Positions 1 to 34,798 of a stretch of DNA of 34,798 nt are shown here, in pieces. The notes under the pieces are model-generated. The model did no database searches, was not told the DNA's origin, and saw nothing but the letters and a program-made list of their open reading frames with translations. Positions within the stretch are counted from its first letter, which is position 1. Each line of letters opens with the position of its first letter. Source of the stretch: a virus; the IMG/VR virus record IMGVR_UViG_3300046167_000154, positions 1 through 34,798 of that record; one strand, written 5' to 3'. The position numbers and the translations under genes were made by a program.

Positions 1-149
1 ACCTACCACGGCACCGTGAACTCGTCCAACGTCGCAACGCGGCACTACGGAATGTTCACGAGATCGGGGACGAACTCCGGTCGCTAGGTCTAGACGTTGA
101 TCTTTGCGAGTGGGCGATCGTTGACGAACATTTCGAAGACGCGGCATAG
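1..149 (+). CDS. 3' part of first early gene (wraps from right edge)
   Basis: Reading from base 3 the frame is open to a TAG at 147-149. The incomplete codon at bases 1-2 is completed by the last base of the window, giving Asn, and the frame continues exactly from the gene that starts at 34627. The whole protein would be 106 residues. This half encodes 49 residues, rich in Arg, Glu, Asp and Leu and predicted mostly helical, ending in EDAA. I do not recognise the family. Because the frame runs through the junction, I take the window as a circular map. The alternative is a coincidental open frame at both edges, which is much less likely given the similar composition of both halves. Confidence 0.75.
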   Translation, partial: LPRHRELVQRRNAALRNVHEIGDELRSLGLDVDLCEWAIVDEHFEDAA

Positions 150-151
150 GA

Positions 152-199
152 GTTGACTAATCGTTGGGCATTCCCTAGAGTGTCCAACTGTGAGTCAAC
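152..199 (+). other. Strong two-part RNA hairpin between early genes
   Basis: GTTGACT (152-158) pairs perfectly with AGTCAAC (193-199). After a 4x4 internal loop, GTTGGGCA (163-170) pairs with TGTCCAAC (181-188), with one G-U wobble, leaving a 10-base loop. No T-tract follows, so it is not a typical Rho-independent terminator. The position, between two early genes and just before a very strong ribosome binding site, resembles the RNase III processing hairpins between T7 early genes (analogy only). It could instead protect a 5' end or bind a regulator. Confidence 0.6.
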
Positions 200-225
200 A
201 CACGAGCCACAGGAGGGCTTAAGAC

Positions 226-465
226 ATGCAACTACGACCATTAGGTAGCAACAAAACAGAAGTAGAATTCACAGACGGCACTACGGTGTTCTTCAGTTAT
301 GAGACACCAGTAGCACTACAGACGGCAGAGGGTCACTACTTCAAAACAGAGGACTTCTGGAGCGTCACCACGTCGAAACATATCAACCAATGGTTGAAAT
401 CCAGAGGTGCGGACTACTGCGACACACTGACACAGGACAGCATAAACGCGAGGGCTACAGTATGA
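226..465 (+). CDS. Small conserved phage protein (DUF8033-like)
   Basis: 79 residues. The start is fixed by a near-perfect ribosome binding site, AGGAGGG at 211-217, nine bases upstream. The sequence pattern (TEVEFTDGTTVFFSYETPVA, then a segment with WSVTTSKHINQWL) is that of a short beta-rich protein common in phage early regions, where versions read 'x-V-F-S-D-G-T-x-V-x-F-S-Y-x-T-P-V'. I recall it under DUF8033 but could not check. The function is unknown. The stop overlaps the next start as ATGA, implying translational coupling. Confidence 0.8.
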   Translation: MQLRPLGSNKTEVEFTDGTTVFFSYETPVALQTAEGHYFKTEDFWSVTTSKHINQWLKSRGADYCDTLTQDSINARATV

Positions 466-776
466 TACACACACACGACAGCCTAAGGTCACAGGACGGT
501 GACTTCGAAAACTACCATTACCAGCTAGACGACGGGGAGCAGTACAGGCTCACAGATGGGGAGCTAGGGTGGCTCAAGTTTGTCACTGGACGCTACACAA
601 TAGCGGACCACATACGAGAAAACCTAGTCGACGGTGTGTACACGGTAGACATAGATGGTATGAGCGAGGCGCTAGACGACGACGGGATGCATCCAAAAGC
701 CATTTGTCTATCAGATGACACGGTATTGCAATCAATATTTTTCTACAGCGCAAGCGAGGTGACAGCATGGGACTAG
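462..776 (+). CDS. Hypothetical early protein, acidic
   Basis: 104 residues from the ATG at 462, which overlaps the previous stop (ATGA). An earlier in-frame ATG at 390 lies inside the upstream gene and is unlikely to be used. The protein is strongly acidic (many Asp and Glu) with a short His/Asp-rich start. No cysteine cluster, membrane segment or catalytic motif is visible, and I do not recognise the family. It overlaps the next gene by ten bases, so it is part of the coupled early cassette. Small acidic early proteins of T7-like phages often bind host enzymes, but nothing here proves that. Confidence 0.75.
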   Translation: MIHTHDSLRSQDGDFENYHYQLDDGEQYRLTDGELGWLKFVTGRYTIADHIRENLVDGVYTVDIDGMSEALDDDGMHPKAICLSDDTVLQSIFFYSASEVTAWD

Positions 777-991
777 GACGCTACACAATCTGGTACAACC
801 ACGAGGACCACGTCTGGGACATCTACGACAGCCGGAAGGGTTTCGTGTACCCTGAGTACACCATCAACAACTACAGCGGGCTCATGGGCAAACTACGGGA
901 CCGCTTTGGATTCCTAGACACTGACAGGAACCACCAGAGGTTTTGGCGTGTGATGCGCTGGTGGGACCGACTACGACACGGGAGGCGCTAG
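767..991 (+). CDS. Hypothetical early protein, Trp/Tyr/Arg rich
   Basis: 74 residues starting inside the end of the previous gene. Composition is unusual: many aromatics (WYNHEDHVWDIY near the N-terminus, FWRVMRWWDRLRHGRR at the C-terminus) and a basic C-terminal tail. This suggests a compact domain followed by an amphipathic, positively charged helix that could contact nucleic acid or membrane. No family is recognised. The stop is followed after four bases by the next start. Confidence 0.75.
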   Translation: MGLGRYTIWYNHEDHVWDIYDSRKGFVYPEYTINNYSGLMGKLRDRFGFLDTDRNHQRFWRVMRWWDRLRHGRR

Positions 992-995
992 AGAC

Positions 996-1097
996 ATGTA
1001 CGAGAACTGGCAACCATTTTGGGACGTATTGTTGTTACTGGCGGCATCTGGTATAATCACCCTCTGGCTATACATCAAAGGAGATCCGGATGATTAA
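996..1097 (+). CDS. 33-residue membrane microprotein
   Basis: ATG at 996 follows GGAGG at 981-985. The product has a short N-terminal segment with Trp, one hydrophobic helix at about residues 10-28 (VLLLLAASGIITLWLYI) and a charged tail ending in DPDD. The end overlaps the next start, so it sits within a coupled chain. It is likely a single-pass inner-membrane peptide. The function is unknown; short early membrane peptides in other phages can affect superinfection or membrane potential. Confidence 0.65.
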   Translation: MYENWQPFWDVLLLLAASGIITLWLYIKGDPDD

Positions 1098-1212
1098 CGA
1101 CATATTTTTCTGGAGCTTTTATGCTCTGGTTTTCGGGTGGGTAGTGGGCATCCCTCTGCTCTCCCTTTGGATAGCTGTACACATACTGACAGAGGACAAC
1201 GACAATGCCTAG
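1090..1212 (+). CDS. 40-residue membrane microprotein
   Basis: ATG at 1090 overlaps the end of the preceding microprotein gene, with AGGAGA about ten bases upstream. One long hydrophobic helix spans about residues 6-32, rich in Phe, Trp, Val and Leu, with an acidic C-terminus (TEDNDNA). It is a probable single-pass inner-membrane peptide. Two consecutive membrane microproteins suggest that they act together, which is inference. The stop overlaps the start of the next gene. Confidence 0.65.
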   Translation: MINDIFFWSFYALVFGWVVGIPLLSLWIAVHILTEDNDNA

Positions 1213-1366
1213 AGAATCATGGGAAGAAGCTCACGACTACTACTACGACCAACTAGAGGCCGAAGACTACGAAGGCCTAGACGATATTGAGGAGTGGAAG
1301 GAGGAGGAGCAAAAGATTATCGACGAGCTTATACAACGGATGCAAGGGGCTTACAATGACATTTGA
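1205..1366 (+). CDS. 53-residue acidic helical early protein
   Basis: Starts at the ATG at 1205, overlapping the previous stop. The protein is very acidic, with a Tyr-rich stretch (HDYYYDQLEAEDYEGLDD) followed by a charged helix (EEWKEEEQKIIDELIQRM). No family is recognised. The extreme negative charge is typical of DNA-mimic or host-enzyme-binding peptides, but that is only a possibility. It overlaps the next gene by eleven bases. Confidence 0.65.
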   Translation: MPRESWEEAHDYYYDQLEAEDYEGLDDIEEWKEEEQKIIDELIQRMQGAYNDI

Positions 1367-1580
1367 GGAATACGAGAGGGGTTACTATGACGGGGACTCT
1401 GGAGGCCTACCAGAGCCTCCCAGAGACCCAGAGGAGCAAGCCATGATCGAACACATAGTCGAGTTTGAAACTGAGATGTTCCGCTTGGACTGCCAACGTA
1501 AATACTCTAGGCTCAACGCTAGACATTTACAAAAGATGATGATTGAGATACATGGGGAGGACTGGAGAGATGCGCTGTAA
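1356..1580 (+). CDS. Hypothetical early protein, 74 residues
   Basis: I place the start at the ATG at 1356, preceded by AGGGG at 1345-1349, rather than the upstream in-frame ATG at 1287, which lies in the middle of the previous gene. The protein opens with MTFEEYERGYYDGD, has a Pro/Glu-rich linker (GLPEPPRDPEEQ), then a long helical C-terminal half. The family is unknown. Its stop overlaps the next gene by eleven bases, continuing the coupled cassette. Confidence 0.7.
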   Translation: MTFEEYERGYYDGDSGGLPEPPRDPEEQAMIEHIVEFETEMFRLDCQRKYSRLNARHLQKMMIEIHGEDWRDAL

Positions 1581-1761
1581 AGCCTGTAATAGAATACTAG
1601 AGGAATCAGAATTGACTAAAAAGGATACACATGGTAACTTTCTTGATATTTGCGGTATTTGCCTTTCTGCTAGTGCTAGCGCAGGAGTAGACTCAGAAAC
1701 TATGGAATATTACCAATATGAGATATTTACAGAAGACGAAAACTATGATACCCTCTACTAA
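1570..1761 (+). CDS. Zinc-ribbon microprotein
   Basis: 63 residues from the ATG at 1570, directly after GGAG. An upstream in-frame ATG at 1543 is less well placed. Two CxxC knuckles (CKAC at residues 3-6, CGIC about 34 residues later) form a predicted four-cysteine zinc ribbon, followed by an acidic, Tyr-rich tail (YYQYEIFTEDENYDTLY). Such proteins are common in phage early regions and may bind nucleic acid or a host protein. The exact role is not known. It is the last gene before a 72-base gap. Confidence 0.75.
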   Translation: MRCKACNRILEESELTKKDTHGNFLDICGICLSASASAGVDSETMEYYQYEIFTEDENYDTLY

Positions 1762-1798
1762 GGTATACTTAGGTATATATACTAAAGTAGAAGCAGTA

Positions 1799-1810
1799 GT
1801 AGTTAACTAC
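1799..1810. repeat. 12-bp perfect palindrome
   Basis: GTAGTTAACTAC is a perfect palindrome in the AT-rich 72-base gap between two early cassettes (1762-1833), which otherwise holds repeated TAG/TAC triplets and TATACT-like words. It could be an operator for a dimeric protein. No convincing sigma-70 -35 element is placed for a promoter here. Confidence 0.4.
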
Positions 1811-1833
1811 AGTAGTACTACAGGAGTAAACTT

Positions 1834-2085
1834 ATGTTTATAGACGAGAAATCAATCTATGTTGTCGATGGGGGTGACTACTCCGTCTACTGCCTAGGCT
1901 ACACACAAGCCCGCACAGTGACCAATGACATCATGAAGGCCGACCCTTGGGGTGGTATTCCGTTTGTCCTACGTAAGGACCTAGAGCTGTCCTTGGACGA
2001 CCGTGGGAATGTAGTCATGACCAAGTCCACATTGGACAAGATCCTTGAGTTAGCCAGTGACGACCTACCGGAGGGTGAACAATGA
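1834..2085 (+). CDS. Hypothetical early protein, 83 residues
   Basis: Starts at an ATG seven bases after AGGAG (1820-1824), the best ribosome binding site in this stretch. The N-terminal half is beta-like (FIDEKSIYVVDGGDYSVYC) and the C-terminal half helical and acidic. No family is recognised. The stop overlaps the next gene as ATGA. It opens a second coupled set (1834-2509). Confidence 0.75.
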   Translation: MFIDEKSIYVVDGGDYSVYCLGYTQARTVTNDIMKADPWGGIPFVLRKDLELSLDDRGNVVMTKSTLDKILELASDDLPEGEQ

Positions 2086-2360
2086 AACAACCAGAGAACG
2101 GCCACACGAAGCACTTTGGCAACGACGGACCCATAGGCAACGACGCTGAAATCATTGTGTACTATGAGGAACGAGGTCCAGCAGAGCCAGTCCTACGCAT
2201 ACCCTTTTGGTACTGCAAGGACGAACTAGGGATGCACGAGCACTTTGAGGAGTCAGTACGTAGGACAGCCAAGGCACTCGCAGAGTCCTACACGTACTGG
2301 CCCGATGGGTACGTCCATGTGCAGACAATCATTAATCAGGAGTACGTAAACATACTATGA
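2082..2360 (+). CDS. Hypothetical early protein, 92 residues
   Basis: The start overlaps the previous stop (ATGA), and GGAGGG lies about seven bases upstream. The protein has a Gly/Asn-rich N-terminus, a central strand (EIIVYYEE) and a C-terminal mixed region. There is no cysteine cluster or membrane segment, and I do not recognise it. Its own stop again overlaps the next start. Confidence 0.75.
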   Translation: MKQPENGHTKHFGNDGPIGNDAEIIVYYEERGPAEPVLRIPFWYCKDELGMHEHFEESVRRTAKALAESYTYWPDGYVHVQTIINQEYVNIL

Positions 2361-2509
2361 TGACGGAACAGCAGTTAGAGCAGTGGATACGGGACAACCC
2401 GTGGAAAGCCAATGTGATCTGTCCTGCTGGGGGTATAGGATTTATGATGTTCATTATGTACACTTGCATTCAACTCATAGATTCTTTTTTGACAGGTAAA
2501 TTCATTTAG
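2357..2509 (+). CDS. 50-residue membrane microprotein
   Basis: The start ATG at 2357 overlaps the previous stop; a second in-frame ATG at 2360 follows. The N-terminal 20 residues are polar (EQQLEQWIRDNPWK). A hydrophobic segment of about 24 residues with several Met and Phe follows (GGIGFMMFIMYTCIQLI), predicting one membrane helix. Its last codons overlap the -35 element of the sigma-70 promoter for the SSB gene. The function is unknown. Confidence 0.6.
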   Translation: MMTEQQLEQWIRDNPWKANVICPAGGIGFMMFIMYTCIQLIDSFLTGKFI

Positions 2510-2517
2510 TGTATACT
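2489..2517 (+). promoter_or_regulatory. Strong sigma-70 promoter for replication genes
   Basis: The -35 element TTGACA (2489-2494) is a perfect match. A 17-base spacer separates it from the -10 element TATACT (2512-2517), which differs at one position. Transcription would begin near 2524, giving a ~50-base leader before the SSB start with GGAG as ribosome binding site. It overlaps the 3' end of the upstream microprotein gene. It would let host housekeeping RNA polymerase express the replication module independently of the upstream early promoters. Confidence 0.8.
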
Positions 2518-2572
2518 ATTAGTATGTTCTGGGGAAACCAGAGCTAAAACCAAAACCAACGGAGATTATTCC

Positions 2573-2950
2573 ATGACAGTAACAACAGTAGAAGGCGTAG
2601 TTAACTTCAGCAACCTAACAGCACACGACGTGTTCAATGGTCAATCAACTGGAGCCTACTCCATGACGGTCACATTGTCAGAAGAAGACGCAGCAGAGCT
2701 TGCAGCCAACGGTGTTAAGATCAAGGACTACCAAGGCAACAAGCAACGCAAGTTCAAGTCCAAGTACGAGATCAAGCGTTTTGATGCTGACGGTAACGCC
2801 TACACCGGAGAAGTCCCATACAACTCCAAAGTACGCCTGAAGTACAAGCTGGGTCAGCCTCACCCAGTACACGGCGTAGCAACCTACCTTGAGGCGGTCA
2901 AAGTACTAGAAGAAGCAGAGATTGCCGTAGGCGATGCCGCAGACTTCTAA
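2573..2950 (+). CDS. Single-stranded DNA-binding protein, T7 gp2.5 type
   Basis: 125 residues. It has a beta-rich OB-fold-like body with basic and aromatic residues in the middle (KDYQGNKQRKFKSKYEIKRF) and an acidic C-terminal tail that ends in ADF. A C-terminal acidic tail with a terminal aromatic residue is the hallmark of gp2.5-like SSBs, which use it to contact polymerase and helicase. This one is shorter than T7 gp2.5 (about 230 residues). It sits directly upstream of the primase-helicase, overlapping it by 17 bases, and directly downstream of a strong sigma-70 promoter, which fits a protein needed in large amounts. Confidence 0.75.
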   Translation: MTVTTVEGVVNFSNLTAHDVFNGQSTGAYSMTVTLSEEDAAELAANGVKIKDYQGNKQRKFKSKYEIKRFDADGNAYTGEVPYNSKVRLKYKLGQPHPVHGVATYLEAVKVLEEAEIAVGDAADF

Positions 2951-4541
2951 GTTCCTAAGGCACGAGAGTTGTCCGGAGTGTGGTTCTTCGGACGCTCTCG
3001 CTATCTACAGCGATGGCGGTCAGCACTGCTTTAGCTGTCAGCATCACGTTCACGGTGGAGACCAAGGCATGACCTCAGAATTACCCAAGGCCAAGCCCCT
3101 TAATTTCAAGGGAGTGGTCTCAAGCATACCCCAACGGCGCATATCTCAGGACACCTGTGGGCGCTACGGAGTCACCGTTGAGTACACCTCCACAGGTGAA
3201 ATAGACAGACACTACTACCCCTACTACGACATGTCTACGGGTGACCTGTGCGCGGCAAAGGTACGCGAGGTTCAGACCAAAGGGTTCATGTCAATGGGGG
3301 ACGTAACCAACGTCGGCTTCTTCGGACAACAACAGTGCAACCGGAACACCTACATAACGATTACTGAGGGCGAATTGGACGCCTTGGCAATCTATGAGAT
3401 GTCAGGTAAGCAGTGGGACGTGGTTTCACTTCGGTCGGGCGCAGGTAATGCCGCCAAGGAGATCAAGGCCCAGCTAGAATGGCTCGAAGGGTACGACACG
3501 GTAGTCCTCTGCTTTGACAATGACAAGGCAGGAGAAGAAGCAGTAGAGCAGGTGAAAGACCTCTTTAGCCCTGACAAGCTGAAGATCTGTAAGCTACCCC
3601 TGAAGGACGCCAGTGACATGCTCATGGCTAACAGGGTCAAGGACTTTACGCAACACTGGTGGAATTCCAAAGTTTATCGTCCTGACGGTATCGTCGCTGG
3701 CACTGACACATGGGACAAGCTGGTAGAAAAGAGGAATGTCAAGTCCATCCCGTACCCTTGGGAGGGTCTCAATCATATAACTAGGGGGCATAGACCGTAT
3801 GAACTCGTCACGATCACTAGCGGCAGTGGTATGGGAAAGTCCCAATTTATCAGAGAAATTGAGTACGATCTTCTACGCCGATGCGAAGGCAATATTGGAG
3901 TCTTGGCGCTTGAGGAAGATCTGGCCCGAACAACGCTTGGTATCATGTCGGTGGCGGCAAACAGGCCTCTACACTTGGAAGAGGACACGCCTGTGGACCA
4001 ACTACGACCGTTTTGGGAGAGCACACTGGGAACAGGACGTTACTACCTATTCGACCATTGGGGGTCAACTTCAGCAGATAACCTCCTCGCCCGTGTTCGC
4101 TATATGGCAAAAGCGCTTGACTGCCGGTACGTCATACTGGACCACCTGTCAATCGTCGTGTCTTCCCAAGAGTCAGGAGACGAGCGAAAAGCAATAGACG
4201 AGATCATGACCAAGCTTCGGACCTTGGTGGCAGAGACAGGCGTTTGTCTGTTCCTCGTGTCACACCTCCGACGATCCCAAGGTAAAGCACACGAGGACGG
4301 TGCTCAGATATCATTGGGTGAACTCAGAGGGTCTCAGGCAATCGCTCAGTTGTCAGACATCGTCATCGGTATGGAACGGGATCAGCAACACGAGAACGAG
4401 GACGTACGTAATACAACCACTGTTCGAGTGTTGAAGAATCGGTACACCGGAGAAACTGGACCCGCCTGTTGGTTAGCTTATGACCGTGCCACGGGTCGCC
4501 TGTCGGAAGTGCCTAATCCACACATAGGGGACGACTTTTGA
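2934..4541 (+). CDS. Bifunctional DNA primase-helicase, T7 gp4 type
   Basis: 535 residues, close to T7 gp4 (566). Domains in order: an N-terminal zinc finger with C13, C16, C32 and C35; a TOPRIM primase core with TEGELDAL (E145) and FDNDKAGEE (D195, D197); a linker; and a RecA-like DnaB-family helicase with Walker A SGSGMGKS (296-303), Walker B YVILDHLS, the H4 region GELRGSQAIAQLSD and an arginine-finger region near LKNRYTGETG. It synthesises primers and unwinds DNA at the phage fork with the adjacent polymerase. The start overlaps the SSB gene, and the stop overlaps the polymerase TTG start. All key residues are present. Confidence 0.95.
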   Translation: MPQTSKFLRHESCPECGSSDALAIYSDGGQHCFSCQHHVHGGDQGMTSELPKAKPLNFKGVVSSIPQRRISQDTCGRYGVTVEYTSTGEIDRHYYPYYDMSTGDLCAAKVREVQTKGFMSMGDVTNVGFFGQQQCNRNTYITITEGELDALAIYEMSGKQWDVVSLRSGAGNAAKEIKAQLEWLEGYDTVVLCFDNDKAGEEAVEQVKDLFSPDKLKICKLPLKDASDMLMANRVKDFTQHWWNSKVYRPDGIVAGTDTWDKLVEKRNVKSIPYPWEGLNHITRGHRPYELVTITSGSGMGKSQFIREIEYDLLRRCEGNIGVLALEEDLARTTLGIMSVAANRPLHLEEDTPVDQLRPFWESTLGTGRYYLFDHWGSTSADNLLARVRYMAKALDCRYVILDHLSIVVSSQESGDERKAIDEIMTKLRTLVAETGVCLFLVSHLRRSQGKAHEDGAQISLGELRGSQAIAQLSDIVIGMERDQQHENEDVRNTTTVRVLKNRYTGETGPACWLAYDRATGRLSEVPNPHIGDDF

Positions 4542-6169
4542 TCTACCTTGACTTGGAAGCCAACGGCCTGACTCCTGACACCATTTGGTGTGTCGTAACA
4601 CGGGAAAAGGGAGTAAGCACTGTGCACACTACCCCAGACACCCTCTGTAAGGCTCTAGAAGGCTCTGTGAGCGTCTGTGGGCACAACCTGATAGGTTATG
4701 ACCTCCCAGTGCTAGAACGTCTCTGGGGGCTTTCTGTGGCTCCTGAGCGCATAGTGGACACACTGGTGTTGTCACGCCTGTTTGACCCAAGCAGGCAAGG
4801 TGGGCACTCGTTGAGAGCTTGGGGTGAAACATTGGGCTTCCCAAAGGGTGACCATAATGACTGGTCTAGGTTGTCACAGGAGATGATCGACTACTGCATA
4901 CAGGACGTAGCAGTTACAGAAGCAGTGCACAAGAGTCTGACCAGAGACATGTCTGCGTTTGACCCTGAGTCAATCAAGCTGGAACACAAGGTGCAGTACA
5001 TAGTCCAGCAACAGGAGCGCAACGGTTGGGTCTTGGACCAGCAACTAGCGCGTGAACTATTAGCAACATTCAAGGAGAGAATGAATGAAATTGAAGAGGA
5101 ATTGCAGAAGAAGTTTCCTCCGATTGTACACGAGAGGTGGTCTGAGAAAACTGGTAAGCGTCTCAAGGACAAAGTTGAGATCTTCAATGTCGGATCTAGA
5201 CAACAGATTGCGCGTAGGCTATCGACGCTTGGTGTGGTCTTTGACAAAGTTACGGAGAAAGGCAACCCCATCGTTGATGAGGCTGTACTAGACACCATTG
5301 ACCTGCCAGAGGCTAAGTCAGTGAGTGAGTACTTGATGCTACAAAAGAGATACGCACAGGTCCACTCATGGTTAGAACACTTGCAGGACGACGGTAGAGT
5401 TCATGGTCGTGTCATTAGCAACGGCGCAGTCACTGGACGCATGACCCACCAGAGTCCTAACATGGCCCAAGTCCCAGCAAGCTACAGCCCCTACGGGCAC
5501 GAGTGTCGCTCCTGCTGGACTGTACCTGAAGGGAAGAAGCTAGTAGGTTTCGACGCTAGTGGCCTTGAGCTACGAATGTTGGCGCACTACATGAACGACA
5601 AGGAGTTTACCAATGTCCTCCTCACCGAAGACATTCACACCAGAAACCAAATGGCTGCAGGGCTTGAAACAAGACCTCAAGCTAAGACTTTCATCTACGC
5701 TTTCCTATACGGAGCAGGAGATGCAAAAATCGGAACTATCGTTGGCGGAAGCGCAAAAGACGGCGCACATCTTAAGCGACGATTTTTATCAAATACACCT
5801 GCTCTTGAAAGTCTACGAGAACGCGTTACTAGAGCTTCTGGGAGAGGCTATCTCACAGGACTTGATGGTAGAAGACTTAGAGTTAGATCTGAACATGCTG
5901 CATTGAATACGTTGTTGCAGGCGGCAGGAGCCATCGTGATGAAACAGGCCCTAGTCATACTGGACGACTACGCAACGCAGTGGAAACTCGACTACAACTT
6001 TATAGGAAACATACATGATGAGGTACAATCGGAGGTGGTTGCAGACCAAGCAGAGAAGTACGGCTGGCTTGCAGTCGAATGTCTCAAGGCGGCAGGGGTT
6101 CACTTTAACCTCAGATGCCCCCTTGACGGAGAATTCCAAATTGGAACAACGTGGGCAGAAACCCACTGA
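4538..6169 (+). CDS. Family A DNA polymerase with 3'-5' exonuclease, T7 type
   Basis: 543 residues. The start is a TTG overlapping the helicase stop (TTGA), supported by AGGGG eight bases upstream. The exonuclease domain has motif I (D5, E7), motif II HNLIGYD (N50, D55) and motif III YCIQD (Y119, D123). The polymerase domain has motif A FDASGLELR (D339), motif B with KTFIYAFLYGAGDAKIG, and motif C IHDE (H493, D494, E495). All catalytic acids are intact. It is about 160 residues shorter than T7 gp5, and nothing between the thumb helices looks like the T7 thioredoxin-binding loop, so it probably does not use thioredoxin as clamp. That last point is inference. Confidence 0.95.
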   Translation: MIYLDLEANGLTPDTIWCVVTREKGVSTVHTTPDTLCKALEGSVSVCGHNLIGYDLPVLERLWGLSVAPERIVDTLVLSRLFDPSRQGGHSLRAWGETLGFPKGDHNDWSRLSQEMIDYCIQDVAVTEAVHKSLTRDMSAFDPESIKLEHKVQYIVQQQERNGWVLDQQLARELLATFKERMNEIEEELQKKFPPIVHERWSEKTGKRLKDKVEIFNVGSRQQIARRLSTLGVVFDKVTEKGNPIVDEAVLDTIDLPEAKSVSEYLMLQKRYAQVHSWLEHLQDDGRVHGRVISNGAVTGRMTHQSPNMAQVPASYSPYGHECRSCWTVPEGKKLVGFDASGLELRMLAHYMNDKEFTNVLLTEDIHTRNQMAAGLETRPQAKTFIYAFLYGAGDAKIGTIVGGSAKDGAHLKRRFLSNTPALESLRERVTRASGRGYLTGLDGRRLRVRSEHAALNTLLQAAGAIVMKQALVILDDYATQWKLDYNFIGNIHDEVQSEVVADQAEKYGWLAVECLKAAGVHFNLRCPLDGEFQIGTTWAETH

Positions 6170-6178
6170 GGCTAACGT

Positions 6179-7045
6179 ATGAAGAACGTGTACACACTAG
6201 TGTCGGACATCTACAAACTGATGGAGACGAAAGAAGTAGCAGAAGGTGTGGACCTAGAGTCTGCTATTGATCTCTTCGGAGAGAACGTCAAGGACCTCAT
6301 GCGTAACGAGTTTGGTGGGCGTAAGCGTGACGGGCGTAAGCTACGCATGTCTAACATCGGACGTGAGGACCGCTACTTGTGGAACGTCTACAACGACGTA
6401 GAAAAGTCCGATGAGATCCAAGGCCATACCTATGTCAAGTTCCTCTACGGCCACCTCATTGAGGAGATGCTACTGTTCTTAACAAGGGCCGCAGGTCATG
6501 AGGTAACGGATGAACAAAAGAAATGTGAAGTTAACGGTATTACAGGTTCGATGGACTGTAAAATCGACGGTATTGTTACTGACGTTAAAAGCACTTCAAC
6601 TTATGGGTTTAAAAAATTCAAAGACGGTTCACTGGCTTATGACGACCCATTTGGATACGTGGCTCAAATTAAAGGATACGCGTATTCAGAAGGTGCTACT
6701 AAATTTGGATGGTTAGCAATGGACAAACAGAATGGTCACCTCACGTACCTCATGTACGACGAGGAGGACACTCAGGCCCCTGTCTATGACCTAATCAGCT
6801 ATGACATCAAGGAGCGCATTGAACACGTAAAAAAGCTAGTGGAGCATCCAACCCCGCCCGACGTATGCTACGGCACTATCGACGATGGAAAGAGTGGGAA
6901 CCAAAAACTCGCCGTCGGATGCTCCTACTGCTCCTACAAAAAGGTTTGTTGGCCTACCATTCGCGCCTTCGCCTATTCCTCAGGTCCCCGTTATTTAACA
7001 GAGGTGCATAATGAGCCGAAAGTCCAAGAAATCACGATTTCGTAG
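6179..7045 (+). CDS. PD-(D/E)XK exonuclease, Cas4/RecB-like, with C-terminal cysteines
   Basis: 288 residues. The core GSMDCKIDGIVTDVKS carries the PD-(D/E)XK nuclease signature (D126/D130, D135, K137), with a preceding acidic helix GHLIEEM (H92, E95/E96). The C-terminus has a cysteine cluster, VGCSYCSYKKVCW, with another Cys about 20 residues earlier (PDVC). This is the pattern of the 4Fe-4S cluster that closes Cas4/AddB-type nucleases. By position, between polymerase and endonuclease I, it replaces the T7 gp6 exonuclease, likely acting in host DNA breakdown and recombination. It overlaps endonuclease I by 35 bases. Confidence 0.85.
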   Translation: MKNVYTLVSDIYKLMETKEVAEGVDLESAIDLFGENVKDLMRNEFGGRKRDGRKLRMSNIGREDRYLWNVYNDVEKSDEIQGHTYVKFLYGHLIEEMLLFLTRAAGHEVTDEQKKCEVNGITGSMDCKIDGIVTDVKSTSTYGFKKFKDGSLAYDDPFGYVAQIKGYAYSEGATKFGWLAMDKQNGHLTYLMYDEEDTQAPVYDLISYDIKERIEHVKKLVEHPTPPDVCYGTIDDGKSGNQKLAVGCSYCSYKKVCWPTIRAFAYSSGPRYLTEVHNEPKVQEITIS

Positions 7046-7400
7046 CACGTTTGAAGACGATGTCAGCAAAGTACTAAAGGAGTTTGACTATGAGCCTTTC
7101 ACTATCCCCTACACTATTTCTAGGTCTTATCGTCCTGATTTTGTCGATAGCAGCGGTTTATCTCTTGTTGAATGCAAAGGATATTTCAGAGACGGAGATA
7201 CGAAAAAATATACGAGCATCAGGGACTCACTCCCCGAAGGACAAGAGTTAGTCTTTGTTCTCATGCAACCGAACAAGAAGATTCGGAAGGGGGCTAAGAT
7301 GACTATGTCAGAATGGTGTGACAAAGAGGGAATTTTATGGTATACTATAGAGACACTACAGGAGTTGATTGACCATGTCGCTAACACTAGAGGAAGTTAA
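7011..7400 (+). CDS. Endonuclease I, Holliday junction resolvase, T7 gp3 type
   Basis: 129 residues (T7 gp3 has 149). Catalytic residues are visible in the family order: E15 in FEDD, D43 in RPDF, and E54/K56 in VECKG. The enzyme resolves branched DNA and helps degrade host DNA and debranch replicated concatemers before packaging. It starts inside the end of the exonuclease gene, so the two are probably coupled. Its 3' part contains a sigma-70-like promoter for the genes downstream. Confidence 0.9.
   Translation: MSRKSKKSRFRSTFEDDVSKVLKEFDYEPFTIPYTISRSYRPDFVDSSGLSLVECKGYFRDGDTKKYTSIRDSLPEGQELVFVLMQPNKKIRKGAKMTMSEWCDKEGILWYTIETLQELIDHVANTRGS
7318..7346 (+). promoter_or_regulatory. Sigma-70 promoter inside endonuclease I gene
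   Basis: GTGACA (7318-7323; five of six -35 bases) is separated by 17 bases from TATACT (7341-7346; five of six -10 bases). Transcription would start about 20 bases before the next gene's start codon. It would give separate expression of the small acidic protein, the DUF3310 protein and the ribonucleotide reductase. Confidence 0.6.
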
Positions 7401-7551
7401 GGAACGCCTCTTGAAAACCTTTGACCCGGACGACCTGCTGGAGGCCCTACAGATAACCTCAGAAGAGATGCTGGACAGGTTTGAGGACAAGCTAATCAAC
7501 AGACTAGATGTGTTTGAACAAGAGCTAGAGGAGGAAGAAAATGAGTATTGA
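7375..7551 (+). CDS. Small acidic helical phage protein
   Basis: 58 residues from the ATG at 7375, with GGAG ten bases upstream. An alternative TTG lies two codons earlier. The protein is strongly acidic and helical: LTLEEVKERLL, then FDPDDLLEALQITSEEMLDR, ending in a run of Glu. The same arrangement of a short acidic protein before DUF3310 occurs in other T7-like marine phages as far as I recall. The function is unknown. It overlaps the endonuclease I gene and the next gene. Confidence 0.7.
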   Translation: MSLTLEEVKERLLKTFDPDDLLEALQITSEEMLDRFEDKLINRLDVFEQELEEEENEY

Positions 7552-7819
7552 CGATGCGACTCCTGCAGAGTGGGACGGGATTTCTATACTGAAGAAGACG
7601 AAGAAGGTAGATCCTGTGGAGCAACCTGACCACTACAACAAAGGATCAATCGAAGCTATCGAAGCAATCAAAGCGTCCATGCCTGAACATGAGTTCAACG
7701 GTTATCTCAAGGGTAACGCACTAAAGTACCTCTGGCGCTATGACTACAAAGGTAAACCAGTAGAGGACCTACGGAAGTGTCGCTGGTACATCGAACGACT
7801 AATTAAGGAACTAAATTAA
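7541..7819 (+). CDS. DUF3310 protein (T7 gp1.7-related nucleotide kinase family)
   Basis: 92 residues. The DUF3310 pattern is clear: PDHYNKGSIEAIEAI, then FNGYLKGNALKYLWRYDYKG, then a DLRKCRWYIERL helix. T7 gp1.7, which contains this domain, is reported to be a nucleotide kinase, so a role in nucleotide supply fits the neighbour, a ribonucleotide reductase whose start overlaps this stop by one base (TAATG). This protein is half the size of T7 gp1.7, so kinase activity is uncertain. Confidence 0.8.
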   Translation: MSIDDATPAEWDGISILKKTKKVDPVEQPDHYNKGSIEAIEAIKASMPEHEFNGYLKGNALKYLWRYDYKGKPVEDLRKCRWYIERLIKELN

Positions 7820-9690
7820 TGGACGCATATCAACAGTACATACACAAGTCACGCTACGCTCGTTACCTGCCAGAGGAACAGCGGCGGGAGACTTGGGAAG
7901 AAACAATTGACCGCTACCTAAGCTTCTGGATTGAGAAGGATAAGCTAACACTAGAGCAGGCTAACGGTATCTTTGCAGACATCCATGACATGGGCGTTAT
8001 GCCTTCCATGCGAGCACTCATGACTGCTGGAGAAGCACTAGACCGTGACAATGTAGCTGGGTTTAACTGCTCCTACATGCCTATCGACCACCCTAAAGCA
8101 TTTGACGAAATGATGTACGTCCTTATGTGTGGCACTGGTGTGGGCTTTAGTGTGGAGCGTCAGTACGTAACAAAATTACCAGAAGTAGCAGAGGAATTCC
8201 ATGATACCGATACCGTTATACATGTCGCCGACAGCAAAATTGGATGGGCTAAAGCTTACCGGGAACTTGTTAGCTTGTTGTATTCAGGCCAACTTCCGAA
8301 ATGGGACGTGTCTGGAGTACGACTTGCAGGGGCAACCCTTAAGACCTTCGGAGGTAGAGCATCTGGTCCAGAACCTCTTGTCGATTTGTTCAACTTCACA
8401 GTCAGCGTCTTTCGGGAAGCTGCTGGACGTAAACTTAGCTCCATTGAGTGCCACGATATCTGCTGTAAGATTGCACAGATCGTCGTTGTCGGAGGTGTAC
8501 GCAGGTCCGCTCTCATCAGTCTGTCTAACCTCACTGACGATAGACTCCGACGATGCAAGTCAGGCCAATGGTGGCAAGATAATCCTCAACGGGGACTAGC
8601 GAACAACAGCGCGTGTTACACAGAGAAGCCAGACTTTGAGGCGTTTTTAAATGAGTGGAAAAGTTTATACGAGTCCCGCTCCGGAGAACGAGGAATGTTC
8701 TCTAGAGTCGCAAGTCAAAAGCAAGCTGCAAAGAACGAGCGACGAGATGCTACCTATGATTTTGGAACTAATCCATGCTCAGAGATCATCCTCAGGCCCT
8801 ACCAGTTCTGCAATCTATCGGAAGTTGTTGTCAGGGCAGGAGATACGTTGTCAGACCTTAAACGAAAAGTACGTGTTGCGGCTATCCTTGGGTCTCTTCA
8901 GGCTACGCTAACCGACTTCCGCTACTTACGTAAAGTATGGCAGAAGAACACAGAAGAAGAAGCACTGCTAGGTGTATCACTAACAGGCATCATGGACCAC
9001 GCCGTGTTGTCAGGGAGGGAAGATCGTGAGAAACTTAAAGATTGGCTCGTGGCTCTCAAAGAGGAGGCGATTAGTACTAATAAGGAATGGGCTACTAAGC
9101 TTGGTATTAATATTAGCACTGCCATCACTGCTGTTAAACCTTCCGGTACTGTTAGTCAGTTGGTTGATTCTGCTTCTGGCATCCACCCTAGATACTCAGA
9201 TCAATACATTAGACGAGTTAGAGCAGATGCAAGAGACCCGCTCTGTCAAGTCCTTGAGGCAGCAGGAGTGCCCGTAGAGGACGACGTAATGTCACCCACT
9301 ACCAAGGTATTCTCCTTCCCCATAAAGTCGCCTGAGGGGGCTGTGGTGGCCTCTGAGATGGGTGCTATGGAGCAACTTGAGCTTTGGGAGATCTATCAGG
9401 ACTTCTGGTGTGAACATAAGCCGTCAATGACGTGTTACTACCGTGACGATGAGTTCCTTGAGGTGGGTCAGTGGTTGTACAACAAGTTCGACAAGATCAG
9501 TGGCGTAAGCTTCCTGCCTTACTCTGAACATACGTACCAACAGGCTCCTTATGAACCTATTGATCTGGAGACGTTTGAGAAGTTGAAGGAGGAGTTTCCT
9601 GAGACCATCGACTGGAACATCTCTGAGAACTCTGACATGACTGAAGGGTCGCAACAGTTGGCTTGTACAGGAAACAACTGCGAGTTGTAA
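7819..9690 (+). CDS. nrdJ: Class II (adenosylcobalamin-dependent) ribonucleotide reductase, monomeric type
   Basis: 623 residues. It makes deoxynucleotides from ribonucleotides using vitamin B12. Family residues line up with the Lactobacillus leichmannii enzyme: C84 in FNCSYM; N318, C320 and E322 in TNPCSEI; C331 in FCNLSEV (the same 11-residue gap as C408-C419 in the reference enzyme). A KPSGTVSQL loop and a C-terminal shuttle pair C616/C621 in CTGNNC are also present. It is about 115 residues shorter than the reference. No small radical subunit is encoded, as expected for class II. It is the last large gene of the plus-strand arm. It requires a host that makes or imports cobalamin. Confidence 0.9.
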   Translation: MDAYQQYIHKSRYARYLPEEQRRETWEETIDRYLSFWIEKDKLTLEQANGIFADIHDMGVMPSMRALMTAGEALDRDNVAGFNCSYMPIDHPKAFDEMMYVLMCGTGVGFSVERQYVTKLPEVAEEFHDTDTVIHVADSKIGWAKAYRELVSLLYSGQLPKWDVSGVRLAGATLKTFGGRASGPEPLVDLFNFTVSVFREAAGRKLSSIECHDICCKIAQIVVVGGVRRSALISLSNLTDDRLRRCKSGQWWQDNPQRGLANNSACYTEKPDFEAFLNEWKSLYESRSGERGMFSRVASQKQAAKNERRDATYDFGTNPCSEIILRPYQFCNLSEVVVRAGDTLSDLKRKVRVAAILGSLQATLTDFRYLRKVWQKNTEEEALLGVSLTGIMDHAVLSGREDREKLKDWLVALKEEAISTNKEWATKLGINISTAITAVKPSGTVSQLVDSASGIHPRYSDQYIRRVRADARDPLCQVLEAAGVPVEDDVMSPTTKVFSFPIKSPEGAVVASEMGAMEQLELWEIYQDFWCEHKPSMTCYYRDDEFLEVGQWLYNKFDKISGVSFLPYSEHTYQQAPYEPIDLETFEKLKEEFPETIDWNISENSDMTEGSQQLACTGNNCEL

Positions 9691-9696
9691 ACAAAA

Positions 9697-9714
9697 GGGG
9701 GCCTTAGTGCCCCC
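9697..9714. terminator. Terminator hairpin, probably bidirectional
   Basis: GGGGGC (9697-9702) and GCCCCC (9709-9714) form a perfect 6-bp GC stem with a 6-base loop. On the minus strand it is followed by TTTTGTTT, a good T-tract, so it should stop late transcripts that pass 9866. On the plus strand it follows the reductase stop by six bases, with a weaker GTATTT tail. It separates the two converging arms. Confidence 0.75.
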
Positions 9715-9734
9715 GTATTTACTTAGGTTAGATT

Positions 9735-9869
9735 ATGAACATCAAACGTGACATTGAGATCCGCATTAGAGTACTTGAGAACAAACTACAAAGGTCTATA
9801 CCTGCTGCTCGCAACAACGAGATTAGAGGTGAGATCATGGGTCTGAAGTGGGTGCTAGAGCGTCTCTAG
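9735..9869 (+). CDS. 44-residue charged helical protein
   Basis: ATG at 9735, after the terminator hairpin. The product is one long amphipathic, basic helix pair (IKRDIEIRIRVLENKLQRS, then NNEIRGEIMGLKWVLERL). It is compact and coiled-coil-like, and I do not recognise it. Its TAG (9867-9869) overlaps the opposite-strand stop of the last late gene (9866-9868), so the converging arms overlap tail to tail by about four bases. No strong ribosome binding site is seen, so expression depends on read-through or weak initiation. Confidence 0.5.
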   Translation: MNIKRDIEIRIRVLENKLQRSIPAARNNEIRGEIMGLKWVLERL

Positions 9870-11494
9870 TCTTCCTCTTGTTGTCCTCTGGCTCCAACAC
9901 CAGCAGCCGTAGTCAACATACCAGCAGACCTTAGGCGCTCGCCTTTGACAACCTTAGGGTCTGCTTTTATACCTGCTATTTCTTTTACAAGTTCTTGATA
10001 GGACTGAGTCATTTCTTCCTTTGCAGGGACTTCAATTTTCCTAGCAAGCTTCATTGCGTCTTGACTAGCTGCGTTGAAGATCATAGGAGGCGTAGCGTTT
10101 ACAATTCGGTTGGGCAGCGCTTTTTCTACCGCCTTACCTACGACAGGTACATTCTCAAGGAAGTTGTTTTCGTCAGACACAACCGCTGTTACTCTTCCTC
10201 TAGGAGTTATTTTACCTACGTAGTTTACACCTCCTTCTGTAATTGCCGACCCTTCCATTGATCCAGTGAAGTAAAAACCGCCGTTCTCCTTAGCGTTAGC
10301 GAGTATTTCTTCGTCTGTTTTCCCCATCTTTGGGTGTAGTCTAAGCTTAGACTCGCTTTTGAATTTTTTAAGAATTTCTTCGTTACTGGCTGTCTTCTTG
10401 TTGGTAAAAATTTCAGAAAACTTACGAATCGGCCCTTTATGTACAAAGTCAAACGCATGGTTGCCTGTTTGATAAGTAGTAGGAGTTTTTACATTGATTA
10501 CTGGAGACGTTGCATCAGCAAACCGCTCTGTTTTTTCTCCTTTACCTACCTGCCAGACGTTACCCATATGTTCTTCAAAAAAGTCAAGGTCTTTTTGAGG
10601 CGTGTTGTTTCTAGCGCCAACTTGATTTACCAAGTCGGAGTAAACACCGGGACGGAAAGGAACAGTATCGGACATATAGCTTATTCGGTCTACTGTATCA
10701 AGCGCAGGGTCAACAGGCCCTTGTCGTCCACGTCGAACATTTGTTACAATGTTTTGCTGACCTTGTGAAATAGCCTTGGATAAGTCTCTTTGCGTACCAC
10801 CAGCCATCTCTTGTGCTACGTCTCTGGTTGTCGGATTGACGCCTGTGCTGTAGTAAAAGGCACGACTGTCGGGGTCCGTTAAATTAAATAAACCCTTTTT
10901 CGTACCTTCTCCAGCCCACTTAACAAAATCTTGTATTTTTGTTCGGCCTTTCATTACTTGTTCAGCGTTTTTAGCATCTTTAACTTCGTTTGCTATCATC
11001 GGACCAACTTTAGGTATTCTTCTGACCTTATTAGCAAACGCTTGTGGGTCCCTAGCTACGTAGTTATCCAGCCTATTAGGTTTGGCATCCTTTGGAATAT
11101 CAGTAGGCCCGTAGAAGTTAGGGATGTAATTCCTAGGAGAACTCAAGAACAACCCGGCGTTTTCCTGAGCCCTATTTAGGTTAGGAAGAGCCTCTTGTGT
11201 AATTTGAGCGCCCCTACGCATCATACCAAGACCACCTAAGGGAATGTAGCTGGCAGGAGTCAGTGCTTCTTCAGCAATAAAGTTAGCAGGGGCCATAGCG
11301 TCAACTGTGGTTGTTTCTACAGGACCAAAAGCATTAGGACCTCCTCTCATTCGTTCTACGCGAACAGGAGCAGTTCCAAAGGGTTTCTCAACAACAGGAT
11401 TGACCACAGCAGAAGCAGCTTGTTTTCTGTACTGTCGTGCCTTAGGTCCTACCCTAGAAGCCGCTTTACGTAGCTCTAAGTAATCATTGCTCAT
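9866..11494 (-). CDS. Probable internal virion / ejection protein, 542 residues
   Basis: Last gene of the late operon. It begins MSNDYLELRKAASRVG and is basic at the N-terminus. A Pro/Ala-rich stretch (ALTPASYIPLGGLGMM) follows, then a mixed alpha/beta body and an Ala/Gly-rich end (RSAGMLTTAAGVGARGQQEED). No catalytic motif is certain; the segment NGGFYFTGSMEGSAITEGGVNYVG is distinctive, but I cannot name its fold. Large proteins encoded next to tail tubular genes in podoviruses are usually ejected into the cell. The start overlaps the upstream gene by 11 bases, so they are coupled. Confidence 0.65.
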   Translation of the reverse strand: MSNDYLELRKAASRVGPKARQYRKQAASAVVNPVVEKPFGTAPVRVERMRGGPNAFGPVETTTVDAMAPANFIAEEALTPASYIPLGGLGMMRRGAQITQEALPNLNRAQENAGLFLSSPRNYIPNFYGPTDIPKDAKPNRLDNYVARDPQAFANKVRRIPKVGPMIANEVKDAKNAEQVMKGRTKIQDFVKWAGEGTKKGLFNLTDPDSRAFYYSTGVNPTTRDVAQEMAGGTQRDLSKAISQGQQNIVTNVRRGRQGPVDPALDTVDRISYMSDTVPFRPGVYSDLVNQVGARNNTPQKDLDFFEEHMGNVWQVGKGEKTERFADATSPVINVKTPTTYQTGNHAFDFVHKGPIRKFSEIFTNKKTASNEEILKKFKSESKLRLHPKMGKTDEEILANAKENGGFYFTGSMEGSAITEGGVNYVGKITPRGRVTAVVSDENNFLENVPVVGKAVEKALPNRIVNATPPMIFNAASQDAMKLARKIEVPAKEEMTQSYQELVKEIAGIKADPKVVKGERLRSAGMLTTAAGVGARGQQEED

Positions 11495-13091
11495 TCTCAG
11501 GCTCCTGATTCACTTCATTCAGCATCTGCGCCAGCATTACCTTGTCAGCACGAAGGGTTGCCATAGTCTCTGCGGTCACGTTAGCGCCTTGGATCATTTT
11601 GTCAGTAGACTTAATCAACTCCCGAAGAATCTCCGCACGTCTACGCTTACGTGACAACCGGGCAAGACCTACGCCTACTCCAGTTCCTGCGGCAACAGCA
11701 GCAACTACGGGCATACCACCGACCGCAGCAGTACCAGCAGCAGCAGTAGCACCAAGGGCCAACGGTGTAGTAGGGAAGCGGAGACCAGAGAAGTCTTCGA
11801 TACCTTTGACCGTACGTCCCAACATGGTCTGGTTTATGGCCTTACCTGCCTTGACATCCAGTAGATTCTTAGCTCTGAACAACATAGCCATACCGTTGAT
11901 AAGACGATAGGCTTCGTCATCTGGCATCAACTTAAGGAATGCTTGGTTCAGCTCGTCCCTTACGTACTTACCTGCTACTTCTTTTGCACTAGCTAAGTCA
12001 GGGTTCTCAAGACCTGCTGTGGGCTTCTTACGGAAAATCTGCTTGTCCAACTGACGACGCACCTCTAGGATGTCTCTGGCAGTGATCTTGCCACCTTTGG
12101 ACGCCTTTTCGTTGAGTCTCTTGACAGCCGTGTCGATCAACAGGTCTACCTTCTTCTGTGCGTCAGGCATTAACTCAACGTAGTCATCAAGGTCATGGAA
12201 GCCAGCCTTGAGTTCTTCCAGAGTGCTAGACAGGTCAGCTACGTCGGTCTTAGGGTTCTTAGACCGCTTGATGTACGACTGTAGGTCTGCCTCATGTTTC
12301 GCCAGTTGTCCGTCTACAACCTTAGCGTTTACAGCGGGGTTTCGGTCACCTTTGTACTCAGGGAGTTTTGCCAAGTAGTCAATCACGTTGTCTTCGGAAG
12401 GCGACGGTACGTACACGTTACGGTTCATGGCTCCTGTAGGCTCTACAGTTCCCGGAGCTTTGACGTAGTCTTCAGGTAGTAGACTATCTGCTACTGCCTT
12501 ACGCTCTTCCTCTAGGACAGCCTGTGTTGCTCTTCCTGAGGCCATACGTACTGAAGCACTAGGTCTAGGGATGGACGGGAGTGCCATCTTAGGCCCAGCA
12601 CCAGCAATGTTGAGGAGGGCTTCAGCAGTAGTAGCCTCCTCTGGGTATGCCTGTGCTAACTCACCGACCTTCTCCATTCCACGCTGAAGCATAGAACCTT
12701 CGTACGCCTCTGAGACACCACGTTGGACAGCCTCAGGAGTGTACCTACGGTAGGCTTCTCCTGCTACTTCTCCTAGCGTCTCTCCAGCGGCCCCAACACC
12801 AGCAGCAAGCGTAGTGCCTACTCTGAACTTACCGGGCAGTCTTTCGACATCCCCAGCAAGAGTACTTCTATAACGCTCACGGGTCTCTTGAAAACGCTCT
12901 GGTGTTTCCCTAATCATCTCTCGCATACTCTCAGGTTCACGAGGGCGTGGAGGGGTTACAGTAAATGTTTCTCCCTCAACAATACCAATGACTTCTCCTG
13001 TCTGTTTGTTAGTGGCAGTCTTGAGCGGCAACCATTGTTCACCGTCCCAGTATATTTTCTGTCCTGTCTGTGGATTAGTCGCTGTCTTCAT
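11484..13091 (-). CDS. Probable internal virion protein with N-terminal TG/W repeats, 535 residues
   Basis: The N-terminus holds two related ~23-residue units starting KTATNPQTGQ and KTATNKQTGE, the first with a WDGEQWLPL core. This short motif occurs at the N-terminus of large podoviral virion proteins. Long charged helices follow (ERFQETRERYRSTL; DILEVRRQLDKQIF). A strongly hydrophobic Ala/Gly/Val segment near residues 445-475 (LGATAAAGTAAVGG, PVVAAVAAGTGVGVG) is flanked by RLSRKRRR and could insert in the membrane during DNA ejection. No lytic transglycosylase motif is seen. Confidence 0.65.
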   Translation of the reverse strand: MKTATNPQTGQKIYWDGEQWLPLKTATNKQTGEVIGIVEGETFTVTPPRPREPESMREMIRETPERFQETRERYRSTLAGDVERLPGKFRVGTTLAAGVGAAGETLGEVAGEAYRRYTPEAVQRGVSEAYEGSMLQRGMEKVGELAQAYPEEATTAEALLNIAGAGPKMALPSIPRPSASVRMASGRATQAVLEEERKAVADSLLPEDYVKAPGTVEPTGAMNRNVYVPSPSEDNVIDYLAKLPEYKGDRNPAVNAKVVDGQLAKHEADLQSYIKRSKNPKTDVADLSSTLEELKAGFHDLDDYVELMPDAQKKVDLLIDTAVKRLNEKASKGGKITARDILEVRRQLDKQIFRKKPTAGLENPDLASAKEVAGKYVRDELNQAFLKLMPDDEAYRLINGMAMLFRAKNLLDVKAGKAINQTMLGRTVKGIEDFSGLRFPTTPLALGATAAAGTAAVGGMPVVAAVAAGTGVGVGLARLSRKRRRAEILRELIKSTDKMIQGANVTAETMATLRADKVMLAQMLNEVNQEPENEQ

Positions 13092-13093
13092 GT

Positions 13094-14356
13094 TTATTCG
13101 TCCAATACAAAGCCGGGTTCTAGTAGTAGTTCTGCTTCTTGAGGCTCCTCTGGCATGGTTATAGGCATAAACGAAGTCATATTGTTTTCACCAAGGCGTT
13201 TTGCAGTGGCAGAACGTACCCTATTAAATCTTTCAAGAGTATCAACCATAGCTTTTCTGCGAATTTTTAACAAATTAAGCAAGGATTGTTGTTGCCCTTT
13301 AATGTCAGCAGCAGCAATCAATTGGGCGTATTCTCTATCCGCGTCTGATAATCCAGTACCTGAACCAAAGTCTTTAATTTGTTCAGCAACTATCTTACCT
13401 GCTTCTGAAATAAAGGTTTCAGCATTTGTAACAGCAGGGTCATAAGGCAAGCCAATGAGTTCACCAAAGCGTCTGAGGTTTAGCTCTACGTTAGCCGCAA
13501 GACCCGTAGGCATACCGCCTTCTAAACGGGAAGTCTGTCTGTCGATCAACTCAACCATGTCACGAGCGTTTTGAGCTTTTTCATTAAACTCAACAAACTC
13601 TTTAACATTAGCTTTTGCCATCTCTTCGGCACCGACTTGTTGGCTCGTGTCTACAATCTGCTGTACGACATTTGGAGCCTTGCGTACCAACCCTAGCTCA
13701 CTGGCCTTAACGTAAGAGTTAGTCTGGTCATTGTAGACTAAACCAAAGTCGTTGACGTTGACGGCCTGAATTTTACCCTCTGAGTCCTGCCAAGCCTCTA
13801 GCTTACCAGTGCGTCCCTTCAACAGGTCGTCTGCTTCTTCAGCCGAAAGAGTACCCATAGCCGTAATCTGAGCTGGACTAAACCCAGCCATCTTTAGTCG
13901 TGCCTTGATGACCTGTGGGTTGTCCAGAGGCAGTTGCTCAATCTGAAACTCTCGTACGTCCTTGCTGATAGCCCGTAGCTCGTCCATGTCCGTAGTAGAC
14001 CGTGCAGTCGCTGCTTGGTCCGTAAGGCCTGCTGCTTCTGCTGCTACTGCTACTTGCTCTTGGAAAGCACTTAGTTGGGTTTGTGCTGCGGCCTGCGCTT
14101 GTAGTTTACGTGCTGCTTCTTCGTACTTTACAGCATTAGGAATGTCACCCTGTTGTCGGTAAAACTGAGCTAACTGAAGCAACCCTTCGGGCGAGCTAGT
14201 GTTAATTTGAGACAGTTGTTGTTTTTCTTGTTGCTGCCGTTGTTGCAAAGCCCTCATCTGAGGAGCTTGACCAACACCACGAGCAGCAGTAAACAAACCC
14301 TCCTGATAAGAAGGCTGTAACAGACCTTGTAAAAATGCTTGTGAAAACTTAGCCAT
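13094..14356 (-). CDS. Probable internal virion protein, Gln/Ala-rich, 420 residues
   Basis: Opens with MAKFSQAFLQGLLQPSYQE. It then has a Gln-rich coiled-coil region (RALQQRQQQEKQQLSQ; ARKLQAQAAAQTQLSAFQEQ), TPR-like spacing at residues 55-90 (LLQLAQFYRQQGDIPNAVKYEE), a middle beta segment and a helical C-terminal third, ending LLLEPGFVLDE. The pattern matches ejection proteins placed after tail tubular genes in marine podoviruses. The exact function is unknown. Its stop is two bases before the start of the next gene downstream. Confidence 0.65.
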   Translation of the reverse strand: MAKFSQAFLQGLLQPSYQEGLFTAARGVGQAPQMRALQQRQQQEKQQLSQINTSSPEGLLQLAQFYRQQGDIPNAVKYEEAARKLQAQAAAQTQLSAFQEQVAVAAEAAGLTDQAATARSTTDMDELRAISKDVREFQIEQLPLDNPQVIKARLKMAGFSPAQITAMGTLSAEEADDLLKGRTGKLEAWQDSEGKIQAVNVNDFGLVYNDQTNSYVKASELGLVRKAPNVVQQIVDTSQQVGAEEMAKANVKEFVEFNEKAQNARDMVELIDRQTSRLEGGMPTGLAANVELNLRRFGELIGLPYDPAVTNAETFISEAGKIVAEQIKDFGSGTGLSDADREYAQLIAAADIKGQQQSLLNLLKIRRKAMVDTLERFNRVRSATAKRLGENNMTSFMPITMPEEPQEAELLLEPGFVLDE

Positions 14357-14367
14357 GATAGCCCTCG

Positions 14368-15006
14368 TTAATCAAATGGATTTAAAGTTTTAAAGATGTT
14401 GCCAAGCCCTTCGCCAACGTCACCAAATAAACCACCTAAGTCAAAACCGCCAGCATTAATAACAGTACCGTCTTTGGCAAGTGCTGGTGTAAACAAACCA
14501 GCAAGTACGTTAGAGCCTATACCGCCTAACAGGTTAGCTCGTGCTTGCTCTGCCAACAGTCTAGACTCCAGACCAGACATAGCAGTCTCACCAAAGAGTC
14601 CTGTACCGTACAACTGAGCTTGTTGCTGTAGCTCTGCCATGCGCTGTGCTGGTTGTGCTGCTGCTAACAACTGTGTTTGTGGTAGGTAGCTTGCACCAAG
14701 GAACTGTTGTCCTAATCCTGCTTGCTGTGCTTGCTCTGCCTGAGCCTGTTGCATAGCCCCTAGCATAGCTCTGTTACGAGCTTCTTCTTGCGCTGTAGCC
14801 ATAGCCAGCATTTCAGGAGTAGCACCGCCGTAAGCAGCAGAGCTAACACCAAGCCTACCTTGTGCCGCTAGACGCTCTTCTAAGGCAAGACGTTGACGTT
14901 CTTCTTCAGGCCGCTGTGCTGCCCTCATACGCTCGAATATGGCTTGCTCACGAGCTTGAGTAGGCTGTACTGCTTGACCAAAGAAACCACCTGCACCGCC
15001 AAACAA
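14368..15006 (-). CDS. C-terminal fragment of frameshifted internal virion protein
   Basis: 212 residues, formally starting at a TTG with no clear ribosome binding site. It is very rich in Ala and Gln (REQAIFERMRAAQRPEEERQ; QQAQAEQAQQAGLGQQFLG), with a Gly-rich end (GGFDLGGLFGDVGEGLGNIF). The frame is continuous with the upstream fragment if one extra base at about 15013 is ignored: the join then reads EQAMQQQLFGGAGGFFGQ. I therefore take it as the C-terminal part of one ~495-residue protein. A genuine overlapping gene is the alternative. Confidence 0.55.
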   Translation of the reverse strand: MFGGAGGFFGQAVQPTQAREQAIFERMRAAQRPEEERQRLALEERLAAQGRLGVSSAAYGGATPEMLAMATAQEEARNRAMLGAMQQAQAEQAQQAGLGQQFLGASYLPQTQLLAAAQPAQRMAELQQQAQLYGTGLFGETAMSGLESRLLAEQARANLLGGIGSNVLAGLFTPALAKDGTVINAGGFDLGGLFGDVGEGLGNIFKTLNPFD

Positions 15007-15856
15007 CTGTTGCTTGCATAGCTTGCTCTTGAGGTGATAGTGTCATACCTACTTCAAGACCGCCTGTGGTGGGCTGTGCGGTAGGTCTTTCTGGTTGGGC
15101 AAGACCTAACAAATCTGGGAATCGCTCCATTTGTTGTTGCCTCTCTAAACCCTCGTAATACTGTTGGGAGCCGGGAGTAGCGTCGTAATAATCTTTTAGC
15201 TGTCTTCTGTACTGATTAAGAGAACTGCTTCCAGACATTTGCCTGCCAGTTACTGGATCTGTAAACTGAACTATGTCTGCAGTTTGAATCATAGGCATTT
15301 CAGGTCTAGCAGACATTCCGGGAGGAGGAGCAAACTGAGAAGAAGATCCACTGCTCCCAAGTAAATCTAATAATCTTCCTCTAGCCTCGGTCGGGCTTAA
15401 TTGTCCGGGTTGTGGCATTTGACCGGGGAGTTGCATATCTATTTGGCTAACTAACTGGTCAATGTTTGGAGGCAACGCCATTGATGGCTGACCTACAGGC
15501 TGTGGCATAGGCTGTCCCATGCTAGGCTGACCACCCATACGCGCAGTAAACATAGCACCTGTAGGAGTAGTCACCGTAAACGGTTTAAACTGTGACTCAG
15601 CTTGGCCGCGTTCAGCAATTTCCATAGCTCCGGGAACACGTACACCACCTACGGTTGTACCTAATATAGACTGCTCACCAATATCGCTTAGTCTGTCATA
15701 AGCCTCGTTTGTTAGTAGACCACCCACAACAGCCGGAAGTGCTGGAGAAACCGCAGATCCTATTTGTTGCAAGCCTCCATAAATATCATCAAAAAATTCA
15801 CTTATTGTTCCTAAGCCACTTTGCTGTGAACTTGGAATTAGTGTTGGGCCAGCCAT
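14948..15856 (-). CDS. N-terminal part of internal virion protein (frame slip near its end)
   Basis: 302 residues as read, but the last 20 (TVVWRCRWFLWSSSTAYSSS) are unlike the rest and arise from reading out of frame. The N-terminus has a hydrophobic helix (SPALPAVVGGLLT). A Pro/Gln/Met-rich low-complexity stretch follows (GQPSMGQPMPQPVGQPSMAL), then a charged Tyr-rich region. It lies directly after tail tubular B in the late operon, so a virion or ejection role is likely. The real protein probably continues into the fragment ending at 14368. Confidence 0.6.
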   Translation of the reverse strand: MAGPTLIPSSQQSGLGTISEFFDDIYGGLQQIGSAVSPALPAVVGGLLTNEAYDRLSDIGEQSILGTTVGGVRVPGAMEIAERGQAESQFKPFTVTTPTGAMFTARMGGQPSMGQPMPQPVGQPSMALPPNIDQLVSQIDMQLPGQMPQPGQLSPTEARGRLLDLLGSSGSSSQFAPPPGMSARPEMPMIQTADIVQFTDPVTGRQMSGSSSLNQYRRQLKDYYDATPGSQQYYEGLERQQQMERFPDLLGLAQPERPTAQPTTGGLEVGMTLSPQEQAMQATVVWRCRWFLWSSSTAYSSS

Positions 15857-15869
15857 AATTATCTCCCGA

Positions 15870-16643
15870 TTAAAGTAGCTTACCTATCAAAGCCATTACG
15901 TTAATTTCTTGTAGTGACAGTGGTGAGCCATCTATCTCTGACTCTAGACCTACCTGTACACTTGTTCCATATCCGGTGGTGTTGAGGCTACGCTGGTTTG
16001 TTAGCTGACCACCTGTAAATTCTACTGTTGTATACTCACTTTCACCGTAGAACCCAGTTATCTGCGTACCTACTGTAAACTCTGTTGTTGCGTATGTTGT
16101 ATCAAAATCATAAGCCCACTTCATAAATACAACTGAGTTATTTGCACCAACCAGTGTAGGCTTTAACTTCTTTAATATTTTAATTCTCGCACTATCACCA
16201 AATGTCAAGCTTGGGCTGTAGTACTTAAACCTGTAACCACTGCCGTTATCGCTGTAGCCTGTATACGTACTAATGCCGCTACTAGTACCGATGTGCAACG
16301 TACCGTCTTCTAGTCGTGTGTACGATGTAAACTTAGTTGACGGCCATCGAGTAACACGGTATGATCCATTCTCTAATGTACCTCGTACGTCAAAACAGTA
16401 CGTTACATCCTGACCTGTAAAGGTTAACAGGTAGAATCCTTCTTCTGGACTGTATACCGATCTAAAGAATTGTGTCTCATTCTGTAGCGCAGCAATAATA
16501 TCTTTTGTAATGTTACCAGATAAACTACTGATAGGCATTGACTTTTCTTGTATTGTTCTGCCAAAGCTCTTAAGACCCGTATGTGACAAAAACAATACGT
16601 CTGTTCCAGGTGTACTGCACAGTGTCCCTGTTGACGCAACCAA
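15870..16643 (-). CDS. Tail tubular protein B, C-terminal fragment (frameshifted)
   Basis: 257 residues. Beta-rich, with the typical segment TDVLFLSHTGLKSFGRTIQE seen in tail tubular B-like proteins of podoviruses, and strands such as YYLFT/YRFKYYSPSLTFGD. It would form the distal nozzle of the short tail. The formal start is an in-frame TTG without a plausible ribosome binding site. The protein continues upstream in other frames through 16644-16890, where several single-base insertions break it. It should be read together with the N-terminal fragment to 17397. Confidence 0.65.
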   Translation of the reverse strand: MVASTGTLCSTPGTDVLFLSHTGLKSFGRTIQEKSMPISSLSGNITKDIIAALQNETQFFRSVYSPEEGFYLLTFTGQDVTYCFDVRGTLENGSYRVTRWPSTKFTSYTRLEDGTLHIGTSSGISTYTGYSDNGSGYRFKYYSPSLTFGDSARIKILKKLKPTLVGANNSVVFMKWAYDFDTTYATTEFTVGTQITGFYGESEYTTVEFTGGQLTNQRSLNTTGYGTSVQVGLESEIDGSPLSLQEINVMALIGKLL

Positions 16644-16875
16644 TGCCTGCTACGGTGTCTGACAACGTCATAGAAGCAGGAGAAGTAGCGCCGTCGTACA
16701 CAATAATGCTGTGCTTACCAAAGATAATTAACAGACCGTTGTGTGCCGCTAAAGCTACAATCTCGTCATAACCATCAGGGCCAGACCTTTAGATACATCA
16801 ATGTTGCCGCTAGAGCCTCCCGACCATGCTGCTCCGTCTAACAAATCAGACCAGTAAATAGTAGACTTGTTAGTA

Positions 16876-17397
16876 CTAAAGTCTGCAGGTCCACAAACGA
16901 CCGTACGCTGCTAACACCTCATGGCCGTACATAGTACTAGCAACGCCTGTAGCATGAGGATGGCTTGACAGTGCTTCTACAGATCCTACATGGTTTGAGT
17001 AAATTAACGGCTCGTAACCACGTTGAAAGAAAAACAAGTGGTCATTAAAGTTTACAATTTTCCAGTCGTTAGCGCTGATTGTATAACTACCGGGAGTCTC
17101 GTCTACTAGTGTAGTTGTACCACTAATAATCTTGTTGTTACCAACAGAAAAAACTTTAGTGTTGCCTGCATCATCTCTATATTCTTTAATACTGTACAAA
17201 GAGTCAGTACCAAGAACGGTCTTATTTGTTGTTACGACAGTGTGGCCCTTACGTGCGGCAATACGTCCTCGCTTGTCGATTACAGCGTTGTCTGCAATCT
17301 CAGCAAAAGACGGATCCTGCGCTAACGGCGAATCCTCGGTGTTAACACCCTTAAAGGCCGGAGCTACAAGATTAATACTTTGCAGTTGTTGAGCCAT
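16876..17397 (-). CDS. Tail tubular protein B, N-terminal fragment
   Basis: I choose the ATG at 17397 (MAQQLQSINLVAPAFKGVN), preceded by AGGGCGG and beginning two bases before the stop of tail tubular A; the longer reading from 17445 lies inside that gene. The segment DSPLAQDPSFAEIADNAVID, then GRIAARKGHTVV, is typical of the N-terminus of this family. It ends prematurely at RLWTCRL. Dropping one base gives RLWTADFSTNKSTIYWSDLL, which is clearly the true continuation. Whole length would be about 510 residues, shorter than T7 gp12 (794). Confidence 0.75.
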   Translation of the reverse strand: MAQQLQSINLVAPAFKGVNTEDSPLAQDPSFAEIADNAVIDKRGRIAARKGHTVVTTNKTVLGTDSLYSIKEYRDDAGNTKVFSVGNNKIISGTTTLVDETPGSYTISANDWKIVNFNDHLFFFQRGYEPLIYSNHVGSVEALSSHPHATGVASTMYGHEVLAAYGRLWTCRL

Positions 17398-17398
17398 A

Positions 17399-18046
17399 TT
17401 AGACCGCCCTAAATACCATTTCTTCTGGATGTTTAGCCGCATCAATTGCTACGGCATCTGACAGGTACTGGTTAGCTATCGTAAAGTATTCGGCTGTAGA
17501 TGTACCGCCTGTTTCTCCTCGCTCACGGGCAAGCAGTGCTATTGCCAAATGAATAACAGGCGCTGAAGGAATAAGTAGTTTGTCAGTGTTAGCCGTTAGA
17601 TCGCCTTGTCGTTTAACGACATCAAACCGCAAGCTGTACACGCCATCTGGTGTAGGGCCAATTAAGAGTTGAGTATCGCCGTTGCTGTCTAGCCCGTTGT
17701 ACGTAAAGTATTTTGGAGCGCCTTCCACTGCGTTAGCAATGTATAGAGCATCATTAAACCAATCTTTGGTTTGGTATTCCATAAAGCAGTTCTGAGTGTC
17801 ATTCAGTACTGACATTACTTTTACATTGTCACCGGAGTTAGTTAGTGAGTAGGTATTGTCCGATGCCGCAGTAGTTACCGTGATAGTTTCACGTAACGCA
17901 GACCAATCAGCCGCTTGACTAACTAATGTTTTTGCATCGTTAATAAAGTCACCTACCATTTTAACGTAGGTAGTACTAGTAACAGACGAAGTTTCCTCTT
18001 CACGGAGTCTGCGTAGTACGCTGTTCATAAGGTTAAGATATGTCAT
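17399..18046 (-). CDS. Tail tubular protein A (head-tail adaptor)
   Basis: 215 residues, near the size of T7 gp11 (196). It begins MTYLNLMNSVLRRLREEETS, with a helical N-terminal part followed by a FINDAKTLVSQAADWSALRE helix, then beta-strands and a C-terminal helix. This arrangement is typical of the dodecameric adaptor that joins portal to tail nozzle. It lies directly before tail tubular B, as in other podoviruses, and overlaps the preceding gene by four bases (ATGA-type coupling). No frame breaks are seen. Confidence 0.8.
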   Translation of the reverse strand: MTYLNLMNSVLRRLREEETSSVTSTTYVKMVGDFINDAKTLVSQAADWSALRETITVTTAASDNTYSLTNSGDNVKVMSVLNDTQNCFMEYQTKDWFNDALYIANAVEGAPKYFTYNGLDSNGDTQLLIGPTPDGVYSLRFDVVKRQGDLTANTDKLLIPSAPVIHLAIALLARERGETGGTSTAEYFTIANQYLSDAVAIDAAKHPEEMVFRAV

Positions 18047-21000
18047 ACCAGCATTCCTGTTTGTCTACCAAGAAATTTATTTAGTTCGCCTAAAGCGTCT
18101 GTTTGTTTTTGTGGAGCAAGTGCTATAGGTGTTAACGGCTGGAACGGACTAAGACCTTGAAGGAACGGATCAAACTCTATAACTTCTGGTTTAGCAAGTT
18201 GAGCAGAAATTTGTTGTTGTTGCTGTCCAAGACCCATTAAGCCACCTAAAAGACCTGCTCCTAACCCTGCAACGCCTTCACCAAGACCTTCAAGACCGCG
18301 ACCAATACCGCTAATGTCTGATTGTATTCCGCCAATCTGAGTGCCTAGGTCTCCGATCTGCCCACCAATCTCACCGAATTGCTCTTCAGTGCTTTGCTGG
18401 AACGCTTGCTGTGCTTCTGCTTGGCTAATTTGACCGGACTGCAATGCTTCAATATCAACATTTACATCAGAAAATAAATCATTAACAGTGCCGCCAAACT
18501 CTTCAAACTGACGTTGAGTGCTTTCATTAAGGCGGGTTAGATCTCCACCAACAGCAATAACAGCTTGTTGAAGATTACGCCTCTCGTCGGTTGCTTGTTG
18601 CGCTTGACTTGCCGCATCTGCTTGGTACTGAGCAAAGGCTTCTGCCTGACTAATTTGGCCTGCCTGTAAACCTTCAATGTCTACGTTAACTCCGGCAAAT
18701 AATTGATTAACGTCCTCACCAAACTCATTAAATTGTTGGCGTGTCTGTGCGTCTAAACGATTAACGTCACCGCCCACTGCAATAAGAGCCTGTTGTAGAT
18801 CTCTACGCTCTTGCTCTGCGCTCTGTTGGCCTGCCGCAATTCCGGCAATAGATTGCTCTAGCTGGTTTTGAACGCTATTTATGTTAGTCCCAAGCTGGTT
18901 AAGCTGGCTGTTTAACGCGCCTTCTACAGTGGATAGTTGTCGTAGTGTATTGGCTTCTACGCCTGTAATCTGCGAGAGTAATCTAGCCTCAGCATCTGTT
19001 AGTTGACGAGCTTGGCCTTCGGCCTGTGCGGCCAACGCATTCTGAAGGCTGGCCTCTACGTCTCTAACTTCTCCGCGAACTCCTGCAATAGAAGACTCCA
19101 AATCTGTTTGGACTTGGTTAATATCTGTGCCAATGTTGTTTAATCGGTTGTTTAACGCACCTTCTACAGTAGACAATTGACGCAACACACCAGCTTCTAC
19201 ACCAGTCATTTGAGACAACAAACGCGCTTCGGCTTCAGTTAATTGTCTGGCTTGTCCCTCGGCTTGCGCCGCTAATGCTTCTTGCAATTGACGACGCTCA
19301 TCAGATGCTTGTTCTAGGCTTTGCGCTGTTTCTTCCTGCGTTGTTTGAATTTGAGACTGAAGATCGGCGCGAACCTGATTGATGTTTGTGCCAAGGTCAA
19401 ACAGTCCCGCCTCTAACCCAGCGTCAGACTCTGCCATTTCCTGAAGGATGTCAGCCTCAACACCAGTAAGCTGTTCAAGCAAACGAGCCTCAGAATCGTT
19501 AAGAGCCGTTGATTGACCTAAAGTTGCCGCCTCAAGCGCCTCGGTAAGGCTACGCTCTACCTCGCTAACTTCTCGCTGAACGCCAAGAATTGATGTGCCT
19601 AATTCAGTTGTGGCTGTTTCTAAGTCGGATCGAACGCCGCCAACAACTTCATTTACTTGCTCTTGGGTTACTGATGCAGGAAACTGAATGTTTCCAATAG
19701 CAGTGCTAACAATCTCTCTAACTTGGTCGGCGCTCATTTCTTCTGGAATATCTAAGCCACCAATAGCAGAGTTAACAATTTCTCTAACTTCTTCTGTAGA
19801 TGTTCCCGGCGGTATGTTGCTAATTGCTTGATTAACAATTCCTTGAACCTCTTCAGATGTAATCCCTTCAGGGAACTGAATGTTTGCAATAGCACTATCA
19901 ACAATTGAGCTTACATCTTCGTTTGTTATGCCTTGAGGAAACTCAATGTTTTCTATTGCGGAGTTAACAATTCCTGACACCTGCTCTTCTGTCATGCCCT
20001 CGGGGAACTCAATCCCACCAATAGCACTATTAACTATTTCTTGAACTTGCTCAGGAGAGGTTCCTGCTGGAATGTTACTAATTGCTATATTAACAATGCC
20101 TTCAACTTCTTCTGATGTAATGCCTTGAGGAAACTCAATGCTGGAAATAGCAGAGCTAACAATGCTATCAACATCTTCAGTTGTTAAACCTTGAGGTATT
20201 TGAATGCTAGAAACTGCATCATTAACAATAGTTTGAACATCATCAGGAGTTATACCCTCTGGAATCTGTATGTTACCAATAGCCTCATTGACTACGTTAC
20301 TAACTTGTTGCGGAGTCATGCCGGGAGGTATATTACTAATAGCATTATTAACAACAGACTCAACAATGCTCCTTACGGCTTCAGGATCTGCGTCTCTACC
20401 ATCTATTCCGTCTCTGCCATCTATGCCATCTCTACCATCTGTACCGTCAATGCCGTCACGTCCGTCTATCCCATCAACGCCATCCACCCCATCTCTTCCG
20501 TCAACACCGTCTATACCGTCAACACCATCACGACCTGGATCACCTTGCGGCCCTTCAACAGGCTGAGGAAAGTATTCAGAAAACATCTCTTCAGTAATAG
20601 TAGATTCAGCCTCAAGACCTGTTTCCTCTGCTGTTGTGTCAGCAAAAATATCTTCAACAGATTGAGCGTCAGCTTCTTCGCTTTGCTGTTGCTCCTCTAG
20701 CTCTGATACATAGTCACGAATCTGAACTTGAACATCTCCAAGAATTTCTGTTGTATCAGGCGTCTGCCAAGCGGCGTCCTCATTCTCACTTGTAAACTCA
20801 TTAAGGTTTTCTTGAATGTCTCTGTACTGGTTATATGCTTCAGTTGCACTGCCAGTTAAGTTCATAATGACATTTCCGCCTTGGTTAACAATGTCGGCAG
20901 ATTCTAATGCTCCAGTTAAAAGGTCTATCTGTTGTTGAGCGGCTTGATAAGCTTGCCCTCCGGGCTGTACCGTAGCTTGTATATCACGAAGACGTTTGAT

Positions 21001-21984
21001 TTGTTCTTGAGTAGAACCTTCAACATAACTACCTAAAAAATCTGAAAACTCATTTGTTATGCCTGCGGTAGCCGCCGCAATCAAAGCTTTTTCTAAATCA
21101 ATTTCTCCTGTTGCAATGCCTTGAGAAACTACCGAACCTAAACCAGCACCTACTGCCGCTGAGCCAACAGCGCCTAATGCACTAGACAAAGCACCGGAAG
21201 CCGCGCCTCCAGTTGCTACACCAGCCGCAATAGCAAGGCCAATTTTTACAAAATCACCAACTCCTGCACTGCTTTCATCTACTGTTTTTACATACGCAGA
21301 GCCATTCCATGAAAACTTGTCGCCAGAGTCACTGTATACAACAGGGTTAACACCGTATTTTTGTAGCAGTGCTTGGTTAGCTTCAGAGTTAATCCAGTTT
21401 TGATAAGCCGCCACCTGAGTTTGAGTTTGCATTCTTTCAAGTTGAGCTAGGTTTTGACCGGGATCGCTAGGGTCAATAGTAAGGTCAGCGTCACCCTCAA
21501 GAATCATCTCTTGATCTTCGGTAAAGCCAGCGTCAGCTTCTGACCAGTTGCCTGTATCGTAATCACCAGACTGAATTAACTGCTCACGTTCAGTCATGTA
21601 GGCAAGGTAGTTATCAAACGTGCCAAACATTTCACGTAGGCGGTTTACGTCGTCACTTTCAAAGTAGTCACGTAGTTCGTCTACGGTAACCTGTTGGACT
21701 TCTCCGGTTTGACCGTAGAGATAGTTTTGAAAGTCTCCATCGCCTTTTTCACGACCCTCAACAAACGTAAAGGTCTGAGGAGTTGTAGCAGTAGGAGGCT
21801 CGTCAGGAACAATGGGGGCTTGCTTTGTAGGCTCACCTTTTACTCCGCCAGTCAACATACCTTCGTTTTCGACAGGCTCAGACGTAATGCGTAAACCTTC
21901 TTCTGCTACGTCAGGATTCCTACGCATGAAGTCCGTGGCTTCACCAATGGTTGCAAACTCTTGTGTGCCTATATAATATGCCAT
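18043..21984 (-). CDS. Giant fibrous virion protein: collagen-like, 20/22-mer repeats, coiled coils
   Basis: 1313 residues. Regions in order: globular acidic N-terminus (1-240); Gly/Ala-rich hydrophobic segment (~255-320: GLAIAAGVATGGAASGALSS); helical stretch; 18 uninterrupted Gly-X-Y triplets (478-531, mostly GVD/GID/GRD); eleven V-x-x-I-V-N-x-A-I repeats (541-776); long coiled-coil repeats with blocks such as AAQAEGQARQL and GVNVDIEGLQAGQISQAEA, each present two or more times (780-1190); a Gly-rich stretch (GLGEGVAGLGAGLLGGLMGL); and a short C-terminal module (FLQGLSPFQPLTPIALAP). It is presumably a trimeric tail fibre or spike shaft, encoded between the holin and tail tubular A. The family is not recognised as a whole; attachment versus ejection role is open. 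Confidence 0.75.
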   Translation of the reverse strand: MAYYIGTQEFATIGEATDFMRRNPDVAEEGLRITSEPVENEGMLTGGVKGEPTKQAPIVPDEPPTATTPQTFTFVEGREKGDGDFQNYLYGQTGEVQQVTVDELRDYFESDDVNRLREMFGTFDNYLAYMTEREQLIQSGDYDTGNWSEADAGFTEDQEMILEGDADLTIDPSDPGQNLAQLERMQTQTQVAAYQNWINSEANQALLQKYGVNPVVYSDSGDKFSWNGSAYVKTVDESSAGVGDFVKIGLAIAAGVATGGAASGALSSALGAVGSAAVGAGLGSVVSQGIATGEIDLEKALIAAATAGITNEFSDFLGSYVEGSTQEQIKRLRDIQATVQPGGQAYQAAQQQIDLLTGALESADIVNQGGNVIMNLTGSATEAYNQYRDIQENLNEFTSENEDAAWQTPDTTEILGDVQVQIRDYVSELEEQQQSEEADAQSVEDIFADTTAEETGLEAESTITEEMFSEYFPQPVEGPQGDPGRDGVDGIDGVDGRDGVDGVDGIDGRDGIDGTDGRDGIDGRDGIDGRDADPEAVRSIVESVVNNAISNIPPGMTPQQVSNVVNEAIGNIQIPEGITPDDVQTIVNDAVSSIQIPQGLTTEDVDSIVSSAISSIEFPQGITSEEVEGIVNIAISNIPAGTSPEQVQEIVNSAIGGIEFPEGMTEEQVSGIVNSAIENIEFPQGITNEDVSSIVDSAIANIQFPEGITSEEVQGIVNQAISNIPPGTSTEEVREIVNSAIGGLDIPEEMSADQVREIVSTAIGNIQFPASVTQEQVNEVVGGVRSDLETATTELGTSILGVQREVSEVERSLTEALEAATLGQSTALNDSEARLLEQLTGVEADILQEMAESDAGLEAGLFDLGTNINQVRADLQSQIQTTQEETAQSLEQASDERRQLQEALAAQAEGQARQLTEAEARLLSQMTGVEAGVLRQLSTVEGALNNRLNNIGTDINQVQTDLESSIAGVRGEVRDVEASLQNALAAQAEGQARQLTDAEARLLSQITGVEANTLRQLSTVEGALNSQLNQLGTNINSVQNQLEQSIAGIAAGQQSAEQERRDLQQALIAVGGDVNRLDAQTRQQFNEFGEDVNQLFAGVNVDIEGLQAGQISQAEAFAQYQADAASQAQQATDERRNLQQAVIAVGGDLTRLNESTQRQFEEFGGTVNDLFSDVNVDIEALQSGQISQAEAQQAFQQSTEEQFGEIGGQIGDLGTQIGGIQSDISGIGRGLEGLGEGVAGLGAGLLGGLMGLGQQQQQISAQLAKPEVIEFDPFLQGLSPFQPLTPIALAPQKQTDALGELNKFLGRQTGMLV
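19657..20364 (-). repeat. Eleven in-frame 20/22-residue repeats with 4-unit super-period
   Basis: These encode residues 541-776 of the giant fibrous protein. Units have the frame V-x-x-I-V-N-x-A-I-x-x-I-(x-F/I)-P-x-G-x-T-x-E-x. Unit lengths run 20, 22, 22, 22, 20, 22, 22, 22, 20, 22, 22: the short form (NIPPG/NIPAG) recurs every fourth unit. The DNA copies have diverged at third positions, so the repeats are under protein-level constraint rather than recent duplications. Confidence 0.85.
20392..20553 (-). repeat. Collagen-like Gly-X-Y tract (18 triplets)
   Basis: 54 residues in perfect Gly-X-Y register, starting GPQGDPGRDGVDGIDG and ending GRDGIDGRD. The third position is almost always Asp and the second Val, Ile or Arg, a pattern found in phage collagen-like fibres that trimerise without hydroxyproline. 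It is encoded by degenerate 9-base units. Confidence 0.9.
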
Positions 21985-22383
21985 TTACTTTTCCCTTGAT
22001 ACGCCCTTGGTTTTTTCATAAGAACGCATAGCACCAAGACCAAGCATACCCATCAATACAGGCATCATAGTCTCTAGGTCAATGAGTGGTATAGTGACTT
22101 CAATAGCCAGCAAAGCTAAAACAAAGTTGGTAAACGGTATGACCATAAAGTTGCCCATCATACCCAGTACGCAACACCAGCCAACAGCAGGTCTCCAACC
22201 AGAGACAAACAAGGACTTGTGTGCTGCTTCTACCTTGTTAACCTCTAGTTGTGACTTAGCAAGCTCCTGAGCGTGTCTCTGAGCCATTGTAGCGACTTCA
22301 TGAGCTAACCTAGCCTTCTGGTCTTTGTCTTGTACAAACTTGTCCAGAAGCCCTGTAACGGGCCCTATGAGCGACTCAATCAT
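21985..22383 (-). CDS. Holin, 3-TM family (Holin_3TMs type)
   Basis: 132 residues. An N-terminal charged amphipathic region (residues 1-55) is followed by the family signature SGWRPAVGWCC and three hydrophobic segments: about 62-82, 84-98 (NFVLALLAIEVTI) and 105-120 (MMPVLMGMLGLGAM). A basic C-terminus (RSYEKTKGVSREK) ends the protein. It would permeabilise the inner membrane to release or activate the lysis enzyme. The start overlaps the preceding small membrane gene as ATGA, forming a lysis cassette with the two upstream membrane proteins. Confidence 0.8.
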   Translation of the reverse strand: MIESLIGPVTGLLDKFVQDKDQKARLAHEVATMAQRHAQELAKSQLEVNKVEAAHKSLFVSGWRPAVGWCCVLGMMGNFMVIPFTNFVLALLAIEVTIPLIDLETMMPVLMGMLGLGAMRSYEKTKGVSREK

Positions 22384-22577
22384 CTAGCAAACTCCAAGAT
22401 AGCAATAGCCATAGTCACGATAAGAGCAATAGAAGCAAAGCCACCTGTCATCATCTTCTCTAGTTTGTCAAAGCGTTGATTGTGTGCATCCAGTTGCATC
22501 TGAATCATTTCATAACGAATGCTACACTCACGCTCATGAGCTTCTAACCGACTTAATGCTTGCTCTAGATCTGACAT
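22380..22577 (-). CDS. Coiled-coil plus C-terminal membrane helix (XhlA-like)
   Basis: 65 residues. The first ~45 form a charged helix (LEQALSRLEAHERE; LDAHNQRFDKLEKMM), followed by one hydrophobic helix (GGFASIALIVTMAIAILEFA) at the very C-terminus. This resembles the XhlA type of lysis accessory proteins, but the match is by architecture only. It lies between the spanin-like protein and the holin and overlaps the holin by four bases. Confidence 0.65.
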   Translation of the reverse strand: MSDLEQALSRLEAHERECSIRYEMIQMQLDAHNQRFDKLEKMMTGGFASIALIVTMAIAILEFAR

Positions 22578-22579
22578 GA

Positions 22580-22948
22580 CTATTCCTTACCGCTCTGATG
22601 GTCCACAGTTATCTGTGCATTTAACTTACCTATTTCTACTTCTATCTTGTTTAGCTGCCTGCGTAACTCGTGTATCTCTACGTTGCGTTCTTCCAGAGCC
22701 ATAATCTTAGCGTTCTGTATAAGATCGTCTGGTAACGCACCACGTAGACCTAGAGGCCACTCACGAACAAACGCAGAGTTTTCCAGTATGTTCATGTTCT
22801 GTATTTCCTGACCGTGTTCAATAGAGATGATACGAGTGTCAAGAGTTACGTAAGCAGTAGTAGCCATAACGATGCCAGCACCAAGAGCAACTAAGTTCCT
22901 TAGTGGTATAGCTACTCTGGTGTTGTCATCAATCTCAGGCATTACCAA
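22580..22948 (-). CDS. Membrane protein with coiled coil, possible i-spanin-like
   Basis: 122 residues. An N-terminal cytoplasmic segment is followed by one membrane helix at about 17-38 (NLVALGAGIVMATTAYVTL), and a periplasmic part ending in a long coiled coil (MALEERNVEIHELRRQLNKI, then EVEIGKLNAQI). This is the layout of an inner-membrane spanin, though no outer-membrane partner gene (lipobox) is evident nearby. It sits in the putative lysis cassette and overlaps the upstream gene by seven bases. Confidence 0.55.
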   Translation of the reverse strand: MVMPEIDDNTRVAIPLRNLVALGAGIVMATTAYVTLDTRIISIEHGQEIQNMNILENSAFVREWPLGLRGALPDDLIQNAKIMALEERNVEIHELRRQLNKIEVEIGKLNAQITVDHQSGKE

Positions 22949-23247
22949 GGCATACCATCAGCAGACACAGGGTTCTTCTGTGCTTCGATGTTGGCTGTCA
23001 GTGCCGCCTCAGTAGCGTCTTGGTCTACTGACTCGTGTACCCATGCCAGTACAGCAGACTCAGTAAGGTCATCGTAAGCTACAAAGCCGTCAGCATCAGC
23101 GTCAGGTGTAAAGCCTACAGTGCCGTAAGAGGATGCAGTGAATGTGTCGTCACCAACAGTTTCAGATTCAGTAACACGCCAGTGTGCAACGGTTACACCG
23201 CCGTCTGCCACGTTACGCTCAAGGTTTGCGATAGTCCATGTAGCCAT
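22942..23247 (-). CDS. Small tail-associated protein of phage family, 101 residues
   Basis: Opens MATWTIANLERNVADGGVTV and contains WRVTES and TASSYGTVGFTPD segments, with an acidic middle and a helical C-terminus. Proteins with this 'W-T-I-x-x-L-E-R' start follow tail-fibre genes in many marine phages. They are thought to be structural or chaperone-like, but the role is not established. It lies directly after the fibre gene, with a GGAG ribosome binding site nine bases before the ATG. Confidence 0.65.
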   Translation of the reverse strand: MATWTIANLERNVADGGVTVAHWRVTESETVGDDTFTASSYGTVGFTPDADADGFVAYDDLTESAVLAWVHESVDQDATEAALTANIEAQKNPVSADGMPW

Positions 23248-23261
23248 TAGGCTTCTCCTAG

Positions 23262-26042
23262 TTAAATAGCGGCAATGATAAAGGCAAGTAGCTCAGAGTA
23301 ACGCACACCCATTCGTGTACGCTCTTCGCCCGTGTCTTCATCAGTCCAAGTTGTTGAAATAAACATTGCGTAGCGTCCAGCGTCCAAGCCTTCAGCAGTA
23401 AATGCATCTTGTAAGTCTTGAGCAATGATGCCGAAGTGGATACGCGCGTCGTCACCCTTGTCTGCTACTGAAGACTTCCAGCGAAACTTACGTAGCAATC
23501 CCTTACACGCTACAGCAACACGTTGCTCTGCTTCAGACAGTGCTTCAATGTCTTGCTTTTCATTGCGGTCAGACGTTTGGATAGTGCCGTTGGTAGCGTA
23601 AATATCGTCAAAACGATTTGATTGCCAGCCCAAATCTACGGTATCGTCAGCCAAAGTACCGTTTTTTCTTGGCCCTATAGCGTTTTCGTAAAACTTCCAT
23701 CCTGTATGAAGCGTTTCGCCATCGATAGCAAACCCATCTGACTCTATTGTAATACTACCGACTGGGCTGCCAGCAACATAAAAACTAATAAAATCAGGGT
23801 CGGTATAGCCTGTTGCTTTAGACAAATAGAGATTCCTATTGGAGTTTGATTGTGCGACTACTACGCCTTCTGGGCCATCAAGATATACTCCATTGTCTGC
23901 TGTTGCCCCAGTAGCAATTCCTGAAACGCCAGTCAAACCAACCAGCAAGTTGCCGGAGGTATCTATTCTTGCCGCTTCATCGCCACCAGTTCTAAACTGT
24001 ATAGACTCAGTACCAAATTCAGCGCCGCTATCCGCCTTTAAAACTAAAGAGCCACTTAAGCCTTGTATCGTTGCATCGTAGTTATTGTCAGTGTCGGTAA
24101 ACTTAAGAGTTGGTGTTGCGTTTGAAATTTGAACAACGCCGCTAGAGTCGATACGCATGCGTTCTGAAGAGTCGTCAAAAAACATCAAGGCATCATCATT
24201 GCCTACCTGTAAGCTATAACTGCCTGTGCCTGCTTCTGCTAATTCTAATTTTGCTGTATTAGTATTAGACGCCTCTATATAAACAGACGCATTGCCGCCT
24301 GTATTTTTAGATGCAACTGTTACTGTTCCACTACTACCTTGTGTTGTTAAATTAAATGCTGGTAAGCTAGTGCCGATACCCACATTACCGCTAGAGTCGA
24401 TGCGCATTTTTTCGTCTAATGTAACTGCCGCACCAGCACTACCTGATGCTTGTGAATACCAAATATGCTCACTAGCTTCTTGCCTATAAGCACTTGACTG
24501 ATTAGTTTCAATATTAGCAAAAGAGCCTGTATCTGAATCTACATACAGATTATCGGTAATAAAGGTGCCATCAAGCCCATGAGTGCCTGTAGCGTTTTCA
24601 CTGAATAATGACGCCTTTTGACCTATAAAAAATTGATTCCAACCTGTATGCGTATCTGAAGGTGGCGTGGTGCCAAAACCTATAGCTCCTCGAGAGTCGA
24701 TGCGCATGCGTTCTGTGTTGTTTGTTTTAAACTGTATGTCGCGTGAGCCAATAGCCTGCAACCCAATACCAAAGCTAGTATCGGCATAAATTTCACCAGT
24801 TACAGTTCCGTTTACTTCTAAATCTAATAAGCTACCGCTAGTGCCATCTAACGTAAGTGTTGTAAAGCCGCTATAGCTGTTGGGACTGTCAGTGCCGATA
24901 CCTACGTTCTGAGAGTCATCAATAGTTACAGCATCAGTAGCATTAGTTCTAAACGTCATTTCATTTGTAGCATTGTTGTATTGAATTCTTGCTATATCTG
25001 CATCGTCAGTATCGCCAAAATGTATATTTGAGTAACCATTACTTGCATTTGAAACAATACTAATTCCAGCGCCTGTTCCAAGTGTTGTATTAGATATAAT
25101 TAAATCATCACTATAAGAATTTAAAGCTGAAGCAGAAGTTGCGCCTATAAACAACCGTTCATCAGAAGCATCCCAGAACAACTTCGCAGTCGTGCCAGTG
25201 TCTTCGTAGAAGCTAATGTCGCCGTTAGAAGCAAATAAAGCGGCTCTTGTTCCGCTATCTAGCGTGTCACTATTAACCTCAACAGCAACACCTTTAGAGG
25301 CACCAGATTGAATCAATGCGTTTTGCGATGAAGAGTATCCAAAAAATGCTCTATCGCTTTGAAAGCCTAAAGCGGCGGCGGCATTAAACGCACCATTACC
25401 TATAGTGCCTAAATCTCCAGTTCCATCAACAGTCAAACCATCAGCAGTCACTGTGCCAGTAACATCTATGCCTGTGGAGGTTGTGGCTAGTTTGGCTGAT
25501 CCTGAGTTGTATAGAGTAACTGCACCGCCATCAATAGCGGCTAAGTACGAAGCGCTTCCTGCCGCATTTCTTAAGTTAAGGTGCGTCCCTTGGATATTTA
25601 AAGCTCCCGGCCCACTCTCTTGAATAGTGCTTGCTGTTCCGTCTGAATAAATTGACAAGTCTGAGTCAACACCGAAGATAGCCTTGTCGTTGTCGCCAAA
25701 CAGAATGTCATTGCCATTAGACGCAAGATCACCACCCAGTTGTGGCGTAGTGTCTTCTACTACGTTCTGCAATGCAGAGTCAGCAGTAGAGCCTTGTGCG
25801 GCTGTAGCGTAATCAGAAGAGTCAAACGCCTTAACCTGTGCAAGGTTAGTAACCTCTGAGTCCATTAAGGCACCAGCGGCTGTGACGTTAGCTGTGTCTG
25901 TTACGTCTGCTGAAGCTTCAATGCCGTCCAGCTTAGTGTGGTCAGCATCGGTAAATACATTGGAGTCTGTAGCGGCTTCTACTGCGGCTCTAATCTCAGC
26001 ATTGGTTTGGTCTGCCTGTAGCACTAGCCTCAATGCCATCAA
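23262..26042 (-). CDS. Tail fibre, C-terminal part with S74 intramolecular chaperone (frameshifted from N-part)
   Basis: 926 residues as read from a TTG that is probably not a real start. Residues ~20-30 repeat the motif LDGIEASAD seen in the N-terminal fragment. A long beta-repeat shaft follows, with repeats around RMRIDSSGNVGIGT. The last 103 residues are a peptidase S74 chaperone domain beginning SDRNEKQDIEALSEAEQRV, with the self-cleavage Ser in the SDRNxK motif. This domain assists trimerisation and is then cut off. It is the host-recognition fibre. Two single-base slips separate it from the N-terminal fragment. Confidence 0.85.
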   Translation of the reverse strand: MMALRLVLQADQTNAEIRAAVEAATDSNVFTDADHTKLDGIEASADVTDTANVTAAGALMDSEVTNLAQVKAFDSSDYATAAQGSTADSALQNVVEDTTPQLGGDLASNGNDILFGDNDKAIFGVDSDLSIYSDGTASTIQESGPGALNIQGTHLNLRNAAGSASYLAAIDGGAVTLYNSGSAKLATTSTGIDVTGTVTADGLTVDGTGDLGTIGNGAFNAAAALGFQSDRAFFGYSSSQNALIQSGASKGVAVEVNSDTLDSGTRAALFASNGDISFYEDTGTTAKLFWDASDERLFIGATSASALNSYSDDLIISNTTLGTGAGISIVSNASNGYSNIHFGDTDDADIARIQYNNATNEMTFRTNATDAVTIDDSQNVGIGTDSPNSYSGFTTLTLDGTSGSLLDLEVNGTVTGEIYADTSFGIGLQAIGSRDIQFKTNNTERMRIDSRGAIGFGTTPPSDTHTGWNQFFIGQKASLFSENATGTHGLDGTFITDNLYVDSDTGSFANIETNQSSAYRQEASEHIWYSQASGSAGAAVTLDEKMRIDSSGNVGIGTSLPAFNLTTQGSSGTVTVASKNTGGNASVYIEASNTNTAKLELAEAGTGSYSLQVGNDDALMFFDDSSERMRIDSSGVVQISNATPTLKFTDTDNNYDATIQGLSGSLVLKADSGAEFGTESIQFRTGGDEAARIDTSGNLLVGLTGVSGIATGATADNGVYLDGPEGVVVAQSNSNRNLYLSKATGYTDPDFISFYVAGSPVGSITIESDGFAIDGETLHTGWKFYENAIGPRKNGTLADDTVDLGWQSNRFDDIYATNGTIQTSDRNEKQDIEALSEAEQRVAVACKGLLRKFRWKSSVADKGDDARIHFGIIAQDLQDAFTAEGLDAGRYAMFISTTWTDEDTGEERTRMGVRYSELLAFIIAAI

Positions 26043-26059
26043 GCTTACTGTGATCTGCG

Positions 26060-26719
26060 TCAGTAAAAGACGTTAGAGTCAGAAGCTGATTCAACCAGTG
26101 TACGAATCTCTGCGGCTGTTTGGTCAGCAGTAGCGCCTGCTTCAATGCCGTCTAACTTAGCACCGTCTGTAGCAACGTCACGGCCATCAATGGTTCCGTC
26201 TGTAGTTAGGTTGCCAGAGATAGTAGGAGCAGTAAGCGTTTTGTTAGTAAGTGTTTGTGTGCCAGTCAGTGTGGCAACGGTAGAGTCAATAGCAAAGGTA
26301 ACAGCATTTCCTGAGCCAGACGTATCAATACCAGCGCCACCTGTGAAGGTCAGTGTCTCAGAGTCTAAGTCGATACTAAGCGCACCACCTGAGTCTGCTT
26401 GAAAGTCTAGGTCTTGTGCAGTGACTTGTGAGTCAACGTACGCTTTTACGGACTGCTGTGTGGGAACTAATGTTGCACTGTCAGACGCCATGTTGTCTTC
26501 GTCGACAAAGGCAGTGACACCAATGGTTCCGTCAGAAATAGTTTCAAAAGTCAGGGTTCCGGTAAACGTAGGCCCTGCTGTATCAGCTTTGGTTGTAATG
26601 GCTGTGGCAATTGCGTCAAACTCAGTTTCAAATTCAGCGCCACGAATAATTTTTCCTGAGTCGCCTGTAGGTAACGAGTCCTTCGCTTCAAAGTCTGTAG
26701 TCTTAGTGTAGTTCGACAT
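26060..26719 (-). CDS. Tail fibre, N-terminal part
   Basis: 219 residues, starting at the ATG at 26719 with AGGA about ten bases upstream, 69 bases after the capsid stop. It begins SNYTKTTDFEAKDSLPTGDS, the typical N-terminus of marine phage fibres. Segments LVPTQQSVKAYVDSQ and TLTGTQTLTNKTLTAPTISG are common in such shafts. It ends at a false stop after SASDSNVFY. Removing one base continues as VFTDADHSKLDGIEA, so the ~1150-residue protein continues into the frame ending at 23262. Confidence 0.85.
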   Translation of the reverse strand: MSNYTKTTDFEAKDSLPTGDSGKIIRGAEFETEFDAIATAITTKADTAGPTFTGTLTFETISDGTIGVTAFVDEDNMASDSATLVPTQQSVKAYVDSQVTAQDLDFQADSGGALSIDLDSETLTFTGGAGIDTSGSGNAVTFAIDSTVATLTGTQTLTNKTLTAPTISGNLTTDGTIDGRDVATDGAKLDGIEAGATADQTAAEIRTLVESASDSNVFY

Positions 26720-26756
26720 TGGAAAGTCCTATTGCAGAGAAGAAGGAGGAGAAAGG

Positions 26757-26778
26757 AAAAGGGGCCATTGCTGACCCC
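26757..26778 (-). terminator. Rho-independent terminator after capsid gene
   Basis: Minus-strand reading: GGGGTC, 6-base loop, GGCCCC, then TTTTCCTTT. The six-pair stem has one G-U wobble. It lies ten bases after the capsid stop and before the fibre gene. Partial termination here would raise capsid mRNA over fibre mRNA, a layout seen downstream of many phage capsid genes. Confidence 0.75.
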
Positions 26779-26787
26779 CTAAGATCG

Positions 26788-27768
26788 TTACTCAGCGACT
26801 GCGAGTACGAAACCAGCTTCAGGTCGGTATACTTCAACACCGTAGAGGCAATCAGCCGTGTACAGAGTTGAGAGGTATTCCTGCTTGTACTGAGTCTGTG
26901 AACGAACAGCTTGCTGCTCTGCCATGACAATAGCGTCACGGTGGAACAAAAGTGCTGCACGAGTATCAGCAGATCCAGCAGTGTTGTCTGCTGCTGCTTC
27001 GATAGTTGCACAGTTGTTTGAGACGTAGATGTCTACACCGTACAGGTTACCGATAAGGCCAGAGCTTACTGCTTGACCAGTTACGAAGTCAGAAGACACG
27101 TATCGGTCAACACCCATGATGGTGTTACGAACCGAAGGTGGGATAACAAGTACACGGCTTTCCATAGGTACGTTGTTGTCGTCAAGCTTCTGAATCATGT
27201 CACGGAAGAACGCATCGGTAAACACGTCAGCAGGAACGATAGTATCGTCAGTGTACTGAGTAGTTGTACCACCGTCGTTGAAGAAACAACCGCTGTGCTG
27301 GTAGTCAGTAGGAGCTACTGAGCCAGAGAACACAACAGAACCACCGTCACCAAAGCCAGTACCACAAGAGTGGAGGTCGGTGTCGATCTTTGTAGCAAGA
27401 GCATAACCAGCATCTTCAGTGTAGAACTGACGGAGGCTAGAAAGCGCCTGTACTTCAACGATGTCTTCGATCAAACGTGAGTACTCGAAGTGACGGTCGA
27501 TGTCAACAGTCAGTTCGCTCTCAGTGTTTGCAATGATAGTAACCGCAGTGTCAGCAGCCTTAGCATTTGCATCGCCACGAGTTGGCTTTGGAATGTGAAG
27601 CTTGTCGCCCTTCTTGCCGTTCATAGCGATACGCTTGACAAGTGGAGCCATCTTCAGGTTCTTTTGGTAAGCAGCAATAATCTCATCACTCCAGATTTCT
27701 GGAATAAAAGTAGCCGCTTCAGTCTTCGCAGTATTGCCCGCTGCACCGGGATAAGTTGCAGTAGCCAT
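26788..27768 (-). CDS. Major capsid protein (HK97-fold, T7-like family)
   Basis: 326 residues. It begins MATATYPGAAGNTAKTEAAT, followed by FIPEIWSDEIIAAYQKNLKM (the N-arm and long helix typical of this capsid family), then KLHIPKPTRGD, and a conserved end with VMAEQQAVRSQTQYKQEYLS and ADCLYGVEVYRPEAG. It assembles the icosahedral head with the scaffold encoded just upstream. No cleavage site or protease gene is seen, which fits a T7-like scaffolded capsid. A terminator follows directly. Confidence 0.9.
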   Translation of the reverse strand: MATATYPGAAGNTAKTEAATFIPEIWSDEIIAAYQKNLKMAPLVKRIAMNGKKGDKLHIPKPTRGDANAKAADTAVTIIANTESELTVDIDRHFEYSRLIEDIVEVQALSSLRQFYTEDAGYALATKIDTDLHSCGTGFGDGGSVVFSGSVAPTDYQHSGCFFNDGGTTTQYTDDTIVPADVFTDAFFRDMIQKLDDNNVPMESRVLVIPPSVRNTIMGVDRYVSSDFVTGQAVSSGLIGNLYGVDIYVSNNCATIEAAADNTAGSADTRAALLFHRDAIVMAEQQAVRSQTQYKQEYLSTLYTADCLYGVEVYRPEAGFVLAVAE

Positions 27769-27782
27769 GTCAATCTCCTAGA

Positions 27783-28580
27783 TTATTTGACTCGACCCTC
27801 CGCATAAGCCGCCATGATTTCATCGGACAAAGCTTGATAACGGTCAGGGTCATTCTTCATAAGTTTAATAATGTCGGCCCTGCGATATACCTTCTTACGA
27901 CTACCTTCAGCACTACCTCGTGCATTGCCTGTGTTAGCTGCCTTAAGTGTTTGCTTACGTGCCTGTTTTTCAACTTTGGCAGTCTGCTGTGCTACTGTTT
28001 TACGTTCTTTCCAGAGTGTAAACAGTTCGTCAGCAGATTCAGCATCGTACTGTTGGTCAGCTTGTACAAACAACTGAGTCCTAATCTTAGAAGCTTTGAT
28101 CCATTCTGCAAACTTGGGATCACCAAGGATTGTTTGCATGTCTGGATGCTTGTTTTGAAGCGTAGCCAAAGATGACTGCTTCTTGTACTGCTCTGAGTAC
28201 TGTTGTGCTTCTCTTATCTTAGGATGGTTCTCAATAGCACGATTGACAGCGCCTTGAGGATCTGTAAAATAGTCTATATCGTCTTCAGGCTCAACGTATT
28301 GTTGAGGTGCTGGTGGTTGCGTTTGAGTACTAATGTAATCATCTACAACCTTACGAAGTTCTCCTACCTCAGAAGACTGACGACCCAATAGCTTTTCAGC
28401 TTCTTGGTGCATATGTACAACTTCTTCTAGAGACTTATTTTGGTACTTCTCTGGTAGGTTAGTTTCTTCTTGAGGTTGCTCAACTTCCTCTTGGGGTTGT
28501 TGAATCTCATCAACTTCGCTTTCAATGGTGTCCACGTTGTCCTCTTCAGGCTGTGGATCAAGCATCATAGCTTTTGACAT
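27783..28580 (-). CDS. Capsid scaffolding protein
   Basis: 265 residues. The acidic, Pro/Gln/Glu-rich N-terminus (IESEVDEIQQPQEEVEQPQE) is followed by a helical middle (SSEVGELRKVVDDYIS; SEQYKKQSSLATLQNKHPDM) and a basic C-terminal helix-turn-helix (RKKVYRRADIIKLMKNDPDR). The charge profile, acidic first and basic last, is that of podoviral scaffolds, whose basic end binds capsid. It is encoded directly before the capsid gene, the standard order. Confidence 0.85.
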   Translation of the reverse strand: MSKAMMLDPQPEEDNVDTIESEVDEIQQPQEEVEQPQEETNLPEKYQNKSLEEVVHMHQEAEKLLGRQSSEVGELRKVVDDYISTQTQPPAPQQYVEPEDDIDYFTDPQGAVNRAIENHPKIREAQQYSEQYKKQSSLATLQNKHPDMQTILGDPKFAEWIKASKIRTQLFVQADQQYDAESADELFTLWKERKTVAQQTAKVEKQARKQTLKAANTGNARGSAEGSRKKVYRRADIIKLMKNDPDRYQALSDEIMAAYAEGRVK

Positions 28581-28601
28581 AATTAAACTCCGTGATTATA
28601 A

Positions 28602-28826
28602 TCATTGTGGAGATTTCTTTCTACCTGCTTTTTCGTGTTCTCGTACCCACTTCATGTGCTGACCGGGGAAGTCCCCAGTAGAGCCATCAAGGTGAAAAGA
28701 CGGGGCAGATACCATTCTTGTAGAGGGTTCGCCACAGGTTTTGCACCTACTTTCTGTGACGTTATCCTTTACAAATTCTTCTGTGACATGTCCGTTAGTA
28801 CAACGGAAGTCGTAGATTTTATACAT
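28602..28826 (-). CDS. FmdB-type zinc ribbon protein
   Basis: 74 residues. YDFRCTNGHVTEEFV and CKTCGEPSTRMVSAPSFHLD match the FmdB regulatory zinc ribbon pattern (Cys, His, then CxxC). The C-terminal tail is basic (MKWVREHEKAGRKKSP). Found in many phages near head genes; the role is unknown, possibly a small DNA- or RNA-binding or assembly factor. It overlaps the upstream gene by eight bases and precedes the scaffold. Confidence 0.8.
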   Translation of the reverse strand: MYKIYDFRCTNGHVTEEFVKDNVTESRCKTCGEPSTRMVSAPSFHLDGSTGDFPGQHMKWVREHEKAGRKKSPQ

Positions 28827-29073
28827 CTACTGGGCCTTCTTCTTCTACTTCAGCTTGCTCTCTGGCAACCTCTATAGTACCCTGTAGATTGATTACTGTT
28901 GCAAAAGCAGCTACCTGACCTTTACGAAAGAAGAGATCTTCTACGTCTTTTACAGTCTGTATATCTGCCAACTGTTGTGCGTTTGTGGAAAGCTCTTGCA
29001 AGAGTTGTTTGAAACCTTCGTGATTGAAGAGTTCGTTGTAGTTGTCGAAGTAGGTTTCAAGCTCTGGAGTCAT
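28819..29073 (-). CDS. Small helical acidic protein, 84 residues
   Basis: First gene of the capsid sub-operon, 25 bases after the predicted start of the strong promoter. It is mostly helical (ELETYFDNYNELFNHEGFKQ; NAQQLADIQTVKDVEDLFF) and ends in an acidic tail (EVEEEGPVDV). I recall similar proteins between portal and scaffold genes in marine podoviruses; the function is not known. It overlaps the zinc-ribbon gene by eight bases. Confidence 0.75.
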   Translation of the reverse strand: MTPELETYFDNYNELFNHEGFKQLLQELSTNAQQLADIQTVKDVEDLFFRKGQVAAFATVINLQGTIEVAREQAEVEEEGPVDV

Positions 29074-29104
29074 AGTTTTCTCTAATGTTGTTAACTATAG
29101 TTTT

Positions 29105-29133
29105 ATTATATCATACTTTTTAGCAGTTGTCAA
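29105..29133 (-). promoter_or_regulatory. Consensus sigma-70 promoter for capsid sub-operon
   Basis: On the minus strand TTGACA (29133-29128), exactly 17 bases, then TATAAT (29110-29105): both hexamers are perfect. Transcription would begin near 29098 in an AT-rich leader. It would drive the 84-residue protein, zinc ribbon, scaffold and capsid genes at high level, with the terminator at 26757 closing the unit. Confidence 0.9.
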
Positions 29134-29402
29134 GCATTTCTTGTAGATTTTCTACGTTTGCCTGAAGCAGTAACTGCATGTGCTATACGCTTAGGCCCTG
29201 TCTTACGTCGTGCAGAAGAAGCCTTTTCAGCTTTAGTCATCTTAGCCGCAACAGCTTTAGGACGACAAGAGGGGTACGGACGTTTAGACTCACCCTTCTT
29301 TGCAGACTTACGTCCACAAGGTTTGCCTGTCTTTACGTCTACCCACTCCTCCTTAAACCACTTCTTAAGGGCAGCACCTTTCTTACTTTTTCTTACGGCC
29401 AC
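29130..29402 (-). CDS. Small lysine-rich protein, 90 residues
   Basis: Starts at a GTG (29402), overlapping the previous gene by 20 bases. Very basic: KEEWVDVKTGKPCGRKSAKK, then GESKRPYPSCRPKAVAAKMT and a tail of Lys/Arg/Ser. The W-x-x-V-x-T-G-K-P-C-G-R and P-x-C-R-P pattern occurs in small basic proteins of marine phages and large DNA viruses. It could be a DNA-condensing or nucleic-acid-binding protein; this is inferred from charge. Its end coincides with the -35 of the capsid promoter. Confidence 0.7.
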   Translation of the reverse strand: MAVRKSKKGAALKKWFKEEWVDVKTGKPCGRKSAKKGESKRPYPSCRPKAVAAKMTKAEKASSARRKTGPKRIAHAVTASGKRRKSTRNA

Positions 29403-29544
29403 TTTTGTTACCCCAGTTCTTAGCGCCGACTTTGCGGCATTTGGCTACAGCACCAGAGGCGTATGCAGAAGGCCAGACCTTGTATCTAGACTTGACCTTC
29501 TTTGCACAAGCGTCGTTAGCTTTCTTAGTTTTAGCTTTAGGCAT
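29383..29544 (-). CDS. Small basic protein, DUF5872-like, 53 residues
   Basis: MPKAKTKKANDACAKKVKSR, then WPSAYASGAVAKCRKVGAKN, then WGNKSGRKKK. The 'WPSAYASGxxxxCRxxGAxNWGNKS' signature is a recurring domain in phage and giant-virus proteins that I recall as DUF5872. The function is unknown; the high Lys content suggests nucleic-acid binding. It overlaps its downstream neighbour by 20 bases. Confidence 0.7.
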   Translation of the reverse strand: MPKAKTKKANDACAKKVKSRYKVWPSAYASGAVAKCRKVGAKNWGNKSGRKKK

Positions 29545-29546
29545 CT

Positions 29547-29606
29547 TTAGTACCCCTTGGGTTTGCTCTTGCCTTTCTTCTTTCGCTTACCTGAACAGTT
29601 TGGCAT
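29547..29606 (-). CDS. 19-residue basic peptide
   Basis: MPNCSGKRKKKGKSKPKGY, nine Lys/Arg of 19 residues. It is preceded by an excellent ribosome binding site AGGAGG six bases before the ATG, which is the main reason to accept so short a gene. It lies between two other basic small genes with almost no spacing (two bases before the next start). It may bind DNA or RNA; no family is known to me. Confidence 0.5.
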   Translation of the reverse strand: MPNCSGKRKKKGKSKPKGY

Positions 29607-29616
29607 GGTAGCCTCC

Positions 29617-29763
29617 TTACTTTTTGTGAACTTTCTGGACTTCAAAGTTTGCAGATTTAGACGCACCCTTGTGTGGCTTGTAGCCGTCTGCAGGGTCTTT
29701 CATTAGTTTATAACCTTTGCCACTCTTCATCCAGTGATGGCCTTTAGGTGCATTGATTTTCAT
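29617..29763 (-). CDS. Small basic protein, 48 residues
   Basis: Starts at the ATG at 29763. It begins MKINAPKGHHWMKSGKGYKL, continues with DPADGYKPHKGASKSANFEV and ends QKVHKK. It is basic and probably compact. The 'P-x-G-x-H-W-M' and 'Y-K-x-x-K-G-A-S-K-S-A-x-F' pattern recurs in small phage proteins near structural genes, as far as I recall. It sits four bases after the stop of the gene upstream and ten before the 19-residue peptide's start. Confidence 0.65.
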   Translation of the reverse strand: MKINAPKGHHWMKSGKGYKLMKDPADGYKPHKGASKSANFEVQKVHKK

Positions 29764-29767
29764 ATTA

Positions 29768-30034
29768 TCACCACTTCTTACACGACCAGTATCGTGCCGT
29801 TAGTTTACTAGGTGGATTAGTGTCACACTTGTGACGTGCCCTAAACGACTTACGACGTGCAGGCTGGTCTTTCTTAATAGTCATCTTAGCGTCACCAAAA
29901 CGAATAGTCTTAGTCTTGTCACCTTCCTTGGCTACTACTACAAACTTCTTCGTTGGGTGGCTAGGCGTCCGCTTTGGCTTGTTGTACCCGCTTACGCCCG
30001 CCCGTGCTAGTTTTGGGTCCTTGGACTTTGGCAT
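29768..30034 (-). CDS. Small basic protein, DUF6321-like, 88 residues
   Basis: MPKSKDPKLARAGVSGYNKP, then KRTPSHPTKKFVVVAKEGDK and TKTIRFGDAKMTIKKDQPAR, ending RKSFRARHKCDTNPPSKLTA and RYWSCKKW. 'YNKPKRTPxHPxKxxVVVAKEGxKxKxIRFG' is a distinctive conserved pattern in phages and some large viruses (I recall DUF6321). The role is unknown. The ATG follows GAGGAA. It overlaps the 3' end of the portal frame by 74 bases in another frame. Confidence 0.75.
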   Translation of the reverse strand: MPKSKDPKLARAGVSGYNKPKRTPSHPTKKFVVVAKEGDKTKTIRFGDAKMTIKKDQPARRKSFRARHKCDTNPPSKLTARYWSCKKW

Positions 30035-31202
30035 TACTGAGTTCCTCCACCTTGGTTTCCAAGTGGTCCACCTTGGTTTGTAGGTCCGCTAGGTGTTGGA
30101 ATGTTCCTTGGAACTCTTGGTTGACTTGTCTGCAGGAGCAGGCGCAGTTCCGTGGTCGGTTAACATTTGTTTTACCTTCTATTTGCTTTTCTTTGAGGAG
30201 AGTATCGGCCACTTTCATACGGCGTTCAAACTCTTTATCTTCTGCGTCACCTTCACGAAGGTTTCGGGTAACAGCGTTAATACGGTCGATTTCAAGTTCC
30301 TGAGGCACTGCTTGGGCTTCTGCAGCCAGCTTAGTAGCTCGTGCTTGTGACTCTTGAGCCTGAGCAGACAGTGCTGCAGTTTGTGACTGCTGGAACTGCA
30401 TTTGCAACTGTTGTGCTTGTTGTTGCATTTGCTGCTGCTGCGGGTTAGGTTGCATAGCTTGTTGCATAGCCGTAAGAAGCTCTTCACGGTTAGACAAGTT
30501 CATGTTGTCAATAATGCTTTGAATCAGTGTGTTGTACAACGGTGAGTCTTTTTGCATAGTCTGTAGTAGTTGTACAAGCTGGGTTACTTCGTACTCCCTA
30601 GCAATGATACCTAAAGTACTGCTAGCGTTAAACTTGTAGTCTGCTACAGGGTAGTTCTCAGGGTCAAACTGCATGTACCTATAGGCTGCTTTCTTGACAA
30701 AAGGTATTAAGAAAGACTGCTGGAAGTTAATCAGTGTCCGCTTGTGACGTTTAATAATAGCGCCAAGAGACATACTAATCCCAGCGGCAGTAGCCTCGCC
30801 ATTAACACTACCAGCGATTCCTGCTGAGTCCACTGCTCCGGTAGCTTGTTGTACCATCTGCTGCAGTGCTCCGGCTTGAGCAAAAGTAATTTGGTTAACA
30901 TTACCAAAGTTGAACGGTTGAAGTACTTCTTTAGGATTTCCACTGGTCAGTATCATCTTTCCGGGGCGTACTTCGGGTTTAGCACCACGAGGTAGCCTAG
31001 TTGCGTCAATAGCCATCATAGGATGGATCGTAAGACTTAAAGCGTCAATTCTAGCTCTTAGCTCAGTGTCAAGTGCTTTCTGTGAGTTGTATCCTTTTTC
31101 GCACACACCACGACCCCAGAAACGTCCGGGCACTACGTCCCAAGGGAAAGCAACCACAGGACGGTCTGTCATCATGTAGGGGTTAGCTTCGGCCTTTAAC
31201 AA
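29961..31202 (-). CDS. Portal protein, C-terminal part (frameshifted)
   Basis: 413 residues as read; the formal TTG start is probably not used because the frame is open back to about 31297 and continues the N-terminal part. It contains PVVAFPWDVVPGRFWGRGVC and QITFAQAGALQQMVQQATGA (wing/stem and helix regions typical of podoviral portals), then a Gln-rich barrel-like coiled coil (QQQQMQQQAQQLQMQFQQSQ). The final ~65 residues change character (NRPRNCACSCRQVNQE) and may be out of frame after a slip at 30170-30173. The portal forms the dodecameric DNA gate at one head vertex. Confidence 0.8.
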   Translation of the reverse strand: MLKAEANPYMMTDRPVVAFPWDVVPGRFWGRGVCEKGYNSQKALDTELRARIDALSLTIHPMMAIDATRLPRGAKPEVRPGKMILTSGNPKEVLQPFNFGNVNQITFAQAGALQQMVQQATGAVDSAGIAGSVNGEATAAGISMSLGAIIKRHKRTLINFQQSFLIPFVKKAAYRYMQFDPENYPVADYKFNASSTLGIIAREYEVTQLVQLLQTMQKDSPLYNTLIQSIIDNMNLSNREELLTAMQQAMQPNPQQQQMQQQAQQLQMQFQQSQTAALSAQAQESQARATKLAAEAQAVPQELEIDRINAVTRNLREGDAEDKEFERRMKVADTLLKEKQIEGKTNVNRPRNCACSCRQVNQEFQGTFQHLADLQTKVDHLETKVEELSNAKVQGPKTSTGGRKRVQQAKADA

Positions 31203-31260
31203 AATGCCGCTGTTGGCGATTACTACGACTGCTTCTACGTACTTTGACTTAGAGTCTTGC

Positions 31261-32088
31261 TCAGGCCCTAGTTCTTCTGTATCGTCCTCTGTAGAGCTTT
31301 TTGAGAAGCTCTCGTGGCACTAAACCATAGTACTTTGTAAGACGTACTTTGTCGTCGTTGTAGATTGTTATGTCTTGGTCAGGTTCCAAGTCAGTATCAG
31401 GAGCAGCAGGACCAACGTATACGTCACGATATACCCCTTGTTCCTGCAAAAGTTCAACTTGGTGTAAACTAACAAACTCATCTACAGCAACACCCATAGC
31501 GTCGTCTACAGACGTTGCTACAGGGTCAATTAGGAAGTTCTGAGGTAGTACAGGCTTAAGTTTAACTTTGACACGGTCAGTGATGTTTACTCCTACTGCT
31601 TGCAAGTCTCCGCCCATAATAGGTTGAGTAGCAGGAGCCATCTCCTTCATTTCTTCAATAATTATTTCACCAACGCCCGTACCAAAGACTGCTGCGTTAA
31701 TTAAGCATTCTGCTACTGCTTTACGCACCATACATTCTTCAAAGTCTTCTGTAAGCTTGTTACGAAGAAACTGTACGTCTTGCTTATTGGTGTCACCAAG
31801 GTTGTCACTTACGTCAAACCACTTGCCACGCCCAAACGTAGCTTCTTCTAGTTCCGCTACATTAGACTCAACTGCCTGTTGAAGTGCAGGAGAAATAATA
31901 CGGGAACGCTCAGAGCCACGCTGGCTGTCAGCAGGATCCCATATACCACGCCAGAGTCGGTAATACTCCTCAAAACGCTGTTCATAATTCGACTCATAAT
32001 AGTCACGCCAATCCTCACATTTGGTAATGACCCAATCCTCAATTGTTTCTTCAACCAGCAAAGGGTCTGTATCGTAAAATTCTGCCAT
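31261..32088 (-). CDS. Portal protein, N-terminal part (frameshifted)
   Basis: 275 residues from an ATG one base after the terminase stop. It contains WRDYYESNYEQRFEEYYRLW and RSRIISPALQQAVESNVAEL, both typical of podovirus portal N-termini, and ends GLVPRELLKKLYRGRYRRTRA. The last ten residues are an out-of-frame run. Removing one A from an A5 run (31298-31302) gives LLKSSTEDDTEELGPEQDSK and joins the downstream frame, for a ~710-residue portal similar in size to other large podoviral portals. Confidence 0.85.
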   Translation of the reverse strand: MAEFYDTDPLLVEETIEDWVITKCEDWRDYYESNYEQRFEEYYRLWRGIWDPADSQRGSERSRIISPALQQAVESNVAELEEATFGRGKWFDVSDNLGDTNKQDVQFLRNKLTEDFEECMVRKAVAECLINAAVFGTGVGEIIIEEMKEMAPATQPIMGGDLQAVGVNITDRVKVKLKPVLPQNFLIDPVATSVDDAMGVAVDEFVSLHQVELLQEQGVYRDVYVGPAAPDTDLEPDQDITIYNDDKVRLTKYYGLVPRELLKKLYRGRYRRTRA

Positions 32089-32089
32089 A

Positions 32090-33340
32090 TTAGTATCCTG
32101 CTACCACGTCTAAAATTTCGTGGTCCTCAATTTCGTAGTCGTAGTCGTACGCTACATTTGCCAGTTGGTCAATATACGCCAAAGCGTCTATCAAGTCGTC
32201 ATGCGTCAAAGGATCAGGGAATTGAAAGAGTTGATCTAAGAATCTACTGTTCCATTCACCTTTGTTTAATGTAATGTAGCCGTTTTCGAAACGACCTTGT
32301 AGTGCCCACATTACTCTGTCGGTCTTCTTTTTATTACCGTGGGTAAGCTCTTCTACTCTAAAGAACATACCGTATCTTTTCTGCATGTCAACAAGCGGAG
32401 ACATTACAGCTTGTTTAGCAATACCTCTTTCGATTCCGACCGACACGGGACGGTAATCTCTAACGGCCTGAAATATCTTAGCTGCTGTTTCGTCAAGACT
32501 CCATCTACCGTATATGATATTGTCAACATACCAACCATGCTCATTGACCTTAACCACTGCGATGGCTGTGTCGTCAAGTTTGGAGTTCTTAGTCTTTTTC
32601 TTGTTGACTTCTTCAAAACCTGCCAAGTCAACTGCAATGTAGTAATCTCCTACTTCCGGCTCATCTTCACTAAACCTAACCCAATCCTCTTTAAACATTT
32701 CTGAACCACGGGCTTCAAACGACGCCATAAACTCCTGACGAAACGCATAAGAAGACATAGAGCGTTTAGCAATGTCGATTTCACTAGGGTCCAACAACGG
32801 GTTATCATAGCTCGTAAAGTGCCAAGCTTTGTACGTAGGGTCATCATCTAAGTCCGCATATTTGTATAATTCGTAAAAGTGGTTCCTTCCCATTGGCGTA
32901 CCAATGAACATTGCACAGCCTTTTTGATCCGCCAAGGCTGGTCTCAAAATCTGCTCAAACACCTCTGGTTTCATGTCAGCGTACTCGTCCATGACTAGAA
33001 ACTTGAGGCTGACACCTCGCATTGTCTCTGGTCTGTCGGCACCTTTGAGGCTAATGGTAGCACCGTTGACAAGCTTAATTTGCAAATTATTAATATGGCT
33101 ACCAGAGATAACAGGGTGTCCCAGTTCCATAAGGGTTTGCCACATAATGTCTCTGGCTTGTCCCTGAGTAGGTGCGACGTAAAATACATGGCCTCTGTCC
33201 GCCTGAAGTGCGTTAACTATTAACATCCACGCTGCTAACCTAGACTTGCCTGTACGTCGCCCAGCAGCTACTATTTTAAATCTTGTGTCGTCTGCCCAAA
33301 CATCTTGCTGCCAAGGCAGTAGTTCAATATTGAGATCCAT
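32090..33340 (-). CDS. terL: Terminase large subunit
   Basis: 416 residues. The ATPase domain has Walker A AAGRRTGKS (residues 25-33) and Walker B FLVMDE (D118, E119). A coupling segment GTPMGRNHFYELYK follows. The nuclease domain has the RNase H-fold acids, YYIAVDLAG near 235 and a C-terminal HDDLIDALAYI motif. It cuts and pumps phage DNA into the prohead through the portal encoded next. The start coincides with the last base of the M15 peptidase gene. All key residues are intact. No headful/cos distinction can be made from sequence. Confidence 0.93.
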   Translation of the reverse strand: MDLNIELLPWQQDVWADDTRFKIVAAGRRTGKSRLAAWMLIVNALQADRGHVFYVAPTQGQARDIMWQTLMELGHPVISGSHINNLQIKLVNGATISLKGADRPETMRGVSLKFLVMDEYADMKPEVFEQILRPALADQKGCAMFIGTPMGRNHFYELYKYADLDDDPTYKAWHFTSYDNPLLDPSEIDIAKRSMSSYAFRQEFMASFEARGSEMFKEDWVRFSEDEPEVGDYYIAVDLAGFEEVNKKKTKNSKLDDTAIAVVKVNEHGWYVDNIIYGRWSLDETAAKIFQAVRDYRPVSVGIERGIAKQAVMSPLVDMQKRYGMFFRVEELTHGNKKKTDRVMWALQGRFENGYITLNKGEWNSRFLDQLFQFPDPLTHDDLIDALAYIDQLANVAYDYDYEIEDHEILDVVAGY

Positions 33341-33690
33341 TAGTACAACCAGATAACTGGAGTTGTTCCACGGGTATCAACGTGTACGAATGTATCAGCA
33401 ATGCCCACACCCGTAAAACCAAGGTTCAAAGCATTAGCCACAATAGTGTAGCGGTGGGCGGCATTTGTTATTTTTATGTCAGCCGCAATCCCCTGTGCAT
33501 GTGTTCCCGGCACTTCCTTTTTTCTTTCAATAGGGTGCTGAGTTGGATGACGGTAACCACTCGTCACCTCAAAGGGGAAGCCACATGCGCCCCGCAATTG
33601 GTCTAACTTCTCTAGGAATTCTTGTTCCATATTGTTAGTACCAGTGACCTGACAATCGAATTCTTCTCTAGTAAAATGCTTAAGAGTCAT
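33340..33690 (-). CDS. M15-family peptidase (endolysin-type D-Ala-D-Ala/L-Ala-D-Glu peptidase)
   Basis: 116 residues, a single compact catalytic domain. Zinc ligands fit the M15 pattern: H64 and D71 in THAQGIAAD, and H103 in FVHVDTRG; SGYRHP near residue 45 is the typical substrate-side motif. No signal peptide, so release would depend on the holin. It would cleave peptidoglycan cross-bridges at lysis. Unusually placed between the two terminase genes, overlapping TerS by eleven bases and TerL by one. Confidence 0.85.
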   Translation of the reverse strand: MTLKHFTREEFDCQVTGTNNMEQEFLEKLDQLRGACGFPFEVTSGYRHPTQHPIERKKEVPGTHAQGIAADIKITNAAHRYTIVANALNLGFTGVGIADTFVHVDTRGTTPVIWLY

Positions 33691-34066
33691 CTTCTACTAC
33701 TTCTCCTTCGATTATATCAGGAGTAGACACTTCAGCAGTGCCTACGCCACTAATGTTGATCTGTATAGCGTTTCTACCATTGTCTTTGACTACGTCCTTC
33801 TCAAAGGCACCCACTGGTAGTATACGGTCCATCACAAGTTTCCAAGCAGCAGCCTGATTCTTATGGTCATGGTCCAAAGCAGCATCAAAGATCGTCTCTA
33901 GGACCTTACGTGACTTTGGACTAGCTAACATACGAGCTTTGTACTCGTTAATTATCGCTGCGTCACCCTTTGGTCGGCCTACTACACCCTTGTTACCGGG
34001 TTTTACAGCAGCTACTTCAGACTTCCGGGGTCTGCCACGACCTCTTTTTTTAACAACGTCGGTCAT
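33680..34066 (-). CDS. terS: Putative terminase small subunit with AT-hook-like tail
   Basis: 128 residues, first gene of the late operon. The N-terminus has two GRP-type basic motifs (KKRGRGRPRK and VVGRPKGD) that resemble AT hooks. A helical core follows (IINEYKARMLASPKSRKVLE; KNQAAAWKLVMDRILPVGAF), with an acidic tail IEGEVVEDDS. Position before TerL and DNA-binding features suggest the packaging-site recognition subunit. The fold assignment is inferred from context, not from a clear motif. Confidence 0.65.
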   Translation of the reverse strand: MTDVVKKRGRGRPRKSEVAAVKPGNKGVVGRPKGDAAIINEYKARMLASPKSRKVLETIFDAALDHDHKNQAAAWKLVMDRILPVGAFEKDVVKDNGRNAIQINISGVGTAEVSTPDIIEGEVVEDDS

Positions 34067-34094
34067 AACATAAATTATCCCTGATTACAACAAT

Positions 34095-34123
34095 AGTATA
34101 CCATAAGTTTACACGAAAGTCAA
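34095..34123 (-). promoter_or_regulatory. Sigma-70 promoter of the late operon
   Basis: On the minus strand TTGACT (34123-34118), 17-base spacer, TATACT (34100-34095): each hexamer matches the consensus at five of six positions. Transcription would start near 34088, giving a ~22-base leader containing AGGGA before the TerS ATG at 34066. It reads away from the early promoters. Confidence 0.8.
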
Positions 34124-34166
34124 GCTATTTTAGAGGTAAAAGCAGTAGAAGTACAAACATGAGTAT

Positions 34167-34179
34167 AATCAACGGCTTA
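34167..34179 (+). promoter_or_regulatory. Perfect IHF consensus site
   Basis: AATCAACGGCTTA matches WATCAANNNNTTR at every fixed position. It lies about 165 bases upstream of the first sigma-54-type site. IHF commonly bends DNA to bring enhancer-binding proteins to sigma-54 holoenzyme, although usually closer to the promoter. IHF sites are also found at packaging and origin regions. Confidence 0.4.
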
Positions 34180-34296
34180 CACGATGTTTAATTTAGGGGT
34201 AATTTTCCTAATTTTACCCTATTTTGTGTCTAGGTAGCTACTACAAAAGTCTAACACATGTCAACCCCTCCCCCGCCCCAAGTTTCTACGCGGGTT

Positions 34297-34310
34297 TCAA
34301 CAAAAGTTGA
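34297..34310. promoter_or_regulatory. Inverted repeat TCAAC-N4-GTTGA, possible activator site
   Basis: Two 5-base arms separated by AAAA, centred about 40 bases before the first sigma-54-type promoter and 140 before the third. It could be half of an enhancer for an activator, but no known family consensus is matched. Confidence 0.3.
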
Positions 34311-34342
34311 CACAGGGCGCGGCCTATGGTAGCGACCAGAGT

Positions 34343-34358
34343 TGGCACGGGTATTGCA
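34343..34358 (+). promoter_or_regulatory. Sigma-54-type promoter 1
   Basis: TGGCACGGGTATTGCA matches TGGCAYG-N4-TTGCW at all defined positions, including GG at -24 and GC at -12 with the required spacing. It points toward the early genes. The predicted start is near 34369. Confidence 0.75.
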
Positions 34359-34368
34359 TGGGGCAAGT

Positions 34369-34384
34369 TGGCATGGAGTTTGCA
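34369..34384 (+). promoter_or_regulatory. Sigma-54-type promoter 2
   Basis: TGGCATGGAGTTTGCA, again a complete consensus match, on the same strand and starting exactly 26 bases after the first. The flanks are shared (AGTT before, TGGG after), so the unit may be a duplicated promoter. Confidence 0.75.
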
Positions 34385-34445
34385 TGGGTTGACAAGTGCG
34401 TGGGCTTATGTTGGTCCCTCTGGTCACAACCTGAGCTGATAAAGT

Positions 34446-34461
34446 TGGCATGGGTTTTGCT
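34446..34461 (+). promoter_or_regulatory. Sigma-54-type promoter 3
   Basis: TGGCATGGGTTTTGCT, a complete consensus match, preceded by AAAGT like the other two. The predicted start is near 34472, giving a ~155-base leader to the first early gene. Confidence 0.75.
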
Positions 34462-34531
34462 ACGCGAGCTATTTATTACACGCGCGCACGCGACTAGCAC
34501 GGAACAACCAACGCAGTCAATAGTCCAAACG

Positions 34532-34552
34532 TGTGAATATTTACGCTTCACA
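34532..34552. promoter_or_regulatory. TGTGAA-N9-TTCACA inverted repeat in early leader
   Basis: Perfect 6-base arms around TATTTACGC. In RNA it could form a short hairpin; in DNA an operator. Arm spacing does not fit CRP (TGTGA-N6-TCACA). The role is unknown. Confidence 0.4.
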
Positions 34553-34612
34553 TCTGGGTCGACCTATGGTTTCATACACACATGGCGACGGGGGACAGAA
34601 GCCACCCCTAAA

Positions 34613-34627
34613 TGAGAATCATTATCA
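34613..34627. promoter_or_regulatory. Fur-box-like operator at early start codon
   Basis: TGAGAATCATTATCA matches the 7-1-7 Fur inverted repeat TGATAAT-N-ATTATCA at 13 of 14 positions. It ends on the first base of the ATG at 34627. Bound Fur-iron would block transcripts coming from the sigma-54-type promoters. The coding alternative, a start at 34612 reading MRIII, is noted under the gene. Confidence 0.55.
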
Positions 34628-34798
34628 TGACTAAGCAGATCAACTACGGAATGCACGAGCAACTAGAGAACAGCCACCGCACACTATCGGACGCTGTCAC
34701 CATGTACGCCATCTACTACAGCGACTGGACAGAAAACCTTAACGAGCTGTCGGAGTACTACGCATCGGACGAATGGAAAGACAGCTTTGACCAGCGAA
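34627..34798 (+). CDS. 5' part of first early gene (continues at base 1)
   Basis: Starts at the ATG at 34627 (MTKQINYGMHEQLENSH); 57 codons and one base lie here, and the rest lies at 1-149. The whole product is 106 residues, acidic and Tyr/Trp-rich in this half, basic then acidic in the other. The family is not recognised. No ribosome binding site is visible before 34627. An in-frame ATG at 34612 would add MRIII, also without a good site, so the true start is uncertain. It is the first gene after the sigma-54-type promoter array and overlaps the Fur-like box, so its expression is the most directly tied to those signals. Confidence 0.75.
   Translation, partial: MTKQINYGMHEQLENSHRTLSDAVTMYAIYYSDWTENLNELSEYYASDEWKDSFDQR

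Follow-up and report, generated by a model that had tools for sequence, protein, structure and literature searches.

A probably complete tailed-phage map from environmental DNA, circular in gene order, with its ends abutting inside a probably mosaic early gene

The two ends of a virus record can be ends of the genome, or they can mark a place where a closed map was cut when it was written as a line. The window analysed here, a whole virus record of 34,798 bases (IMGVR_UViG_3300046167_000154), raises this question because its last and its first bases read as parts of one and the same gene. Our explanation, in which we have good confidence, is that the window maps a tailed phage completely, that this map is circular in gene order with its ends abutting inside an early gene, and that the cut arose where the assembly broke at a branch between strain variants of this probably mosaic gene and is not a physical end.

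The genes of the window are arranged in two arms. The rightward genes start at 34612 and continue across the window edge to 9690; the leftward ones occupy 34066 down to 9866. The leftward late arm (9866..34066, minus strand) holds the tail, amidase, holin, major head protein, portal, TerL and endolysin-like genes, and the remainder of the rightward early and replication arm (150..9690, plus strand) holds a Gp2.5-like SSB, a primase-helicase, DNA polymerase A, a Cas4-like exonuclease, an endonuclease and a ribonucleotide reductase of the B12-dependent type. The divergent region between the arms (34067..34611) was taken as non-coding, with short ORFs of 66–102 codons present, and at 34340-34465 it has three 23-nt repeats of the AGTTGGCAYGG type, 74–83% alike, which are possible sites for a regulator or for a replication origin. 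The portal family suggests that the phage is podovirus-like, and the Roseobacter-phage relatives of its ribonucleotide reductase suggest that it is probably marine.

Some differences in gene content between the window and its relatives were observed along the way. The SU10-type portal gene (29961-32088, minus strand) is broken over two frames near 31300 in the window; it is a single open frame of 687–688 codons in the related records G001–G006, and the two halves share one frame in 83 of the 83 related loci that hold both. The split is either a sequencing error or a gene broken in this strain. Two window ORFs at 15870-17445 (minus strand), one of them amidase-like, match a single 522-codon open frame in G001, G002, G005 and G006, which is a possible second frameshift, and the primase-helicase gene of G004 (the same contig as L022) is split in a similar way; together these splits hint at error-prone assemblies. 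About 340 additional bases lie between TerL and the endolysin-like gene in G001, G003, G004, G005 and G006, and are absent from the window (33338-33341) and G002. In L115 (G016, a record of 58,241 bases), L110 (G011) and L089 (G010) the TerL is about 90–92% identical to that of the window, yet nothing matches the window primase-helicase, which suggests either that the replication module has been exchanged or that these records stop before it.

The first-pass annotation had proposed that one frame spans both edges, and this proved correct: 34627-34798 joined to 1-149 gives 321 nt, that is 106 codons and a TAG at 147-149, with no internal stop. The first 57 codons and one base (34627..34798, plus strand) cover the start and helix 1 of a predicted hairpin and form the conserved half; codon 58 consists of base 34798 and bases 1-2; and the stretch from the remainder of codon 58 to the TAG (1..149, plus strand) covers the hairpin turn, helix 2 and the tail, and is the divergent half. 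An alternative in-frame ATG at 34612 (MRIII-MTKQ) would give 111 codons, but relatives such as L009 and L011 have a stop codon two codons upstream of the start, so that a start at 34627 fits the family. The open frame across the edge, taken alone, is weak evidence of closure, as 444 of 20,000 random joins of two window points stayed open over the same length (p ~0.02). Around the edge, scans for promoters and terminators gave counts close to the shuffled expectation, and a promoter-like site at 153-181 was dropped as evidence on that account.

Much stronger evidence comes from relatives. When the 106-residue protein was looked for in other phages, as had been proposed, related contigs were found to carry the gene in one piece. 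A locus search gave 22 viral contigs; a profile search recovered all of these and added L131, L139 and L140, for 25 loci in total. Residues 1–57 and 58–106, searched separately with tblastn, both match all 25 family contigs and lie in one frame in every one of them; they are adjacent within 9 nt in 24, the exception being L012, where they are in frame at an offset of 12 nt. In L019 the contig stops within the gene, and the second half is matched just in part and weakly (E 0.01). Of the 18 loci mapped against the window genes, 14 have late genes (minus strand) to one side of the gene and early or replication genes (plus strand) to the other, and the remaining four are one-sided (L009, L010 and L131 with the late side only, L011 with the early side only). 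In each of L012, L014, L015 and L022 a single contig links portal and TerL, by way of the gene, to the ribonucleotide reductase.

Because the family contigs join both halves and the late and early genes flank the gene, the gene order is circular, and the earlier claims that the window is a full circular map and that the early arm runs through the record edge are supported: in relatives, a single contig carries the late arm, then the gene, then the early arm. What is circular, as far as gene order can tell, is the map; circular DNA, circular permutation and collapsed terminal repeats would fit alike. The exact rank of the gene varies, since it lies farther from the late/early junction than in the window in L009, L014, L017 and L018, and the sequence preceding it differs in L009, L011 and L018.

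The product is acidic (pI 4.6), and the motif SHRTLS is invariant across 18 aligned family members, an alignment that leaves out L019, whose gene is cut by the contig end, and the near copies L004, L005 and L008. The protein gave no tblastn match at E≤1 in 50,697 phage records, and none of the six stretches that matched a pattern in the genome contig collection was a relative. Its second half searched alone found just four contigs, all already in the family (58–63%). The best Pfam match reached 18.6 bits, under the cut-off of 27, PHROGs gave no match at 0.01, and the 18 members gave likewise weak matches against family databases. Fold searches gave nothing at E≤0.001, and a single match to a solved structure (E 0.027) was disregarded. 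By sequence, then, this is an unannotated family of small acidic proteins.

The window has no exact repeat at its ends and no BLAST repeat between its first and last 1500 nt, and therefore the closure rests on homologues; the record itself is no proof of it. Four relatives close to the window in size (34,591–35,178 bases) have their cuts elsewhere. On window coordinates the cuts lie at 26590/26592 in G001, at ~15.0–15.6 kb in G002, at ~23 kb in G003 and, by extrapolation, at ~18.9–20.8 kb in G004. The L001/G006 contig spans the join of G001 without gaps (1200 nt, 98.6%), G001 spans that of G002 (85%, 5 gaps), the ends of G003 overlap each other, and the join of G004 is covered by no relative. 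End repeats are present in five of eleven near-full records (G003, G007, G008, G010 and G011) and absent from six, the window included. Their lengths vary (141 exact, 646 at 96%, 1178 at 91%), and the three that can be placed lie at ~6–7, 23 and 32–34 kb. The differing cuts and end repeats are what one would expect of closed maps opened at arbitrary places; circular permutation would fit as well as terminal repeats, which leave no trace once they are collapsed in assembly.

A comparison with the closest relatives adds a point beyond the first-pass annotation: the second half of the window gene is a divergent variant that begins at the edge. The window is 100% identical to L001 over the 390 nt up to its last base, including codons 1–57 (171 nt), and over the remaining 149 nt of the gene the identity is ~64%. 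After the stop codon it rises again to 93–100% in 30-nt bins, a single bin excepted (86%), until about +450, where the L001 contig ends. The best single changepoint between the two is the edge column itself. Against all eight complete relatives L001–L008 the second half of the window is 64–67% identical at the nucleotide level, as compared to 96–100% before the edge, and ~64% is the nearest that the second half of any family contig comes to that of the window. There is no such step between L002–L008 and L001, which are 96–99% identical before and 93–99% after the same point. After the gene, the window is 80–100% identical to L005 in the same 30-nt bins, and the similarity to L003 is lost again from about +210. 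The second half has a pN/pS of 0.33 against L001, and as it is thus under constraint it looks like a real gene variant and not like sequencing noise. The cut of G001 also lies at an identity step relative to the window (73–95%, then 97–100%, per 100 nt); no cliff was seen at the G001 cut against G006, nor at the G002 cut against G001.

It is unlikely that the cut and the identity cliff fall on the same base independently. PMC11443906 connects strain heterogeneity with complex viral assembly graphs and fragmented assemblies. In the present case, the linearly written record has its ends abutting in the gene that opens the rightward early arm, and the cut sits at the left border of a variant segment of ~150 nt, which is the second half of that gene. 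We infer that an assembly graph of co-existing strains branches at this border, and that the assembler may have opened the circle at this very base because the graph would branch there.

Mosaic or hypervariable small early genes are known in tailed phages, and similar breaks are found in the family within contigs that have no interruption. The identity of L012 to L014 and L015 is 97% as far as column 48 and falls to 62% past it, and in the comparison with L018 its first half is 79% and its second half 90% identical. A changepoint with LLR > 8 was found in 131 of 231 pairs (L019 left out), and 99 of these 131 lie at columns 45–59, an excess that is partly due to a generally faster second half and that comes from non-independent pairs. 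An AlphaFold2 model from 18 family members, with L001 as the first row, has helices at 20–46, 48–53 and 59–84 (mean pLDDT 75); the identity border would lie near the turn of the hairpin, as these predicted helices bracket it. This gene is probably mosaic by nature, its first half being conserved and its second half variable, and the window copy is most likely mosaic relative to its closest kin. Its position and variability suggest a role in early host takeover or host interaction.

The identity drop precisely at the edge can also be read to mean that the ends come from different co-existing strains, that the 106-residue protein as written is not real and that the true right end continues with a second half like that of L001, or with another one. 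The 20-mer spanning the junction is absent from the viral contig collection, and so is the left-end 20-mer. End overlaps of just 91% (G007) and 96% (G003) suggest, moreover, that contigs can go round the circle into another strain. However, the recovery of identity with L001 between +150 and +450 places the left end of the window in the same close clade as L001, the join is in frame and of fitting length, and breaks like this one occur where no contig was interrupted. A closure across strains is for these reasons rather unlikely, although it deserves consideration.

A physical end would mean that the packaged DNA is linear and starts or ends at or near the edge, with direct terminal repeats collapsed in assembly. 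Mapped contig ends of TerL-selected relatives do pile up in the late/early junction region, where 18 of 39 fall 300–1400 nt upstream of TerL, as compared to 7 of 51 on the downstream side, counting only ends that map to the window within 300 nt. But these ends are scattered over ~1 kb with no single site, and the cluster was set aside as a genome end on that ground. The other full-size records have different cuts, the end repeats seen in near-full records differ in length and the placeable ones also in position, and an end within a coding gene would be odd; we consider this explanation very improbable. That the end frames were joined by accident, and that the window is an incomplete fragment, is hardly credible, even if random joins of window points do at times remain open: both halves independently match one gene in all of the family contigs, and both arms flank it in most of the mapped loci. 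For the gene order the homologues refute chance, and a few codons missing at the edge are possible.

The start of the gene has a further feature. An inverted repeat, TGAGAATCATTATCA (34613..34627, plus strand), shares its final base with the start codon, as the A of the ATG, and resembles the Fur-box consensus. It is the sole window site with at most two mismatches, as compared to 0.067 expected, and none of 40 shuffles reached two mismatches. Among 68 junction regions taken from relatives, 17 contain it with at most one mismatch, each time with TG after it, and the other 51 have no such close match. In L014, L054, L064 and L074 the ATG after the repeat begins a different reading frame, of 60–81 codons, and as other first frames follow it, the repeat belongs with the leader and not with the edge gene. 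A literature search found no paper joining Fur box, phage, early promoter and iron, which does not prove that there is none. It is conceivable, as a tentative and rather doubtful extension of the mosaic gene, that the protein has two modules, with recombination at the hairpin turn swapping the second helix and tail from one strain to another, and that the conserved leader, with its candidate operator overlapping the start codon, stands before differing first genes. The product would then be an arms-race protein, its variable half facing a changing host target, and its synthesis would perhaps respond to the iron status of the host.

A map with abutting ends is ordinary for phage records from environmental DNA, but in this one the cut falls just where related strains start to diverge. 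In gene order the record is a complete map, and it serves as a worked example showing that the place where an environmental phage record happens to be cut can reflect differences between strains and not a genome end; the variable early gene is a candidate for a gene of host interaction. The phage belongs to a group for which the TerL scan matched at least 600 stretches, without a close match in the phage records searched (with TerL, the 106-residue protein and window 23000-34798). TerL matches in phage records are partial, none over 80% of its length, and among the matches listed (15) they are 31–42% identical; megablast of 23000-34798 found no match in the 50,697 phage records. The ribonucleotide reductase, by comparison, is 62–64% identical over its full length to the cobalamin-dependent enzymes of the Roseobacter/Lentibacter phages CRP-403 and ICBM2.

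The circular complete viral contigs among environmental viral genomes, as presented in PMC5332604, are likewise full-length tailed-phage maps with an arbitrary start, redrawn circularly permuted for comparison. Those contigs were called circular from an end overlap of at least 50 bp at >94% identity, whereas the window is without an end overlap and its closure comes from homologues. With the mosaic early genes of tailed phages the edge gene shares its place after a long divergent region, its fast change and its exchanged neighbours, but in the window the border of the exchange lies inside the gene, near a predicted hairpin turn.
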